This document shows positions 1-64,000 of a stretch of DNA of 64,000 nt, piece by piece. The stretch spans positions 1 to 64,000 of the forward strand of contig NZ_JAGQCY010000009.1 of assembly GCF_024346455.1 (NCBI RefSeq), read 5' to 3'. This DNA comes from Cyanobium sp. Aljojuca 7A6 (lineage in GTDB: Bacteria > Cyanobacteriota > Cyanobacteriia > PCC-6307 > Cyanobiaceae). Under the pieces are notes generated by a model. It was given only the letters and a program-made list of their open reading frames with translations. It did no database searches and was not told where the DNA came from. The translations under genes and the position numbers were made by a program. Each line of letters opens with the position of its first letter. The stretch's first letter is position 1.

Positions 1-84
1 GATCGGTGTCAGGCGGGCGTTCGGGTGTGTATGCATGGGGGGTGAGGTCTGGGGCTGTTGGGTCGCACCACAACCCTGTCGGCC

Positions 85-990
85 TCACACCCCTTTGTCA
101 GCCGGAACAACCTGGTGGCACTGCACATCTAGGTCATGCTCCAGCCCGTGGCGATGGCACCAGGCCACCACAGTGTTGACCAGCAGCATGGCCACGGTCA
201 TCGGTCCGACCCCACCCGGCACCGGCGTGATGGCGGCCGCCAGGGGCTCGACCGACTCGTAATCCACATCGCCGCAGAGCTTTCCGTCCAGCCGGTGGAT
301 GCCCACATCCACCACCACGGCCCCAGGTTTCACATGCATCGCGCCGATCAGTTGGGGGCGGCCGGCCGCCACCACCAGCAGATCGGCCTGGCGGGTTACC
401 TCGCCAAGGTGATGGGTGCGCGAATGGGCCATGGTGACGGTGGCATCGGCCGCCTGGAGCATCAGGGCCATCGGCTTGCCCACCAGGATGCTGCGGCCGA
501 CCACCACCGCCTGGGCACCGGCGATGGCCACATCGGCGCTGTGCAGCAGGGCCATCACCCCGGCCGGCGTGCAGCTGCGTGGGCCCCGCTCCCCCTTCAG
601 CAGCCGACCCAGGTTGAGCGTGTGCAGACCATCGGCATCCTTGTCCGGGTCGATGGCCGCCAGCAGCGGTTCCTCAGACAAGCCTTCCGGCAGCGGCAGC
701 TGCAGCAGGATGCCGTCCACCGTCGGGTCAGCATTGAGGCGCCGGATCAGGGCCAGCACCTCTTCGGCCGGGGTGTCCGCCACCAGATGGGCGCCGTGGC
801 TGCTGATGCCGACGCGGCCACAGGCCTTTTCCTTGTTGGCGACATAGACGCCGCTGGCGGGATCATCCCCTACCCGCAGCACCGCAAGGCCAGGGGCCCG
901 TCCCGCCACCGCCAGGCCTTCGCTGACCACGGCGCTCAGGCGCCGTTCAATCTCCGCCGCCAGTCGCCGGCCGTCGAGAAGGGTGGCCAT
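85..990 (-). CDS. folD: Bifunctional methylenetetrahydrofolate dehydrogenase / methenyl-THF cyclohydrolase FolD
   Basis: 301 aa, the usual FolD length. FolD interconverts 5,10-methylene-THF, methenyl-THF and 10-formyl-THF using NADP(H) in the cytosol, supplying C1 units for purines and for initiator tRNA formylation. Visible family motifs are [14 protein letters not shown] (substrate/catalytic Tyr and Lys region), the GILLQLPLP loop, DKDADGLH, the nucleotide-binding [11 protein letters not shown], and the C-terminal [16 protein letters not shown]. The ATG at 990 was chosen because [11 protein letters not shown] is the typical FolD N-terminus. The frame stays open for about 2 kb further upstream, but only as antisense of the next gene. 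It is transcribed divergently from the HD-domain gene. Confidence 0.97.
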
Positions 991-1071
991 GGGAGAACGC
1001 GCTGCCGACCCCCAGCATGCACGCAGCAACTCCCTGATGGAGGTTCCGCGCCTATTGGCTAGCGTGAATGG

Positions 1072-3162
1072 ATGAAATCGGGGCTGCGGCGGATCAGGGG
1101 ACTCTGGCGCCAGTTGCTGCGGCTCGAGCGTCCTCGCCAGGCCCTGGTGGCCTGGCGGAGTGGGGGTTCGCTGCTCGTCCTGCTGCTTTGCCTCCTGGTC
1201 GCCCTGCTCTCGAGTTGGCCCTGGTTGGTGGAGCCGAGCCTGCGGCCCGGAATGGCCGCCCCTTTCACCGTGCGTGCGCCGGCCGATGCCACGGTCATCG
1301 ACAGCACCGATCTCGAGCAACGCCGCAGCCAGATGCTGCCCCGCAGCCAGGTGCAGGTGGTCGACCCCCAGGTCAGCGAGGCCCTGGTGCAGGGGCTGGA
1401 GCAGCGGCTGCAGAATGTGCGCGAGAAGGTGGCCGACGACCAGCCCCGCCCCGATTCGCTCAACCTCACCGAAGACGAACGTCTCTGGCTGACGGGGCTC
1501 ACCCCGCCCCAGCTGGTGGCCTGGAAGGTTTCCCTGCGCCAGGCCCAGAGGCGCATGCTCAGCCAGGGGGTCGTAGCGAGTCTTTCGGAGGGCCAGCTGC
1601 TGCAGGCCGCGGAGCTCCAGCTCAACAACCTCCAACCACCGGCCCGCAGCCTGGGCAGCCGCCTGCTGGCCAGCAGCCTGCAGGGACGCACCAACCTGCG
1701 CGGTGACAGCTTCCTCAGCCAGCGGCGGATCGAAGACCTGCTCACCCGCCAGGGGCTGCCGACGATCCGGGTTCGCAAGAACGACCTGATCACCCGTCAG
1801 GGGGAGGCGATCAGCCCCCAGTCCTTCGATGTGCTGGAACATTTCGACCTGGTCAATCACCGCCCCCGCCCCGTGGCCTGGCTGGTCCGCTTCAGTGAAG
1901 CCCTCGCCGCCTGCGGCGTGATGCTGCTGGTGATGCGCCGCTGGCGGGCCAGCCTCGAACCGCGTCAGGCCCTGCTGGCGCTGGCGATGCTGGTGCTCGT
2001 GCAGGGCTGCAAGCTCTGGTTGGGTAACCAGGTGAGCCCCCTGGCCCTGCTGGTCCCCCCCACCCTGCTCCTTTCCCAGGGCCTGGGCACGGCGGCCGGC
2101 CTGGCCTGGCTGGCCGTGGCCGCCATGCTCTGGCCGGTGCCGGTGCAGGGCCTGCTGGTGCCCCAGCTGGGGGTGGCGGCCCTGGTGGCGGCGATCGCGG
2201 CCGTGCTTGCCGGGCGCCAACGCAACCGGGCCCAGCTGCTGCAGCTGGCCCTGTTGCTCCCGGTCGGTGCCGTGCTGCTGCAGTGGCTGTTGATCCAGAT
2301 ATTCAACCTCCGCGCCCTCGACACCATCCCGGGACCGTTCAGCGGCAGTGATCTGCTCCAGGAAGCCCTGCTGGTGACGGGGCTGCTGATGGCGGGTCTG
2401 CTGCTGGCGCCCTTGGTGGAAAGCTTCTTCGGCCTGCTCACCCGGGCCCGGCTGATGGAACTGGCCGACCTGGAACGTCCCCTGCTGCGGCGACTGTCGA
2501 TGGAGGCGCCGGGCACCTTCGAACACACCCTGATGATCTGCGGCCTGGCGGAGGAGGGGGCCCGCGCCATCCAGGCCGATGTCGATCTGATCCGCACCGG
2601 CGCCCTCTATCACGATGTCGGCAAGCTGCATGGCCCCCATTGGTTCATCGAGAACCAGGAGCACGGCGCCAACCCCCATGACGAACTCGACGACCCCTTC
2701 GCCAGCGCCGCCATCCTCCAGGCCCATGTCGACGAGGGCCTCAAGCTGGCCCGTCGCTACCGGCTTCCCCGTCCCCTGGCGGATTTCATCCCCGAGCACC
2801 AGGGCAGGCTCAAGATGGGGTACTTCCTCTACCAGGCCAAGGAGCGGGATCCAACGGTCAGGGAAGAGCAGTTTCGCTACCGCGGCCCTGCCCCCCGCAG
2901 CCGCGAGACGGCGATCCTGATGCTGGCCGATGGCTGCGAGGCCGCCCTGCGCTCCCTGCCGCCGGGCACCAGTGAGGCGGAGGCCCAGGCGATGGTGCGA
3001 CGCCTCGTCGAAGCCAGGCAGAACGATGGCCAGCTCGATGGCAGCGGCATCTCCCGGGCCGAGCTGGAACTGGTGATCAGGGCTTTTGTGCGGGTCTGGC
3101 GGCGCATGCGCCACCGGCGCATTCCCTACCCCATCTCGCCCCGCAAGGCCTTCAGCGCCTGA
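1072..3162 (+). CDS. 7TM-HD family membrane protein, PgpH-like cyclic-di-AMP phosphodiesterase
   Basis: 696 aa with the 7TMR-HDED layout: one TM helix (about residues 33-50), a large extracytoplasmic domain (about 50-275), six clustered TM helices (about 280-455) and a cytoplasmic HD domain. HD metal-site residues are visible: H485 (FEHTLM), H514-D515 (YHDVGK), the [13 protein letters not shown] stretch, H576 (PEHQGR) and D620 (ADGCEA). In Firmicutes, PgpH hydrolyses c-di-AMP to pApA. The same activity is inferred here from architecture. Its C-terminus overlaps the convergent crcB by 11 bp. A KimA-like K+ importer, a known c-di-AMP target family, lies elsewhere in the window. Confidence 0.9.
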
Positions 3163-3571
3163 ACCAGCGGCCTGCCACCAGACCGACGCTCACCGCCACC
3201 ATCCCCCCCAGCAGGCTGATCAGCACCACAGCCAGGGCTTCATCGGGGCGCCCGCGGCGCAGGGCCAGGCTGATCTGCAGCATCCAGCTGCTGAAGGTGG
3301 TGAGCGATCCGCAGAAGCCGATGCCCCCCAGCAGCATCAGCCTGGGGCGGGGGGCCGGCTGCGCCGCGATCACGCCGATCAGGAACGTGCCGAGCAGGTT
3401 GGCGATCAGATCGAACGCGATCAGCCCGGCGTGACCCCCCACCAGGCCCTTGCCCAGGTCCTCTAGGTGCCAGCGCAGCAGGGCTCCGGGCACGGCTCCG
3501 GTGGCCACCAGCAGCAGGTCCCGTGCCTCGCGGCGCAGGGCTGCAGGACCTCCGTTCGGGGACGTTGCCAT
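3152..3571 (-). CDS. crcB: Fluoride efflux channel FluC/CrcB, copy 1
   Basis: 139 aa, four hydrophobic segments. CrcB (Fluc) proteins form dual-topology dimeric fluoride channels in the plasma membrane. Diagnostic motifs are [10 protein letters not shown] near the N-terminus, the conserved Asn in NLLGTFLIG, and [12 protein letters not shown] (the family G-x-x-G-x-x-TTFS motif). It ends inside the tail of the convergent HD-domain gene and lies 8 bp downstream of a second crcB copy in the same direction. Paired crcB genes commonly encode antiparallel heterodimers. No fluoride riboswitch was recognised upstream. Confidence 0.93.
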
Positions 3572-3579
3572 GGCCTGTC

Positions 3580-3963
3580 CTAAGAGCTGCCCAGGGCCAG
3601 GCCGGCCCCCACGGCCAGCAGTCCCCCCAGCACCGAACCGCCACAGAGCAGGACGGCCTCCCTGCGTTGGTGCCGCTCCAGGGTGTCGTGCAGTTCGGCG
3701 ATCCAGGTGGAGAAGGTGCTGAAGCTGCCAAGGAATCCCGTGCCCAGCAGCAGCAGGGGGCGCTCGGCCGCCACCCCGCAGCTGGCCTCCAGACTCACCA
3801 GCAAACCGATGGAAAAACAGGCGATCAGATTCACGCCGAAGGTGCCCCAGTGTTTGCGGGGCAGCATCGGCTCGAAATGGTTGACGACCCGGAAGCGCAA
3901 CCAGGCCCCCGGCACCGCTCCGATCGCGACGAACAGGGCGTCATTGCCCACGGCCGTTGCCAT
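3580..3963 (-). CDS. crcB: Fluoride efflux channel FluC/CrcB, copy 2
   Basis: 127 aa from the ATG at 3963; the frame also allows a start 24 bp upstream, inside the preceding gene. It carries GAVPGAWLRFR, a conserved Asn in FGVNLIACFSIG, and GFLGSFSTFSTW, the pore-lining FSTF motif. Four TM segments are expected. The ATG sits one base after the stop of the SemiSWEET-like gene (TGAGATG), so translational coupling is likely. With the downstream crcB it probably forms a two-subunit fluoride channel; this pairing is inferred from adjacency. Confidence 0.92.
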   Translation of the reverse strand: MATAVGNDALFVAIGAVPGAWLRFRVVNHFEPMLPRKHWGTFGVNLIACFSIGLLVSLEASCGVAAERPLLLLGTGFLGSFSTFSTWIAELHDTLERHQRREAVLLCGGSVLGGLLAVGAGLALGSS

Positions 3964-3964
3964 C

Positions 3965-4270
3965 TCAGCCCTGTCCCCGCGGACCACGGCCCCAGCGCTC
4001 TCGTCCGTCCAGCAGGGCCCGCAGCTTGCGCTCCAGCACCACCGACGCGGGCACCAGGGTGATCAGGTTGGCGACGATCACCGGTCCATCGGCCTTGAGC
4101 AGTCCGTAGGCGGCCCAACCCAGTATTCCCAGGGTGAACAGGCCATACATCCGCAGCGAGATGGCGCTGGTGTCGCCGCTGCGCACGGTCTTCACGGCCT
4201 GGGGAAAAAGGCTGAGGGTGGTCAACGAGGCGGCCCCGTAACCGAGGGCACTCACCGCGAAGGACTCCAT
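3965..4270 (-). CDS. SemiSWEET / PQ-loop family small transporter
   Basis: 101 aa with three hydrophobic segments, the size of a bacterial SemiSWEET protomer (half of a eukaryotic SWEET; functional as a dimer). The PQ motif is in LFPQAVKTVRSGDTSAIS, followed by a YGLFTLGILGWAAYGLL helix. Family members facilitate diffusion of sugars; the substrate here is unknown. The C-terminal tail is hydrophilic and Arg/Gly-rich. It is the first gene of a compact minus-strand group with the two crcB genes. Confidence 0.8.
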   Translation of the reverse strand: MESFAVSALGYGAASLTTLSLFPQAVKTVRSGDTSAISLRMYGLFTLGILGWAAYGLLKADGPVIVANLITLVPASVVLERKLRALLDGRERWGRGPRGQG

Positions 4271-4321
4271 TGGCGCTGGCCGCTGTTGCGTGCAGCATGA
4301 CGACATTCCGCCCGTTCCGCC

Positions 4322-5854
4322 GTGGTCTTGAGCTTCCGCGAACTGCAGGGGCAACTGCAGGCCCCCTGGGGCCGGGAGCATGGCGACGCCTGTGCCGGCG
4401 GGACCGGTGCGGACTTCGATCTGCTCATGGTGCCGTCGCTCACCATGGATCCCTCCCAGCTGGCCCTGGTGACGGGCGCCCACCACTACGAGGAGCGTCA
4501 GCTGTTCTCACTGATGCGGCTCCGCAATCCCGGGGTCCAGGTGGTCTACGTGACCAGCAAGCTCCTGCCGGAGTTGGTGGTGGACGCCGTCCTGGAGCTG
4601 ATGCCCGGGGTCCCCACCTCCCATGCCCGCCGCCGGCTGCACCTGTTCGACACCGACGACGGCTCAGCCCGACCGCTCACCCAGAAGCTGCTGGAGCGTC
4701 CGGCCCTGCTGGGGCGGATCCGGGAGCGGCTACGGCCTGGCCGCAGCTTCATCAACTGCTACGTGGTGACGGAGCTGGAGAAGACGCTCTCTGAACGCCT
4801 GCAGGTGCCTTTGCTGGGCACCGATCCGGCCCTGGGCTACTGGGGCACCAAGGCCGGCAGCCGGGAACTGTTCGCCCGCTGTGGCGTTCCCCATCCCCCC
4901 GGCAGCGGGCTGGCCCATAGCCCCGGGGATCTGGCGGAAGCGGTGGCTGATCTCTGGGACTCCCACCCCGAGCTGGGCAGTTGCGTCGTCAAGCTGAACG
5001 AGGGCTTCAGCGGCGAAGGCAATGCCCGGCTGGCTTTCACCCCCCTGGCCCTGGCCAGTCTCTCCAGGCGGGAGCGGGTCGCCCGACTCGCCGAGGCCCT
5101 GGAGGCCCTGCCGATGCCGGCGGCCGCCTGGAAAGAGCTGCTGGCCCAGCAGGGGGCCCTGGCCGAGGCCTGGCTGGAGGGTGGCGAGGTGCTGCGTTCG
5201 CCGAGCGTGCAGGGCACCATCCATCCAGGGGGGATGGTGGAGGTGCTTTCCACCCATGAGCAGATCCTCGGTGGCGCCGGCGGCCAGACGTATCTCGGCT
5301 GCTGCTTCCCCGCCGACGAGCCCTACCGGGTGGCGTTGATGCAGCACGGCCAGGCCGTCGGGCAGGCTCTTGCTGCTGAAGGGGCCCTGGAGCGCTACGG
5401 GGTCGACTTCATCGCCCGTCGCTTCGGGGAGGTCTGGGATCTGCAGGCCATCGAGGTCAATCTGCGCCACGGCGGCACCACCCATCCCTTCATGGCCCTG
5501 CGGGCGATCACCGCCGGCAGCCTCGAACCCGCCACGGGTCGTTTCCTTTCCCCCACCGGCCAACCGTTGCACTACCGCGCCACCGACAACTTCAGCGACC
5601 CCCGCCTGCGGGGCCTGATGCCCCTCGACCTGATCGACATCGTGGCCGAGGCCGGCCTGCACTACGACCCCGCCCGCTTGCAGGGCAGCGTCTTCCATCT
5701 GCTGGGCTGCCTCTCGGAGTTCGGCAAGCTGGGCATGACCTGCATCGGCCGGGATCCGGAGCAGGCCTCGGCCGTCTACCGGTCCACCGTGGCGGAACTG
5801 CTGGCCGGCGCCAGCGTCCGCAGCGGGGCTCCCCTTCCCCTCTCTGTCGGCTGA
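4322..5854 (+). CDS. ATP-grasp carboxylate-amine ligase related to peptide ligase PGM1
   Basis: 510 aa from a GTG start. The N-terminal half matches the PGM1 N-domain style (FINCYVVTELEKTLSERL, then LLGTDPALGYWGTKAGSRELF). The ATP-grasp part shows CVVKLNEGFSGEGNARL, a lysine/glycine-loop nucleotide-binding segment, and a metal-binding tail with IEVNLRHGGTTHPFM. PGM1 of the pheganomycin pathway joins an amino acid derivative to ribosomal peptides; the substrate of the cyanobacterial homologues is not known to me. No precursor peptide or other RiPP gene is adjacent. The next gene, 23 bp downstream, is a coiled-coil membrane protein of unknown role. Confidence 0.75.
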   Translation: MVLSFRELQGQLQAPWGREHGDACAGGTGADFDLLMVPSLTMDPSQLALVTGAHHYEERQLFSLMRLRNPGVQVVYVTSKLLPELVVDAVLELMPGVPTSHARRRLHLFDTDDGSARPLTQKLLERPALLGRIRERLRPGRSFINCYVVTELEKTLSERLQVPLLGTDPALGYWGTKAGSRELFARCGVPHPPGSGLAHSPGDLAEAVADLWDSHPELGSCVVKLNEGFSGEGNARLAFTPLALASLSRRERVARLAEALEALPMPAAAWKELLAQQGALAEAWLEGGEVLRSPSVQGTIHPGGMVEVLSTHEQILGGAGGQTYLGCCFPADEPYRVALMQHGQAVGQALAAEGALERYGVDFIARRFGEVWDLQAIEVNLRHGGTTHPFMALRAITAGSLEPATGRFLSPTGQPLHYRATDNFSDPRLRGLMPLDLIDIVAEAGLHYDPARLQGSVFHLLGCLSEFGKLGMTCIGRDPEQASAVYRSTVAELLAGASVRSGAPLPLSVG

Positions 5855-5877
5855 CGGCCAGGCCCGCGCAGGGCAGG

Positions 5878-6396
5878 ATGGGTCAGCACAGGGGGCGCAT
5901 GGTCTCGATCACCGACCGCGACGACGACGGCGAACGGCTTCAACCGCCGGCGCCCTCCGGCCCGCCGATCTGGACCGGCTGGTTGCAGATCGGACTGAGC
6001 ACCATGCTGACGGTGCTGTTTCTGGTGATCCTGAGCAAGGCGCAGGAGCAGAGCCAGCGGCTGATGCGGCTGGAGCAGCGCCTGCAGGGATTGGAGAACA
6101 GCCGGGCCCTCGATCGCACCTCCGTGCTGGAGGAGCAGCAGCGGGCGATGGTGGGACGCCTGCAGACGCTCGAGACCAGCGCCCAGCGGCTCGAGGCCCT
6201 GGAGCGGCAGCAGGAGCAATGGCGGTCCGCCCTGGCTGACATGCAGGGCCGGGCCGTGCGGCGCCCCCAGGCGGATCCGGACTTTTTTCCCGCTGTGCCG
6301 CTGCCGTCCTCAGGCCCCGCCGGCCGCCCCAGCCCTCCGGCCGCCGACCGCGGCGATGGTGGCGTTCTGCGCCCCCCAGCGCCTGGAAGCCCCTGA
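5878..6396 (+). CDS. Hypothetical single-pass membrane protein with coiled coil
   Basis: 172 aa, or 165 aa if it starts at the Met at 5899. It has a short acidic N-terminus, one TM helix (about residues 33-52, containing LSTMLTVLFLVIL), then about 75 residues of heptad-like Gln/Arg/Leu/Glu-rich sequence predicted to be a coiled coil, and a Pro-rich tail. No catalytic domain was recognised. It is probably cotranscribed with the ATP-grasp gene. The compositional bias agrees with the coding frame, but the function is unknown. Confidence 0.6.
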   Translation: MGQHRGRMVSITDRDDDGERLQPPAPSGPPIWTGWLQIGLSTMLTVLFLVILSKAQEQSQRLMRLEQRLQGLENSRALDRTSVLEEQQRAMVGRLQTLETSAQRLEALERQQEQWRSALADMQGRAVRRPQADPDFFPAVPLPSSGPAGRPSPPAADRGDGGVLRPPAPGSP

Positions 6397-6407
6397 GGGA
6401 CCAAGCC

Positions 6408-7244
6408 TCAGCCCTTCACCGCATCACCACTGGCACTGGGCAGGATGTAGCGCTGCAGCAGCACGAACAGCAGCAGCACCGGCAGAATCGAGACCACCGA
6501 GCCTGCGGCGACCAGGCGCCAGTCAAGGGAGAAACTGCTGGCCAGCTGCTGCAGGCCCAGGGGCAGGGTGTAGAGATTGGGGTCGTCGAGAATGATCAGC
6601 GGCCAGAGGAAATCACTCCAGGTGCCGATGAACACGAACATCGCCAGGGTGATCAGGTCGGCCCGGGCCGCCGGCAGCATCACGTTCCACCATTCACCGA
6701 TGGGGGTGCAGCCGTCGATCCGGGCCGCCTCCTCCAGTTCCACCGGCACCGCCAGGAAGCTCTGGCGTAGCAGAAAGATGCCGAAGGCCGTGGCGGCCTG
6801 GGGCACGATCAGGGCCCAGAGCGTATTGCGCAGACCGATCTGCACCATCAGCAGGTACAGCGGGATCATCACCACCTGGAAGGGGATCAGGATCGTGGCC
6901 ACCACCAGGGCCAGCACCAGGCCCCTGCCGCGGAAGCGCATCCGCGCCAGGGGGTAGGCCGCCAGGGAGCAGAACAGCAGGTTGGCCAGCACCGCCAGGG
7001 CGCTGACGATCGTGCTGTTGAGCAGGTAAGTGCCCATGGGATTGGCGGCAAACAGGCGCCCGTAGGCCTCCAGACTCGGCTGACTCGGCAGCAAGGCCGG
7101 GGGGCTGGTGAAGATGTTCTCCGCCGGCCCCTTGAGGGAGGTGCTCACCAGCCAGAGCAGGGGCAACAGCAGCAGCACAGCCACCAGCAGCAGCAGGGCG
7201 AGCTGCAGGCCCGTGGCCAGCGAGGAGCGGTTGGGGGCGTTCAC
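6408..7244 (-). CDS. Carbohydrate ABC transporter permease, MalG type
   Basis: 278 aa with six TM segments. The cytoplasmic EAA loop, which docks the ATPase, is present as [23 protein letters not shown]. Its length and C-terminal segment fit MalG-like inner-membrane permeases for sugars or glucosylglycerol. The GTG start overlaps the leuA stop by 4 bp (GTGA), so it is probably translated from the leuA message. No partner permease, ATPase or solute-binding gene of this class is in the window, so the rest of the transporter must be encoded elsewhere. Confidence 0.88.
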
Positions 7245-8866
7245 AGACGCGGCAGTTCCGCCACCGGAAGTGGGGTCCTCTGGGGGTGAAGCGGGGAGCG
7301 CTGGCTGCCGGAGACGAGCCGGTTGAGGGCGTTGACGAAGGCCTGGGCTGCCGCCACGACGATGTCGGTGTCGGCGGCATGGCCCGAATAGAGCACCCCC
7401 TGGTGGCGCAGCCGGATGGTCACCTCGCCCATGGCATCGATGCCTTCCGTGACGGACTTGATGCTGAACTCCACCAGTTCATTCGGCACCTGGGCCAGGT
7501 GGTTGAGGGCCTGGCAGACCGCATCCACCGGTCCGGTGCCGATGGCCGCCTCGGTCAGGTCGATGCCGTCCCCATCCCGCAGGGTGACGGTGGCGGTGGG
7601 CTGCAGGTTGGTGCCGCAACTCACCTGGACCGATTGCAGGACGTAGCGGGGGCCGTCCTGTTGCTGCACCTGCTCGCTGACGATCGCTTCGAGATCCCGG
7701 TCGGTGATCTCCCGCTTGCGGTCGGCCAGCTCCTTGAAGCGGGTGAAGGCGTCGTCGAGATCGTGGCGCTCCAGGGTGTAGCCGAGCTCCTCCAGCCGGG
7801 CCCGGAAGGCGCTGCGGCCTGAAAGCTTGCCGAGGGAAATCCGGTTGTCGGCCAGGCCAACCGTGCGGGCATCGATGATCTCGTAGGTGAGCCGGTTCTT
7901 GAGCACGCCGTCCTGGTGGATGCCGGACTCATGCGCGAAGGCATTGGCACCCACGATCGCCTTGTTGGGCTGCACGGCCATGCCGGTGAGATTGGAGACC
8001 AGGCGGGAGGTCTTGGTGATCTCCTCGGTGCGCACGTTGGTGAGGGAATCGCGCTGCTCGGCCGGCCGGCCCAGGAACGGGTTGAAGTAGCTGCGGCGCA
8101 CGTGCAGGGCCATGACCAGCTCCTCCAGGGAGGCGTTGCCGGCCCGTTCGCCGATGCCGTTGATGGTGCACTCCAGCTGGCGGGCGCCGTTCTTGACGGC
8201 TTCGAGGAAATTGGCGACGGCAAGGCCCAGATCGTTGTGCCCATGCACGGAGATCACCGCCTGGTCGATGTTGGGCACCGAGCGGTTGATGCCGGCGATG
8301 ATCTCGCCGAATTCCGATGGGGTGGTGTAGCCCACCGTGTCGGGGATGTTGATGGTGGTGGCCCCCGCCTTGATTGCCGCCTCGATCACCTCATGCATGA
8401 AGGCGGGATCACTGCGGCCGGCGTCCTCACAGGAGAACTCCACGTCCTCCACCAGGGAGCGGGCGTAGGCCACCATCTCCGCGGTGATGGCGATCACCTC
8501 GGCGCGGCTCTTGCGCAGCTTGTGCTCCAGGTGGATGTCGCTGGTGGCAATGAAGGTGTGGATGCGCCGGTGGGCCGCCGGGGCCACGGCCTCGGCGCAG
8601 GCCTTGATGTCGCCGCTGGCGGCGCGGGCCAGGCCGCAGATCACGGGCCCATCCGGGGTGCCCACGGTGGCGGCGATCCGCTGGACGGCGTGAAAATCGC
8701 CGCTGCTGGCGAACGGGAAGCCGGCCTCGATGATGTCCACCCCCAGGCGGGCCAGCTGCTGGGCGATCGCGAGCTTCTCCTCAAGGTTGAGGCTGGCGCC
8801 AGGGGACTGCTCCCCGTCGCGGAGGGTGGTATCGAAGATCAATACCCGGCCGGGATCGCGGGCCAT
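7241..8866 (-). CDS. leuA: 2-isopropylmalate synthase
   Basis: 541 aa. LeuA condenses acetyl-CoA with 2-oxoisovalerate, the first committed step of leucine synthesis. The TIM-barrel catalytic part has [15 protein letters not shown] (metal Asp), [10 protein letters not shown], the metal HxH in [16 protein letters not shown], and [13 protein letters not shown]. The C-terminal LeuA dimerisation/allosteric domain (about residues 390-520) is complete, so leucine feedback control is expected. The ATG at 8866 gives the usual [18 protein letters not shown] beginning. It is divergent from the GH57 gene and its stop overlaps the orphan permease. Confidence 0.97.
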
Positions 8867-8904
8867 GGAGTTAAGCGGAACAGCTATGAGTTAGGGCCAC
8901 TCTA

Positions 8905-8920
8905 GGGGCCGGACGGCCCC
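8905..8920. promoter_or_regulatory. Short perfect inverted repeat in the leuA / GH57 divergent promoter region
   Basis: GGGGCC and GGCCCC arms of 6 bp separated by 4 bases, lying between two divergently transcribed starts (8866 and 8964). It could be an operator or a leader hairpin. In GC-rich DNA such short arms occur by chance, so the call is weak. Confidence 0.25.
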
Positions 8921-8963
8921 GTTCAAAGAGCGGAACGTACAGTGGCCGCACAGAGGTTTCCCC

Positions 8964-10529
8964 ATGGCCGCAGGCGATCTGGCCCTGGTGTTGCATGCCC
9001 ATCTCCCCTACGTGCGATCGGGAGAACCCGGCTCACTGGAGGAGGACTGGTACTTCCAGGCGCTGCAGGAATGCTACCTGCCGCTCCTGGCCGTGCTGGA
9101 GCGGGCCGCCGCCGATCCAGAGCAGCGGCCGAAACTCACCCTCGGCCTCTCCCCCACCCTCCTGTCGCTGTTGAGCGACAGGGCCCTGAACGGCCGTTTC
9201 CCAGCCTGGCTGGCCCTGCGCCGCACCCTCCTCGACCAGGTGGATCCGGACCTGGCGCTGCCGGCCCGCCAGCTCCAGGTGACGCTCGCGGCCATCGAAG
9301 CCCAGTGGCGGGAGCTGGGGGGGAGCCTGCTGCCCGGGTTCCGGCGCCTGCAGGAGCAGGGCGTCCTCGACCTGATCACCTGCGGCGCCACCCACGGCTA
9401 TCTGCCCCTGTTGCGGGAGTCGCCGGAGGCGGTACGGGCCCAGCTGCTCACCGCCGTGCGCGAGCATCAGCGGCTGCTCGGTGTGCGCCCCTTGGGGATC
9501 TGGCTGCCGGAGTGTGCCTATTACGAGGACCTCGATCGGCTGCTGGCGGAGTGCGGCCTGCGCTATTCCCTGCTCGACGGCCACGGCCTGCTCCATGGTC
9601 TGCCCCGTCCCCGCTACGGGGTCTATGCCCCGATCTGTTCCACCGCCGGGGTGGCCTTCTTCGCCCGCGACAGCGAGTCGACCCTGCCCGTCTGGAGCGC
9701 CAGCCAGGGGTATCCCGGCGACGGTGCCTACCGGGAGTTTCACCGCGACCTGGGCTGGGATCTGCCGGAAGAGGCGCTGGGCGCCCAGGGCATCCACGAC
9801 CGGCGCCCCCTGGGGCTCAAGCTGCACCGGGTCAGCGCCCAGGGCTGTCCCCTGGAGTTGAAGCAGCCCTACGATCCGGAACGGGCAGCCCAGAAGGTCA
9901 AGGAGCACGCCGCGGCCTTTCTGCGGGGCCGCTCCGAGCAGATCGCCCGCCTGGCCGCCACGATCGAGCCGCCACCGCTGCTGGTGGCGCCCTTCGATGC
10001 CGAACTGTTCGGCCACTGGTGGTTTGAAGGGCCCCAGTTCCTGGCCGAGCTGTTTCGCCAGGGCCCGGCGATGGACGTGGGCTTCACCCACCTGCGCGAT
10101 GTGCTCAGCGAGAACCGGAGCCTGCAGGTCTGCCGCCCGGCTCCCTCCAGCTGGGGCCAGGGGGGCTATCACGACTACTGGCTGAACGACACCAACGCCT
10201 GGGTCGTGGCCGAGTGGCAGCGCGCCTCCCGCGCCATGGTGCACCGGGTCAACCGGGGGGTGGGCAGCACGGAGCAGCGCGCCCTGCTCACCCAGGCGGG
10301 GCGCGAACTGCTGCTGGCCCAAAGCTCCGACTGGAGCTTCATCCTGCGGGCCGGCACCACCACCGGCTTGGCCCGCGAGCGGATCCGCCGCCACCTGGAT
10401 CGTTTCTGGCGCCTGATCGATGCCCTTGAGCACGGCACCGCACTGCCCCGGGAATGGCTGGTGGGGGTGCAGCGGGAAGATGGGCTGTTCCCACAGCTGA
10501 ATGCAGCCGACTGGGCGACGCGGGCGTAG
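8964..10529 (+). CDS. GH57 1,4-alpha-glucan branching enzyme-like glycoside hydrolase
   Basis: 521 aa. GH57 branching enzymes cut alpha-1,4 glucan and re-attach it in alpha-1,6 linkage during glycogen synthesis. It begins with LVLHAHLPYVRSG, a GH57 (beta/alpha)7-barrel opening. The proposed nucleophile is E183 in WLPECAYY and the acid/base is D345 in PFDAELFGHWWFEGP. The DUF1957-type C-terminal helical domain follows (about 420-515). The ATG at 8964 gives the family N-terminus. It lies in the same chromosomal neighbourhood as glgA (38.4 kb). An alpha-amylase-like specificity cannot be excluded from sequence alone. Confidence 0.88.
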   Translation: MAAGDLALVLHAHLPYVRSGEPGSLEEDWYFQALQECYLPLLAVLERAAADPEQRPKLTLGLSPTLLSLLSDRALNGRFPAWLALRRTLLDQVDPDLALPARQLQVTLAAIEAQWRELGGSLLPGFRRLQEQGVLDLITCGATHGYLPLLRESPEAVRAQLLTAVREHQRLLGVRPLGIWLPECAYYEDLDRLLAECGLRYSLLDGHGLLHGLPRPRYGVYAPICSTAGVAFFARDSESTLPVWSASQGYPGDGAYREFHRDLGWDLPEEALGAQGIHDRRPLGLKLHRVSAQGCPLELKQPYDPERAAQKVKEHAAAFLRGRSEQIARLAATIEPPPLLVAPFDAELFGHWWFEGPQFLAELFRQGPAMDVGFTHLRDVLSENRSLQVCRPAPSSWGQGGYHDYWLNDTNAWVVAEWQRASRAMVHRVNRGVGSTEQRALLTQAGRELLLAQSSDWSFILRAGTTTGLARERIRRHLDRFWRLIDALEHGTALPREWLVGVQREDGLFPQLNAADWATRA

Positions 10530-10554
10530 GAGCCCTTTAGGCGTTGCAGAATCG

Positions 10555-10567
10555 CTCTCGATGAGAG
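10555..10567. terminator. Possible small hairpin between convergent genes
   Basis: CTCTC and GAGAG arms around a GAT loop, followed by an A/T-rich run, between the convergent ends of the GH57 gene and a glycosyltransferase gene. The stem is only 5 bp and there is no clean T tract, so termination activity is doubtful. Confidence 0.25.
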
Positions 10568-10586
10568 AATTTCCGCGGTCTTGGAA

Positions 10587-11189
10587 TCATCGATGAATGC
10601 CGACGGGGCGAATGTCCAGATGCTTACCTTTGTGCCGCTTTCGAATGGAGTCAATCAATAGAAAGTCAGCAAAGTAGATCCTTCTCCAACCACCAACCTC
10701 TCCGCAGGCCTTGCGACGGATCATGAAGTTGAGCGTGTCTATCTCTCCCAGCGCAAAGTTAGGTGAGGGAGAAAGGACGCTGTGGTCATCCATTTCGCTT
10801 GGGCCTACGACGTAGTCAACATCTGGAGCTTCGAAGCCGGCCAGCATGGCCCCCAAGGCATGGGGGTAAAGGATATTGTCATCATCAAGAAAATAGACAT
10901 ACTTAGCCTTTGATGCGGCGAGGGCGACGTTTCTCTGGTGGTTGCCAGAGCAATGAAATGGCTTGGTCGAAATATAGACGAGTCGCTTGTCAGCGTAGCT
11001 GGAAACCAGTCTTTCAACGTCTGGATCATGGCCGTCAGCCACGATAAGGTGCTCCCAGTCCTGAAACTCCTGAGCGCGAACGGAGGCAATCGCTTCTGCT
11101 AATGCATCCAGGCGTTTGAAGGTTGGCGTGATGACGGTGATTGCACAGGATTGATGAGCAAGTAGGTTATTCAGCCTCAACTTGAGCAT
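10587..11189 (-). CDS. Family 2 glycosyltransferase, lone AT-richer gene
   Basis: 200 aa from the ATG at 11189. The frame continues 69 codons upstream, but that part does not look like a GT2 N-terminus. The domain begins AITVITPTFKRLDALAEAIAS, and has the nucleotide-binding HLIVADGHDPDV region and a DDD metal motif in YVYFLDDDNILYPHALGAM. Family members transfer sugars from NDP-sugars onto surface glycans or proteins; the acceptor is unknown. It stands alone between a GH57 gene and an amino-acid transporter, and base composition drops across it and its 200-bp leader, suggesting acquired DNA. Confidence 0.8.
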   Translation of the reverse strand: MLKLRLNNLLAHQSCAITVITPTFKRLDALAEAIASVRAQEFQDWEHLIVADGHDPDVERLVSSYADKRLVYISTKPFHCSGNHQRNVALAASKAKYVYFLDDDNILYPHALGAMLAGFEAPDVDYVVGPSEMDDHSVLSPSPNFALGEIDTLNFMIRRKACGEVGGWRRIYFADFLLIDSIRKRHKGKHLDIRPVGIHR

Positions 11190-11396
11190 GCAGAGAGTGC
11201 GACCGGTCCAAAAGGCTGCCCTGGGTCTGTGGGTCCGGATATGGGCCGGTACCATGGCAATGGCTATCACAAGCCCAGTCGCGAGCTTGTGAAACTGCGT
11301 CTTGCGAAACTGCATTGATTTAAAGACTTGCCGTGGGCAGATTATGGCACCGTAGGTACGGCGGTAACGCCATTGATCCCTGGCGGTCCGATCCAA

Positions 11397-12146
11397 TCAG
11401 AGGATCTGATCCAGGAAGCGCCGGGTGCGCTGGTGGGAAGGGTTGGTGAAGAAGACCTCCGGTTCGGCCTCCTCCACCACTTCGCCATCGGCCATCAGCA
11501 CCACCCGGTGGGCCACATGGCGCGCAAACTTCACCTCGTGGGTGACCACCACCATGGTGATCTCCTCGGCGGCAAGGTTCTGCATCACCTCCAGCACTTC
11601 CCGCACCATCTCCGGGTCGAGGGAACTGGTGGGTTCATCGAACAGCAGGATGCGAGGCTCCATGCAGAGGGCCCGGGCGATCGCCACCCGCTGCTGCTGG
11701 CCGCCCGAGAGCTGGCCGGGATACTTGCCCGCCTGTTCGGCGATGCCCACCCGCTCCAGCAGGGCCCAGGCCTGCTGCTCCACTTCGGCCTTCGGGCGCT
11801 TGCGGACCAGCACCGGCGCCAGGGTGAGGTTGTCGAGCACGGAGAGGTGCGGAAACAGGTTGAACTGCTGGAACACCATCCCCACTTCGCGGCGGACGGC
11901 GTCGATGTTGCGCAGGTCGTTGGAGAGCACGATCCCATCGACGGTGATGCTGCCCTTCTGGAAATCCTCCAGGGCATTGAAGGTGCGGATGAAGGTGCTC
12001 TTGCCCGAACCCGAAGGGCCCATGATCACCACCACCTCGCCGCGTCGCACCGTCAGGTTGGCTCCCCGAAGGGCCTGGAATCCGTTGGGGTACCACTTCT
12101 CGACGGCTCGCGCCTCGATCATCAGTTCGCTGCTGGGTTGGCTCAT
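11397..12146 (-). CDS. aapP: Polar amino-acid ABC transporter ATP-binding protein
   Basis: 249 aa. It powers the Aap-type importer whose two permeases and binding protein lie immediately upstream. Walker A is GPSGSGKST, the Q-loop is VFQQFNLFPHLSVLDN, the ABC signature is LSGGQQQR, Walker B plus D-loop is LLFDEPTSSLDPEM, and the switch His is in VVVTHEV. The length and motifs are those of the GlnQ/AapP/BztD family. It is the last gene of the operon, 51 bp after aapM. The symbol is by synteny. Confidence 0.95.
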   Translation of the reverse strand: MSQPSSELMIEARAVEKWYPNGFQALRGANLTVRRGEVVVIMGPSGSGKSTFIRTFNALEDFQKGSITVDGIVLSNDLRNIDAVRREVGMVFQQFNLFPHLSVLDNLTLAPVLVRKRPKAEVEQQAWALLERVGIAEQAGKYPGQLSGGQQQRVAIARALCMEPRILLFDEPTSSLDPEMVREVLEVMQNLAAEEITMVVVTHEVKFARHVAHRVVLMADGEVVEEAEPEVFFTNPSHQRTRRFLDQIL

Positions 12147-12197
12147 GGGGCGGGATGCGGGATCAAAGCGGGGGAGGTGGAAAAGGGGGAACGCTGC

Positions 12198-13409
12198 TCA
12201 GGTGGCGGAGGGCAGCGCGTGGGGATCGAGGCGACGCTCCAGGGCCCGGCTGCCCAGTCCGAGGGCAGCGCAGCAGCCCCAGAACAGCAACGCCAGGGTG
12301 AGGTACACCTCACCGTTCCGGCCCAGGAAAGCCGGGTTGGCCATCACGGTGCGGGCCGTGCCGAGCAGTTCCAGCAATCCGATCAGCGACAGCAGGGTGG
12401 TGTCCTGAAGGAGTGAGATGAACTGGCCCACGATGGCCGGCAGGGCCACCCGCAGGGCCTGGGGCAGCACCACGTGCTGGAGCGCCTTCGGATAGGACAG
12501 GCCGAGGGAGCGGGCGGCTTCCAGTTGGCCCCGCGGCACGGCGGCCAGGCCGGAGCGCACCGCCTCCGCCAGGTAGGCGGCGGCGAAGAAGGTGAGCACC
12601 CAGGCGGCCCGCCAGATCCGGTCGGGCGCCAGGCCGCCGGGCAGCAGGAAACCGAGGATGTTCTGGCCCAGGAACAGCAGGGTGATCAGGGGGGCACCGC
12701 GGATGAACTCGATGTAGAGCACGGAGCCCCAGCGCAGCAGGGGGAGGTCGCTGCGGCGCCCCAGCGCCAGCAGCACACCGATCGGGAAGCACAGCAGGAT
12801 GGCGAAGCTGGAGGCCAGCAGGGTGAGCATCAGGCCGCCCCATTCGGAAGGGGAGACGGTCACCAGGCCCAGGCCGCCACTGATCAGCACCATGCCCACC
12901 AGGTAGAGCACCGGCCACACCAGGGCCGCCAGCCGTTGTCCTGCGGGCGAGAGCCTGGCTCCGAAGCGACCGGCCAGCCAGCGGCAGACCACCAGCAGCA
13001 CGGTGAGCCCCCACCAGCGGCCGGCGATGGCGAGGCTCAGATCCAGGGCTAAGGGCAAAGCCAGGGCGATCAGGCTGAGCAGCACCACGGCCAGTCGGTC
13101 GTTGCGGGGCCAGAGCACGCCGGTGCGGTCGGGCCTGGGGTGGGCCCTGATCAGGCCCCAGGTGGCGCCGCTGGCCGCGATCAGCAGGGCGGTAAGCAGC
13201 CAGAGGCGCCACTGTTGCTCCACCGGGTAGCGGCCCACGGCGAACAGGGTGCTGTTCACCTTCACCACGGCCCACTGGGCCTGGGTGAAGGCCCAACGCA
13301 GAAATCCGATGGCCCCCAGGCTGATCAGGCTGATCAACACCAGGCTCAGCGCCGCGTCGGCGCGGGTGGCGAACAGTTCGGCGCGAAGGCGCCGCAACAG
13401 GTGCTTCAT
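12198..13409 (-). CDS. aapM: General L-amino acid ABC transporter permease AapM
   Basis: 403 aa from the ATG at 13409, placed two bases after the aapQ stop (TGAGATG). It is longer than His/Glu permeases because of extra N-terminal TM segments, which is the AapM/BztC hallmark. The HisMQ-type permease core follows, with FIRGAPLITLLFLGQNI and the EAA loop RGQLEAARSLGLSYPKALQ near residues 300-320. It forms the channel with AapQ for import of acidic, neutral or basic L-amino acids. Substrate range is inferred from family. Confidence 0.93.
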   Translation of the reverse strand: MKHLLRRLRAELFATRADAALSLVLISLISLGAIGFLRWAFTQAQWAVVKVNSTLFAVGRYPVEQQWRLWLLTALLIAASGATWGLIRAHPRPDRTGVLWPRNDRLAVVLLSLIALALPLALDLSLAIAGRWWGLTVLLVVCRWLAGRFGARLSPAGQRLAALVWPVLYLVGMVLISGGLGLVTVSPSEWGGLMLTLLASSFAILLCFPIGVLLALGRRSDLPLLRWGSVLYIEFIRGAPLITLLFLGQNILGFLLPGGLAPDRIWRAAWVLTFFAAAYLAEAVRSGLAAVPRGQLEAARSLGLSYPKALQHVVLPQALRVALPAIVGQFISLLQDTTLLSLIGLLELLGTARTVMANPAFLGRNGEVYLTLALLFWGCCAALGLGSRALERRLDPHALPSAT

Positions 13410-13410
13410 C

Positions 13411-14433
13411 TCAGCGCTCCCGGATCTGCACAAGCCGGTTCAAACCGTTCATCAACGCTGAGATCAGCAGGTCAAGGGTGAGGTAGGCCGCCAGCAGCAC
13501 GAGGATCACCTCCACCGCCCGGCCGGTCTGGTTGAGGGTGGTTTCGGCCACCGAATAGAGATCGCTGTAGCCCACGGCCACCGCCAGCGACGAGTTCTTG
13601 GCCAGGGAGATGTATTGGGTGTTCAGGCCCGGCACGATCACCCGCAGGGACTGGGGCAGCACGATGCGGCGCAAGGTGGCGAACCAGTTCAGGCCCAGGG
13701 AGGAGGCCGCCTCCCACTGTCCCTTGGGCACCGCCGCGATGCCGCCCCGCACCACTTCGGCGATGAAGGCTCCCGAGTAGACGATCAGGCCGGTGAGCAG
13801 GGAACCGAACTCGACGCTCAGGCGCACCGGCGCCTGCCACACCCCGTTGACGAGGCTGGGGCCCATCCAGCGCAGTCCCTCGCCCAGCCCGGCGATGTAA
13901 AGCCCCGACTTGGCCAGCACCACCCCGGGGAGCTGGATCGCCGCCACGCCGTTCGGCAGGGTGAGGAACACCACGAAGTACCAGAACACCAGCTGCAGCA
14001 GCAGCGGGATGTTGCGCACCACCTCCACGTAGACCCGGGCCAGCCGCCGCAGCAGGCCGTTGTGGCTGAAGGAGGCCATCCCCACCAGGGTTCCCAGCAG
14101 GGTGGCTCCCACCAGACCCACCAGCACCGCCCGGATCGTGTTGACCAACCCGGCCGCCAGGGCACGCCAGTAGGGCAGCTGGGCATTGAAGGGAAGCACC
14201 GATTCCGAGATGTCGAAGCCGGCTGGCTGCTGCAGCCAGCGCCAGCTCAGCAGCAGCCCGGCGGCGGTGAGGTTGCGCACCAGATTGCCCAGCAGGAAGG
14301 CGATCAGCAGCAGCACCAGCAGGCCCACCACGGCCTGCACCAGCCAGGGAACGACGCGGCGGTCGCGCCACCAGGGCGGCTTGGGGGCAGGCAGGGGCGA
14401 TGGGCTCGGGTCGGCGGGGGGGACCGGCGCCAT
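13411..14433 (-). CDS. aapQ: General L-amino acid ABC transporter permease AapQ
   Basis: 340 aa from the ATG at 14433, which overlaps the aapJ stop by one base (TGATG); 14 further upstream codons are open but lie within aapJ. It has a Pro-rich N-terminal cytoplasmic tail, then TM segments. VYVEVVRNIPLLLQLVFWYF and the EAA motif KGQWEAASSLGLNWFATLRRIVLP identify the amino-acid permease family. The long periplasmic loop between the first helices is typical of AapQ/BztB. Confidence 0.94.
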   Translation of the reverse strand: MAPVPPADPSPSPLPAPKPPWWRDRRVVPWLVQAVVGLLVLLLIAFLLGNLVRNLTAAGLLLSWRWLQQPAGFDISESVLPFNAQLPYWRALAAGLVNTIRAVLVGLVGATLLGTLVGMASFSHNGLLRRLARVYVEVVRNIPLLLQLVFWYFVVFLTLPNGVAAIQLPGVVLAKSGLYIAGLGEGLRWMGPSLVNGVWQAPVRLSVEFGSLLTGLIVYSGAFIAEVVRGGIAAVPKGQWEAASSLGLNWFATLRRIVLPQSLRVIVPGLNTQYISLAKNSSLAVAVGYSDLYSVAETTLNQTGRAVEVILVLLAAYLTLDLLISALMNGLNRLVQIRER

Positions 14434-15494
14434 CAACGGAAGGGCGGAGAGTAGATCAGGCCGCCATCCTTCCACTGGCGGTTGAGGCCCCGGTCAAGCT
14501 TGAGGGCCGACGCGGGGCCCACATTGCGATCAAAGATCTCGCCGTAGTTGCCCGCCGCCTTCACCGCCTTGACCACGAAGTCGGGCGGCAGGCCCAGCTG
14601 CTTGCCGAAGTCACCCTCCACCCCAAGGAAGCGGCGCAGGTCGGCCTGGTTGGTGTTGGCCTTCGCCTCGGCCAGCTTGGCGTCCACATTCGCCTGGGTG
14701 ATGCCGCTCTCCTCGGCCTGCATCAGGCCGTAGACGATCCAGCGCACGGCATCCGCCCAGGCAGGATCGCCGTTGATGGTGGCGGGGGTGAGGGGCTCCT
14801 TGCTCATCACCACCGGCAGCAGAATATGGGCGTCAGGGTTGGGGAAGCTGGTGCGCTTGCCGGCCAGCTGGGAGCGGTCGCTGGTCACGGCCACGCAACG
14901 GTCGCCGAGGTACGCGGCGAAGGTCTGGTCGCTGGTCTGGAACTTCAGCGGCGTGTAGGGGATGTTCTGCTCCCGCATCCGGTCGGCCAGGTTGAGCTCG
15001 GTGGTGGTGCCGCTTTCGACGCAGATCGGCTTGCCAGCGAGGCCCTTGAGGTCCTTGATGCCGCTGGCCACCGGCACCAGTACGCCCTGCCCGTCGTAGA
15101 AGGTGGTGGGGCCGAAACTCAGACCGTTGCCACCGGCTGCATCGCGGCTCAGGGTCATGGTGGTGTTCCGCGACAGCAGATCCACCTCGCCGCTGGCCAG
15201 GGCGGCGAAGCGCTCGCTGGAGTTCAGATCCCGGTACTCCACCTTCTCGGGATCCCCCAGCACCGCGGCGGCCACCGCCTTGCAGACGTCCACGTCCAGG
15301 CCCAGATACTTGCCGTCGGGGCCGACGAAGCTGAAGCCGGGCAACTTGCCCTCCACGCCGCAGATCAGCTTGCCTCGCCCCGTGATCGTGGACAGCTTCT
15401 GGCTCTGTACACCGCCATCCTCCCCAGCGCAGCCGGCCAGCAGGCCGGCTGCCAACAGGGACACACCAAGGGAGCGGGTCCGGTTCCAGAACAT
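14433..15494 (-). CDS. aapJ: Amino-acid ABC transporter substrate-binding lipoprotein AapJ
   Basis: 353 aa from the ATG at 15494. The N-terminal signal ends in a lipobox, LLAGC (Cys 22), so the protein is probably lipid-anchored rather than free periplasmic. The type-2 periplasmic binding fold is clear: GKLICGVEGKLPGFS, DVDVCKAVAAAVLGD, LSRNTTMTLSRD and CVESGTTTELNLADRM. It binds L-amino acids and delivers them to AapQM. A second, disrupted copy with about the same length lies 68 bp upstream; the two appear to be a tandem duplication. Confidence 0.94.
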   Translation of the reverse strand: MFWNRTRSLGVSLLAAGLLAGCAGEDGGVQSQKLSTITGRGKLICGVEGKLPGFSFVGPDGKYLGLDVDVCKAVAAAVLGDPEKVEYRDLNSSERFAALASGEVDLLSRNTTMTLSRDAAGGNGLSFGPTTFYDGQGVLVPVASGIKDLKGLAGKPICVESGTTTELNLADRMREQNIPYTPLKFQTSDQTFAAYLGDRCVAVTSDRSQLAGKRTSFPNPDAHILLPVVMSKEPLTPATINGDPAWADAVRWIVYGLMQAEESGITQANVDAKLAEAKANTNQADLRRFLGVEGDFGKQLGLPPDFVVKAVKAAGNYGEIFDRNVGPASALKLDRGLNRQWKDGGLIYSPPFR

Positions 15495-15562
15495 GCGGGC
15501 GTCTTGAAGTGGCCGCATTGTTGCAGGTGCGGGCCGGTGCAGGTAGGCCGCCCGGAACCTCC

Positions 15563-16612
15563 TCAGCGGAAGGGCGGCGCGATGTGCAGACCGCCGCGGT
15601 TCCAGAGCTGGTTGAGGCCCCGCTCCAGGCCCAGGGGGGTGGCGGGGCCCAGGTGGCGCTCGAACAACTCGCCATAGTTCCCCACCGCTTTCACCACCTG
15701 CACGGTGAAGTCAGCAGGCAACCCCAGCTGCCGGCCGAAATCCCCCTCAATCCCCAGGAAACGGCGCAGTTCGGCCTGGCTGCTGTCCGTCTCGGCGGCG
15801 GCATGGCGGGCCCCCACGTTGGCCTGGGTAAGGCCGCTCTCCTCAGCCTGGACGAGGGTGTGGCTGATCCAGCGCACCGCATCGGCCCAGGCCGGATCCG
15901 CCTGCACCGTCACCTTGGCGCTGGGTTCCTTGCTGAGCAGCTCTGGGAGCAGCCCATGGGCGGCAGGATTCTTGAAGCCGCTGCGCTTGGCCGCCAGCAG
16001 GGAGCTGTCGCTGGTGATGGCGGCGCAGCGGCCCTGCTCGTAGGCGGGGTAGGCCTGCTCACCGGACTGGAAGCGCAGCGGCTGCTAGGCGACCCCCAGC
16101 TCCCGCATGCGATCGGCCAGGTTGAGCTCGGTGTTGGTGCCGCTCTCGACGCAGATCGGCTTGCCGGCCAGGTCCCGCAGGCGGCGGATGCCGCTGGCCT
16201 TCGGCACCATCACCCCCTGGCCGTCATAGAAGAAGACAGGCCCGAAGCTGAGGGCATTGCCTCCCGGGGCGTCGCGGCTGAGGGTGTGGGTGGAGCTGAT
16301 CGAAAGCAGGTCGACTTCGCCGCTGTTGAGGGCCACGAAGCGCTCGCCGGCCGTCACCGGCCGGAATTCCACCTTGGCGGGATCCCCGAGCACCGCGGCG
16401 GTCACCGCCCGGCAGAAGTCGGCGTCGATGCCCACGAAGGCTCCGCCGGGCCCCACCGTGCTGAACCCCGGCACCGCCCCATCGACGGCGCAGACCAGCC
16501 GCCCTCGCTCGCGGATCTTCGCCATGGTGGGGCTGCCGGGAGCCTCGTTGCCGGCGGCGCAGCCCACCAGGGCACCCAGCACCGCCAGCGCCAGCAGCCA
16601 GGTTTTGGTCAT
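15563..16612 (-). pseudogene. Second AapJ-like binding protein, interrupted by one in-frame amber codon
   Basis: Read through, it is 349 codons and aligns along its length with the neighbouring AapJ. The N-terminal part has signal plus lipobox ALVGC, RLVCAVDGAVPGFS, SISSTHTLSRD and CVESGTNTELNLADRM. A TAG at 16085-16087 then interrupts the frame exactly where AapJ has Tyr (NIPYTPLKF versus GVA-stop-QPLRF). After it the same frame continues without indels through ITSDSSLLAAKRSGF, DPAWADAVRWISHTL and the C-terminus RGGLHIAPPFR. One substitution explains the break. It may be a recent pseudogene, a sequencing error or an amber read-through site. Its ATG overlaps the cupS stop by 4 bp. Confidence 0.85.
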
Positions 16613-17010
16613 CCGGGAAGGATCACCCGGTTGATCACGTGCACGACGCCGTTGTCGCACACGATGTCGGCGGAGACAACGGTGGCGTTCTTGACCTCGA
16701 AGGGCTCGGCCCGCCGGATCGGCACCGGCGCCCCCTCCAGGCTCTCCCATTCCGGCCGCTCCACCAGTTGCTCCCGCAGGTAGGCCCCGGAGAGCACATG
16801 AAATTTGAGGATCCGGGCCAGCTGGGGGACGTTGTCCACCAGGGTCTGGACCGTGCCGGGGGGCAGGGCGGCGAAGGCGTCGTCGACGGGGGCGAAGACG
16901 GTGAAGGGGCCGGGGCTTTCCAGGGCATCCGTGAGCCCGGCCACCTCGACGGCGGTGAGCAGGGTGGCGAAGCAGCCGGCTCCCTTGGCGGTTTCGATGA
17001 TGTTGGCCAT
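16609..17010 (-). CDS. cupS: CupS, fasciclin-domain subunit of the NDH-1MS CO2-uptake complex
   Basis: 133 aa, a single FAS1 domain: FTVFAPVDDAFAALPPGTV, ILKFHVLSGAYL, and the closing motif DNGVVHVINRVILP. In Synechocystis the ndhF3-ndhD3-cupA operon ends with cupS, a small fasciclin-like subunit of the inducible NDH-1MS complex. Size and position match, so CupS is a better call than a generic secreted fasciclin; no signal peptide is present, which agrees with a thylakoid-associated cytoplasmic subunit. It starts 10 bp downstream of cupA. Confidence 0.9.
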   Translation of the reverse strand: MANIIETAKGAGCFATLLTAVEVAGLTDALESPGPFTVFAPVDDAFAALPPGTVQTLVDNVPQLARILKFHVLSGAYLREQLVERPEWESLEGAPVPIRRAEPFEVKNATVVSADIVCDNGVVHVINRVILPG

Positions 17011-17020
17011 GGGGGATCTC

Positions 17021-18331
17021 TTAGCGGTAGTCCTGGGTCTGGATCTGGGGTAGGCGGGCTTCGGGCCGCAGGAAGCGGTCCATCTGGGCCTCGAAGAATT
17101 TCCGGTTGGCCATCAGATGCACCGGGTCGGTGTCATCGAGGGGATAGAGCAGGGCGCAGCGCAACGCCTGGATCACCGCCGAGGTGACGTTGTACATGGA
17201 GCGCTGGAAGGTGATCCCCAGCTGGATGAGCTTGTCCTCATCGCCACGCTTGTGCTGCTTGTAGAGCTCCTCCAGATAGGGCGGCAGGAAATGCAGCATG
17301 TCCTGCATCAGCAGGGTGGGAGGGATGCCGGCCGAGCCCACGGGGAACACGTCGGCATAGAGGATGCCGTAGTGGAAATCGGCCTGATCGGCAGGCACTT
17401 GATAGGCCTGGGCGTTGTAGCTCTTGGTGCCGCGAAATGGCGCCGTGCGATAGAAGACCGCCTCCACGTAGGGGAGAGCCGCTTCATAGAGCCAGGTGAA
17501 GCCTTCGCTCTTGGGGATGATCTCGAAACACTCGCCCTTGATGGTCACGTGGTGATAGATGGGCCGGCCCGCCACGGCGAAGATGCCGTTGACCAGGAAG
17601 TTCATGGCGTCGGGAACACCCTTGAAACCTCCCTCGTCGTAAATGTCGCTCATCTCGAAGAACACCGGCGCCATCACCTCCCAGAACAGGCCGAGGTTGG
17701 CGTAGTAGCTCATCTTCTTCACCTGCTCCATGAACATCTCTGGGAACAGGCGATAGAGGCCGAGCATCAGCGGATTGCCGCGGAAGTAGGCCTTGATGGC
17801 GCGATCGGCGTTGGCCCTGTAAGCGTCACTGGCGAGATAGTCGTAGAAGCGGCCGCCCATGCCCTGGTGCCAGAGCATGGCCTCCATGCAGGCCTCGGCG
17901 AACTCCATGTTGATCCGGTCGTGCCAGAGGTGATGGAGCAGCTTCGGCATCTTGCCTGCCTCCCCCTTGGCCATGAACTCCAGCAGTTCGGGATGGGCCT
18001 TCTCGCCACCGCGCCAGATCCGCAGCTTCGACTGATCGCCGGCGTAGGAATTGGGGAGATCGAGGTACTCCTGGCTGATGAAGTACTTGAACGCCGGCAA
18101 GGGATCAAGGAACACTTGCTCGGCGATGTAGAGCAGATCGCGCCAGTAGAAATCCATCGGCACGGCATAGGCCTTGTAGATGCCGATGATCTGCATCAGG
18201 TTCTCCGGCGTGTCCGGCAGCATTGAGCCGCCGGCCTCCAGCCGGTGGATCACATCGGCATAGCGATGGGTGGAGGGCGGGATCAGGGGAGCGGTGACGG
18301 GCTCGGGGGCCGTGGCGGTGGGGGGCGTCAT
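17021..18331 (-). CDS. cupA: CO2 hydration protein CupA (ChpY)
   Basis: 436 aa. CupA/ChpY converts CO2 to bicarbonate, coupled to proton pumping by the NDH-1MS form of photosynthetic complex I at the thylakoid. The sequence begins with RYADVIHRLEAGGSMLPDTP and has a His-rich stretch, LLHHLWHDRINMEF (H133, H134, H137, R139). The H134/R139 spacing fits the His/Arg pair described as the zinc site in NDH-1MS structures, though I assign it by spacing only. CupA rather than CupB is favoured because ndhF3-type and cupS genes flank it. Its ATG overlaps the ndhD3 stop (ATGA). Confidence 0.94.
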   Translation of the reverse strand: MTPPTATAPEPVTAPLIPPSTHRYADVIHRLEAGGSMLPDTPENLMQIIGIYKAYAVPMDFYWRDLLYIAEQVFLDPLPAFKYFISQEYLDLPNSYAGDQSKLRIWRGGEKAHPELLEFMAKGEAGKMPKLLHHLWHDRINMEFAEACMEAMLWHQGMGGRFYDYLASDAYRANADRAIKAYFRGNPLMLGLYRLFPEMFMEQVKKMSYYANLGLFWEVMAPVFFEMSDIYDEGGFKGVPDAMNFLVNGIFAVAGRPIYHHVTIKGECFEIIPKSEGFTWLYEAALPYVEAVFYRTAPFRGTKSYNAQAYQVPADQADFHYGILYADVFPVGSAGIPPTLLMQDMLHFLPPYLEELYKQHKRGDEDKLIQLGITFQRSMYNVTSAVIQALRCALLYPLDDTDPVHLMANRKFFEAQMDRFLRPEARLPQIQTQDYR

Positions 18332-19866
18332 GACGTGCGCAGCTCCGAAGCGGCAGGGAGGGTGACGGCGACGGCGAGGGTGAGGGGCTGGGCGGCATCT
18401 CGGCTGAGGAACGGCTGGGTGCGCAGGGCCAGACCGGTGGATTCAGCCTCACTCCAGCCCGTGAGGGCCGTGGGCCAGAGACCAGCTGCGATCACCAGAA
18501 CGGTGAGGGCCATGGCCGGCGCCCGCTCGCTCCAGCAGGTGGACGACCAGTCGGCACGCTCGTTGTCGAGGCGGCCGAAGCCCACCCTGTTGAACAGGCG
18601 GATGGCGTAGACGGCGGTGAAGCCCGAGGCGATCAGGCTCACCAAGGTGGCCCGCGGGAAGGTGGTCCAGCTGCCCTCGAACACCAGCAGCTCGGCTGGG
18701 AAGCCCGCCAGGCCGGGGATGCCGGCGGCCGCCATCATGGCCAGCAGCAGCATGCCCATGGTGAAGGGCAACCCCCGTAAAGGGTTCATCAGGCCAGAAA
18801 GCTCGGGGATGGACGTGGTGCCGGTCTTGCGCTCGATCAGCCCCACGCAGGCGAACAGCAGGGCCACGATCATGCCGTGAGCCAGCATCTGGGCCACCGC
18901 CCCCTGCAGGCTGAGGGGGGTGGCGGCGGAGAGCCCCAGCACGAGCAGGCCCATGTGTCCGAGGGAGCTGTAGGCCATCAGGCGGCGGATGTCGCTCTGG
19001 GCGATGGCGTTGAGGGCGCCGTACACCGCGCTGATGGCACCGGCTGCGGCGATCCAGGGTGACCAGGCGGCCCAGGTGTCCGGCAGGAAGCCCACACCGA
19101 AGCGCAGCAGGCCGTAGGCCCCCAGCTTGGAGACGGAGCCTGCCAGCAGCATCACCACCGGGGTGGGGGCCTGGCCGTAGGTGAAGGGCTGCCAGCCGTG
19201 CAGGGGAAAGACGGGAAGCTTCAGGCCGAAGGAAAGCAGCAGCAGGGCCAGGATCCAGCGTTGGGCCGTGGGGGAGAACTGGGCCTGGCGAAGATCCTCG
19301 AAAGCGAAGAGCGGACCGGCGGGATTGAACCAGGCGAAGGCCAGCACGGCCGCCAGCAGGGCCAGGCCGGAGACAGCGCTGTAGAGCAGGAAACGCACCG
19401 CGGCACCGGCCCGTTTCTCGCCCCCCCAGACCGCCACCAGCAGGGTGATCGGGATCAGCACCAGCTCGAAGGCCAGGAGGAACAGCAGGGCGTTGCGGGC
19501 CAGCAAACCCGTGACGACACCCAGGTTGGTGGCCAGCATCAGGGAGAAGAACAGCCGCGGCCGGGACTGGTCAGCCGCGGCCGAGAGGATCGAAACAGAG
19601 GTGATCAGCGCGGTGAGCAGCACCAGCGGCAGCGAGAGGCCATCCAGACCGAGATCGAGCCTGAGCCCGAGTTTCGGCAGCCAGGAGAGCTGCAGGTCGG
19701 CGGGGGGGTGCTGCCAACAGAGCAGGCCCACCAGCAGCTGAAGGGCGCCGAACAGGGCCGCGATGCCGCGGACCCGAACGGAAGGAACGGTTGCCGGCAG
19801 CAGGGGCAGCAGCAGGGTGCCGGCCAGGGGGGCGGCCAGGAGAAGCAGGAGCGAGGACGATCCCAT
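18328..19866 (-). CDS. ndhD3: NAD(P)H-quinone oxidoreductase subunit NdhD3 (proton-pumping, CO2-uptake form)
   Basis: 512 aa and about 14 TM helices, one of the antiporter-like subunits of complex I. Conserved proton-path residues are visible: E134 in LLAFELVLIPITLL, K216/H223 in LKLPVFPLHGWQP and K247 in GSVSKLGAYGLLRF. The paralogue (D3 rather than D1/D2/D4) is inferred from operon order ndhF3-ndhD3-cupA-cupS. It begins one base inside the ndhF3 stop and ends overlapping cupA, so all are translated from one message. Confidence 0.93.
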   Translation of the reverse strand: MGSSSLLLLLAAPLAGTLLLPLLPATVPSVRVRGIAALFGALQLLVGLLCWQHPPADLQLSWLPKLGLRLDLGLDGLSLPLVLLTALITSVSILSAAADQSRPRLFFSLMLATNLGVVTGLLARNALLFLLAFELVLIPITLLVAVWGGEKRAGAAVRFLLYSAVSGLALLAAVLAFAWFNPAGPLFAFEDLRQAQFSPTAQRWILALLLLSFGLKLPVFPLHGWQPFTYGQAPTPVVMLLAGSVSKLGAYGLLRFGVGFLPDTWAAWSPWIAAAGAISAVYGALNAIAQSDIRRLMAYSSLGHMGLLVLGLSAATPLSLQGAVAQMLAHGMIVALLFACVGLIERKTGTTSIPELSGLMNPLRGLPFTMGMLLLAMMAAAGIPGLAGFPAELLVFEGSWTTFPRATLVSLIASGFTAVYAIRLFNRVGFGRLDNERADWSSTCWSERAPAMALTVLVIAAGLWPTALTGWSEAESTGLALRTQPFLSRDAAQPLTLAVAVTLPAASELRTS

Positions 19867-21782
19867 CAGCGGAACGGGCGAACGAGTTCGGAGGGAACGG
19901 AAGGGGCGGAGGCCAGGAGCCAGGCAGCCATCAGCAGCACCCCGAGAACGAGGGTGAGGGCATAGGCCTGGGAGCGGCCGGAGGTGGTGAAGCTGAGGCG
20001 GCGGGCACCCTCGAGGGCGGCACTGCCGGACGCACCACTGAAGCCATCGATCAGCCGGTCATCCGACCAGGCGCTGAGCTGGGCCAGGGCCACCACCAGC
20101 CACACCACGGTGCGGTGGTAGAAGCGCTCGGTCTGCATGTCGTGGGCCAGCCAGTCCTGCAGGCCGCCGAGGGCTGCTGGCAGATGGGCCAGGGGGTGGG
20201 GCCGCAGGTAAAACGCCGCCGAGAGGCCGCCGCCCACGAGGGTGGAGATCAGCAGCGGCACCGCCAGCGGACCCCAGCCCGGCAGGGGGGACAGGGCGAA
20301 GACGCCGTTGATCACCAGCAGCTGCGGCAGGTGCAGCACCAGCCCCATGAGCACGAAGGTGGGCAGGGCCATCAGCCACAGCACCTCAGCGGAACGGGTG
20401 GTGAACACCGAGGGACGTCCGCCGAAGATCAGGCCGAACACCCGGATCAGGCCGGCGCTGATCAGGGCATTGGTGAACAGCACCAGGCAGCCGAGCAGCA
20501 CCGGGTGGGAGCTCTCGGCCGTGAGGGACAGGAGCTCGCGCAGGGCGGCGAAGCCACCGAACGGCGGCAAGGCCATCAGGCCGGCGGCGCCGGTGAGGAA
20601 GGCCAGTCCCATCAGCGGACGCTTGCTCCACAGTCCCCCGAGCTGGGTGAGGTCCTGGGTGACGTTGGTGATCACGATGGCGCCGATCACCATCAACATC
20701 AGCGCCATCGGCAGGGGGTACACCAGCATCAGGTGATCGGCCACGCTGATGCCGCCCAGACCCACCGCCACGAACAGCAGGCCGAGCCAGCTGCTCACCA
20801 GGAAGGAGAGGGCGCGCTTCACATCGATCTGGGCCAGGGCGATCAGGGAGGCCACCAGGGCCGTGGTTCCGCCCACGATCACGAGCACGGTCTGCACCAG
20901 GGGGCTCAGTTCGATCAGGGGCTCGAGCCGCAGCAGGACCCAGGCGCCGCCCACCACCACCACCGAGTTACGGAGCACGGTGGAGGGCAAGGGACTCTCC
21001 ATGGCCTCATTGAGCCACAGGTGCAGGGGGATCTGGGCGCACTTGCCCATCGGCCCGGCGATCAAGGCCAGCAGGATCAACGGCAGAACCTGGGGAAGGG
21101 GGTTGCCGTTGTTGACCTGATCGGCGGCCCAGGCCTGCAGCCCGTGGAAGTTCCAGGTGCCGGTGATCGGCAGCAGGGCGATCAGGCCCGCCAGCAGGAT
21201 CAGGTCGCCGATCCGCTTGGTGAGGAAAGCATCGCGTGCGCCCTTGACCACCAGGGGCTGGTTGTACCAGGTGCCCACGATCAGGTAGGTCCCCAGGGTG
21301 AGCAGCTCGAGGATCACGTAGCTGAAAAACAGCGAGTCCGTGAGCACCAGGGCGCACAGACCGGCCTCGAAGAAGCTCAGGGACCCGAAGAAGCGGGGCC
21401 AGCCCCAGTCCATCTCCAGATAGCCGATGGCGTAGATCTGCACCAGCACATGCAGGCCGGTGATCACCGTCATCGCGATCAGGGCCGGCTCGGTGATCAG
21501 GCCGTCGAAGCCCACCTTGAGCCCGGCGGTCTCCAGCCAGGTCCAGCCGAAGGTGAGGGGCTTGTAGAGAGCGGCCGCACCGGCCGCGGAATTGGAATGC
21601 AGCGCCATCAGGGCGGCGGCGCTGTGGACGAAGGCCACGCTCACCAGGGTGAGGTTGAGATAGCCGCAGGGGCGGGGGCCCGTGCGTGAGATCAACCCCG
21701 GAGACCACAGCAGCGACAGCAGGGACGCCACCAGGGGGTAGAGGGGAACCAGCCAGGCCGTCTGGGCGAAGAACAGGGTCAT
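19866..21782 (-). CDS. ndhF3: NAD(P)H-quinone oxidoreductase subunit NdhF3 (CO2-uptake form)
   Basis: 638 aa from the ATG at 21782; MTLFFAQTAWLVPLYPL fits NdhF3 N-termini better than an alternative start 48 bp upstream. It has about 15-16 TM helices with the antiporter-like core: VTGLHVLVQIYAIGYLEMDW, FSYVILELLTLGTY (key Glu), DAFLTKRIGDL, and GKCAQIPLHLWLNEAMESPLPSTVL. The C-terminal lateral-helix region is shortened relative to NdhF1. It is the first gene of the CO2-uptake operon. A 23-bp inverted repeat about 70 bp upstream may be an operator. Confidence 0.94.
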   Translation of the reverse strand: MTLFFAQTAWLVPLYPLVASLLSLLWSPGLISRTGPRPCGYLNLTLVSVAFVHSAAALMALHSNSAAGAAALYKPLTFGWTWLETAGLKVGFDGLITEPALIAMTVITGLHVLVQIYAIGYLEMDWGWPRFFGSLSFFEAGLCALVLTDSLFFSYVILELLTLGTYLIVGTWYNQPLVVKGARDAFLTKRIGDLILLAGLIALLPITGTWNFHGLQAWAADQVNNGNPLPQVLPLILLALIAGPMGKCAQIPLHLWLNEAMESPLPSTVLRNSVVVVGGAWVLLRLEPLIELSPLVQTVLVIVGGTTALVASLIALAQIDVKRALSFLVSSWLGLLFVAVGLGGISVADHLMLVYPLPMALMLMVIGAIVITNVTQDLTQLGGLWSKRPLMGLAFLTGAAGLMALPPFGGFAALRELLSLTAESSHPVLLGCLVLFTNALISAGLIRVFGLIFGGRPSVFTTRSAEVLWLMALPTFVLMGLVLHLPQLLVINGVFALSPLPGWGPLAVPLLISTLVGGGLSAAFYLRPHPLAHLPAALGGLQDWLAHDMQTERFYHRTVVWLVVALAQLSAWSDDRLIDGFSGASGSAALEGARRLSFTTSGRSQAYALTLVLGVLLMAAWLLASAPSVPSELVRPFR

Positions 21783-21853
21783 GGCGGCAGAACGATCGGG
21801 ACCTGGGAGGGCCCACGTGGTGGCGAACACTAAGATCTCAGGCGCCTTGAGGT

Positions 21854-21876
21854 GGCCTTTTCGATAAGGAAAGGCC
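21854..21876. promoter_or_regulatory. Perfect 7-bp inverted repeat upstream of ndhF3, candidate CcmR-type operator
   Basis: Arms GGCCTTT and AAAGGCC are separated by 9 bases, 72 bp before the ndhF3 start. There is no T tract on the minus strand, so a terminator for the upstream ATPase gene is less likely. The size fits a LysR-type operator, and this operon is controlled by CcmR/NdhR in other cyanobacteria. That regulator is not encoded in the window, and the arms do not match a consensus I can quote. Confidence 0.4.
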
Positions 21877-21968
21877 TATGGGATCTGCAAGCGATTGTGA
21901 TCAGTCCGCCGCTGTCTCTCCAGGCCCTAGCCCCGGCTGCCTGCCGGATAGGGATCAAGGGAAAGATG

Positions 21969-24737
21969 TCAGGCGTCGGCGCTGCGACGACGGCGCCACT
22001 GCCGCCATAGCTTCTCCAGTTCCAGGTACAGAAAGAACACCAGACTGAAGCCCACGCAGATGCCCAGATCACGGGCCGACAGGGGCACGGTGCCGAAGAA
22101 TTGGGCCAGGACCGGGACGTAGAGCAGCGACAACTGCAGCACCGCTGTGAACACCACAGCCCCCAGAAGCCAGGGATTGCTGAAGGGATTCACCTGGATC
22201 AACGGCAGGTCGCTGCGGGCCGCCAGGGCGTGTCCCATCTGCGCCAGGCACAGCATGGTGAACACCATCGTCTTCCAGGGAGAGCCGGAGCGGGAGGCGT
22301 ACAGCATCATCGTGATCGTGATCACGGCGAACACCACCCCGATGCGCAGGATGTAGCTGCCGATGCCTCGAGCGAAGATGGATTCGCCGGGCTCGGCGGG
22401 GGGGCGCTGCATCAGGCCTGCCTCCCCGGGCTCCAGCGCCAGGGCCAGGGCGGGCACGCCGTCGGTGACCAGGTTCATCCAGAGAATCTGAAGGGGGGTC
22501 ATCGGCACGCCCATCAGACCCAGCAGGGGGGCGGAGCCGATGGTGATCAGCTCGCCCACATTGCTGCCGAGGATGTATTTGATGAAGCGGCGGATGTTCG
22601 CATACACAAGGCGCCCCTGCTCCACCGCATTGACGATCGTGGCGAAGTTGTCGTCGAGCAGCACCATGTCCGAGGCCTCCTTGCTCACCTCGGTGCCGGT
22701 GATGCCCATGGCCACGCCGATGTGGGCCTGCTTCAGGGCCGGGGCGTCGTTGACGCCGTCGCCGGTCATGGCCACGATCTGCCCAAGGCCCTGCAGGGCT
22801 TTGACGATGCGCAGTTTCTGCTCGGGCGGCACCCTGGCATAGATGTTGCAGCGCGCCACGATCGCAGCCAGCCCGGCGGCATCGGCCTCCTCCAGCTGCC
22901 GGCCGAGCACCACTTCGGCGCCAGGTTCCACCAGGCCGATGCTGACGCCGATGGCCCGGGCGGTGAGGGGGTGGTCGCCGGTGATCATCACCGGGCGGAT
23001 GCCAGCTTCCCGGCAGCGCGCCACCGCCTCGGCCACCTCCGGGCGGGCGGGGTCCAGCTGGGCCATCAGCCCCAGCAACACCTGGTGCTCCAGTTCGTGT
23101 TCGGGGCTGGGGTGATGGGGGGCGCAGGCGAAGGCCAGCACCCGCAGGCCGGAGGCGGCCAGATCCCGGGCCTGCCCCAGCCACCACTGGCGCTGATCGT
23201 CGCTGAGGGTGGTAACGCCAGAGGCGTCGAGCCAGCGATCACAGGTGCCGAGGATCACCTCGGGGGCCCCCTTGCTGATCATCAAGGTGGTGGAGCCGGC
23301 GGCCGTCTGCCCCAGGGGGGCCTGCAGGCTGCCGTCGCGATCCAACACCCACACCGCCATCAGCTGGCGCTCGGAGCTGAAGGGGATCTCGGCGTCGCGC
23401 TTGTAATGGCTGCGCAGGGCGAAACCATCAAGGTCGGCCTTCGCTGCGGCCACCACCAGGGCGCCCTCGGTGGGATCGCCGAGGATCTCCCAGCGACCAT
23501 CGGGCTCCTGCTTGAGCTCGGCGTCGCTGCACAAAACGCCAGCCTGCAGCAGCAGATTGCGGCCACCTGGGGCCACGCCGGCGGTGGCTCCGGCCGCGGG
23601 GGGCAGCTCAGAGCTGTGGAACTCGCCGTGGGGGTCGTAACCGTTGCCGCTGACCTCGAACGCCGTGGTGCCGCTGCGCAGCTCCTGCACCACCTGGCGG
23701 TTGAGGGTGAGGGTGCCGGTCTTGTCGGTGCAGATCACGGTGACCGAACCCAGGGCCTCCACCGCCGGCAGGCGGCGGATCAGGGCGGCGCGCTGCACCA
23801 TGCGCTGGGTACCGATCGCCAGGGTCACGGTGATCACCGCCGGCAGTCCTTCCGGCACGATCGCCACCGCCATCGACAGGGCCACCTCAAGCAGATCAAG
23901 CAGTTTCTGGCCCATCAGCCAGCCCAGGGCCACCACCAGGGCCACCAGGGCCAGGGCGGAGACCACCAGCACGTTGGCCAGGCCGTCGAGCCTTTCCTGC
24001 AGCGGAGTGGTTTCCCCCCCCGCCGTGTTGATCATCTGGGCGATCTTGCCCAGTTCGGTGTCCATGCCGGTGGCGCTGACCACGGCCAGGCCGCGGCCGC
24101 GCACCACCTCGGTGCCCTGGAACAGGCAGTTCTGACGCTCCAGGACCGGGGTGGAGGGTTCGAGCACCAGCGCGGCCAGCTTGTTCACCGCTTCGGCCTC
24201 GCCGGTGAGGGCCGCCTCGCGCAGGCCCAGTTCGGCCACCTCCAGCAGGCGGGCGTCGGCTGGCACCCGGTCGCCCGCCTCCACCCGGATCAGGTCCCCT
24301 GGCACCAGCTGTTCGCTGGGCAGCCGTTCCCAGATCCCGTCACGGCGCACCGTCACCAGCGGTTGGGCCATGTCGCGCAGGGCCTGCAGGGCCTGCTGGG
24401 CGCGACTTTCCTGCAGGTAGCCGAGCAGGGCGTTGAGGCCCACGATCAGCACGATGGCGATCGCATCCTTGGGGAATCGCTGGGCCGCGTAGGCCACGCC
24501 AGCCGACACCGCCGCCACGGCCAGCAGCATGATCAGCATCACGTTGCTGAACTGATCCCAGAGGATGCGCAGGTTGCTGCGCCCGGCCTTGAGCTCCAGC
24601 CGGTTGAGTCCCACCTTGGCCAGCCGTTTGGCGCACTGGGCTGTGCTCAGACCCTCAGGGCTGGCCTCCAGCGCTTCAAGGCACGCCTCAGGATCCAGGG
24701 CGTGCCAGGAGGGGCTCGCGGTGGGGACGGTGTTCAA
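21969..24737 (-). CDS. P-type cation-transporting ATPase, P2 (Ca2+-like)
   Basis: 922 aa from a TTG start; the next in-frame Met is inside the first helix. Domain order: cation-ATPase N domain, A domain, M4 with VPEGLP (E296), phosphorylation site DKTGT (D338), N domain with FSSERQLMAV and KGAPE, P domain with MTGDGVNDAPALK, and M5-M10. M5 GSNVGELITI and M6 WMNLVTDGVPALALA resemble SERCA/PacL Ca2+ sites. The A-domain loop reads TGEA (178-181) instead of the usual TGES. It probably exports Ca2+ or another cation across the plasma membrane; the ion is inferred. Confidence 0.92.
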   Translation of the reverse strand: MNTVPTASPSWHALDPEACLEALEASPEGLSTAQCAKRLAKVGLNRLELKAGRSNLRILWDQFSNVMLIMLLAVAAVSAGVAYAAQRFPKDAIAIVLIVGLNALLGYLQESRAQQALQALRDMAQPLVTVRRDGIWERLPSEQLVPGDLIRVEAGDRVPADARLLEVAELGLREAALTGEAEAVNKLAALVLEPSTPVLERQNCLFQGTEVVRGRGLAVVSATGMDTELGKIAQMINTAGGETTPLQERLDGLANVLVVSALALVALVVALGWLMGQKLLDLLEVALSMAVAIVPEGLPAVITVTLAIGTQRMVQRAALIRRLPAVEALGSVTVICTDKTGTLTLNRQVVQELRSGTTAFEVSGNGYDPHGEFHSSELPPAAGATAGVAPGGRNLLLQAGVLCSDAELKQEPDGRWEILGDPTEGALVVAAAKADLDGFALRSHYKRDAEIPFSSERQLMAVWVLDRDGSLQAPLGQTAAGSTTLMISKGAPEVILGTCDRWLDASGVTTLSDDQRQWWLGQARDLAASGLRVLAFACAPHHPSPEHELEHQVLLGLMAQLDPARPEVAEAVARCREAGIRPVMITGDHPLTARAIGVSIGLVEPGAEVVLGRQLEEADAAGLAAIVARCNIYARVPPEQKLRIVKALQGLGQIVAMTGDGVNDAPALKQAHIGVAMGITGTEVSKEASDMVLLDDNFATIVNAVEQGRLVYANIRRFIKYILGSNVGELITIGSAPLLGLMGVPMTPLQILWMNLVTDGVPALALALEPGEAGLMQRPPAEPGESIFARGIGSYILRIGVVFAVITITMMLYASRSGSPWKTMVFTMLCLAQMGHALAARSDLPLIQVNPFSNPWLLGAVVFTAVLQLSLLYVPVLAQFFGTVPLSARDLGICVGFSLVFFLYLELEKLWRQWRRRRSADA

Positions 24738-24790
24738 CGTGGCGATACAGGAATCGCCCGAACACTAGTCACACCCTGCGGCGGCTTTCG

Positions 24791-25960
24791 TCAGCTGTGC
24801 GCTCTTTCCGGGACGGCCGCGCCGCGCTGCAATCGCCTCTCCAGCAGCAGCAGGCCCGCCACCGTGGTGACGGTCACCATCAGCACGAGGGAGGAGAACT
24901 GCAGCGGATCGATCAGGCCCTGGTTCAGTGCTGTTGTCGCAAATACAAGGCCCGGCAGGCCCCGCGGGATCAGGCCGAACACCACCAGCCAGCGGTCCAC
25001 ACCTGCGGCCCTGTCGTTGCGATCGATACCCAGTCCGCAGGCCAGCTTGCTGAGCACGGCCATCACGATCAGGGCCGCCGCCAGGCTCCAGGCCGCCGGC
25101 TGCAGCAGGGTGCCGGCGCTGATGCGCATCCCCACACTGATGAAATAGAGGGGCAGAAACACCTCCGAGAGCACGGTCAGCACCCGCTGCACCTCCCCCT
25201 CCACCGGCCCCAGCCGGGCCATCAGCACCCCCCCCCAGAGGGCCCCCAGCAGGCTGGTGAGGCCGCAGGCTTCCCCCACCCAGGCCGAACCGATCAGGAG
25301 CATCAGGATCGCCAGGGCGCTGGTGGGCCGACGGCTGTGGTGGCGGGCCCAGTGCGCCACCGCCAGCCAGCTGAGCAGCCCCAGCACCAGGCCGAGCAGG
25401 GGACCGGCCCAGCCGATCCCCTGGCTGCCCAGCCGCAGGCCGGCGCTGGCGGTGGCGATCGCCAGCAGGCCGATGGCCGGCAGATCATCCAGGACCGACA
25501 CCCCCACCAGCAGTCGGCCGGAGGGGGTCTGCAGGGCCCCGCGCTGGGCGAGAAGCCGCAGTGTCACACCAGTGCCGGTGGCACTCAGCACCGCCAGGCA
25601 CAGCAGGGTGGTGGGGGTGGAGAGGCCGAAGGCGCTTTGCAGAGGCCAGAAGGCCAGCAGCGGCGTCAGGAAACTCAGCCCCACCGTGCGCAGGATCGCG
25701 CCCCTGCGGGAGGTGAGCAGGTCGCCGCGCACCTCCAGCCCCACCTGGAAAAAGAGGGTCAGCACCCCCAGTTCCGTCAGGCCGCTCAGTGGCGCCAGGG
25801 CCGTGAAGGGCACCACGGTGTTGCCGAGCACGAAGCCCATGGCGAGCTCCAGAACGATGGCCGGCACCGCCCAGCGCGCCATCCAGCCCGCCGACAGCCG
25901 CGCCAGGAGCACGCCCATCAACAGGATCAGGAGGGTGCTCAACAGCGAGGTGGGTCCCAT
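24791..25960 (-). CDS. CPA2-family cation/proton antiporter
   Basis: 389 aa from the ATG at 25960; a TTG 45 bp upstream is also in frame. It has about 12 TM segments. Family features are LGVLTLFFQVGLEVR in the early helices, an Asp pair in the ion site (SVLDDLPAIGLLAIA), and the late RGLPGLVFATTALNQGLI segment. It exchanges Na+ or K+ for protons. There is no RCK domain. It lies next to a KimA-like K+ importer and a Ca2+-like ATPase, making a small ion-homeostasis neighbourhood. It is divergent from the KimA gene with only 90 bp between starts. Confidence 0.88.
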   Translation of the reverse strand: MGPTSLLSTLLILLMGVLLARLSAGWMARWAVPAIVLELAMGFVLGNTVVPFTALAPLSGLTELGVLTLFFQVGLEVRGDLLTSRRGAILRTVGLSFLTPLLAFWPLQSAFGLSTPTTLLCLAVLSATGTGVTLRLLAQRGALQTPSGRLLVGVSVLDDLPAIGLLAIATASAGLRLGSQGIGWAGPLLGLVLGLLSWLAVAHWARHHSRRPTSALAILMLLIGSAWVGEACGLTSLLGALWGGVLMARLGPVEGEVQRVLTVLSEVFLPLYFISVGMRISAGTLLQPAAWSLAAALIVMAVLSKLACGLGIDRNDRAAGVDRWLVVFGLIPRGLPGLVFATTALNQGLIDPLQFSSLVLMVTVTTVAGLLLLERRLQRGAAVPERAHS

Positions 25961-26050
25961 GGCGCGGATCAGCCCAGGCCGGAAGCCGGTGGGGTGGGAC
26001 GCCAAGGACGGCCAGGCCCACGGCCCTTAGCGTCCTAGAGCATTCATCGG

Positions 26051-27946
26051 ATGATCCGACGCTGCATGCCCCGCCTCGACACCCTGCGGCGCCGGCTCAT
26101 CGGCACTCCACTGCCCACCAGTGCCCACCACGGCGAGCGTTACAGCAACGCCGAGGCGCTGGCGATTCTCAGCTCCGATGCCCTCTCCTCGGTGGCCTAC
26201 GCCACCCAGGAAATCGTGCTGGTGCTGGGGATGGGCGGGGCAGCGGCCCTGCCGTTCACCCTGCCGATCACGGGCCTGATCGTGGCCCTGATGCTGGTGG
26301 TGGCCAGCAGCTACCGGCAGACGATCAAGGCCTACCCGCAGGGGGGCGGCTCCTACCGGGTCTCGCAGCAGAACCTCGGCCAGGGCGCTGGCCTGGTGGC
26401 CGGAGCCTCCCTCTCCATCGACTACGTGCTGACCGTGGCCGTGAGCGTGGCCGCCGGCATCGCCGCCCTCACCTCCTATTTTCCGGGGCTGGCTGCGGCG
26501 CGGGTGCCCCTGTGCCTGCTGGCGGTGCTGCTGGTGATGCTGGCCAACCTGCGGGGGGTGAGCTCCAGCGCCCGGTTCCTGAGCCTGCCCACCTACCTGT
26601 TCATGGGTGCCGTCGTCACCCTGCTGGTGGCGGGATTTCTCAAGCTGGGGATGGGCCAGCTCCCCCCCCTGCCGCTGGCGGAGCAGCAACGGCTCCTGGC
26701 GGCGGCCCACCATGGCAGCCAGGGCTTGCAGTCCATCGGCCCCCTGCTGCTGATGCGGGCCTTCAGCTCAGGTTGCGCCGCCCTCACCGGGATCGAGGCG
26801 ATCAGCGACAGCGTCGCCGCCTTCAAGCCGGTGGAGTGGCGCAACGCCCGTCGGGTGCTGGGGGTGATGGTATTGATGCTGGCCCTGATGTTCAGCGGCA
26901 TCAGCGCCCTGGCCAGCCAGGGCGGCCTGGTGGTGCAGGACAACGGACCCACGCTGCTCTATCAGCTGGGTGACCGGATCTTCGGCGACGGGCCGCTGCT
27001 GTTTCTGCTGCAGCTGGCGACGCTGCTGATCCTGCTGCTGGCTGCCAACACCGCCTACGCGGATTTTCCGCGGCTGTCGGCCTTTCTGGCCCAGGACGGA
27101 TTCCTGCCGCGCCAGCTCTGTTCCCTGGGCGACCGGCTGGTGTTCAGCAACGGCATCTTTGCTCTCAGCGCTCTCGCCGGCCTGCTGCTGGTGATCGTTG
27201 AGGGCAGCGTCAGCCGCCTGATCCCGCTCTATGCGGTGGGGGTGTTCATCAGCTTCACGCTGTCCCAGGCCGGGATGGTGGTGCACTGGTGGAAGCTGCA
27301 GGATCGGGGCTGGCGCTCCCGGGCGCTGATCAACGGCATCGGAGCGGCGATCACCGCCGTGGTGGGCGTGGTGTTGCTGGTCAGCAAGTTCACCCAGGGG
27401 GCCTGGGTGGTGGTGCTGGCGATCCCGCTGCTGGTGACGCTGTACCTGCGGATCCGCTCCCATTACGACGACGTGGCCCGGCGTCTGCGCCTGGCCACCG
27501 AGGGCCCCCTGCCGCTGCCGGGGGCCCCGCCCGCCGGTGGGGGCACCCCCACGGTGGTGCTGGTGGGCCAGCTGCACCGGGGCAGCCTCGAGGCCCTCTG
27601 CTTCGCCCGCAGCATCGCCAGCGACCTGGTGGCCGTGCATGTGGATCTCGGTGGCGGCCACGCCGAGGCCATCCGCGAGCAGTGGAGTCGCCAGCTTCCG
27701 GACATCCCACTGGAGGTTCTGGAGTCCCCCTACCGCTCCCTGGTGGACCCGGTGGTCGCCTTCGTGCGGCGCTTCGAGACCCAGCACCGCAAGGATCACG
27801 AGGCCTTCTGCATGGTGGTGCTGCCGGTGTTTGTCACCCGTCACCGCTGGGAGAACCTGCTCCACAACCAGTCGACGATTCGCCTGCGGCAGGCCCTGCG
27901 CGAGCGCGGCACCCGTGTCGTCACCACCGTGGGGTTCTACCTCTGA
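26051..27946 (+). CDS. KimA-like potassium/proton symporter (APC superfamily)
   Basis: 631 aa: 12 TM helices (to about residue 460) plus a cytoplasmic C-terminal domain. It is usually mislabelled amino acid permease, but the motifs are those of Bacillus KimA (YdaO): RRRLIGTPL, ILSSDALSSVAYATQEI, KAYPQGGGSYRVSQQNLGQG, SIDYVLTVAVSVAAG, FSSGCAALTGIEAISD and PLYAVGVFISFTLSQAGM. The tail with SPYRSLVDPVVAFV, HKDHEAF-like text and NQSTIRLR also follows KimA. KimA imports K+ with H+ and is inhibited by c-di-AMP in Firmicutes. A PgpH-like enzyme in this window would supply the matching signal hydrolysis. The function is strong by family; regulation is inferred. Confidence 0.85.
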   Translation: MIRRCMPRLDTLRRRLIGTPLPTSAHHGERYSNAEALAILSSDALSSVAYATQEIVLVLGMGGAAALPFTLPITGLIVALMLVVASSYRQTIKAYPQGGGSYRVSQQNLGQGAGLVAGASLSIDYVLTVAVSVAAGIAALTSYFPGLAAARVPLCLLAVLLVMLANLRGVSSSARFLSLPTYLFMGAVVTLLVAGFLKLGMGQLPPLPLAEQQRLLAAAHHGSQGLQSIGPLLLMRAFSSGCAALTGIEAISDSVAAFKPVEWRNARRVLGVMVLMLALMFSGISALASQGGLVVQDNGPTLLYQLGDRIFGDGPLLFLLQLATLLILLLAANTAYADFPRLSAFLAQDGFLPRQLCSLGDRLVFSNGIFALSALAGLLLVIVEGSVSRLIPLYAVGVFISFTLSQAGMVVHWWKLQDRGWRSRALINGIGAAITAVVGVVLLVSKFTQGAWVVVLAIPLLVTLYLRIRSHYDDVARRLRLATEGPLPLPGAPPAGGGTPTVVLVGQLHRGSLEALCFARSIASDLVAVHVDLGGGHAEAIREQWSRQLPDIPLEVLESPYRSLVDPVVAFVRRFETQHRKDHEAFCMVVLPVFVTRHRWENLLHNQSTIRLRQALRERGTRVVTTVGFYL

Positions 27947-28020
27947 GGGGGGATGATTCATCCGTTCGGGGCAGCGGCAGCGGGATTGACCTGCTAGATC
28001 GCTGACATCAGGCCGTTGCC

Positions 28021-29841
28021 ATGCAGAGTTTTGTCGCCGTTGCCACCACCGGAGAGGGGCTGATCACGCTCGCCGTGTTCATCCTGGCGATCATCCTCTT
28101 CGTCACCGGCAAGCTGGCGCCCGAGGTGACAGGCCTGCTGGCGGCCGCCTTGCTCGTCACCCTGGGCGTGCTGACTCCCGAGGAGGCGGTCAAGGGTTTC
28201 GGCAGCCCTGCCCTGATCACCCTGATGGGGCTGTTCGCCGTGGCCTCCGGTCTGTTCCGCAGTGGCGGCCTCGACCGCCTGCGGGCCCTGATCGGCTCCG
28301 ATGCCGTGCGCAGCCCGAAGCGGATGATCGGTTTGCTCGTGGGGGTGGTCGCCCCGCTTTCCGGCTTCATTCCCAACACGCCGATCGTGGCGACCTTCAT
28401 CCCGGTTTTGGAGGGCTGGTGCCAGCGGCGTGGCATCTCCCCCTCCAGGGTGCTGCTGCCGTTGTCCTTCGCCACGATTCTGGGGGGGACGATCTCCCTG
28501 CTCGGAACCTCCACCAACCTGTTGGCCAGTGACGTCAGCCGGCAACTGGGGTATGGATCCCTCGATCTGTTCAGTTTCACGGCGATCGGTATCCCGGTCT
28601 GGCTGATCGGCAGCGCCTACATCTTTTTCTTTTCCGAGCGCCTGCTGCCGGATCGGGGCTCAAGCGACGACGACATGCTCGTCAGCCTGGCTCGGGAGGG
28701 TTACATCACCGACGTGCTGATCCCGCCGGGGTCCGAACTGATCGGCAACTCCCTGCACGACAGCCGCCTGCAGCGACGCTTCGACGTGGATGTGCTGGAA
28801 CTGCATCGGGGGCCGGAAAGCTTCAGCGCCCCGCTGGCTGACCTGCAGCTCCAGGCCGGTGACCGGCTGTTGCTGCGCTGCAACCGGGACAACCTGCTGC
28901 GGCTGCAGCAGGAACACACCGTCACCCTCGCGCCCGTGGGCGATCAGGAGGACGATCTGCGCGAACTCAGTGGGGCCACCGAATCGCCCCAACGGGTGGT
29001 GGAGGTGTTGCTGCCCAACGGCTCCAGCCTGGTCGGTGCCAGCGTCCGTGACCTGCGCTTCCGCCAGCGGTACAACGCCACCATGCTGGCGGTGCGGCGT
29101 GGCAACCAGGTGCTTCGGGAGCTGCTGGGGCGGGTGGTGCTGCAGGCCGGCGACGTGCTGCTCCTGCAGGCTCCCCTCGATGCCATCCGGGGCATGCAGG
29201 CCAACAACGACCTGGTGCTGCTGGATGAACTGGAGAAGGATCTGCCCACCACCGACCGCAAGCTGACCGGCATGGTCATCGCCGCCCTGATGATCCTGCT
29301 GCCGATGCTGAAGGTGTTGCCGCTGATGGCGGCAGTGCTTCTGGCGATGGTGGCGATGGTGGCGACGGGGTGTCTGCGTCCCGGAGAGGTGCAGCGCTCG
29401 ATCCGCTGGGACGTGATCCTGTTGCTGGGCTCCCTGTCCTGCTTCAGCGTGGCCATGCAGAAGACCGGCCTTGCCGAAGCTCTCGCCGAAGATCTGTTGA
29501 GGGCTCTTCAGGGTTGGCCCACCTACGCCGTGCTGCTGGTGGTGGTCGTGCTGGGGCAGGCGTTCACCGAGGCCCTCAGCAATGGCACCACCGTGGTGCT
29601 GCTGCTGCCGATTGCCGTGGAACTGGCCAAGGGATTGGGACTGCCGCCGATGGCCTTCATCTTCGCGATCACCTTCGCCGCCAGCCAGAGCTTCCTCACC
29701 CCGATCGGCTATCAGACGAACCTGATGGTGTTCGGTCCGGGTCGCTACCGCTTCCTCGACATGGCCCGCTTCGGGGCTCCCCTCTCGATCACTCTGGCGC
29801 TGACGGTGCCCTGGCTGCTCTGCCGGTATTTCGGCCTTTAG
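28021..29841 (+). CDS. SLC13 (DASS) family anion transporter with two RCK_C domains
   Basis: 606 aa. The N-terminal DASS half has FIPNTPIVATFIPVLEGW and the substrate/Na+ motif LLGTSTNLLAS. Two TrkA-C (RCK_C) domains sit in the middle (about 217-300 and 315-395), each ending in GDRLLLR or GDVLLLQ. The second transporter half has SNGTTVVLLLP and FLTPIGYQTNLMVFGPG. Relatives import sulfate, phosphate or dicarboxylates with Na+. RCK_C domains can bind nucleotides such as c-di-AMP in some transporters, so this is a candidate regulated carrier. It begins 74 bp after the KimA-like gene. Confidence 0.9.
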   Translation: MQSFVAVATTGEGLITLAVFILAIILFVTGKLAPEVTGLLAAALLVTLGVLTPEEAVKGFGSPALITLMGLFAVASGLFRSGGLDRLRALIGSDAVRSPKRMIGLLVGVVAPLSGFIPNTPIVATFIPVLEGWCQRRGISPSRVLLPLSFATILGGTISLLGTSTNLLASDVSRQLGYGSLDLFSFTAIGIPVWLIGSAYIFFFSERLLPDRGSSDDDMLVSLAREGYITDVLIPPGSELIGNSLHDSRLQRRFDVDVLELHRGPESFSAPLADLQLQAGDRLLLRCNRDNLLRLQQEHTVTLAPVGDQEDDLRELSGATESPQRVVEVLLPNGSSLVGASVRDLRFRQRYNATMLAVRRGNQVLRELLGRVVLQAGDVLLLQAPLDAIRGMQANNDLVLLDELEKDLPTTDRKLTGMVIAALMILLPMLKVLPLMAAVLLAMVAMVATGCLRPGEVQRSIRWDVILLLGSLSCFSVAMQKTGLAEALAEDLLRALQGWPTYAVLLVVVVLGQAFTEALSNGTTVVLLLPIAVELAKGLGLPPMAFIFAITFAASQSFLTPIGYQTNLMVFGPGRYRFLDMARFGAPLSITLALTVPWLLCRYFGL

Positions 29842-29862
29842 ACAGCCATCGCTCTGATCAGC

Positions 29863-30528
29863 TCAGGCAGGTGGCTCCTTGGCCTCCTGTTCCAGCGGCG
29901 CCTCCTCGAAGCGCGCCACCAGCTTGGGTACCACCAGGACGATCACCAGCAGCACCAGGGCGCCGAGCCCAAACTCAACGACCCCCTTCACCATCTGATC
30001 GAAGGGGATCCAGCGCCCGCCGAGCCAGGCCAGGCCCACCATCGTCGAGGCCCAGAGCACGGCCCCCAGCATGTTGAACAGCAGGAAGCGGCGGTAGGGC
30101 ATGTGCACCGCCCCGGCGATGGGTCCGGCCAGAACCCGCAGCACGGCCACGAACCGCCCCAGCAGCACCGACTTGCCGGCATGGCGCAGGAAGCGCTCCC
30201 GCAGGGTCTCCATCTGCTCCGGACTGCGGCCCAGCAGCCGTCCGGCCCGGAGCAGCACTCCCCAGCCCGCCCGGCGCCCCACCCAGTAGCCGAGGTTGTC
30301 CCCCAGGATCGCCCCGCCGGCGGCCGCCCCCATCACCCCGAGCACCTGCAACTGGCCGCTGCCGGCCGCATAGCCCGCCAGCAGGGTGACGGTTTCGCCG
30401 GGCAGGGGCACGCCAGCGTTCTCCAGCAGCATGGCGCCGAACACCACCCAGTATCCCCAGGCGTGCAGGAGGGATTCCAGGGTGGTGAGGCTGATGGTCC
30501 CGTCGAACACGGCCAGGGGCCAGGCCAT
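29863..30528 (-). CDS. DedA family membrane protein
   Basis: 221 aa. The DedA/SNARE-associated domain is clear: ENAGVPLPGETVTLLAGYAA, GAILGDNLGYWVGR, and the conserved Gly-Arg segment LLGRFVAVLRVLAGPIAGAVHM. Such proteins are linked to membrane lipid (undecaprenyl-phosphate or phosphatidyl-lipid) flipping and proton-motive-force balance. The C-terminus is acidic. It is convergent with the SLC13 gene and runs in the same direction as the deacetylase/formyltransferase pair just upstream, whose lipid-linked substrates could be related. Confidence 0.9.
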   Translation of the reverse strand: MAWPLAVFDGTISLTTLESLLHAWGYWVVFGAMLLENAGVPLPGETVTLLAGYAAGSGQLQVLGVMGAAAGGAILGDNLGYWVGRRAGWGVLLRAGRLLGRSPEQMETLRERFLRHAGKSVLLGRFVAVLRVLAGPIAGAVHMPYRRFLLFNMLGAVLWASTMVGLAWLGGRWIPFDQMVKGVVEFGLGALVLLVIVLVVPKLVARFEEAPLEQEAKEPPA

Positions 30529-30552
30529 CGCAACGTGGAAGGAAGCCAGACC

Positions 30553-31560
30553 CTATCTCCCTGGCCAGGCCAGTGTTCCGGTCCAGAGCCAGCGGCGGCG
30601 GCGCAGCCGGTTGGGGTGGGGCCCGGGCCAGGTGAAGCGGGGCAGGGCCAGGGCCGGTGTTGACGGGGTGAGCAGGGCCCCATCGACGGTGGCCACCTGG
30701 CGGAAATGGCGGCCGCAGATCTGGGCGTCGCCCGGCAGGTGACTGTTGAAGGGATAGGAGAACGACTGGGGCGCCTCCCCCAGCACCCGGGCGAGCACGG
30801 CGCTGGAGCGGACCAGTTCCTGCTCGAACTCCGCCGCGCTGATGTTGCAGCGGGGGACGTGGCGGTGGCCGTGGCTGCCCAGCTCGTGGCCGGCGTCCCT
30901 GGCCCGGTGCAGGTGGGCCTCACTGGGGTAAAGGAGATTGGCCGCCGCGGCCAGCTCGGCGGAGGTGTCCCAGCGCTCGGCCAGTTCCGCCAGCAGCCCC
31001 TGCACCTGGGCCACGGGGGTGGCGTCCCGCAGCCGGGCGATCAGGGGCCCGTCCCGCAGATCGGCCGGCAGTGCCAGGCGCTGCTGGGCCAGAACCGCCA
31101 GCTGGGTCACCAGGCTGGGGTGGGCCCCATACCAGTAGAGGGCATGTTCCCAGACCAGCCCCCCGCCGGCGAGCATTCCGGACGACTGGAAGAACACGGC
31201 GGGGACGCCCAGCCCTTCGAGTACCTCCAGCCCCTCCTCGTAGTTGCAGCGCAGGCCGTCATCGAAGCTGACGATCACCGCGAATTCGTTGGATGACGGG
31301 TACCGTCCCGCCCGCAGATCGGCGTAGGTGAGGAAGCGGGCGCCACGGCGCTGCAGAAAGCCCAGTTCCGCGGCCAGCTCGGCGGGGGGGATTGGAGGCA
31401 CCCCGAAGCGGTCGAGGAAGGGCACCCGGCCCGGCTGGTCCACCCGGTGATACAGCAGGCAGAGCACGTTCCCCCGCAGGCGCCGGCGCCAGAGGCGATC
31501 CAGCGGTGGCAGAAACAGCAGGTCCGCCGCCCGGTTGGCGACGCGCCCCAGGCGGCTCAT
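30553..31560 (-). CDS. Polysaccharide deacetylase (NodB/CE4 family)
   Basis: 335 aa from the ATG at 31560, overlapping the formyltransferase stop (ATGA). CE4 motifs: VLCLLYHRVD, the metal/catalytic VSFDDGLRCNYEEG (FDDG), and the metal-binding HxxxH within ELGSHGHRHVPRC. A long insert (about 150-225) separates the motifs. It hydrolyses N-acyl groups on sugars; together with the adjacent formyltransferase, an N-formyl or N-acetyl sugar on a lipid carrier or surface glycan is a reasonable substrate, by analogy with ArnD/ArnA. Substrate unknown. Confidence 0.87.
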   Translation of the reverse strand: MSRLGRVANRAADLLFLPPLDRLWRRRLRGNVLCLLYHRVDQPGRVPFLDRFGVPPIPPAELAAELGFLQRRGARFLTYADLRAGRYPSSNEFAVIVSFDDGLRCNYEEGLEVLEGLGVPAVFFQSSGMLAGGGLVWEHALYWYGAHPSLVTQLAVLAQQRLALPADLRDGPLIARLRDATPVAQVQGLLAELAERWDTSAELAAAANLLYPSEAHLHRARDAGHELGSHGHRHVPRCNISAAEFEQELVRSSAVLARVLGEAPQSFSYPFNSHLPGDAQICGRHFRQVATVDGALLTPSTPALALPRFTWPGPHPNRLRRRRWLWTGTLAWPGR

Positions 31561-32429
31561 GGCTGCTCTCCCTGCACCACCCGGACGGCCCCATCGCGGC
31601 GCCCCTGGTCGGCCAGGTAGGTGCGCACCAGGCCCCGGGCGAGGCGGCGGTTGGCCATCAGCCTCTGCCAGGGCTCGTAGACGTAGCCGGTGCGCCGCAG
31701 GAACAGCTTGCCCTGCTCCCACTGGGGCACCCGCGGGGCGGTGCCGGCCTCCAGCCGGCGGGCCGCCTCGATCAGCAGCTCGATGCCCACCTGGAAACTG
31801 CGCACCTCGATGGTCTCGACGTCGTCATCGGGCTGCATCGGCACGTGGGCCGACAGGATGATGTCGCCGCTGTCGATGCCGGGGTCGATGTGGTGCACCG
31901 TGACCCCCACCAGCTCCGGATGCCCCTCCATGAGCATGTAGAGGTTGCAGTTGGCGCCGCGGGAGTAGGGCGACAGCCCGGTGTGCAGGTTGATGAGGCC
32001 GTGGCGAATGGCGGGGATCAGCTCCAGCACCGGCGCCCGCAGCAACTGGGTGCCGTTCACCAGGACGATGTCGGGGGCGACCTGGCGCAGGAAGTCGGCG
32101 GTGCGCGCCTCGTTGATGGCCGAAGTGACCAGCACCGGCACCCCTTCCGGCAGCTCGGGCGGGGCGCCGTTGTGGTGGAACAGTTGCCGCTGCAGGGCGG
32201 CGCCGCGGCGGTCGTGGGGCCGCAGCAGCACCCGGGCGACCAGCTGGCGCAGCAGCCGCAGCGGCCGGCGGTATTTCGCCAGCCGGGCCAGCCTGCTGTG
32301 GCTCTCGGGCGGTGACACCTGCAGCACCACCCCCACCAGGGTGAACGCCTCGGCCGCCCGCCGCACCAGGTGGCGCTGGTAGAGGCCGTCGCAGCAGAGC
32401 ACGGCCACCCGCAGGGAGCTCACGGCCAT
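31557..32429 (-). CDS. Formyltransferase-family protein (methionyl-tRNA formyltransferase fold)
   Basis: 290 aa from the ATG at 32429; the open frame runs further but only through the divergent promoter and the def gene. It has a Rossmann-like N-terminus ([18 protein letters not shown]) and the catalytic formyl-transfer core [21 protein letters not shown] followed by [13 protein letters not shown] (Asn/His/Asp triad). It lacks the C-terminal tRNA-binding domain of Fmt, so a sugar amine is a likelier acceptor than initiator tRNA. It is translationally coupled to the NodB-type deacetylase. Confidence 0.87.
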
Positions 32430-32514
32430 GGCGTCGCCGGGCGCAGCATCATCTGCGGATGGTACGGACGGGGCGGCCGGAAGGCGGCACAGTGGGACCG
32501 ATCCAGAGCCGCCC

Positions 32515-33009
32515 ATGGCCGTCCGAGACGTGCTGACCATCGGAGATCCCCGCCTGCGCCAGGTGTGTGCGCCGGTGCAGCGCTTCGACGACCCCGCCCT
32601 GCCGGCCCTGCTCGACGACCTTCGCGACACCATGGCCGCCACCCACGGCGCCGGCCTGGCGGCCCCCCAGATCGGTGTGCCCCTGCGGGTGGTGATCTTC
32701 GGCCTCACCCACAACCCCCGCTACCCCGAGGCCGCGCCGATCCCGGAGACGGTGCTGATCAATCCGGTGCTCATCCCCCTCGGCGACGAGACGGACAACA
32801 GTGCCTGGGAGGGCTGCCTCAGCGTGCCGGGCTGGCGTGCCCTGGTGCCCCGCTGGCGCCGTCTTCGCTACCGGGGCCTCGACGCCCTTGGACAGCCGTT
32901 CGAGCGGGAGGTGGAGGGCTTCCATGCCCGGGTGGTGCAGCACGAGTGCGACCACCTCGATGGCGTGCTGTTTCCGGATCACATGCCGGCGGGGCTGCCC
33001 CGTGGCTGA
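32515..33009 (+). CDS. def: Peptide deformylase
   Basis: 164 aa from the ATG at 32515. All three PDF motifs are present: [21 protein letters not shown] (metal Cys 101) and the metal HExxH in [14 protein letters not shown] (H143, E144, H147). It removes the N-formyl group from nascent proteins in the cytosol. It is divergent from the formyltransferase, and its stop overlaps the GTG start of the following permease by 8 bp. I cannot tell whether it is the only deformylase in the genome. Confidence 0.95.
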
Positions 33010-34576
33010 GCTCACCGGAGCCTCCCCCCGCTGGTGGGTGCGCGGTGACCTCGACGGCTTCCTGGGCCTGGGCCTCGACAACCTGATCCAGATCCTGCTG
33101 ATCGTGGCCCTCTGCCGCGGCGTGCTGGGGTACCCCGATGGCCTGATCTTCGGCACGATCCTGCCGGCCACCGGCATCAGCCTGGTGGTGGGCAATGGGG
33201 CCTATGCCTTGCAGGCCCACCGGCTGGGGCGACGCGAGGGCCGCGACGACCGCACCGCCCTGCCCTACGGCATCAACACGGTCAGCCTGTTCGCCTATGT
33301 GTTTCTGGTGATGCTGCCGGTGAAGCTGGCGGCCACCGGCCAGGGCCTCGATCCGCAGGCCGCTTCCCTGCTGTCCTGGCGCGCCGGACTGCTGGCCTGC
33401 CTGGGGTCGGGGCTGATCGAGGCGGGGGGCGCCTTCCTGGTGGCCCCCCTGCGGCACTGGTTGCCCCGGGCGGCCCTGCTCTCCACCCTGGCCGGCATCG
33501 CCCTCGGCTACATCGGGCTGGGTTTCCTGCTGCGCACCTACGCCGTCCCGGTGGTGGGACTGGCGGTGCTGGCGGTGATCCTGCTGGCCTACTTCGGCCA
33601 GGCCCGGCTGCCCCTGCCGGGAGGTGTGCTGGCGGTGCTGGTGGGCATCGCCCTGGCGGCGGCCACGGGCCTGCTGCGGCTGGATGGCCCCACCTGGCAG
33701 ACCAACCTCGCCCAGGTGGGGCTGCACCTGCCGCTGCCACAGGTCGGCGCCCTCTGGGAGGGCCGCAACGAACTGCTGCCCTGGCTCGGAGTCACGCTGC
33801 CCATGGGCCTGTTCAACCTGCTGGGCTCCCTGCAGAACCTGGAGAGCGCCGAGGCGGCCGGCGATGCCTACCCGGTGAAGAGTTCGCTGCTGATCAACGG
33901 CATCGGCACGGTCGCCGCCGCCCTGCTCGGGTCCTGCTTTCCGACCACCATCTACATCGGTCACCCCGGCTGGAAGGGCATGGGCGCCCGCATCGGCTAC
34001 TCCTGGCTCAACGGGCTGGTGATGGGCCTGGGCTGCCTGCTGGGCCTGTTCGGGGTGGTGGGCCAGCTGGTGCCGATCGAGGCCGGCATGGCGATCGTGC
34101 TCTACATCGCCCTGGTGATGGCGGCCCAGGCCTTCCAGGCCACGCCTCCGGCCCATGCCCCCGCCGTGGCCCTGGGGCTGTTGCCGGGCCTGGCCGGCTG
34201 GGGGTCCCTGATGCTGAAGGCGGGGCTGCGGGCCGGGGGCAGCGGCACCCCGGCCAATCCCTTCGGCCCCCAGCTGCTGCTGCCGCTGCAGCAGGCGGAC
34301 GTGTGGGCCGCCGGCGCCTTCGCCCTCGAGCAGGGTCAGATCCTGGCGGCCATGCTGCTGGCGTCGATGCTGGTGTACGTGATCGAGCAGCGCTATCGCG
34401 CCGCCGCCCTCTGCGCCCTGGTGGCGGCGTCCGCCTCCTGGCTGGGTTTGATCCACGCCTGGAGTTTCACCCTGGCCGACACCGTCCTGAACCCTGGCTG
34501 GGGCAGCGGCACCCCCTGGGCCCTGGGTTATCTGGCGATGGCGGTCGTGTTCCTGCTGGGTCGCCCCCAGCGCTGA
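33002..34576 (+). CDS. NCS2/AzgA-like nucleobase-type permease
   Basis: 524 aa from a GTG inside the def stop. About 12-14 TM helices. The start [21 protein letters not shown], then [21 protein letters not shown] and the [20 protein letters not shown] segment fit the xanthine/uracil permease superfamily, in the subgroup closest to AzgA-type carriers. It is followed directly by dihydroorotase, so a pyrimidine-related substrate is attractive but unproven. Cyanobacterial members of this subgroup are often simply named permease. Confidence 0.75.
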
Positions 34577-34664
34577 TCAGGGCCGGTCGTGGGGTGATGC
34601 CTAGGGTTGAACGATTGCACCGCCGCGTGGTCCCAGTGAACAGACAGTGGAAACTTTTCGGCTG

Positions 34665-35753
34665 ATGGGCACGTCTGGCATCGATCCGATCGCTCCGCCC
34701 CAGTACCTGCGGCTGCGGCGCCCCGATGACTGGCATGTGCACCTGCGGGACGGGGCCCTGCTGCAGGCGGTGGCCCCGGCCACGGCCCGCTCGTTCGCCA
34801 GGGCGATCGTGATGCCGAATCTCAGTCCGCCGATCACCACGGTGGCCGCCGCGGTGGCCTACGGCGCCCGGATCCGGGCCGCCCTGCCCGACGGCAGTGA
34901 TTTCACCCCTCTGCTCACCGCCTACCTCACCGACACCATCGCGGCGGAGGAGATCGCACACGGGCACGCCGAGGGGGTCTTCACCGCCTGCAAGCTCTAC
35001 CCGGCCCATGCCACCACCAATGCCGCTGCCGGCGTCACTGACCTGGCGCGGATCGAAGCGGTGCTGGCCACGATGGAGCGGATCGGCATGCCCCTGCTGA
35101 TCCACGGGGAGGTGACCGACGCGGAGATCGACATCTTCGACCGCGAAGCCGTGTTCATCGAGCGTCACCTGGCGCCGCTCCTGCAGCGGCACCCGGGCTT
35201 GAAGGTGGTTCTGGAGCACATCACCACCGCCGAGTCCGTCGCCTTCGTGCGCGAGGCAGGCCCCAACCTGGCCGCCACCATCACCCCCCACCATCTGCAC
35301 ATCAACCGCAACGCGATGTTCCAGGGCGGGCTGCGGCCGGACTTCTACTGCCTGCCGGTGGCCAAGCGGGAACGGCACCGGCTGGCTCTGCGCCAGGCCG
35401 CCACATCGGGGGAGCCCTGCTTCTTCCTGGGCACCGATTCGGCCCCCCATCCCCGCTCGGCCAAGGAAAGCGCCTGCGGCTGCGCCGGCATCTACAACGC
35501 CCCCTATGCCCTGGAGAGCTACGCGGCGGTGTTCGAGCAGGAGGGTGCCCTGGATCGCCTGGAGGCCTTCGCCAGCCTGCACGGGCCCGCCTTCTACGGA
35601 CTGCCCCTCAACGAGGGGACGATCACCCTGGTGCGGCAAGCCCACACGGTGCCGCCACGGCTGCATAAAAACGCCGCCGACGGCAGTGCCACCGAGCTGG
35701 TTCCCTTCCATGCCGGCCAGGTGCTGCAGTGGCGGCTGGAGGGAGAGGGTTGA
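34665..35753 (+). CDS. pyrC: Dihydroorotase, class II
   Basis: 362 aa from the ATG at 34665; a GTG at 34647 would add six residues. PyrC cyclises carbamoyl-aspartate to dihydroorotate, the third step of pyrimidine synthesis. The zinc-site residues are all visible (numbered from this start): H24 and H26 in DWHVHLRDG, carboxylated K110 in ACKLYPAHATTN, H147 in IHGE, H185 in LEHITT and D258 in GTDSAPH. The length is that of the E. coli-type enzyme. Confidence 0.96.
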   Translation: MGTSGIDPIAPPQYLRLRRPDDWHVHLRDGALLQAVAPATARSFARAIVMPNLSPPITTVAAAVAYGARIRAALPDGSDFTPLLTAYLTDTIAAEEIAHGHAEGVFTACKLYPAHATTNAAAGVTDLARIEAVLATMERIGMPLLIHGEVTDAEIDIFDREAVFIERHLAPLLQRHPGLKVVLEHITTAESVAFVREAGPNLAATITPHHLHINRNAMFQGGLRPDFYCLPVAKRERHRLALRQAATSGEPCFFLGTDSAPHPRSAKESACGCAGIYNAPYALESYAAVFEQEGALDRLEAFASLHGPAFYGLPLNEGTITLVRQAHTVPPRLHKNAADGSATELVPFHAGQVLQWRLEGEG

Positions 35754-35826
35754 GGCCTAGCGCACCGCGCAATGGCGGGAGCGGCGCCAGACCAGCCACG
35801 CAGGCCGAGGGGGCCCGTCACCTCCA

Positions 35827-36189
35827 TTAAGGGATGCTGCCGCTGCTGGGCCGGGGTTCCACCACCACGGCGGTGCCGTAACAGAGCACTTCGGTGGCGG
35901 CGGCGGTGCCGCCCTGCACCTCCGAGCCGTCGTAGCGGGTGCCCACGATGGCGTTGGCGCCCAGGGTCCTGGCGTGCTGGATCATCTGCTCGTAGGCCTG
36001 CTCCCTGGCCTGCTCGCACATCTCGGTGTACGCGCCGATCCTGCCGCCCACGATCTGCTTGAGCCCTCCGAAGAAGCCCTGCACCAGGGTGGGGGAGCGC
36101 ACAACGATGCCGCGCACCAGGCCTCGGTAGGCGGTGATCGCGTAGCCCTCGATCGTGAAGGTGGTGGTCACGAAGACGGGTTTCACCAT
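35827..36189 (-). CDS. YbjQ/UPF0145 family heavy-metal-binding-like protein
   Basis: 120 aa, the normal length for the family. Typical segments are GYAITAYRGLVRGIVVRSP, ARTLGANAIVGTRYDGSEV and EVLCYGTAVVVEP. The fold is a small pentameric alpha/beta protein sometimes called heavy-metal-binding, but no function is established. It sits between pyrC and murF without obvious coupling to either. Confidence 0.88.
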   Translation of the reverse strand: MVKPVFVTTTFTIEGYAITAYRGLVRGIVVRSPTLVQGFFGGLKQIVGGRIGAYTEMCEQAREQAYEQMIQHARTLGANAIVGTRYDGSEVQGGTAAATEVLCYGTAVVVEPRPSSGSIP

Positions 36190-36238
36190 CGGGGCGCTGA
36201 CGCTGGTCGCCCCATCCTGGTGGGACAGAGCCCGTGCT

Positions 36239-37660
36239 TCAAGTGGCTGGTCCGAGGGCCGCCTCCAGCAGGGGAATCACCCGCTCCATGGCCACCCCGC
36301 GGCTGGCCTTGAGCAGCACCCGATCCCCGGGCTGCAGCCAGCCGAGCAGCACGGCAGCGGCCGCTTCGGGTGAGTCCACCCGCTGCAGCCGCTGCAGGCC
36401 GGCAGCGGCGGCTTCCATCGCCTGCGCTTCGGCGCCGGCGGCCACGATCAGCAGCCCGTCGAGGCCCAGGGCCAGGGCCCGTGCTGCCACCTGCGCATGC
36501 AGCTCAAGGCTGCGCTCCCCGAGCTCGAGCATCGTGCCCAGCACCGCGTAGCGACGGCCCCCCGCCCCGGCGTCCGTGGCGGCCAGCAGATCCAGGGCCG
36601 CCAGCACCGCTTCCGGGGAAGCGTTGTAGGTCTCATCGAGCAGCTCCACCCCGCCCAGCCGCCAGCGTCGGGCGCGGCCGCCTGGGAGTTCCACCGCCAG
36701 AGGCTCAAGAGACGTTGCCGGCACGCCCAGCTCCTGGGCCACCGCCACCGCCAGCAGCAGGTTGCGGGCGTTGTGGCGCCCCTCCAGGGGCAGCCGCAGG
36801 CTCGGCCCACCCACCAGATCGAGGCAAGCGCCCTGCAGCCGCCCCACCAGGTCCGCCGCCGGGATCCCGGACGGGAACGTCGCCAGCTCGTCCTCCAGGG
36901 CGACCCGCAGCACCCGTCCCCCCCAGACCCTCGCCAGGGAGTGCTCCAGCAGCGGATCCCCGGCCGGAATCACCAGCACCCCGTCGGGCCCCAGGCCGGC
37001 GGTGATCTCGCACTTGGCTTGCCCGATCGCCTCGCGGCTGCCCAGCCGTCCGATGTGGGCGGTGCCGATGTTGGTGATCACGGCCACATCCGGCTCGGCG
37101 CAGCGGCTGAGCCGATCGATTTCCCCCAGGCCCCGCATCCCCATCTCCACCACCAGGGCCGCCGTGGCCTCGTTGGCCTTCAGCAGGGTGAGGGGCGCCC
37201 CCACGTCGTTGTTCTCGTTGCCGCTGCTGGCCACCACCGGCCCGAGGGATGCCAGGGCGGCCTTGATCAGTTCCCGCGTCGTGGTCTTGCCCGCCGAGCC
37301 GGTCACCGCCACCACAGGCAACCCGAGCCTCCGCCGCCACAGCAGGGCCAGCTGCTGGTAGGCCACCAGGGTGTCTTCCACCAGCCAGATCGGCCCGCCG
37401 CCGCTGGCCACGAGCTGCGCCACGACGTCCCCATCCAGGCGGTCCCTCTGCACCAGGGCTGCCACCGCACCAGCGGAGAGGGCGGCGGCCACGAAGCGGT
37501 GCCCATCAAAGGTTTCGCCCACCAGGGGTACGAACAGGGCATCGGCCAGATCGCCGCGGCTGTCGGTGCTCACGCCGGCGAAGGAGTCCGGTGCGGTGCG
37601 GCCTGGGGCCATCAGGGGTTCGCCCCAGAGCTGGCGCAAGGGCTCAAACGGCAGCGACAT
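36239..37660 (-). CDS. murF: UDP-N-acetylmuramoyl-tripeptide--D-alanyl-D-alanine ligase
   Basis: 473 aa from the ATG at 37660, overlapping the upstream stop by one base. MurF adds D-Ala-D-Ala to UDP-MurNAc-tripeptide, the last cytosolic step of peptidoglycan precursor synthesis. Visible: STDSR in the N-terminal UDP-binding domain, the ATP loop VTGSAGKTTTRELI, ENNDVGAPLTLL, ITNIGTAHIGRLGS, GRHNARNLLLAVAV and the C-terminal DETYNASPEAV. The gene is complete. Confidence 0.97.
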   Translation of the reverse strand: MSLPFEPLRQLWGEPLMAPGRTAPDSFAGVSTDSRGDLADALFVPLVGETFDGHRFVAAALSAGAVAALVQRDRLDGDVVAQLVASGGGPIWLVEDTLVAYQQLALLWRRRLGLPVVAVTGSAGKTTTRELIKAALASLGPVVASSGNENNDVGAPLTLLKANEATAALVVEMGMRGLGEIDRLSRCAEPDVAVITNIGTAHIGRLGSREAIGQAKCEITAGLGPDGVLVIPAGDPLLEHSLARVWGGRVLRVALEDELATFPSGIPAADLVGRLQGACLDLVGGPSLRLPLEGRHNARNLLLAVAVAQELGVPATSLEPLAVELPGGRARRWRLGGVELLDETYNASPEAVLAALDLLAATDAGAGGRRYAVLGTMLELGERSLELHAQVAARALALGLDGLLIVAAGAEAQAMEAAAAGLQRLQRVDSPEAAAAVLLGWLQPGDRVLLKASRGVAMERVIPLLEAALGPAT

Positions 37661-38379
37661 CAGCCTGAGGCCCCGGGATCGAGCAGGATCATGCCGGATC
37701 CCACCAGGGCCCCGCGGGCCAGGAGCCGCTGCTGGCCGTCCACCAGCTCCAGCCATTCGTAGCCCAGGGCCAGGGCGCGCTGCTGCCAGCGCTCCGCCCA
37801 TCGCCGCCGGCTCGCTTCGTTGAGGGCGGCGTAGCTCGGCGCCATGGTGAGCACCAGCCGGCCTTCGCTGGGCTCCGGATGGACCGAGGCGACCAGATGT
37901 TCTGGATCGTCCTGGGCCAGCAGCGCCAGGAGGGGATCGAGCTCCAATGGAGGTGGCGGTGGCGGCGGTGCTGGCTCCGGCTCCGGTATGGGCGCGCGCG
38001 CGGTCACGGGCGCTGGGGCGACACGTGCCGGCGCAGAGACGGTCGGGGCCTCCTCGGTCGCCGGGGCCAGCAGCGGCGCTGCGGGACGCGCTGCCGGGGG
38101 CGGCGACGGCGCGCGATGGGATAACACGCCCCAGGCCTTCCCCGCCAGCGCCAGGGTCAGCGTCAGCAGGGCCGCCAGCAGCAACGGCCAGAACAGGGGG
38201 GCCAGCCCCTGGGGCCAGAAGCCCGGCACCGACAGGTCCCCCTCCCGATTACGCCGCCAGAGTTCACGCAGCTTCAGGCGCAGCGAGGCCAGCACGGCCC
38301 GCAGGGCACCGCCCAGCTGGCCCCAGGGGCTGGCGTAGGGCGCCGGTAGATCGGAAGCGGGTGGAACCGGATCAGCCAT
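37660..38379 (-). CDS. Hypothetical membrane-anchored protein with Pro/Ala-rich linker
   Basis: 239 aa. It has a cytoplasmic N-terminus with a basic segment, one TM helix (about residues 61-83, LFWPLLLAALLTLTLALAG), a Pro/Ala-rich linker that includes a run of prolines, and a C-terminal globular part (about 150-239) with VLTMAPSYAALNEASRRRWAERW. I recognise no catalytic motif. Its stop overlaps the murF start by one base, so it is translationally coupled to murF; a cell-wall or envelope role is only suggested by that. Confidence 0.7.
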   Translation of the reverse strand: MADPVPPASDLPAPYASPWGQLGGALRAVLASLRLKLRELWRRNREGDLSVPGFWPQGLAPLFWPLLLAALLTLTLALAGKAWGVLSHRAPSPPPAARPAAPLLAPATEEAPTVSAPARVAPAPVTARAPIPEPEPAPPPPPPPLELDPLLALLAQDDPEHLVASVHPEPSEGRLVLTMAPSYAALNEASRRRWAERWQQRALALGYEWLELVDGQQRLLARGALVGSGMILLDPGASG

Positions 38380-38403
38380 GGGCGCCGGACACGGGGGGCG
38401 GGC

Positions 38404-39948
38404 TCAGGAGTCGTTGCGGCGACGCAGCAGGGCCAGGGGGTTGCGGGGGCGCGGGGCCGGCGGGGGCTCCTTGCTGGCCACATCCGGCCTGGGGTCGTCG
38501 TGCAACAGGCTGGGATCGGCCCCCTGGCCCTGGGAGAAGCGCTCCACCTGGGCGGCGTCGGGGGTGGGCTCCTTGACGCCACAGACCTCGCGGTACATGG
38601 CGTCGTACTCGAGCGCTGAGCGGTTCCAGCTGAAGTCGGTGGTCATGGCCCGGCGCTGCAGCTCCTGCCAGCTGGGCCCGTTGCGGTAGGCCTCCCAGGA
38701 GCGCACGATCGTGGTGTAAAAGTCGATGGCTTCGTAGCGATCGAAGCCGTAGCCCGTGCCGGTGCCGGCACTGGGATCGTTGGGGGGCACGGTGTCCACC
38801 AGGCCGCCGACGCGGCGCACCACCGGAATCGAGCCGTAGCGCATGGCCAGCATCTGGCTGATGCCGCAGGGCTCAAAGCGGCTCGGCATCAGGAAGGCAT
38901 CGCTGCCCGCATAGATCAGCCGCGACAGGGCGTCGTCGTAGGTGAGGAACACGGCGAAGCGGCCGGGGTGGCGGGCCGCCATCTGCCACAGACCCGATTC
39001 GTAGCCGCGCTCACCCGTTCCCAGCACCACGAACTGGCTGTCGCTGTAGGCCAGCACCCGGTCGGCCACCTGCAGCAGCAGGTCGACCCCCTTCTGATCC
39101 ACCAGCCGACTCACCATGCCCATCAGGTAGCTGCGGGGACTCACAGCCAGCCCCATGCGTTCCTGCAGCAACCGCTTGCTGGCGCTGCGGCCGGAGAGAT
39201 CGTCGGCCGAGAACGGTTCCGGCAGGGTGGGATCGGTGGCGGGATTCCAGTCCTCGGTGTCGATGCCGTTGAGGATGCCGCGCAACTTGCCGCTGATGAA
39301 GTTCAGAAGGCCGTCGATGCGCTCGCCGTATTCGGGCGTACGGATCTCCATCGCGTAGGTGGGCGAGACGGCATTCACGCGGTCGGCATAAAGCAGGGCC
39401 GCCGCCATGGTGTGGTCGCCCTGCATGTACCAGGGACACCAGGTCATGCGATCCAGCTTCCAGCGCCAGGGGCCCTGATAACGCAGGTTGTGGATGGTGA
39501 ACACCGTGCTGATTTCAGGGTCCTGGTGCATCCACACCGGAATCATGCCCGTGTGCCAGTCGTGGCAATGCAGGACCTGGGGCTTCCAGCCTCCGTTCCA
39601 GGCGAACTCAGCTGTGGCGTTGGCGAAGAAGGTGAAGCGCCAGTCTTCGTCTTCACCGCCGTAGATGCGCTCCGGATCGAACACCGGATGACCCACCAGA
39701 TAGATGGGCAGACCGCAACTGGGGTGGCGTGTTTCGTAGATGGCGAAATCGGTGCCCATGGCGTGGCCGCGCCACATCGGCTCCGTGGGAATCTTCAGGC
39801 AACTCCACAACTTGCCGTAGCCCGGCAGGATGATGCGCACGTCGTGGCCCAGGGCCGCCAGGGCCGGTGGCAGGGAGCCCACCACATCTCCCATGCCCCC
39901 CACCTTGATCATCGGAGCGCACTCCGCAGCGGCAAACAGAACCCTCAT
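38404..39948 (-). CDS. glgA: Glycogen synthase (ADP-glucose), GT5
   Basis: 514 aa. GlgA transfers glucose from ADP-glucose onto alpha-1,4 glucan in the cytosol. The N-terminal [13 protein letters not shown] is the ADP-glucose-binding motif, with [12 protein letters not shown] and [11 protein letters not shown] after it, and the GT-B C-lobe shows [34 protein letters not shown] 50-residue Pro/Arg-rich tail extends beyond the core. It works with the GH57 branching enzyme at 9-10.5 kb in glycogen synthesis. Confidence 0.96.
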
Positions 39949-40008
39949 CCGCCCTTGATCCCTGGTGCGCCAGGAACTCTACGGGCTGCCCCGGTGAGCT
40001 CCATGGCC

Positions 40009-40596
40009 TCAGGGCAGCACCGTCACCGGGGTGCCGACCTGAACCAGTTCGAACAGCTCCTTGACGTCCTCGTCAAAGAGCCGCACGCAGCCATGGGACA
40101 CGGCGCCGCCGACACTGGCGCGGTTCGGTGTGCCGTGGAAGCCGGAGGTCACGCACCCCTTCACCTCCAGGTGCTCCTGGCCGTTGAAACCGCTCCGGCC
40201 CTTGCAGTCGCGGTGAAAACCGATCCAGCGGGAGCCGAGGGGATTGGTGGGTCCCGGGGGAATGTGCACGCCCTTGGCCGGGTGCTCCCAGATCGGATAG
40301 GCGGTCTTCTGGATCACGCTGAACGAGCCCACCGGCGTCTCCCAGCCGGGCATGCCCACACCGACGCGAAAGCGGCGCAATTCCCGCTCGCCTTCCATCA
40401 CCGTCAGCAACCTCTTGCGGCGGTTCAACACCAGCTGGAGAGATGGAGCGCTGACGGCGGCTGTTTCGGATGGCGGTTCGGCGGCGAGGGAAGGCATCGA
40501 CACCAACAACACGCCCATGGAGCCGAACAGGGCAACGGCCAGGGGTCGGGTGGCGCGGCGAAACACGATCGGGTGGCAGACAGCGCGGGACAGCAC
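40009..40596 (-). CDS. L,D-transpeptidase (YkuD domain), secreted
   Basis: 195 aa from a GTG start, with an N-terminal signal peptide ending near SLAAEP. The YkuD catalytic motif is complete: GFHGTPN followed by GGAVSHGCVRL (catalytic Cys in SHGCVR). Such enzymes form 3-3 peptidoglycan crosslinks or attach proteins to the wall in the periplasm. The start is uncertain because the region upstream is open on both strands. It lies between glgA and an unknown gene. Confidence 0.9.
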   Translation of the reverse strand: MLSRAVCHPIVFRRATRPLAVALFGSMGVLLVSMPSLAAEPPSETAAVSAPSLQLVLNRRKRLLTVMEGERELRRFRVGVGMPGWETPVGSFSVIQKTAYPIWEHPAKGVHIPPGPTNPLGSRWIGFHRDCKGRSGFNGQEHLEVKGCVTSGFHGTPNRASVGGAVSHGCVRLFDEDVKELFELVQVGTPVTVLP

Positions 40597-40737
40597 CCTG
40601 AGGTTAGCCAGCCAGGCGGTGCCACGGGCCCATGGCGAAGACTGGCCTGGCAGAGCGTCCAGCTACGTTTACAGAGATGGCGGCGACAGTAGGGACGGTT
40701 GCATCCAATCGCTGCCAGGACGTCTGCCGCTCTGCTC

Positions 40738-41163
40738 ATGGGTCTGGAGATCACGGCATCATCGCTTGGATCCCTTCAACACCATCCCGGCGTTCTCTAC
40801 AGCTACAAGAACGACGCCGTACCGCCAACCTGCTCAAGGAGCTTCTGGTTGCTGCACAAGAGCAAAAAAGTCTGGTTCAGGTTGGACGAGAAGCTACGGG
40901 GCCTGGCCATGGAGGCAGGCTTCTTCTACAGGGGCCGGAGAATTCTCTACCGGGGCGATTTGATGAAATTCCCCAGGCAGCAGAGACTCTCACTGGAAGC
41001 CAACAGCATCCTCTGGGGCCAGAATCTGGACAATGGATGGGGACGGGGACCGGAGGGGACCAACTACTACCTCCACCTCTGGACCCGTTGGTCGGTCTTC
41101 CAACCTGCCCGTTGCCATCCAGAGTTTTTCAGCATGACCCGCCGGCCGATTCATCGGCCGTGA
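40738..41163 (+). CDS. Hypothetical protein of unknown function
   Basis: 141 aa from the ATG at 40738, or 154 aa from 40699. It was chosen over two overlapping frames because its codons mostly end in G or C, like the neighbouring genes, whereas the alternative frames do not. Contains HHPGVLYSYKND, SFWLLHKSKKVWFRLDEKL and TNYYLHLWTRWSVFQP, rich in aromatic and basic residues; no TM segment and no known domain recognised. It ends 35 bp inside the convergent RsbW-like gene. Real coding status is uncertain. Confidence 0.4.
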   Translation: MGLEITASSLGSLQHHPGVLYSYKNDAVPPTCSRSFWLLHKSKKVWFRLDEKLRGLAMEAGFFYRGRRILYRGDLMKFPRQQRLSLEANSILWGQNLDNGWGRGPEGTNYYLHLWTRWSVFQPARCHPEFFSMTRRPIHRP

Positions 41164-41629
41164 GCGGATGGCTCAGGGAGAGGTCATTGGTTCCGTCATC
41201 GCGTCGGCCATGGCTGATCGTCCATCCATACTCCTTCTGAAGCTTCAGAAACATCACCAGTCCCCAATGGGCCTCTCGGGCCAGGGGATCTTGGCCACTG
41301 GCTGTGATCTCCGCTTCCACCCTGGCCAGGGCGGCATGGAAGTCGAAGGGTTCACCGTGATCGATGATCTGAAGGCGGAACAGACGGCTGGAGACGTGCA
41401 GCGAAAGCTGCACCGGTGGCGGCGCCACCAGGTGGCCATGGGCATGCCGAACGGCATTGGTGAAACCTTCCACAAGCCCCAGCTGGGCCTGCATCCAGAG
41501 ATCCGTTGGTACGCCGAAGTGCCTTTGCCGCTCAAACCAGGAGAGTACGGTCTGCAGTTCATCAAGATCGCTGTTGACGGCCAGAACCCTGCCCGGCAGG
41601 CCTGAGTCCGCCGACGCGGTGGAGGTCAT
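41129..41629 (-). CDS. RsbW/SpoIIAB-like serine kinase (HATPase_c_2 anti-sigma-type)
   Basis: 166 aa. A compact GHKL ATPase: N-box LVEGFTNAVRHAH, G1 box IIDHGEPFD, and a divergent G2 box (REAHWGLVMFLK in place of GxGL). There is no HisKA or sensor domain, so it fits the partner-switching kinases that phosphorylate a Ser in STAS proteins. Its ATG overlaps the stop of the STAS/sugar-transferase gene by 4 bp, so the kinase and its likely substrate are made from one message. No sigma factor gene is nearby. It is the last gene of the EPS operon. Confidence 0.85.
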   Translation of the reverse strand: MTSTASADSGLPGRVLAVNSDLDELQTVLSWFERQRHFGVPTDLWMQAQLGLVEGFTNAVRHAHGHLVAPPPVQLSLHVSSRLFRLQIIDHGEPFDFHAALARVEAEITASGQDPLAREAHWGLVMFLKLQKEYGWTISHGRRDDGTNDLSLSHPLTADESAGGSC

Positions 41630-42627
41630 GCCGCCCCCGAATCCTTGCTGAGAAGCACAAGGAAGGTTCTGACAATCAGCTTGAGATCGTAGCCAAGACT
41701 CCAGTTCTGTTGGTAGCGGAGGTCGAGTCGGATCACATCTTCAAAGTCACGGATCGACGACCGGCCACTCACCTGCCATTCGCCACTCAGCCCGGGGCGG
41801 ACATCAAAGCGCTGCCAACTGGGAATGGCGTAGCGACTGACTTCATCGGGTGTGGCTGGCCGCGTTCCAATCAGACTCATGTCGCCGATCAGCACATTCC
41901 AGAACTGGGGCAGCTCATCAAGACTGGTTTTGCGCAGGAAGCGACCCACCCTGGTGATCCTGGGGTCGTTGTCGTTTTTGAAGAAGGCTCCCTGGGCCTG
42001 GTTGACCACACTGCCTTTGAGCTTCTCCGCATTGCTCACCATCGAGCGAAACTTCCAGATGCGGAAGTGACGACCCATCCAGCCGCAGCGAACCTGGCTG
42101 AACAGAATCGGCCCCGGGCTGTCCAGCCGGATGGCCAGCGCCATGGGCAGGAACAGCAACGCCGTGACCCCGAGTCCGACCAGCGCCCCACAGATGTCCA
42201 GGAACCGCTTGACTCCGGACCGTACGGAAGGATGGGTCAGGGGGGGGCGTTGATCCTCGCTGCGCGAGAGCTGGGGCAGCAGGCCCTCGGAATGGGCCGC
42301 CACAGGCAACAGCTTCTCCAGTCCCGTCATCTGCAACGCCAGGAACACCTGCCGTTGCAAACTCCAGGCGCTGAGAGGAACGCCGTGCTCCTTGGCGGCC
42401 TTGATGGCGCCGACCAGGGCACCGATGCCGCTGCTGTCGATGATCGCGGTCCGGCCGAAATCCAGGATCACTTCCCGTAGTCCTTCCGCGTCGCCCAGCC
42501 AACGGGCGAAACCTTCACGGAAGGCCACCGCTTCGCGGACGGTGAGCCGAGGTGGCAGCTGAAGGATCAGGAGGCCGTTCTGTACGGTCCTGACGACAGC
42601 AGCGTTGGGGGATTGGGGAGCTGTCAT
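41626..42627 (-). CDS. STAS-domain fusion to undecaprenyl-phosphate sugar transferase (EPS initiation)
   Basis: 333 aa from the ATG at 42627. The N-terminal half (about 8-115) is a STAS domain, with the phosphorylatable serine motif [13 protein letters not shown] (D64, S65, S66). The C-terminal half is a bacterial sugar transferase (WcaJ/RfbP type): [17 protein letters not shown] membrane anchor, [17 protein letters not shown], the catalytic [13 protein letters not shown] and [11 protein letters not shown]. It would load the first sugar phosphate onto undecaprenyl phosphate at the plasma membrane. It has no extra TM domain. Such a fusion suggests control of the enzyme by STAS phosphorylation; the kinase gene overlaps downstream. 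Confidence 0.92.
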
Positions 42628-43103
42628 GCCGGAGAAAAATGGCGCTGAAGACTGCGGCACAGGGACTGGGCGGAGCTGTCGGTCACATCACTGATCGAGG
42701 TCTTGAAAGGAGCTTGGAGAAAGCGAACCAGATCACCCGGACTCCAGGCAATCGGTACACCCATCTCCGTCAGGGCCAGGGCGAGTTCGACCTGGTGGTC
42801 GTCGGCGTGCTCCTGATAACGAACGCTGCGTGGCACAAGAATGAAAGGCTGCTGCATTTCATCAAGCAACAGCACCGTACCCTCGCCGCAATGGGCAATC
42901 ACGACCCGCGCCTTCTGTACCAGCGCCCGAAAGGATTCTTCCTTCACCAAGCGGTAGACGGTGGTGCCACTGGGAAGAAACGTACAAGTGCCGTATTGAA
43001 CAACAATATCCTCATCAATGAGCTCCCGTTGGATCAAGAGCTCAACCCACTGCATCAACCGGTTGAAGGGGAACTGCTCCGTGCCGACGCTGACAAGAAT
43101 CAT
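42624..43103 (-). CDS. PssE-like glycosyltransferase subunit (Alg13 / GT28 C-lobe)
   Basis: 159 aa. It starts MILVSVGTEQFPFNRLMQWV, the PssE/EpsF/Alg13 opening, and has VVIAHCGEGTVLLLDEMQQPFILVPR, a donor-nucleotide binding region. It pairs with the preceding gene product (Alg14/PssD-like) to form one two-piece GT-B enzyme adding the second sugar on the lipid carrier. It overlaps both neighbours by 4 bp. Confidence 0.88.
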   Translation of the reverse strand: MILVSVGTEQFPFNRLMQWVELLIQRELIDEDIVVQYGTCTFLPSGTTVYRLVKEESFRALVQKARVVIAHCGEGTVLLLDEMQQPFILVPRSVRYQEHADDHQVELALALTEMGVPIAWSPGDLVRFLQAPFKTSISDVTDSSAQSLCRSLQRHFSPA

Positions 43104-43555
43104 GATCTCACCTTGCCCTGGACAAGTTCGGCCCGCGGATAGCGACGCTGCAGCTGGGGCCAGTGGACGTACAAAATATCAAGATAAGGATGGACGAGTC
43201 GTGCCGAAAGACTGAGCGTCTGAATGCGGGTCACGGACTCGATGAACACGGTCTTGCATCCAAACAGTTTACCGAGCAGAAGAAAGGGAACGGCAACACC
43301 GGCGCCGGTGGAAAGGATCACGTCCGGCCGCTCGCTGCGGATCACCTGCAGCGCCAGCCCCAGGTTGCGCAGCAGATTCGGCAGGTTGCGGTTGGTGGGG
43401 CTGTGGGCCCAGAGGACCCGCTCCTGGGCCAGGGCCGTTTCCGTTGTGGCGGTTCGAAACGTGACCCAGAGATGGGGATGGCGCTGCCAGAAATCGCCCA
43501 GCTGCTGCAGTGCCTTGAAATGTCCCCCTGAAGAACAGACCAGCAGGATTTTCAT
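43100..43555 (-). CDS. PssD-like glycosyltransferase subunit (Alg14 family)
   Basis: 151 aa from the ATG at 43555; the longer frame upstream runs into the preceding GT2 gene. The motif MKILLVCSSGGHFKALQQL is the Alg14/PssD N-terminus, with VILSTGAGVAVPFLLLGKLFGCKTVFIESVTRI as the membrane-associated conserved core. In exopolysaccharide clusters PssD and PssE act together. It overlaps pssE-like and the upstream GT2 gene by 4 bp each. Confidence 0.88.
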   Translation of the reverse strand: MKILLVCSSGGHFKALQQLGDFWQRHPHLWVTFRTATTETALAQERVLWAHSPTNRNLPNLLRNLGLALQVIRSERPDVILSTGAGVAVPFLLLGKLFGCKTVFIESVTRIQTLSLSARLVHPYLDILYVHWPQLQRRYPRAELVQGKVRS

Positions 43556-44583
43556 GGATTGCGTTCCCCGCGCATGCGCCGTTGCTGGCTGGCTCCGGTG
43601 GAGCGCAGCATCCGGCCCTCCAACCAGCGATAGGGACCTTCCGGCAGCACCCGCAGCAGATAGGCCGCCAGCAGGGTGATCAGGGTGCGCCGGGGTTCCT
43701 CCAGCAGCACCCTCCAATCGGTGGCCAAGGATTGGTTCAGCAGTCGCACGGCGAGGGCACCATCCCGCTGGCGGGTGGCCCGGCGGGCCAGATAGCGCAA
43801 CTGATAGGCGCGGGCCCTGGAGCCCCATTGGGCGATGAACTCCGGGTGGCTGGCTTCGGTCTTGAGCAGAACGCGCTCCCAGGAGGCGTATTGCTTCATC
43901 AGGTTGGCCGAGAGTCCGCCGTCACTGATGCGGTAGAGCGTCAGCGCCTCTGGGATGCCCTCGATCCGCCACTGGGTCTGGAGCACAATCCGCAGCCAGC
44001 ACTCGATGTCTTCGGACTGACGGAAGCTGTCGTCAAAGAAGAAGTCTTCCACCTCGCCATAGAGATTCGCCTCAAAGCGAATGGCGGCAAACACATCCCG
44101 CCGAATGACAACAGCCGAACCATTCCCGATCGGATTGCGGCAGAAGACAATCTCCGGGGTGATGTCCTGCAGCCTCGGCATCTGGTAGATCCCGATTGGC
44201 CTGGAGCTCTCATCGATGAACTCGGAGCGGGAAAAGCTGACCCCAACCTCGGGCCGCGCTTGCAGATGGGCCACATGGTGCTCCACCTTGGTGGGCAGCC
44301 ACAGGTCATCACTGTCCAGAAATCCCAGAAAATCCCCTTGGGCCTGCCGGATGCCTGTGTTCCTGGCCCCGGCCAGGCCCCGGTTCTGCTGATGCAGCAC
44401 ACGAACGCGTGGATCCTCGTACCCCTGGCAGATCGCCACACCATCGTCGGTGGAGCCATCGTTCACCACCAGGATCTCCAGGTTGGGGTAAGTCTGGGCG
44501 AGCACAGATTCCAGGCTTTCCCTCACCGTGGCAGCCGAGTTGTACAGCGGCATCACCACCGACACCAGGGGACATTGGCTCAT
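43552..44583 (-). CDS. Family 2 glycosyltransferase
   Basis: 343 aa from the ATG at 44583. A GT-A domain: VSVVMPLYNSAATVRESLES, LVVNDGSTDDGVA and the metal DSDD in FLGFLDSDDLWLPTK; a C-terminal helical region follows (about 240-343). The next gene upstream encodes a close relative with the same tail (YLARRATRQ and EEPRRTLITLL), which points to tandem duplication. It adds a sugar to the EPS repeat; donor and acceptor unknown. The ATGA overlap with the pssD-like gene supports one operon. Confidence 0.88.
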   Translation of the reverse strand: MSQCPLVSVVMPLYNSAATVRESLESVLAQTYPNLEILVVNDGSTDDGVAICQGYEDPRVRVLHQQNRGLAGARNTGIRQAQGDFLGFLDSDDLWLPTKVEHHVAHLQARPEVGVSFSRSEFIDESSRPIGIYQMPRLQDITPEIVFCRNPIGNGSAVVIRRDVFAAIRFEANLYGEVEDFFFDDSFRQSEDIECWLRIVLQTQWRIEGIPEALTLYRISDGGLSANLMKQYASWERVLLKTEASHPEFIAQWGSRARAYQLRYLARRATRQRDGALAVRLLNQSLATDWRVLLEEPRRTLITLLAAYLLRVLPEGPYRWLEGRMLRSTGASQQRRMRGERNP

Positions 44584-44593
44584 GGGAGTGGGC

Positions 44594-45574
44594 TCACGGG
44601 CGGAAGGGGGCCAGCAGCTGGCGCGCAAAGACGGCGAGGGCTGTGAACACGGTACGGCGCGGCTGCCGCAGCAGGATCCGCCAATCGGAGCGCAAGGCCC
44701 GCAGCATGAAGTCGGTGCCGATGGCGGGCGCTCCCCCCAGACGCAGGGAGCGCCGGGCCAGGTAGCGCAGGTGGATGGCCTGGGCCGTGGCGAAGTGCTT
44801 TGCCACCAGCTCCGGCGCATAACGACGGGCTTCCTGGATTAGCCGTAGCCAGCCTCGCTCCATGCGCTGCAGGCTCGAGGACAGTCCCCCGGCCGAGGTG
44901 CGGTAGTAGGTGAGCACCTGGGGCAACCCGGCGATAGGCCAGCGGCCATCGCAAGCCACCCGAAGCAGCCATTCCAGATCCTCCGAATAGCTCATGTCGG
45001 GGACGAATCCGCCCACGGAATCGAACACCTGCCGCCGCAGCACCCAGTTGGAGGTGGTGTTGGTGGGGTTCTCACAGAGAAAATCCACCGGCCGATGCGA
45101 TGGACGGGGCCGGGCCGCCAGCAGGCCGGTGGCTGTCCCCCCAGGGGACAGGAACGCGACGCGGGCGAAACTCACCCCCACATCAGGATGGTTGGCGTGG
45201 TAGTCCACATGCAGCCGCAGTTTGTCGGGATGCCAGAGATCATCGGCATCGAGGAAGGCGATCAGTGGCGCACTGCTGTGGGCCACGCCGCGATTGCGGG
45301 CCAGCGAGACCCCGGCGTTGGGCTGGCTGACCAGGTGCACCCGGGGATCATCCCCGAACAGGCGGGACACGATGCCGAGGCTGTCGTCGGTGGACCCGTC
45401 ATCCACGGCGATCAGTTCCCAGTTGCTGAGGCTCTGGTTTTGAACGGAGTGCAGGGTTTGCTCGATGTGCGCTGCCGCGTTGTAGATCGGAACCACCACG
45501 GAAATTGCCGTAGTTTCCAGCTCTGTGAGGTCTGGAACAACAGCAGCGGTCTCGTGATGATCAATGTCCGCCAT
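44594..45574 (-). CDS. Family 2 glycosyltransferase, paralogue of its neighbour
   Basis: 326 aa. GT-A core: ISVVVPIYNAAAHIEQTLHS, IAVDDGSTDDSLG and LIAFLDADDLWHPDK. The C-terminal tail matches the downstream GT2 (YLARRSLRLGG; RQPRRTVFTAL), so the two arose by duplication. Probably adds a different residue of the EPS repeat unit. It is 10 bp from the next gene. No signal peptide or membrane anchor was seen. Confidence 0.88.
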   Translation of the reverse strand: MADIDHHETAAVVPDLTELETTAISVVVPIYNAAAHIEQTLHSVQNQSLSNWELIAVDDGSTDDSLGIVSRLFGDDPRVHLVSQPNAGVSLARNRGVAHSSAPLIAFLDADDLWHPDKLRLHVDYHANHPDVGVSFARVAFLSPGGTATGLLAARPRPSHRPVDFLCENPTNTTSNWVLRRQVFDSVGGFVPDMSYSEDLEWLLRVACDGRWPIAGLPQVLTYYRTSAGGLSSSLQRMERGWLRLIQEARRYAPELVAKHFATAQAIHLRYLARRSLRLGGAPAIGTDFMLRALRSDWRILLRQPRRTVFTALAVFARQLLAPFRP

Positions 45575-45582
45575 CGGTTCAG

Positions 45583-46428
45583 TTACGAGGTATGGCTGGA
45601 GCGGTGACCACCGAGCAGCCGACGCAGGAAAGCCTTGAAACGCCCCATCAGGGTGATCCGCAGCATCCGCAGGCGCTTGGCGTAGTAATCGAACTGGTTG
45701 ATGGTTGGTGGCTGACCCTCCTGGAAATGGTGCAGCTGACGCGCAGGGATCAGCTTGGATGTCCAGTCGACCGAGTCGATATGGCGAAACTGTTCATGGC
45801 CGAAACGGGCCTGAAGCTTCTCCTTGATCTGGTCAGGCGTGCGGTAGGGGTAGTGGCGGTTGTAAAGACGCTGCGAGCAGGCTTTGGTGAGTCCGTTGGG
45901 CCACTGGGGGGCCAACGCTTCGTTCCAGGGTTGATGGGGCTGGTTGCGGAAGAAGCGGTACTCGCGCCAATTGGCGGAGTAGTAGCGGCGTCGTTCGGTG
46001 ATGGGTCGGTTGGTTTCAAGCTTCTCGGCCGCCCAGTTCTTGTAATCGGCATCTGTGTAGTAGAACTGAAGATTCCAGGCCGTCACGAAGTCAGCTTTTT
46101 CACGGTTGGCCTTGGCCAGCACATCCCTGGGGTCCCCTTCGAGGAACTCATCCCCATCCAGCCTGAGCCACCAATCCTGATCACCCAGTTCGTGGTTGTA
46201 TTTGTTGTAGACGACCGAGCGCATCCCATCGCGGAATGGCACCAGAAGTTGCTCTTCAATCACGATTGCTGGATACTGCCGAGCCAGGGTGTTCACGGTT
46301 TCCCAGGTGCCATCCGTACTGCCATTGTCAAGAACAAAGATTCGATCGCAGAACTTCAGCGCATGAACCAGACAATCCGCAATGACGTCGCCCTCATTCT
46401 TGATCAGGCAGATGGCGTAGATCTTCAC
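45583..46428 (-). CDS. Family 2 glycosyltransferase
   Basis: 281 aa. It begins MKIYAICLIKNEGDVIADCL, an NEG-type GT2 opening, with FVLDNGSTDGTWE, WWLRLDGDEFLEGD and RFFRN downstream. This subgroup differs from the two adjacent GT2 enzymes. It has aromatic-rich segments (FYYTDADYKNWA). Base composition falls from this gene onward in the locus. It is 8 bp upstream of the next GT2 gene. Confidence 0.85.
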   Translation of the reverse strand: MKIYAICLIKNEGDVIADCLVHALKFCDRIFVLDNGSTDGTWETVNTLARQYPAIVIEEQLLVPFRDGMRSVVYNKYNHELGDQDWWLRLDGDEFLEGDPRDVLAKANREKADFVTAWNLQFYYTDADYKNWAAEKLETNRPITERRRYYSANWREYRFFRNQPHQPWNEALAPQWPNGLTKACSQRLYNRHYPYRTPDQIKEKLQARFGHEQFRHIDSVDWTSKLIPARQLHHFQEGQPPTINQFDYYAKRLRMLRITLMGRFKAFLRRLLGGHRSSHTS

Positions 46429-46605
46429 GAGTGAATCAGGCGGGCGGACGTCAAGGCAGGCTCTTATGGCACCCTTGGCACCACGAACGTGACCCAGGCC
46501 TGCGGCGGTGGCAGCAGGGCTTGAAAGCTTCTATCACTTTAACTGTGCGTTGCCCGCGTCCTCAACGGTGCGATTGATGTCAAGCTTCAGGCATGAGAGA
46601 GTGTT

Positions 46606-47886
46606 TCACAGGCTTGCCGGCTGAGACAGCTGAATCCTTCTTAGCAATCGCTGCCCCATCAACAGGTAGATCGGCTGAAGCGTGAGATGGGCCGCTGCCA
46701 CGGCCACGGCCACGCCCAGGGATCCCCAGGTCGTGCCGATCAGAATGGCCACGGTGAGTGCCACCGTGAAGGCCAGGTTCCAGAGCAGATCCACCTGGGG
46801 CAAGCCCACGGCGCGGAACAGCATGGAGGAGGCGTTGGCGAAGGGGCGGGACAGGGCCGACAGGCAGATCAGCATCAGAATCGGCACCGCCCCCTCCGAC
46901 ACCCACTGTCGGCCAAAGACGATCGGTACATACAGAGGCGCAAGGCTGCACTGCAGCGCCACGACGGGCACGATCACCTTGGTGATGGTGAGCAGGTTCT
47001 TGTGGAAGCGCTCCTTGAGGACGGCGGGTTGGCTGCGGACGTCACAGAAGTCGGAGTACAGGGAGACCGACAGGGCATTGATCACGCTCAGACTCAGACC
47101 CAGTCCGGCGTTGAAGGCGAAGTAGTACACCCCAAGCGCTTTGACGCCAATGAAGCGACCGATCAGGAGATAGTCCACATTCTCCCGAAAGGTGTTGAGC
47201 AATTCCACCCCGAGGATGCGACTGCCGAACTGCAGCACGGACTTCCAGCGCTTGAGCGTGAACGACAGTGCGGGCCGCCAGGGTTCGAAGCGCAGCATCA
47301 TAGAAACCCAGACCGGAGCCACCAACAACTTGGGAAGCACGATCGCCCACATACCCATCCCCATCAGTGCAAAGATCCCCGTCAGCAGGTTTTCGGTGGC
47401 AACGGCAGTGAGGTTGGTCATGCTGTAGAACTTCAGCCGATTCTGCCGGCGCACCAGTGCCGACTGCACCATGGAGAGCGGGTAGATCAGATAGCTGAAA
47501 CTCACCACGATGATCGGCACGATCAGTGCGTTGTCGTTGTAGATCCTGGCAAAGAGAAACGAACCAATGATCTGGATAAGAAATAGGCTGAATCCGATCA
47601 GCCAGTTCAGACTCCATGCCGTCTGACAGATCTCCTGGACCTCATCCGCATCGGCCTGCACAATCTTGTCGCCGATGCCGTTGCGTGTGAAGACCTTGAC
47701 AAGCTCGCCGGACGTCAACACGATGGCCGCCAGGCCATAGTCCCTGGGGCTTAGCAGCCTGGCCAGAAGAACCGTGGCCAAGAGCCGCGAGACTCGAATC
47801 CCCACCTCACCCACACCCATCCAGCCGATGTTGCGGATGAATCGATCCTTCGGGATGAACTGTTTCAGGTTTCTGAGCAGGCCCAT
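46606..47886 (-). CDS. Polysaccharide flippase (Wzx-type, MOP superfamily)
   Basis: 426 aa from the ATG at 47886; a TTG immediately before it is also in frame. About 12 TM helices. The opening IGWMGVGEVGIRVSRLLATVLLARLLSPRDYGLAAIV is the PST/Wzx signature. It would move the undecaprenyl-linked EPS repeat across the plasma membrane for Wzy polymerisation. A 177-bp gap separates it from the downstream glycosyltransferase gene; I see no gene in that gap. Confidence 0.9.
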   Translation of the reverse strand: MGLLRNLKQFIPKDRFIRNIGWMGVGEVGIRVSRLLATVLLARLLSPRDYGLAAIVLTSGELVKVFTRNGIGDKIVQADADEVQEICQTAWSLNWLIGFSLFLIQIIGSFLFARIYNDNALIVPIIVVSFSYLIYPLSMVQSALVRRQNRLKFYSMTNLTAVATENLLTGIFALMGMGMWAIVLPKLLVAPVWVSMMLRFEPWRPALSFTLKRWKSVLQFGSRILGVELLNTFRENVDYLLIGRFIGVKALGVYYFAFNAGLGLSLSVINALSVSLYSDFCDVRSQPAVLKERFHKNLLTITKVIVPVVALQCSLAPLYVPIVFGRQWVSEGAVPILMLICLSALSRPFANASSMLFRAVGLPQVDLLWNLAFTVALTVAILIGTTWGSLGVAVAVAAAHLTLQPIYLLMGQRLLRRIQLSQPASL

Positions 47887-47988
47887 CAATGGCTAACCCC
47901 ACGCGTCCGAGCTGTCATTGGACAGCCTCCTGCCTCTGGATAGACCATCATGGCATCAAAGCTGATAACGGCTGGCAGAGCGGGTGAC

Positions 47989-49320
47989 TCACGATGCGGG
48001 CTGAGCTTCAGGCTGGAGCTGGCTTTTCTTCTCTTGTAGAGCCATTCCCATGATAAGCATTCCAGGCCAGAAGAGATAGACCAAGATCTCGAGATTCTCG
48101 CCAAATGTATACATAAATAGGAGAATGATGATTCCCAGCCCAGCCGAACCAAGTTGATAGCGGGGACTGGCAGCACGACGCAATAGATCAAGCGCCGTAA
48201 CCAACATGGGAACAGCCAGAGCGACGAAGCCGACAATCCCTTTGACAAAAAGGACTCCGGCCCAGGTGTGATGGGAGCCAATGGCCATGTACTCAACCAG
48301 ATGGGGCCCGCCCTCGACAACACCATGCCCCCAAATCGGAGCCTCTGTCTCCCAGCGATGGAACGCGATGCGCTTTAGCGCAAAGCGAACACGCGTAGAG
48401 CCAGCGCGAGCACCTTTAAATCCTTCCCAGTAGTCGTTTATAGCAGTCAGAATAGAAGTGGCAAAGATTCCACCAAGATAAGAAAGAAAGCCAAGTGAAA
48501 TCAGCATAGACGGCTTGCGGAGCCTGGAAACGATCGCCGTAACAGTTGGGATCAAGATGATGGCAAGCTGGGCAAGCCGCGACTTGCAGACAAAGCACAT
48601 GACGATGGATCCAATGATGCCAAGAGCCTTCCATTTCCGATCTTTTTCCAGCAGACATATCATGAAGTTGATATTGCCAACAAATCCAAGAGCAGGTCCC
48701 CATGGAGAGAACAGGCGCCAGCGAAGGTCACCAGTGCTACCGTCAATTTCGTAGAGAGGAACATCAAAGAATTCATTTCCTGGACCACCGACAGCTCTCA
48801 ATGGCGAGACGTAGAGCACTTCTGGCAGACCTAGATGCGGGCTTAGCAGAAGGAGCGGCATGATGAGGAGCGTATGAAAGCCCACGATGCAAATGGCACG
48901 TGTAGGGATGCTGCTGCGAATCGGCAGAGCTCCTGCCAATGGATAGAGCGCCAGGGCGGCCCAGCCTTTGGCCCAACCAATCGTGGACTTGATGATCGCT
49001 CCAGTCCCTAGGTTGAAGTTCACATGTCCTGCAATCAAGGCAACTTCCATGATGATCATGCCGATGATCCAAAGCCAGATCACGGGTGATATGGAAATTT
49101 CTTCATTGTCTTCTGGGTGATCCATTCGGGCCAGGATCTTGATCAGCAGGCAACCCAGGAGTAGCCAGCACAGAACAGAACCCACAACATAGAGCCCACC
49201 GACTAGCCAGATAGGGTAGGTGCAAACAATCGACCACCAGACCAAACGTTCTGGCCAATTTTTCGGCTGAAGATCATCCTCAGACTGGAAGGCTCTTGAA
49301 AGAAGCGTTTTAAGTCCCAA
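47989..49320 (-). CDS. O-antigen polymerase/ligase family membrane protein (Wzy-type)
   Basis: 443 aa from a TTG start supported by an AAGGGG Shine-Dalgarno-like run about 6 bases upstream. About 10-11 TM helices with a long periplasmic loop (about 185-330). The late HGVVEGGPHLVEYMAIGSHH and AGVLFVKGIVGFVALAVPML resemble the O-antigen ligase/polymerase family. It probably polymerises EPS repeat units in the periplasm. It is markedly AT-richer than genes outside the locus. Confidence 0.8.
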   Translation of the reverse strand: MGLKTLLSRAFQSEDDLQPKNWPERLVWWSIVCTYPIWLVGGLYVVGSVLCWLLLGCLLIKILARMDHPEDNEEISISPVIWLWIIGMIIMEVALIAGHVNFNLGTGAIIKSTIGWAKGWAALALYPLAGALPIRSSIPTRAICIVGFHTLLIMPLLLLSPHLGLPEVLYVSPLRAVGGPGNEFFDVPLYEIDGSTGDLRWRLFSPWGPALGFVGNINFMICLLEKDRKWKALGIIGSIVMCFVCKSRLAQLAIILIPTVTAIVSRLRKPSMLISLGFLSYLGGIFATSILTAINDYWEGFKGARAGSTRVRFALKRIAFHRWETEAPIWGHGVVEGGPHLVEYMAIGSHHTWAGVLFVKGIVGFVALAVPMLVTALDLLRRAASPRYQLGSAGLGIIILLFMYTFGENLEILVYLFWPGMLIMGMALQEKKSQLQPEAQPAS

Positions 49321-49333
49321 TGAACACCCCTTG

Positions 49334-50844
49334 TTATGTAGAAATCCAATTGGCGACCCGTTTGATCCAAGGCTTGCGGATCCATAGGATCCAAAAACCT
49401 ACAGTCGTCAGGATGGAACCAAATGCTGAGCCAGCAAGCACCAACGATCGCTTGGGTGACGTAGCTTTTTCTGGAAAGGATGGCTCCACAGCTATTTGAA
49501 TCAGCGGGAATGCTGCGAAAATGTTCGCCTGACCAAGATCCAATTTTGCCAATGTGGATGCAAAGACTGCTTCTGCTATCTGTTCATTCCGCTTAAGATT
49601 CTCCAAAGAAGACTGCTTCTGGGACATCAACCGGAGTCGCCCCTCCAAAGCGCTGATTTGTTGATCAAGCTTGCGAACCTGTGAGGCTGCACCTGAAGCA
49701 TCTGACTGGTAGTTCACCAAGTTCTGGAAAAGTGAATCGCGGCCCGAACTGCCACCAGTTAACGCCAGTTTTGTGAGAGTCTGGGCTGATGGAGCGCGAC
49801 CGAGCAACTCTTTGGCACGCTGATTCATTGCCTGTCTGGCAGCCACTTGGCGCTTGATTTCTTTGAGAATGCGAGGGTTATTGCGTCCAAACTTGGACAG
49901 TTGGACCTTGAGTATAGACGTGGCTTCGCTGTAGTCCTTCACATTCTGTTGGAAGATCTGATCAACCTGCAACTTGAACGCGTCTGTGGCCTCTGAAGGA
50001 GACAGACCCAGGCTACGACTCAACTTCTGCAATCGACTCTCAGCCTGCGATTGTAGAGCAGCAAGTTCGGCTCTTTGTTTGCGTAGCTGTTCAATATTTG
50101 CCGACAGGATTTCAACCTGTTCTGTAGAAGTGAGGCCAGACTGGCGCTTGTATGCGGAAACTTGCTTTTGAGCAGTCTCAAGCTTCTGCTGTGTTTCAAG
50201 CAGAATCTTCTGTGCTGGACCTTGCGTTGCTCGATCTCGCTGACACGCAGCTCATTAAGACGCTCTACAATGGCGTCATGCAACGCATAGGCACGCTTGC
50301 GTGCATCTACAGGAGATGGACCGGTGGCATCAATCTGCATCAGCGTCGTATTATCAATGTTCTTAATGCGAGGCTTGGCGAAATCCGCCTTAGGAATATT
50401 GGCAATCTTGGCAGCTCGTGCGATGACCTGCTCGCTAACGAAGATGTATTCATAGTTTGCACGAGGATCAAATGTAGCCAAGCCAAGGGACTCGTTTGAT
50501 GCCGTGGCTTGACCAATCTCAGGCAGGCTTAAATTCACAGCGTTAGCGCTTCCAGGTAGGATTAAAGCCCAAGAACTGGTATAGACAGGCTTGGCAAGTG
50601 CAAGATACAGAATACTGGTGCCCCATATCAAACCATTCGTACATGTGGACACGAATAGGTAGCGACTCCAGCGAAGCTTGTCGGTTCGACTCAGTTTTAT
50701 CCACCATCCCTTTGGATCGGGTGCCTTCAACCCAGGAATATTTCGAAACTGTTCGGCAAACAGTCGCGTCGCCTTGCCCAAGGGTTCTTGCATTGCCTGC
50801 ACCTTAGGCCTGAGTCGTCTGATGATCGGTGGAAAGTCTTTCAC
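49334..50844 (-). pseudogene. Polysaccharide chain-length determinant (Wzz/GNVR), frameshifted
   Basis: Two overlapping reading frames form one Wzz protein. The upstream frame (GTG at 50844) gives the N-terminus with a TM helix, then up to VSEIEQRKVQ. The frame then shifts near 50215-50220. Reading one base over restores AQKILLETQQKLETAQKQVS, EQVEILSANIEQLRKQRAEL and the downstream coiled-coil, C-terminal TM (VLAGSAFGSILTTVGFWILW) and end at 49334. Adding one base would give about 503 aa with two TM helices and no attached tyrosine kinase. It is either disabled or a sequencing error. A role in setting EPS chain length is inferred from family. Confidence 0.88.
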
Positions 50845-50850
50845 TCGTTT

Positions 50851-51894
50851 CTAGGGAATACTACGATCATAGATCAACACGGATGGATTGAGAAACTGAG
50901 TTAAAATGCTAAGGACAGCCTGGAAGTTGGTCACCTTAGAGTCATAACAGGCAACACCATCGTCTGCCATGAGATAGGGGTTGTTAGCATTGTCTGTAGA
51001 CGCGCGAAGAAGATCTTCAACTCCCCTTTCGTAGATAGCCGTCTTGCCCGAGGCCCTTTCTGTTCGCACCAGGATGGCACGGCGGCGTGCATTGGTGACC
51101 ATGGTTCCACCAGCACAGTTGGCCGAGATAACCGCATGGGATAGGCGAGATCCATAGGGAAAATTCCTGGCCTGAGTGCCAATGCCAGCAACAGAATTTC
51201 CAGCCGCAGGAACAGTAAGATTTGAAATGTTAATCTCAACTTCAGCGGGCGTAATCTGAGAAGGGCGAACGATGAGTGGATTAACGGTACCAGTGTCCGG
51301 AACAATGACTTGATCACCCGCAATGAGTGGGATGTCGTTAAAAGGTTCTCCCGTGAAAGCACCTGACATGTCAATCACTTGCCTTTGTGAACCCCGTTTC
51401 ACCTGTATCGCGGCGACATCGGCCGTGGGAGTAATGCCTCCTGCACGACGGAGTGCCGTTGTGAGCATACGATTGAGCGGGGCTTGCCCAGAAAGTTGAA
51501 CAGGAGTCTGGGTCTGCTCTACATCACTTAACTCGTTGATCAATAACCGCCCAGGCTGAAAAGCAGATCCAATGACAAAGACCGGGACAGGTGCCCATTG
51601 GATGACACTCAGACTGACCCTGAGAAAAGATGGCTGAAAAAAGCCTTGTTGCACCAGGGCTTGATAGACACGCTTCTGAAGCTGTTCTGGCTCAAGACCC
51701 ACAGCGTAAATTCCCTTGGAAAAGGGAATTTCAAGCTCTCCGTTCAGATTGATTTCAAAGATGCCACTGAATTCTTCCCCTTCCGGAATTGTTAACTTTA
51801 CCCGATCCCCTGGTGAGATCGGTAATGCCAAGGCCGATCCTGAAGTGCCAACAAAGCAAGCGAGTCCAAGAAGCCATGATTGAAGTTTCGACAT
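50851..51894 (-). CDS. Polysaccharide export outer-membrane protein (Wza-like, SLBB)
   Basis: 347 aa. N-terminal signal peptide (MSKLQSWLLGLACFVG, cleavage near ALALP), no lipobox cysteine seen. The Poly_export domain begins ISPGDRVKLTIPEGEEFSG, followed by SLBB-like repeats containing MLTTALRRAGGITPTADVAAIQVKRGSQ. It exports EPS through the outer membrane. It is the first gene of the minus-strand EPS operon, with an inverted repeat upstream. Confidence 0.9.
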   Translation of the reverse strand: MSKLQSWLLGLACFVGTSGSALALPISPGDRVKLTIPEGEEFSGIFEINLNGELEIPFSKGIYAVGLEPEQLQKRVYQALVQQGFFQPSFLRVSLSVIQWAPVPVFVIGSAFQPGRLLINELSDVEQTQTPVQLSGQAPLNRMLTTALRRAGGITPTADVAAIQVKRGSQRQVIDMSGAFTGEPFNDIPLIAGDQVIVPDTGTVNPLIVRPSQITPAEVEINISNLTVPAAGNSVAGIGTQARNFPYGSRLSHAVISANCAGGTMVTNARRRAILVRTERASGKTAIYERGVEDLLRASTDNANNPYLMADDGVACYDSKVTNFQAVLSILTQFLNPSVLIYDRSIP

Positions 51895-52505
51895 CTGTGT
51901 CGATCTGGGGGAGTTCCCTTTTGGCTTGTTGAGACAACGTTAGCGTATCCGTAGACTGCTAGCTACGGGCATTCACCCTGGGGGAGATTGGCGAGTGTTC
52001 ACTCAACCGCCCGCTGATTCCCGTCACCTGGAGGCAGTTCCGGTGCCACGTATACCTGTATTGCCTCTGGCTTGCCTATCCGCCTTCGGTTGTTTCGGTG
52101 TATCGCTCTGTTCCTGATCTCCGAGACTAGTCCTGCCCCGGCGATCCGTGGGTGCCGGCGAATCTGGTGAGCAACCGCAAGGCTATTCAGAATGGCCGCT
52201 GCCGCCGCTGGTGATGTGCTCCATGCTTGGCGCAGCAGCCTGATCCCAGCTTGGCCGGAAAGTCGGGAGCCTCTGGCGTGCGACGGCAAGACACGGCGAG
52301 GTTCCCCTCTCGAGACCGAGGTTCGCAAGAACCGGTCGTTCGCCAGGCACCGGTACAGCCTGGGTCCTCGGCGCCGCCCTGGTCCACAAGGCCTTCTCAA
52401 GTGGTGCCGCCATGTCCCCCACCGGACAGCTGCCCACCACCTCAGACGTCGTTCTTCCTGGTATGGGCCTGCTGGGGCATTGGAGCTGGGGAGAAGGCCA
52501 CTCTT
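51895..52505. other. Intergenic region between wza and the GT8 gene
   Basis: About 610 bp with no convincing intact gene. The part next to wza is AT-rich and holds an inverted repeat. The part next to the GT8 gene is GC-richer and carries a possible remnant of an ISAs1-type transposase; both strands have open frames there but none resembles a known intact protein. It must contain the divergent promoters for the EPS operon and the GT8 gene. Confidence 0.6.
51949..51968. promoter_or_regulatory. Inverted repeat upstream of wza
   Basis: CCGTAG and CTACGG arms around an 8-base spacer, 55 bp before the wza start. It is positioned like an operator or a promoter-proximal hairpin for the EPS operon. 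The sequence after it on the minus strand (GATACGCTAACG) includes an AT-rich segment, but no clear -10/-35 pair could be fixed. Confidence 0.35.
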
Positions 52506-52510
52506 ATGAG
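52192..52510 (+). mobile_element. Possible degenerate ISAs1-type transposase fragment
   Basis: A plus-strand frame reads W..SLIPAWPESREPLACDGKTRRGS, resembling the transposase segment DGKT-RGS found in ISAs1-family (H-repeat) enzymes. Downstream similarity fades and would need frameshifts; no terminal repeats, target duplication or intact transposase are visible. The overlap with the end of the GT8 promoter region is arbitrary. This is a weak call based on one motif and its context at a composition boundary. Confidence 0.3.
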
Positions 52511-53453
52511 TCTGAATCACAGTGCTGAGCTAAATTTGTATGGCAAGGTCCCTCAAGGTATGATGGTTAACATTGTAATTGTGGCAACGGCTAACTATCT
52601 TTGGGGGGCGGCGGTCACCGTTTGTTCCGCTTTGGAGGCCTGTAGTACAACCCTCAATGTTTATGCCATTTGCGTCGATCTGACCCAGGACGATAAGCAG
52701 CAACTGTCTAACTCCTGGCAAGCTTCCAACATCGGCTCAATCAGCTTTATTGATTTTGATCTTGAGCGGGTCAATAACTTTCGCACCACTCTGCTTGTCA
52801 AGAGCAAATCCCCCTATGCTCGCTTCTTTATTCCCGAGTATCTGGCGAATGTATCTCGCTGCATCTACTTAGATACGGACTTAATCGTTTGCTCGGACCT
52901 GGCTGAGCTGCAGCTTCTGGATCTGTATGGGAAATCCAGCGCTTGTGTCATTGATGGCGGCATAGACACTCCACAGCAGCAGCAGCGTCTTCGTGAAAAG
53001 CTGAAACTTGAAAACCCTCATCAGTACTTTAACTCAGGGGTGATTGTGATGGATCTGGACGCATGGAGGCATCATCAGATCCAGTCGAAAGCTCTAGTGG
53101 TTGCACAGGACAACTATGATCTGCTTGATCAGATGGATCAAGACGCCCTGAATATCGTCTTGGCAGGTGATTGGTTAGTCCTCGATCAGAAATGGAATAC
53201 GTCGAAAGGCAAGGCTGATGCTGACTTTTCAGACGGCATTATCCATTTCCTCGGAAAAGTCAAGCCCTGGCACGCAGATTATGCCGCAAACTTTCAAGAT
53301 CGATGGTTTGAGCTTCTGGATCGAACCGCCTTTGCTGGTCAGCGTCCGGTCAAACTATTTGGAGCAGGCGCTGCCTATCGTAGATTTGTCCGCTCTATTC
53401 CAACACTTGAGATGGTGAAGGGGAAGCTGCGACGACTCATGCGATCTGCTTGA
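52506..53453 (+). CDS. Family 8 glycosyltransferase
   Basis: 315 aa from the ATG at 52506, preceded by GGAGAAGG at a good distance; an ATG pair at 52560/52563 is the alternative. GT8 motifs: MVNIVIVATANYLWGAAVTV at the donor site, metal DxD in RCIYLDTDLIVC, QYFNSGVIVMDLDAWR, and the C-terminal IHFLGKVKPWHADY (HxxGxxKPW). It transfers glucose or galactose onto surface glycans, likely as part of EPS assembly. AT-richer than its neighbours. It reads divergently from the wza operon. Confidence 0.92.
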   Translation: MSLNHSAELNLYGKVPQGMMVNIVIVATANYLWGAAVTVCSALEACSTTLNVYAICVDLTQDDKQQLSNSWQASNIGSISFIDFDLERVNNFRTTLLVKSKSPYARFFIPEYLANVSRCIYLDTDLIVCSDLAELQLLDLYGKSSACVIDGGIDTPQQQQRLREKLKLENPHQYFNSGVIVMDLDAWRHHQIQSKALVVAQDNYDLLDQMDQDALNIVLAGDWLVLDQKWNTSKGKADADFSDGIIHFLGKVKPWHADYAANFQDRWFELLDRTAFAGQRPVKLFGAGAAYRRFVRSIPTLEMVKGKLRRLMRSA

Positions 53454-53751
53454 TCATGTCTTTTGCCAGGAATGAAGTGTTCTGCGCTCAAGGCCTGGCT
53501 CACCAGGGCCTGTCACACCCGTTTAGTTGAGCAGCAGCCTGGGCATGGGGATCAGGACAAGTCTTTGATTGGTCGGCGGGTCTTGCTCAGCTCGTCGCAC
53601 CAGCTACCCGTCCCACCCCGTCTTTTCCTTTTAGGCTGGGCTGATACGATGAGAACCAGATGATATCTCCTGCTTCACTCCGGATTCCTGCACAACGCGT
53701 CAGACGTACCTGCAGCGTTCCGATCACTGTTCTCTTCTCCTGCCCTCTCCC
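53454..53751. other. Intergenic region before the pyruvyl-transferase gene
   Basis: About 300 bp between GT8 and pyruvyl-transferase genes. Short open frames are present on both strands but none resembles a known protein, and no terminator or operator stands out. Presumably contains the promoter of the following gene. Confidence 0.5.
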
Positions 53752-54813
53752 GTGCGCATTGGCCTGATCAACGCCTACAGCACCCTGAATCTGGGGGATG
53801 CAGCGATCTACAGTTCCTTTCGTAAGTTGCTGCCTGATGTGGAGCTGGTGGGCTGCGTTCAGGATGAACGGCCCGATGCCAGCCTTGGGGTCACTTTCCT
53901 GCCTGATCGCCCCACGAACTGCGATGCTTACGTGAGTGTGGGGGGTGACATCTTCAACAATTCGCGTGAATGGTTTGTCACCAAGGCGTTCCTCAAAAAC
54001 CTGGCCGAACTGAGGCACAGTCCGACCCGCACCATCCTGTTCGGCCAGTCGATTCCTCGCTCCTGCCACGGCCTCAGCTTTCTTCTCTTGCAGCGCTATT
54101 TCAAGCGCCTGGCGGCTGTCTGTGTACGGGATGCCGAAAGCCACCAGCGACTCTGCGCCGCAGGGGTGCCGGCCAGGTTGTCGTACGACATTGCCTTCGT
54201 GCTGGAGAGCTCCCCCCTGGCGGAGGCCACCGCGCGGCAATGCCTGGAGCAGCTAGAGATTGATCCGTCCCAGGCTGCCGTGCTGTCTGTGCGTGGTTTC
54301 GACAGCATGTATGGCCACGATAATGGGGCCTTCGTTTCCAGAATGGTCCAGCTCAGCGTTGAGCTCTCCGGGGCCGGACTCAGGCCCATCGTGTTGATCC
54401 AGTCGGGCGCCTATGGCTCTGACAATGATCTCGAAGTGGCCGCCGCCATCCAGGAACGCGCACCCGGAACCGCCATCCTAAACCCGTTTGTTGACCATCC
54501 GGCCGTGCCCAGTTGGCAGCTGGCCATGGCCCTGTTTGCCCTAGTCGATTACGTGATTGCAGTACGGTTTCACACAGCTGTTCTTTCGCTGGCAGCTGGA
54601 CGAGTTCCTTACCATCTCCACTATTCCAACAAGGGCAGGGACCTCTGCCGGCGACTTGAGCTGCCCGGCTGTGATCTGGCCAGCCTGGATCCTCCGTCGG
54701 CGCTGGCAGCGATTCTGGCCACCCGCGGGCGCCCATTCGATCATCAGCCTTTGCGTGAGCAGGTACGCCGCGATTTCCGGTGGTGCCTCGATCAACTACC
54801 CGATGTGATCTGA
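53752..54813 (+). CDS. Polysaccharide pyruvyl transferase family protein
   Basis: 353 aa from a GTG start. Family features: MRIGLINAYSTLNLGDAAIYSSF, a YVSVGGDIFNNS loop, a FGQSIPRSCHG segment, and the C-terminal VIAVRFHTAVLSLAAGRVPYHLHYSNKGRDL. CsaB/WcaK-type enzymes add ketal-pyruvate from phosphoenolpyruvate to sugar residues, giving negative charge to EPS. It sits just beyond the EPS export genes and 60 bp upstream of the H-NOX gene. Confidence 0.88.
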   Translation: MRIGLINAYSTLNLGDAAIYSSFRKLLPDVELVGCVQDERPDASLGVTFLPDRPTNCDAYVSVGGDIFNNSREWFVTKAFLKNLAELRHSPTRTILFGQSIPRSCHGLSFLLLQRYFKRLAAVCVRDAESHQRLCAAGVPARLSYDIAFVLESSPLAEATARQCLEQLEIDPSQAAVLSVRGFDSMYGHDNGAFVSRMVQLSVELSGAGLRPIVLIQSGAYGSDNDLEVAAAIQERAPGTAILNPFVDHPAVPSWQLAMALFALVDYVIAVRFHTAVLSLAAGRVPYHLHYSNKGRDLCRRLELPGCDLASLDPPSALAAILATRGRPFDHQPLREQVRRDFRWCLDQLPDVI

Positions 54814-54873
54814 CGGTCAGTGCCAGGCCCCTTGGGACGCCTGAGCTAGATTCCCGTATCTGGCCGTTCAACG

Positions 54874-55473
54874 ATGTACGGACTCGTCAACCGGGCCATC
54901 CAGCAGATGGTCACTACGCATCATGGTGAAGAGGCCTGGCAGCGCATTAAGGACAGGGCCGATCTCCAGGATATCGATTTCTTCTCCACGTACCAGGCCT
55001 ATCCCGACGACGTGACCCATCGGCTCGTGGCGGCGGCCACGGAGGAACTGGGCCTCACGGATGATCAGATCATGCAGGCTTTTGGCGAGTACTGGATCAC
55101 CTACACCGCCTCAGAAGGTTACGAGCAGCTTCTCGAGAGCACGGGAGAAACGCTGCCGGAATTCTTGGATCATCTCGACAATCTTCACGCCCGCGCCGCC
55201 GTGACTTTCCCTGATCTGCAACCGCCCTCGTTCCGCTGTGAGCACAGTGCCGACGCCTCCATGCAACTGGAGTACCGCTCCAAGCGTCGAGGCCTGGCGC
55301 CCATGGTGACGGGGCTGCTGCACGGCCTGGGGAAACGCTTTCATACCCCCCTGGAGGTCGACCAGATCGCTTTTCGCGACCGGGGCGATGCCACGGACCT
55401 GTTCCAGGTACGCCTTTGTCCCGATTCCGATTCTGTCGCTGCTCTGCCGGATGACGGCACGAAGAGCGAATGA
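54874..55473 (+). CDS. H-NOX (heme NO-binding) sensor protein
   Basis: 199 aa. Cytosolic heme sensor that binds NO. Starts [13 protein letters not shown], the family opening. The proximal heme ligand is H105 in [12 protein letters not shown], and the propionate-binding YxSxR motif is present as [13 protein letters not shown]. Distal-pocket residues cannot be assigned with certainty from sequence, so NO versus O2 preference is open. The next gene, 16 bp downstream, encodes a hybrid kinase with the HNOBA domain, the usual partner of H-NOX proteins. Confidence 0.95.
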
Positions 55474-55489
55474 AGGTTTGTCGTTTCTG

Positions 55490-58012
55490 ATGGTGCCTCC
55501 CGTGCCTCTACCTGACCACCTTCTCGATCCCCTCTTTCCCTTTCATCTCGTCGTTGATCGTGAGCTGCGGATCCGTTCTGCCGGCTCTGTCCTGCGTCGC
55601 ATCGTTCCTGTCCCGGATCTGGTGGGGCAGCCCCTCGACGACCACTTCCAGCTGTTGCGCCCGGATGTGCCCTTGGGCTTCACCAGTCTGCGTGACTGCT
55701 CGGATCGGCATGTGATCCTCAAGGCTGACTCGCTTCCATTGCAACTCAAGGGTCAGATCTGTTGCCTTGATGAGAAGGAAAAGTTGCTCTTTGTCGGTAC
55801 ACCCTGTTTACTGCAGCTGGAGGATCTCAAGTCCCTCGGCCTGAAGATCAATGACTTTCCCTTGCATGACTCTCTGGTTGACTTTCTTTTCCTCTTGCAA
55901 GCCAGGAATGTGGCACTCAGCGAAAGCCAGAAGCTCAACGATATTCTCACTGCGCAGCGGGGGGAGTTGCGGGAGTCGACCCAGCGCCTTTCCTCGCTCA
56001 ATGCGGAGCTGGAGGCGGCCAAGCAGGTCGCTGAAGCGGCCAATGCTGCCAAGGATACGTTTCTGGCCACCATGAGCCATGAGATCAGAACCCCGATGAA
56101 CGCCATCATCGGCATGGCTGGTCTGCTTCAGGACTCCAAGCTGGAGCCGATGGAGCGGGAGTATGTCGAGATCATCAACAGCAGCACCGATTCCCTGCTG
56201 ACGATCATCAATGACATTCTTGACTTCTCGAAGATTGAATCCGGTGCCATGCAGCTGGATGAACAGCGCTTCAATCTCCGCATCTGCATCGAAGAGGCCC
56301 TCGATCTGAGCATGTCCCGCCTATTGGGCAAGCAGGTGGAAATGATCCTGGACATCGAGCCCAGCCTGCCCACGGCCGTCATCGGCGATCTCACCCGCCT
56401 GCGCCAGATCCTCTGGAATCTCCTGAGCAATGCGGTCAAATTCACCTCCAGGGGTGAGATCGTCGTCATGGTCTCCGCGGAGCCTCAGGCCGTTGAGGCC
56501 GGCCAGCCGAGCCAGAGCCAGTTCACCTTTCAGATCCGGGACACCGGTATCGGCGTGTCCGATGCGCTGATTCCCCAGCTGTTCGAGCCCTTTCGCCAGG
56601 CCGATCCCTCCACGGCCCGTCGCTACGGCGGCACGGGTCTGGGTCTGGCGATCACCCGTCGCCTGTGTGAGTTGATGGGGGGAGCCATCAGCCTGGCCAG
56701 CCAGGAAGGCGAAGGCAGTGTCTTCACCTTCACCGTCCTGCTGCATCTTGATCCGGCCTCGCAGGCGAGCACCAGCCCGGAGCTCCTGGCGGTGCCAGCG
56801 GCGGCGCCCATCCTCCTGCTCATCGGCAATCCCACGCTCCGCGCTGTGCTCCAGAAGCAGCTTTGCTGGATGGGGCTGACGGTGATCGCCCCCGATCCCT
56901 GCCAGATCCCCACGCCGTTCGCCCACACCCAGATCGGCGACCTCGGGCCTGGGGCGGTGCTCATCGATGGGCGGCTGCTCTGCAGCGACGACGAGACATC
57001 AGCGCCGCCCTTTCTGCAGGACCCCATGATCCGGCTGCACCCCTGGATCATTTTGGCCGACCGCTGCAAGGTCTCCGCGCTGGGTTCCCTGGGCGAGAGG
57101 CCGCCAGTGATGCTCACCAAGCCTGTGCGACGCGAACAGCTCCGCCTGGCCCTGATGCAGCAATTGCAGTGTCCTGAGCAGCGGCGGCTGGCCGGGCCGC
57201 CAACACTGACGCGCGAATCTGTCCCTCGGGGCGGCCCCCATCGTCTCGCCGACCGGCTGCCGCTGCGGCTGCTCGTCGTGGATGACATCCCCGTGAACCG
57301 CCAGTTGGCGCTTCAGTTGCTGCAGCGGCTGGGCTACCGGGCCGAGGCCGTGGCCTCAGGCTCAGAGGCGCTCGCGGCCGTCCAGGAGACCCCATTCGAC
57401 GTGCTGTTCATGGACGTGCAGATGCCGGAGCTGGACGGGTACGCGACCACGCGGGCCATCCGGCAGCTGCCGGCTCCGTTCTTACAGCCCTGGATCATCG
57501 CCATGACGGCCCATGGCCGTCCGGAGGATCGCCAGGCCTGCCTCCAGGCCGGCATGGACGACTTTCTGGCCAAGCCGATCGTGCCTGCCCAGCTCACCTA
57601 CGCCCTGGAGCACTACCAGCCCCGCGACCAACCCGAGGCACCAGTGGGGGGAGGGGCCGACCCGATCGACGCTGCTGCCTGGGAGGAACTGGAGCAGGCC
57701 ATGGGAGACGGTGCTGAGGCCGTGCTCCAGGAGCTCATCGACCTCTATCTCGAGGACGCGATGCGTCTGGTGTCCGCGGTGGTGCTGGCCCACCAGTACC
57801 ACGATCCCCCCGCGATGATCGCCGCCGCCCATTCCCTGCGCTCCCCCAGTGCCAGCCTGGGGGCGCTGCGGTTGGCCGCGTTGTGCGGCCAGGTTGAGGA
57901 GTCCCTGCGCTCCGCGCCCGAGGCGTGGCCCCAGGTCAGAATCGATCAGTTGCTCGTCGAGGCTGGACGGGTGACCGAAGCTCTGCGGCTGCGTCGACCC
58001 CTGGAAGCCTGA
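55490..58012 (+). CDS. H-NOX-associated hybrid histidine kinase (HNOBA-HisKA-HATPase-REC-HPt)
   Basis: 840 aa from the ATG at 55490. N-terminal HNOBA domain (about 1-150): [56 protein letters not shown] coiled coil then leads to HisKA (H197 in [11 protein letters not shown]), HATPase_c (N-box [19 protein letters not shown]), a degenerate receiver (about 440-570), an intact receiver with D642 in [11 protein letters not shown], and a C-terminal HPt with H781 in [14 protein letters not shown]. It is cytosolic and probably reads H-NOX status, then passes phosphate to a separate receiver. The REC-PP2C gene starts 5 bp downstream and is the obvious target. Confidence 0.95.
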
Positions 58013-58017
58013 CCCCC

Positions 58018-59190
58018 ATGGAAGGCCGTTCCGCACCGATCTCAATCCTGTTAGTGGATGACGACCGCATCCATTCCCGCATCCTCGAGGTCCGCCTACG
58101 CGCCCAGGGCTACCAGATCGTTGTGGCGGATTCGGGTGACAGCGCCCTGGTGCAAGCCCGTCTCTGCCCCCCCACGGTCATCCTCTGCGACTGGCTGATG
58201 GATGGCATGAACGGGCTGGACGTCTGCAGGGCGTTCAAGGCGGAACCAGCCCTGGAATCCGCCCACTTCATCCTGCTGACCTCGCGCTCCCGGGTGGAGG
58301 ATCGGGTGGAGGGGCTGGACTGCGGGGCCGATGACTTTCTCAGCAAGCCAGTGGATCCAGAGGAGCTGCTGGCCCGGGTCCGCTCCGGCATCCGCCTGCA
58401 CCAGGCCAATGAACGGCTCAAGGCCCTGGCCGAGGAGTTACGAGAGCAGAAGTTGCGGCTGGATCAGGAGCTGGAGGAGGCGGCCAGCTATGTGCGCTCC
58501 CTGCTGCCCAAGTCCATCGGCGGGGCTGTGCGGGCGGACTCCCGCTTCGAGCCCTGCCACGAACTGGGCGATGATTCCTTTGATTTCTTCTGGCTCGATG
58601 ACGACCACTTCGTCGTCTACCTCGCCGATGGCTCGGGCCATGGACTGGCGGCGGCCTTCCCCTCGATTTCCGTTCACAACCAGTTGCGCTCCCGTGCGCT
58701 GCCAGCGGATCTGCGTGATCCGGGCGCGGTGTTGCAGACCCTGAACGCCGGGTTTCCGATGGAGCGTCACCAGGGCCGGTATCTGACGCTGTGGTACGGG
58801 GTGTATCAAGCCTCCAGCCGTACCCTGCGCTTTGCCAGTGCGGGCCATCCCCCGGCTCTGCTCTGGAGCCGCACGGGAGGGTTTCCCTGCCGCTGGCTCA
58901 AAGGTGAGGGCATGGCCGTGGGGCTGTTCGAAGACGCGACCTATGCCACCGAGAGCCTGGATGTTGGCGAGGGGGCCTGCCTTCTCGTCTATAGCGATGG
59001 CCTCTATGAGGTGCCCAGGCCCGGTGGGGTGATGGGGACGCTGCCCGATTTCATGGAGCTGGTGGAGCAGTGCCGCGGTCTGCTCGCTGATGATGATGGC
59101 CTCGATCGGTTGCTGTCCCAGATCCACGATTTTACGGATAATGCGCCATTCACCGATGACTACTCGGTGATTCGGGCTCTGCTGTCGTGA
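58018..59190 (+). CDS. Response regulator with SpoIIE/RsbU-type PP2C phosphatase output
   Basis: 390 aa from the ATG at 58018. N-terminal receiver with phospho-acceptor D58 in VILCDWLMDGMNG and LTSRSRVEDRVEGL after it; a coiled-coil linker (about 125-160); then a PP2C serine phosphatase domain with the metal motifs ELGDDSFDFFWL, LADGSGHGLAAA, RFASAGHPPALL, VYSDGLYEV and TDDYSVIRAL. In partner switching it dephosphorylates STAS antagonists. It is cotranscribed with the H-NOX kinase and faces a STAS gene 22 bp away. Confidence 0.95.
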   Translation: MEGRSAPISILLVDDDRIHSRILEVRLRAQGYQIVVADSGDSALVQARLCPPTVILCDWLMDGMNGLDVCRAFKAEPALESAHFILLTSRSRVEDRVEGLDCGADDFLSKPVDPEELLARVRSGIRLHQANERLKALAEELREQKLRLDQELEEAASYVRSLLPKSIGGAVRADSRFEPCHELGDDSFDFFWLDDDHFVVYLADGSGHGLAAAFPSISVHNQLRSRALPADLRDPGAVLQTLNAGFPMERHQGRYLTLWYGVYQASSRTLRFASAGHPPALLWSRTGGFPCRWLKGEGMAVGLFEDATYATESLDVGEGACLLVYSDGLYEVPRPGGVMGTLPDFMELVEQCRGLLADDDGLDRLLSQIHDFTDNAPFTDDYSVIRALLS

Positions 59191-59212
59191 TTCCTAAAGG
59201 TCTTCTGGTGAT

Positions 59213-59590
59213 TCAGGTATCGCTTGAGCCGCCCGATTGATCGACCGCCAACGCGGCGACGCAGGCCTCACTGTTCGGAAAAATGGTGAACACTTTTTCG
59301 GTGCCGGTGAGTTCCAGAACGATGCGCACCTGGCTGCAGAGACCGCATAGAAACAGTTGCCTGTCTTGCTCCCTGACCCGCTTGAGAACGGAAACCAGCG
59401 CGCCGAATCCGCTGCTGTCCATGAAGTCAACGCCTTGGCAATCAATCAGAATGTCCCTGGGCTTATCCGCCAGGATCGTGGCGATGGAGTGACGCAAATC
59501 AGCGCCGCTTTGGGCATCAAGCAGCCCTGTGGGATTCAGGATGCAAAGATCATCCACACAATCAAACTCAAATTTGGGTGATCTTACCAT
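59213..59590 (-). CDS. STAS-domain anti-sigma-antagonist-like protein
   Basis: 125 aa, a single STAS domain (RsbV/SpoIIAA type). The phospho-serine motif is present as FMDSSGFGALVSVLK (S59). Its C-terminal part reads GTEKVFTIFPN, similar to the STAS domain of the sugar-transferase fusion at 41.6-42.6 kb. It is transcribed toward the PP2C phosphatase gene (tail to tail). The kinase that phosphorylates it is probably the RsbW-like protein at 41.1 kb, but that is inferred. Confidence 0.92.
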   Translation of the reverse strand: MVRSPKFEFDCVDDLCILNPTGLLDAQSGADLRHSIATILADKPRDILIDCQGVDFMDSSGFGALVSVLKRVREQDRQLFLCGLCSQVRIVLELTGTEKVFTIFPNSEACVAALAVDQSGGSSDT

Positions 59591-59764
59591 TCATCGCCGC
59601 CTGCCCATTCGTCTTGGTCTGGGGTCTGGGGAGCCGCCCCAGGCTGGCGGCGGGGGGTGTGGGTCCGACCCCAAGTTCCCCCTGCCGCTGAGGGGGCAGG
59701 AAGGAGCCAATCGAGCACGGCGCTACAGTTTGTTACCCGGCAGGCCGCATCAGCAGCGAGGACC

Positions 59765-60112
59765 ATGGTCACGATCGAAGAGCTTCGTCGCCAATCCCTT
59801 CCCTTTGTCGCCGCCGATCAGGAAGGGCTGATCGTGGAGATCAACGATCTGTTTGTGTCGACCTATGGATGGACATTGGACGATCTCACGGGGCAGTCCC
59901 TTTCCATGATCTTGCCTGCCGCTTATCAGGATGCTCACCACCTGGGATTCTCCCGTTTCCAGATCGTGGGTGAATCCCAGATCCTCAACCATCCCCTCGA
60001 GCTGATGACCATCTGCAAAGATGGAAAAGTCCTCAACTCCGAGCACTTCATTGTGGCCGAGCGCCGAGGAGAGAGCTGGGTGTTCGCGGCAACCCTGCGT
60101 CCGCTGACCTGA
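59765..60112 (+). CDS. Single PAS-domain protein
   Basis: 115 aa from the ATG at 59765; the frame extends 36 codons upstream but without similarity. PAS core: VAADQEGLIVEINDLFVSTYGW, LTGQSLSMILPAAYQDAHHLGF and KVLNSEHFIVAERRG. No output domain. It ends 7 bp before a hybrid kinase gene, so it may act as a sensor subunit for it. The ligand, if any, is unknown. Confidence 0.8.
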   Translation: MVTIEELRRQSLPFVAADQEGLIVEINDLFVSTYGWTLDDLTGQSLSMILPAAYQDAHHLGFSRFQIVGESQILNHPLELMTICKDGKVLNSEHFIVAERRGESWVFAATLRPLT

Positions 60113-60119
60113 GGCGGAG

Positions 60120-61745
60120 ATGCCGGATCAGAACCTGGTCGCCCAGCTACGGACCACCCTGGGGAGGTTGGAATCGGCCCTGGGAGTCATTGAAGAGGCC
60201 CTCGCCTTCACCGACCTCGACGGCCTCGTGGAATGGACGAATGCCTCGTTCGACCGCTTTGTGGGGCTTTCCCGCCTGCAGAGCCTCGGCCATCCACTCG
60301 CCCAGATCATTCCCAGGCGCCACGATGGCGAGCTGATGCCACCCAGAGAGGCGCGGCCGTTCTGGGGCTCGTCTTCGGAAGGGAGCACCACCTGGGAGTT
60401 GCTGAGTGAGCCACCCCGGCGCGTCATTGCAGTGTCCTGGGCCACCGTCAATCTGCCGACCAAACCGTCGCTGGTGTTCACATTCAGGGATCAGAGCACG
60501 ATCGTCCAGGCCCAGGATCGCCTGATCGAGGCCAGGGATCAGCTGGAGGAACAGGTGGTCCAGAGAACCCGGGAGTTGCAGCAGGCCCGTGATGAGGCCT
60601 TGGCGGCCAGCCAATCCAAGACCCGCTTTCTGGCCACCATGAGCCATGAGATCCGAACGCCGTTGAACGCTGTGATCGGCATGACGGATCTGTTGCTCAG
60701 CAGCTCATTGGAGACGCAGCAACGGGAGATGCTGGAAACGATTCACGACAGCGGTGAGTATCTGTTGAGTCTGGTCAACGACATCCTCGACATCTCGCAG
60801 ATTGAAACCGGCAAACTCGAACTGAATCCCAGGAGCTTTGATCTTCATTCCCTGCTTCATGACCTTGCCACGCTGTTCCAGCATCAGGCGTCCTCCCGAG
60901 GCCTCAGCCTGCAGCTCCACATGTCGCCGGACATGCCGAAGTGGCTGGTCGGTGATGACCTCAAGCTGCGTCAGATCCTCTACAACCTCCTGGGAAATGC
61001 CTGCAAGTACACCAACGAGGGGGAGATTCGTCTCAGCGTTGAGGCGTTGCCAAGGCAAAGCCATGCGTTGACCCTGTTGTTTCGTGTTTCGGACACGGGT
61101 ATTGGCATGGCCCCTGAGACGCTGCCGTTCATCTTTGACGAATTCATCGGCCATTCCAACCCGGCCCAGGCCCAGCAGAGTGCCGGACTCGGCCTCGCCA
61201 TCTGCTCCCGACTGGCCAAGCTGATGGGGGGTGACATCTCCGTGGTCTCAACCCTGGGGTCCGGCAGTTGTTTTTCCGTGCGTCTTCCCTTTGGGTCGGC
61301 ATTGCCAGACCATCAGGAGGCCAGTGGTGCGGACCTTGGTGAGAACTTTGAATCTGTGATTCGTATCCTGGTCGCTGATGACAACCGTGTCAATCAACGG
61401 GTGCTGGAATTGATGCTGGCCAGAATGAATCTCACGGCTGAGTCAGTGGGCGATAGGGAGGCGGCCGTGCAATGCGTCAAGGATGGCGAGGTTGACCTTG
61501 TGATGATGGATGTGGCCATGCCCGGCCTCGATGGAATTGCGGCCACGCGTCAGCTGCGAGAAGATGGTTTTTCGGATGTTTATATCATTGCACTCACGGC
61601 CTATTCGTTCGACTCCCACCGCCAGGAGTGTGAGGCTGCCGGAATGAACGACTTCCTCTCCAAACCGCTTCGTTTGGCAGACCTCTGTGCGGCCTTGAAC
61701 CGCTACCGCGACTGGCGCGCGGCCCGCTTGGCGACGCTGTCCTAG
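60120..61745 (+). CDS. Cytosolic hybrid histidine kinase (PAS-HisKA-HATPase-REC)
   Basis: 541 aa. N-terminal PAS-like domain (about 15-130), coiled coil, HisKA with H176 in [11 protein letters not shown], HATPase_c (QILYNLLGNACKYT, DTGIGM, SAGLGLAI), and C-terminal receiver with D464 in LVMMDVAMPGLDG and a conserved Lys in DFLSKPL. No TM segment. It follows the PAS-only gene. No HPt domain of its own; phosphate could go to the HPt of the H-NOX kinase or elsewhere. Confidence 0.93.
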   Translation: MPDQNLVAQLRTTLGRLESALGVIEEALAFTDLDGLVEWTNASFDRFVGLSRLQSLGHPLAQIIPRRHDGELMPPREARPFWGSSSEGSTTWELLSEPPRRVIAVSWATVNLPTKPSLVFTFRDQSTIVQAQDRLIEARDQLEEQVVQRTRELQQARDEALAASQSKTRFLATMSHEIRTPLNAVIGMTDLLLSSSLETQQREMLETIHDSGEYLLSLVNDILDISQIETGKLELNPRSFDLHSLLHDLATLFQHQASSRGLSLQLHMSPDMPKWLVGDDLKLRQILYNLLGNACKYTNEGEIRLSVEALPRQSHALTLLFRVSDTGIGMAPETLPFIFDEFIGHSNPAQAQQSAGLGLAICSRLAKLMGGDISVVSTLGSGSCFSVRLPFGSALPDHQEASGADLGENFESVIRILVADDNRVNQRVLELMLARMNLTAESVGDREAAVQCVKDGEVDLVMMDVAMPGLDGIAATRQLREDGFSDVYIIALTAYSFDSHRQECEAAGMNDFLSKPLRLADLCAALNRYRDWRAARLATLS

Positions 61746-61819
61746 CGGTCTCCACCAGAGGCCAGGCGATCAGAGCAGGGGCGTTGGACTGTAGGTTGGA
61801 ATGTCAGAGAAGGTGGGGC

Positions 61820-63739
61820 GTGAGCCAAGCAGACGTCGCCTCTCCATCGAAGGCCAAGATGGTCTGGGATAGCTGTCTGCTGGCCCTCGGGATCATGGCG
61901 ATCTCGAGTACGGCGTTGACCATCACCTATCGGGTGGCCGAGCAGACGCTTTACACCAACAGCAAGGAGCGCCTGCGCGATCTGGCCGTATTCACGGCGC
62001 AGCAGATGGACGGTGATCTTCACGCCCGAATCACCAGCCCGAAGCAGAAGGCTGATTCTCTCTATCGCCAGGCCATCGATCCCCTGATCCGGCTCAGGAC
62101 GTCGGTTCCGGATGTCTACTACGCCTACACCCTCAGGGGCCCTGCCCAGGATCTTCGCTTCGTTCTTGACAGCACGGTCTACATCAAGAACCAGGGCGAT
62201 AATGTCAGCACGCTGGAAATTGGCCAGCGCTACCCGGACGCTCCCCGGGCGGCCCGCCGGGCGGCCCGTTCCGGCACGGTCGAGGTGAGTTCCGTTCCCT
62301 ACACCGATCAGTGGGGAACCTTCCTCAGCAGCTTTGCCCCCATCCGCGATGGCAACGGGCGGCCCGTGGGGCTGGTGGGCGTCGATCTCACCATGGCCAC
62401 CCTGAATCAGCAGTTGTTTCCCCTGCGCCTGAGCCTGGGTCTCTCGTTGGGCGGGAGTGCGCTGTTGTCAGGGCTGGCGGGTGTGCTCCATTGGCGGTCG
62501 CTGCGATCCACGGCCCAGGCCCTGGAGGTCAGCCTGCAGGCGGGAGATCTGGCCCGTCGGGCGGCGCTCGAATCCGAGCAGGCCAACCTCGCCAAGAGCA
62601 CCTTCCTGGCCACCATGGGCCACGAGTTGCGCACGCCACTGAATGGTGTGATCGGACTCACCGACATCCTGCTGAGCACCGCCCTGACGGACCACCAGCA
62701 GTCCTGCCTGCAGACGGTCAGGAACTCCGGCGAATCCCTGCTCCTCCTGCTCAACCAACTGCTCGACTTCGCAGCGATCGACAGTGGCAAGTTGGTGATT
62801 GATTCAGCCCCCTGCCGTCTTCGACCCCTGTTCGACGACGTGCTGACGCTTTTTGCTCAGCAGGCGCAGGTCAAAGGCCTGACGACCAACCTTGCCTTCG
62901 ACGCCGCCATCCCCGCTGTGGTGCTGGCGGATTCCCTCCACCTCAGGCAGATCCTGGTGAACCTGCTCAGCAATGCGATCAAATTCACCGACCGTGGGGA
63001 GGTGGCCATGGCCGTTTCGGTGCAGGCTGGCCTCAGCGATGGCCGGGTTCCCCTGGTGTTCAGCGTCCGTGACTCCGGCTGCGGCATCGCCGCTTCCTCC
63101 GTGGAGGCCCTCTTCCAGCCCTTCACCCAGGCCGATTCCTCCAGCACCCGATCCCACGGCGGCACGGGTCTGGGTCTGGCCATCTGCCACCACCTGGTGG
63201 TCGCCATGGGGGGCACCCTCCAACTCGAAAGCCGGCCCGGGAAAGGCAGCACCTTCACGGTGACGCTTCCTGTGGCGATCCCCGCGGCCCCCGCACCGGC
63301 GAGCACCTCGTCGACGCCGGATGGGGAGCCCACAGCGGCCTGTTTCGCTGCCAGCCATCCCCTGCGGATCCTCCTGGCCGAAGACAATGCCGTCAATGCC
63401 CGCGTCTGTGAACTGATGCTGCAGCGCCTCGGCTATGGGGTCAGCGTGGCCCGTGATGGCCAAGAGGCCCTGCTGGAGCAGCGCCGGCTGGATCCGGACA
63501 TCATCTTGATGGATCTGCGCATGCCGAAACTGGATGGCTTCAACGCCACCCGCCGGATCCGGGAACAGGCTGGCCCCGAGGGTCGCCCCTGGATCGTGGC
63601 GGTCACCGCCAACATCCGCGAGAGCGACCGTGCCGCGGCCCTGGCCAGCGGCATGAATGACTTCATCGGCAAGCCGATCAGGGTCGAGTCGCTGCAATCC
63701 GCCCTGTCCCGGGCCTATGCGGCCGTGCAGGGACACTGA
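61820..63739 (+). CDS. Membrane-bound hybrid histidine kinase (Cache-like sensor, HisKA, HATPase, REC)
   Basis: 639 aa from a GTG at 61820, preceded by GAAGGTGGGG; a TTG at 61784 and an ATG at 61859 are alternatives. Two TM helices (about 16-35 and 195-215) bracket an extracytoplasmic region that looks Cache-like: TSVPDVYYAYTL, FLSSFAPIRDGNGRPVGLVGVDL. Then HisKA with H268 in MGHELRTPLNG, HATPase_c ([29 protein letters not shown]) and a receiver with D565 in IILMDLRMPKLDG. It senses an external signal of unknown nature. Confidence 0.93.
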   Translation: MSQADVASPSKAKMVWDSCLLALGIMAISSTALTITYRVAEQTLYTNSKERLRDLAVFTAQQMDGDLHARITSPKQKADSLYRQAIDPLIRLRTSVPDVYYAYTLRGPAQDLRFVLDSTVYIKNQGDNVSTLEIGQRYPDAPRAARRAARSGTVEVSSVPYTDQWGTFLSSFAPIRDGNGRPVGLVGVDLTMATLNQQLFPLRLSLGLSLGGSALLSGLAGVLHWRSLRSTAQALEVSLQAGDLARRAALESEQANLAKSTFLATMGHELRTPLNGVIGLTDILLSTALTDHQQSCLQTVRNSGESLLLLLNQLLDFAAIDSGKLVIDSAPCRLRPLFDDVLTLFAQQAQVKGLTTNLAFDAAIPAVVLADSLHLRQILVNLLSNAIKFTDRGEVAMAVSVQAGLSDGRVPLVFSVRDSGCGIAASSVEALFQPFTQADSSSTRSHGGTGLGLAICHHLVVAMGGTLQLESRPGKGSTFTVTLPVAIPAAPAPASTSSTPDGEPTAACFAASHPLRILLAEDNAVNARVCELMLQRLGYGVSVARDGQEALLEQRRLDPDIILMDLRMPKLDGFNATRRIREQAGPEGRPWIVAVTANIRESDRAAALASGMNDFIGKPIRVESLQSALSRAYAAVQGH

Positions 63740-63752
63740 CGCAGCCTGGGGC

Positions 63753-64000
63753 TCAGTCGCCCGCCGCCATGCCCGACAGCCTGGCCTGGTTCAGGGCGGT
63801 TTCGGCCCGTTGAAACAGATCCCTGAAGCCGGCGTCTTCGGCGCTGAGGCTGGCCACACTCCGGCTGACGGGCAGGGGGTGGCGAACGCCATCCACCAGC
63901 CAGCCCTGCAGCGCCAACCCGGCCCGGAGGCTCTCCGCCTGGGCATGGCCCTCCCGGGCCTCGAGGCCGGTGCGCAACACGGCGAACTCGGCTTCGGTGA
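63753..64000 (-). CDS. C-terminal part of a degenerate GGDEF-domain protein (runs off the window)
   Basis: At least 82 residues; the gene continues past 64000. The last visible residues upstream read TEAEFAVLRTG, aligning with GGDEFAVL, so the signature motif is TEAEF and diguanylate cyclase activity is doubtful. After it come LRAGLALQGWLVDG, LPVSRSVASL (in place of the usual TVSIGVA) and FQRAETALNQARLSG, the ADxALYxAK helix. Its upstream domains are unknown. It is convergent with the last hybrid kinase gene. Confidence 0.75.
   Translation of the reverse strand, partial: TEAEFAVLRTGLEAREGHAQAESLRAGLALQGWLVDGVRHPLPVSRSVASLSAEDAGFRDLFQRAETALNQARLSGMAAGD

Follow-up and report, generated by a model that had tools for sequence, protein, structure and literature searches.

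Partner-switch genes clustered with a STAS-fused initiating phosphoglycosyltransferase, often with an H-NOX sensor, in Cyanobacteria

In the window analyzed here, a 64,000-nucleotide stretch of the Cyanobium sp. Aljojuca 7A6 genome, the initiating phosphoglycosyltransferase (PGT) of an exopolysaccharide (EPS) locus carries an N-terminal STAS domain, and its gene is directly followed by that of an RsbW-like protein (Table 1). The remainder of the likely system lies outside 41129-42627, at 42624-43558 and 54874-59590; the latter module supplies the partner-switch parts that the fusion and the kinase-like gene lack by themselves. STAS-PGT fusions are known in outline and, judged by an open-frame proxy, are frequent among Cyanobacteria. 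An arrangement in which partner-switch genes, often with an H-NOX input, are wired to the initiating PGT appears to be undescribed in the open-licence literature searched; as a conserved gene cluster, it is well supported at the sequence level. This suggests direct control of slime production at the step that initiates it. The full reading from sensor to PGT, in which the cluster forms a partner switch acting on the initiating PGT and not on a sigma factor, is in our judgment somewhat more probable than its negation.

Table 1. Coordinates of the putative partner switch and of the adjoining EPS locus in the window.
Feature	Coordinates	Strand	Remarks
RsbW-like HATPase_c_2 protein	41129..41629	(-)	166 aa; start 41629, stop 41129; Pfam E 1.1e-13
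STAS-PGT fusion	41626..42627	(-)	333 aa; start 42627, stop 41626
Alg13/GT28-C-like half of predicted glycosyltransferase	42624..43103	(-)	4-bp overlap with STAS-PGT
Alg14-like half of the same predicted glycosyltransferase	43100..43558	(-)	4-bp overlap with Alg13-like gene
EPS locus upstream of the fusion	43552..53453	mixed	Glycosyltransferases, flippase, export
GT2-type genes	43552-44640, 44594-45574, 45583-46428		EPS locus
Wzx-like flippase	46606-47889		EPS locus
Membrane protein, guessed polymerase	47989-49320		No Pfam match; guess from position and appearance
Guessed chain-length protein, two frames	49334-50032, 50020-50844		No Pfam match; guess from position and appearance
Poly_export/SLBB protein	50851-51894		EPS locus
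GT8	52227-53453	(+)	
Polysaccharide pyruvyl transferase	53752..54813	(+)	E 2.4e-24
H-NOX heme sensor	54874..55473	(+)	HNOB Pfam E 1.6e-52
Hybrid histidine kinase, HNOBA-HisKA-HATPase-REC-Hpt	55388..58012	(+)	Start is the first start codon
REC-PP2C (SpoIIE) phosphatase, RsbU-like	57925..59190	(+)	Metal-site Asp motifs present; start is the first start codon
Free-standing STAS protein	59213..59590	(-)	Motif DFMDSSGFG; convergent with REC-PP2C

Pfam placed STAS at residues 14-112 of the fusion (E 1.4e-11) and Bac_transf at residues 140-326 (E 4.7e-64). The STAS motif is D64-S65-S66-G67, and a sequence-only reading of this DNA, which had described a complete STAS domain with DSSG in the N-terminal half of the PGT, was therefore correct on this point. 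Its Bac_transf score (215.7 bits; cut-off 27) classifies the protein as a monotopic PGT; its PGT half matches the solved WbaP (8t53, E 3.1e-37) and a PglC-type structure (8g1n, E 1.6e-25). An Asp-Glu dyad is catalytic in monotopic PGTs. In the fusion this dyad is D237-E238, which is invariant in alignment A1, and it is present in 61 of the 61 named fused loci read. The predicted activity is the transfer of a sugar-1-phosphate to polyprenol phosphate.

S65 directly follows the Asp, in what we take to be the position of SpoIIAA Ser58. It is invariant in the 21 aligned fusions, and all 40 kinase-linked fusions have the acceptor serine. Both in fold and in having this serine after Asp, the STAS half corresponds to the SpoIIAA/RsbV type. 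Its sequence match among solved structures is SpoIIAA, and its predicted model best matches SpoIIAA in a structure bound to SpoIIAB (1tid, E 1e-6), with RsbV from the RsbV/RsbW complex among the next-best matches. The STAS half alone was used for this (block pLDDT 65-85 over residues 11-110), the full-length model having a mean pLDDT of 56 with 21 sequences. The assignment of the STAS half to the SpoIIAA/RsbV kind, its acceptor serine being conserved, is thus supported.

The start of the kinase-like gene overlaps the stop of the fusion gene by 4 bp. The stand-alone, overlapping RsbW-like gene that the earlier reading had reported is thereby borne out, with the qualification that its lid is non-canonical. 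The predicted model of the protein (mean pLDDT 87) best matches SpoIIAB and RsbW, and E54/N58 of the N-box and D90 of the G1 box are kept. With these matches, the identification of the two genes is far beyond chance. Across 46 kinase-like loci, which include five second copies from the same genomes, the N-box Glu and Asn are kept in all 46 and the G1 Asp in 44; the latter is lost in L026 and L082, and in L026 the operon persists despite the loss. The ATP lid is HWG in the window protein and HWG or, in a few cases, QWG in its clade. Because this is not the glycine-rich GxG, the protein is called RsbW-like here and is not filed as a proven RsbW kinase. The lid is GRG in L047, L049, L059, L062 and L080, and takes other forms in L053, L071 and L082. 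In the same genome, the two RsbW-like paralogs that were read carry the glycine-rich lids GGLGL and SGRGL, and four weaker HATPase_c_2 matches lie in longer frames. One paralog (C1:265946) sits with its own STAS gene, which lacks the DSSG motif, and PP2C genes.

Four genes on the (-) strand, namely the Alg14-like, Alg13-like, STAS-PGT and RsbW-like genes, overlap stop-to-start by 4 bp each. A scan of 40500-45700 returned no promoter-like sites and six terminator-like sites, against 3.0 expected. Farther along the window, the H-NOX, histidine kinase and REC-PP2C genes all point the same way, and their frames overlap when each is called from its first start codon. The closest solved relative of the H-NOX protein, assigned as such from its sequence, is Alr2278 of Nostoc (E 7.2e-73). 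H-NOX proteins of the Alr2278 type bind NO. Among all STAS matches of the genome, the free-standing protein ranks first. The kinase-like (predicted kinase), STAS and PP2C genes occur together, as in a putative partner-switching system. Metal-site Asp motifs are kept, where covered, in the 20 PP2C phosphatases aligned (the split L136 is outside that alignment), and all free STAS proteins that were aligned or motif-matched have the acceptor serine. In one locus (L043:11539-12225), the free STAS is a tandem duplicate with FMDSAGFG in both halves. Two further hybrid histidine kinases are encoded near the free STAS gene of the window (60120-63739, (+)); these may be additional inputs.

Among the 299 genomes of the order, at least 23 contain a full-length match to the fusion among the matches listed; two of these are broken, G010 by frame and G059 by a stop. 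A further fusion fragment at a contig edge in G252 brings the number of fusion genomes to 24. The kinase-like gene lies immediately downstream on the same strand in all 23 order-level fusion loci, with 28-100% identity and, with starts chosen by script, a spacing of -4 to +14 bp. Neighborhoods of 23 of the 24 were fetched, the window serving as the 24th, and were scanned with profiles built in this analysis. REC-PP2C was found in 20 of 24 fusion genomes, as was free STAS, and one more (G204) has a PP2C without a detected REC. Neither PP2C nor free STAS was found within the stretches fetched for G063; that of G104 ended inside the PP2C, and G208 and G286 were contig-limited. REC-PP2C is split over two frames in L126 (G177) and L136 (G010). 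In L025/L046 (G010), L022 (G059) and L112, STAS-PGT is broken by a frame change or stop and the adjoining kinase-like frame is open.

H-NOX occurs in 15 of the 24 fusion genomes, each time on the fusion's contig and 4-14 kb away, the gene being broken or partial in G104, G134 and G059; it was not detected in the other nine. In a chosen, non-random set of 63 genomes (those with the fusion, plus others from their genera and from some further genera), this compares with 3 of 39 genomes without the fusion, and the Fisher p of 4.8e-6 is nominal, given the relatedness of the genomes and the reassignment of G252 to the fusion group after its fragment was seen. Without that move, H-NOX is found in 14 of 23 versus 4 of 40 genomes. 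Another histidine kinase, assigned by Pfam, precedes REC-PP2C in five fusion loci without H-NOX (G038, G161, G064, G173, G273), consistent with a fixed switch whose sensor can be exchanged. H-NOX was rejected as a general marker of the module. Outside the family, 40 of 41 H-NOX places were sampled (G331 was left out, and PP2C-only matches weaker than 1e-30 were excluded); the module was present at one and was missing at 39 from the stretch fetched, about 10 kb on each side and less on short contigs. The sole positive, L186, is judged to belong to the same genome as L036.

The same gene set recurs in another order at six Nostocales loci (L036, L037, L038, L040, L042, L043), with the fusion, kinase-like, free STAS and PP2C genes within about 4.5 kb in 6/6 and H-NOX in 5/6; the locus without H-NOX is on a 10-kb contig. 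A PGT tree of 84 rows was built with 11 of the 23 order-level fusions, leaving out five duplicate genomes, L074 and L112. In this tree, the window family and the six Nostocales loci form one clade of 20 rows (support 97/81), all kinase-linked, and 18 unfused PGTs form another (support 100/99).

From a scan of named genomes, the best 80 of at least 582 confirmed stretches were taken; these 80 loci are cyanobacterial, and 62 of them are fused. Among these best 80, a kinase-like gene adjoins 23 of the 62 fusion loci (counting L046, although its PGT is in two frames) and is absent within 700 bp at 39, the contig of L063 ending 80 bp downstream. Five loci (L035, L039, L044, L045, L046) are judged to duplicate genomes of the order-level set, and the 40-fusion alignment excludes them. 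Nostoc sp. FACHB-280 possesses two fusions, one linked to a kinase-like gene (L043) and one not (L061). Eight kinase-linked loci that fall outside the clade, and also L112, showed no PP2C in their 10-kb flanks, several of them on short contigs. The acceptor serine is kept in 60 of 61 named fusion loci read, the exception being L097 (Gly); because kinase-unlinked fusions also keep it, its conservation alone does not show phosphorylation. The earlier reading had stated that its proposal would fail if the fusion occurred widely without a linked kinase and with the serine not conserved: the first was observed and the second was not. A class-level search with the STAS half matched 110 of 242 cyanobacterial genomes (E <=3.5e-24, frame >=285 aa), where frame length stands in for fusion and a PGT half is presumed. 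Co-divergence of the kinase-like protein and the STAS half in a mirror-tree analysis was dropped as evidence. Their partial correlation given the PGT was 0.54 over 40 loci; on the 32 loci with the Alg13-like gene it was 0.27 versus 0.43 for that control gene, and since the control co-diverges more, the co-divergence is no evidence.

In the mechanism we propose, a sensor histidine kinase, here the H-NOX and HNOBA hybrid kinase pair, would phosphorylate the REC domain of the PP2C phosphatase. With this pair as the sensor, the signal is probably nitric oxide or heme redox. The PP2C would dephosphorylate the free STAS protein and possibly also the STAS half of the PGT (S65), and the RsbW-like protein, made with the PGT, would leave that STAS half for the free protein. 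This shift may change the activity or assembly of the PGT, which would catalyze the first committed step of Wzx/Wzy-type exopolysaccharide. Domains, acceptor serines, most of the conserved catalytic motifs and the recurrent clustering are read directly from the DNA; the physical interactions, S65 phosphorylation, the sign of regulation and the ligand are what we infer from them. Counting for a switch are the 23/23 adjacency, the 97/81 clade, the recurrence of the module in two gene orders, the kept motifs and the SpoIIAA/SpoIIAB folds. Counting against it are the HWG lid, the 39/62 unlinked fusions, the kinase-linked loci without PP2C, G063 and the broken H-NOX genes; the 39/40 outside H-NOX loci without the module count against the sensor-to-PGT reading. 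The claim of the earlier reading that partner switching acts on the first glycan-building enzyme therefore gains from the SpoIIAA/RsbV kind of STAS, the conserved serine and the adjoining kinase-like gene. The REC-PP2C, the free STAS and the frequent H-NOX/histidine kinase pair, which belong to the same cluster, were outside that claim.

The unusual lid admits a different kind of switch, based on binding only, in which an RsbW-like protein without efficient phosphotransfer acts as cofactor or inhibitor on the STAS half of the PGT, and any phosphorylation occurs on the free STAS, by this protein or by another kinase. The HWG or QWG lid of the window's clade, the presence in the genome of two further RsbW-like proteins whose lids are glycine-rich and the retained operon in L026, which lost its G1 Asp, agree with this. 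We nevertheless consider it unlikely: the N-box Glu and Asn stand in 46/46 loci and the G1 Asp in 44/46, and a PP2C and acceptor serines are hard to explain beside a dead kinase, although this is an argument and not a test. A similarly low probability is given to a passive role of the STAS half as a dimerization or docking module, the kinase, free STAS and PP2C regulating something else (e.g., a sigma factor) and being co-inherited with the EPS locus. The immediate adjacency in 23/23 loci, often with overlapping codons, argues against such a role, as do the closeness of the STAS half to SpoIIAA/RsbV among solved structures and the maintenance of the module in two lineages with different gene order. 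It would, however, account for the absence of an adjoining kinase at 39/62 named fusion loci and for a kinase/STAS-half co-divergence no stronger than that of the Alg13-like neighbor, and there is a precedent in MlaB-type STAS domains, which to our knowledge work without known phosphorylation.

The sensor can be questioned separately, because the H-NOX/histidine kinase pair might be a chance or transferable neighbor and not the input of the switch. In the fusion genomes, each of the 15 H-NOX genes is 4-14 kb away from the STAS-PGT gene, any H-NOX is found in only 3 of 39 comparison genomes, and in the window the H-NOX, histidine kinase and REC-PP2C frames (from the first start codon) run in one direction and overlap. 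These points make such a neighbor rather unlikely, even though the module is missing from the stretch fetched at 39 of 40 outside H-NOX loci and no H-NOX was detected in nine of the 24 fusion genomes.

By sequence and fold, the three component types are the same as in RsbU/RsbV/RsbW and SpoIIE/SpoIIAA/SpoIIAB of Bacillus. The output of these Bacillus systems is a sigma factor, whereas a PGT output is proposed here. Fusion of a STAS domain to the initiating enzyme, which the earlier reading had thought perhaps undescribed, is not new: the available part of a 2021 review (PMC8256260), citing Wang et al. 2007, describes All4160 of Anabaena PCC 7120 as a glycosyltransferase that carries a STAS domain at its N terminus, and the 110/242 proxy count shows such frames to be frequent. 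The heterocyst envelope polysaccharide depends on all4160, among other genes listed in the accessible text of PMC4390870. All4160 resembles the window fusion in having STAS N-terminal to the glycosyltransferase, a homology drawn from these descriptions; it differs from the window cluster in that the portions available of the two sources describe no partner-switch coupling.

Other systems resemble the cluster in part, as far as the available portions of their descriptions go. In Nostoc punctiforme, HmpUWV ties a cyanobacterial PP2C, STAS and RsbW-like kinase to polysaccharide and motility (PMC8256260, PMC6495340). Its STAS output, however, is a separate protein, the effector of which is called undefined (PMC6495340); in the window one STAS lies within the PGT. 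SypA/SypE of Vibrio fischeri likewise places a STAS protein and a serine kinase in a polysaccharide locus (PMC8256260, PMC10120452), but SypA is a separate STAS whose target is called unknown, and transcription is spoken of (PMC8256260). The contrast that the earlier reading drew with such separate-STAS systems holds for the fused domain but is incomplete, because the cluster carries a free STAS (59213-59590) too. SiaABCD of Pseudomonas aeruginosa, according to the partial account available, is a biofilm-controlling phosphorylation pathway whose switch protein activates an enzyme to which it binds; there the output is a diguanylate cyclase, and SiaC is a separate protein. EpsW-EpsZ of Myxococcus xanthus is similar in that a signaling domain controls an initiating monoPGT after translation, EpsW acting on EpsZ, as given in the text available of PMC12802240, but it involves a separate response regulator and a large monoPGT, and neither "STAS" nor "partner switch" occurs in PMC12802240. 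The same source, in its accessible part, cites the phosphorylation of CapM by CapB1.

Within the open-licence literature, searches found no description of a STAS domain tied to a phosphoglycosyl transferase or a cyanobacterial sugar transferase, and no related description either of partner-switching wiring onto exopolysaccharide in cyanobacteria via STAS or of H-NOX coupled to partner-switching. Nothing was found there for alr2278/alr2279, and nothing useful for cyanobacterial H-NOX with histidine kinase, nitric oxide and biofilm.

With STAS joined to the enzyme that commits the lipid carrier to exopolysaccharide, beside the switch genes, a direct target becomes testable. Such a candidate has value since, in the portions available, the HmpV effector is called undefined (PMC6495340) and the SypA target unknown (PMC8256260). 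If the switch reading is true, a phospho-switch would join the few known post-translational controls of monoPGTs (CapM and EpsZ, in the available text of PMC12802240), and a concrete output could be assigned to one or more groups of H-NOX sensors in cyanobacteria. A broader proposal, which we regard as speculative and rather improbable, is that initiating PGTs are the missing targets of STAS outputs (HmpV, perhaps SypA), and that in this clade NO, via H-NOX, gates the first step of EPS through a PP2C-driven partner switch, with neither a transcription factor nor cyclic di-GMP between. That the available text of PMC8256260 speaks of transcription for SypA argues against extending a PGT target to this protein.

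Some variation in gene structure was also observed. The gene in the chain-length position of the window (49334-50844, (-)) consists of two overlapping frames versus one 505-aa frame in seven close relatives, which is due either to a real frameshift or to a sequence error. In Nostoc sp. T09 (L086:9393-10612), an unfused PGT is immediately preceded by a free STAS gene, perhaps a split form of the fusion; this is the sole such case among the 18 unfused loci of the best 80 listed. In a Pseudanabaena-type locus (L083:8894-11164), GT28-C (Alg13-like), Alg14, STAS and Bac_transf occupy one 756-aa frame; similar loci have frames of 709-756 aa, in which the window's neighboring genes are made as one protein.
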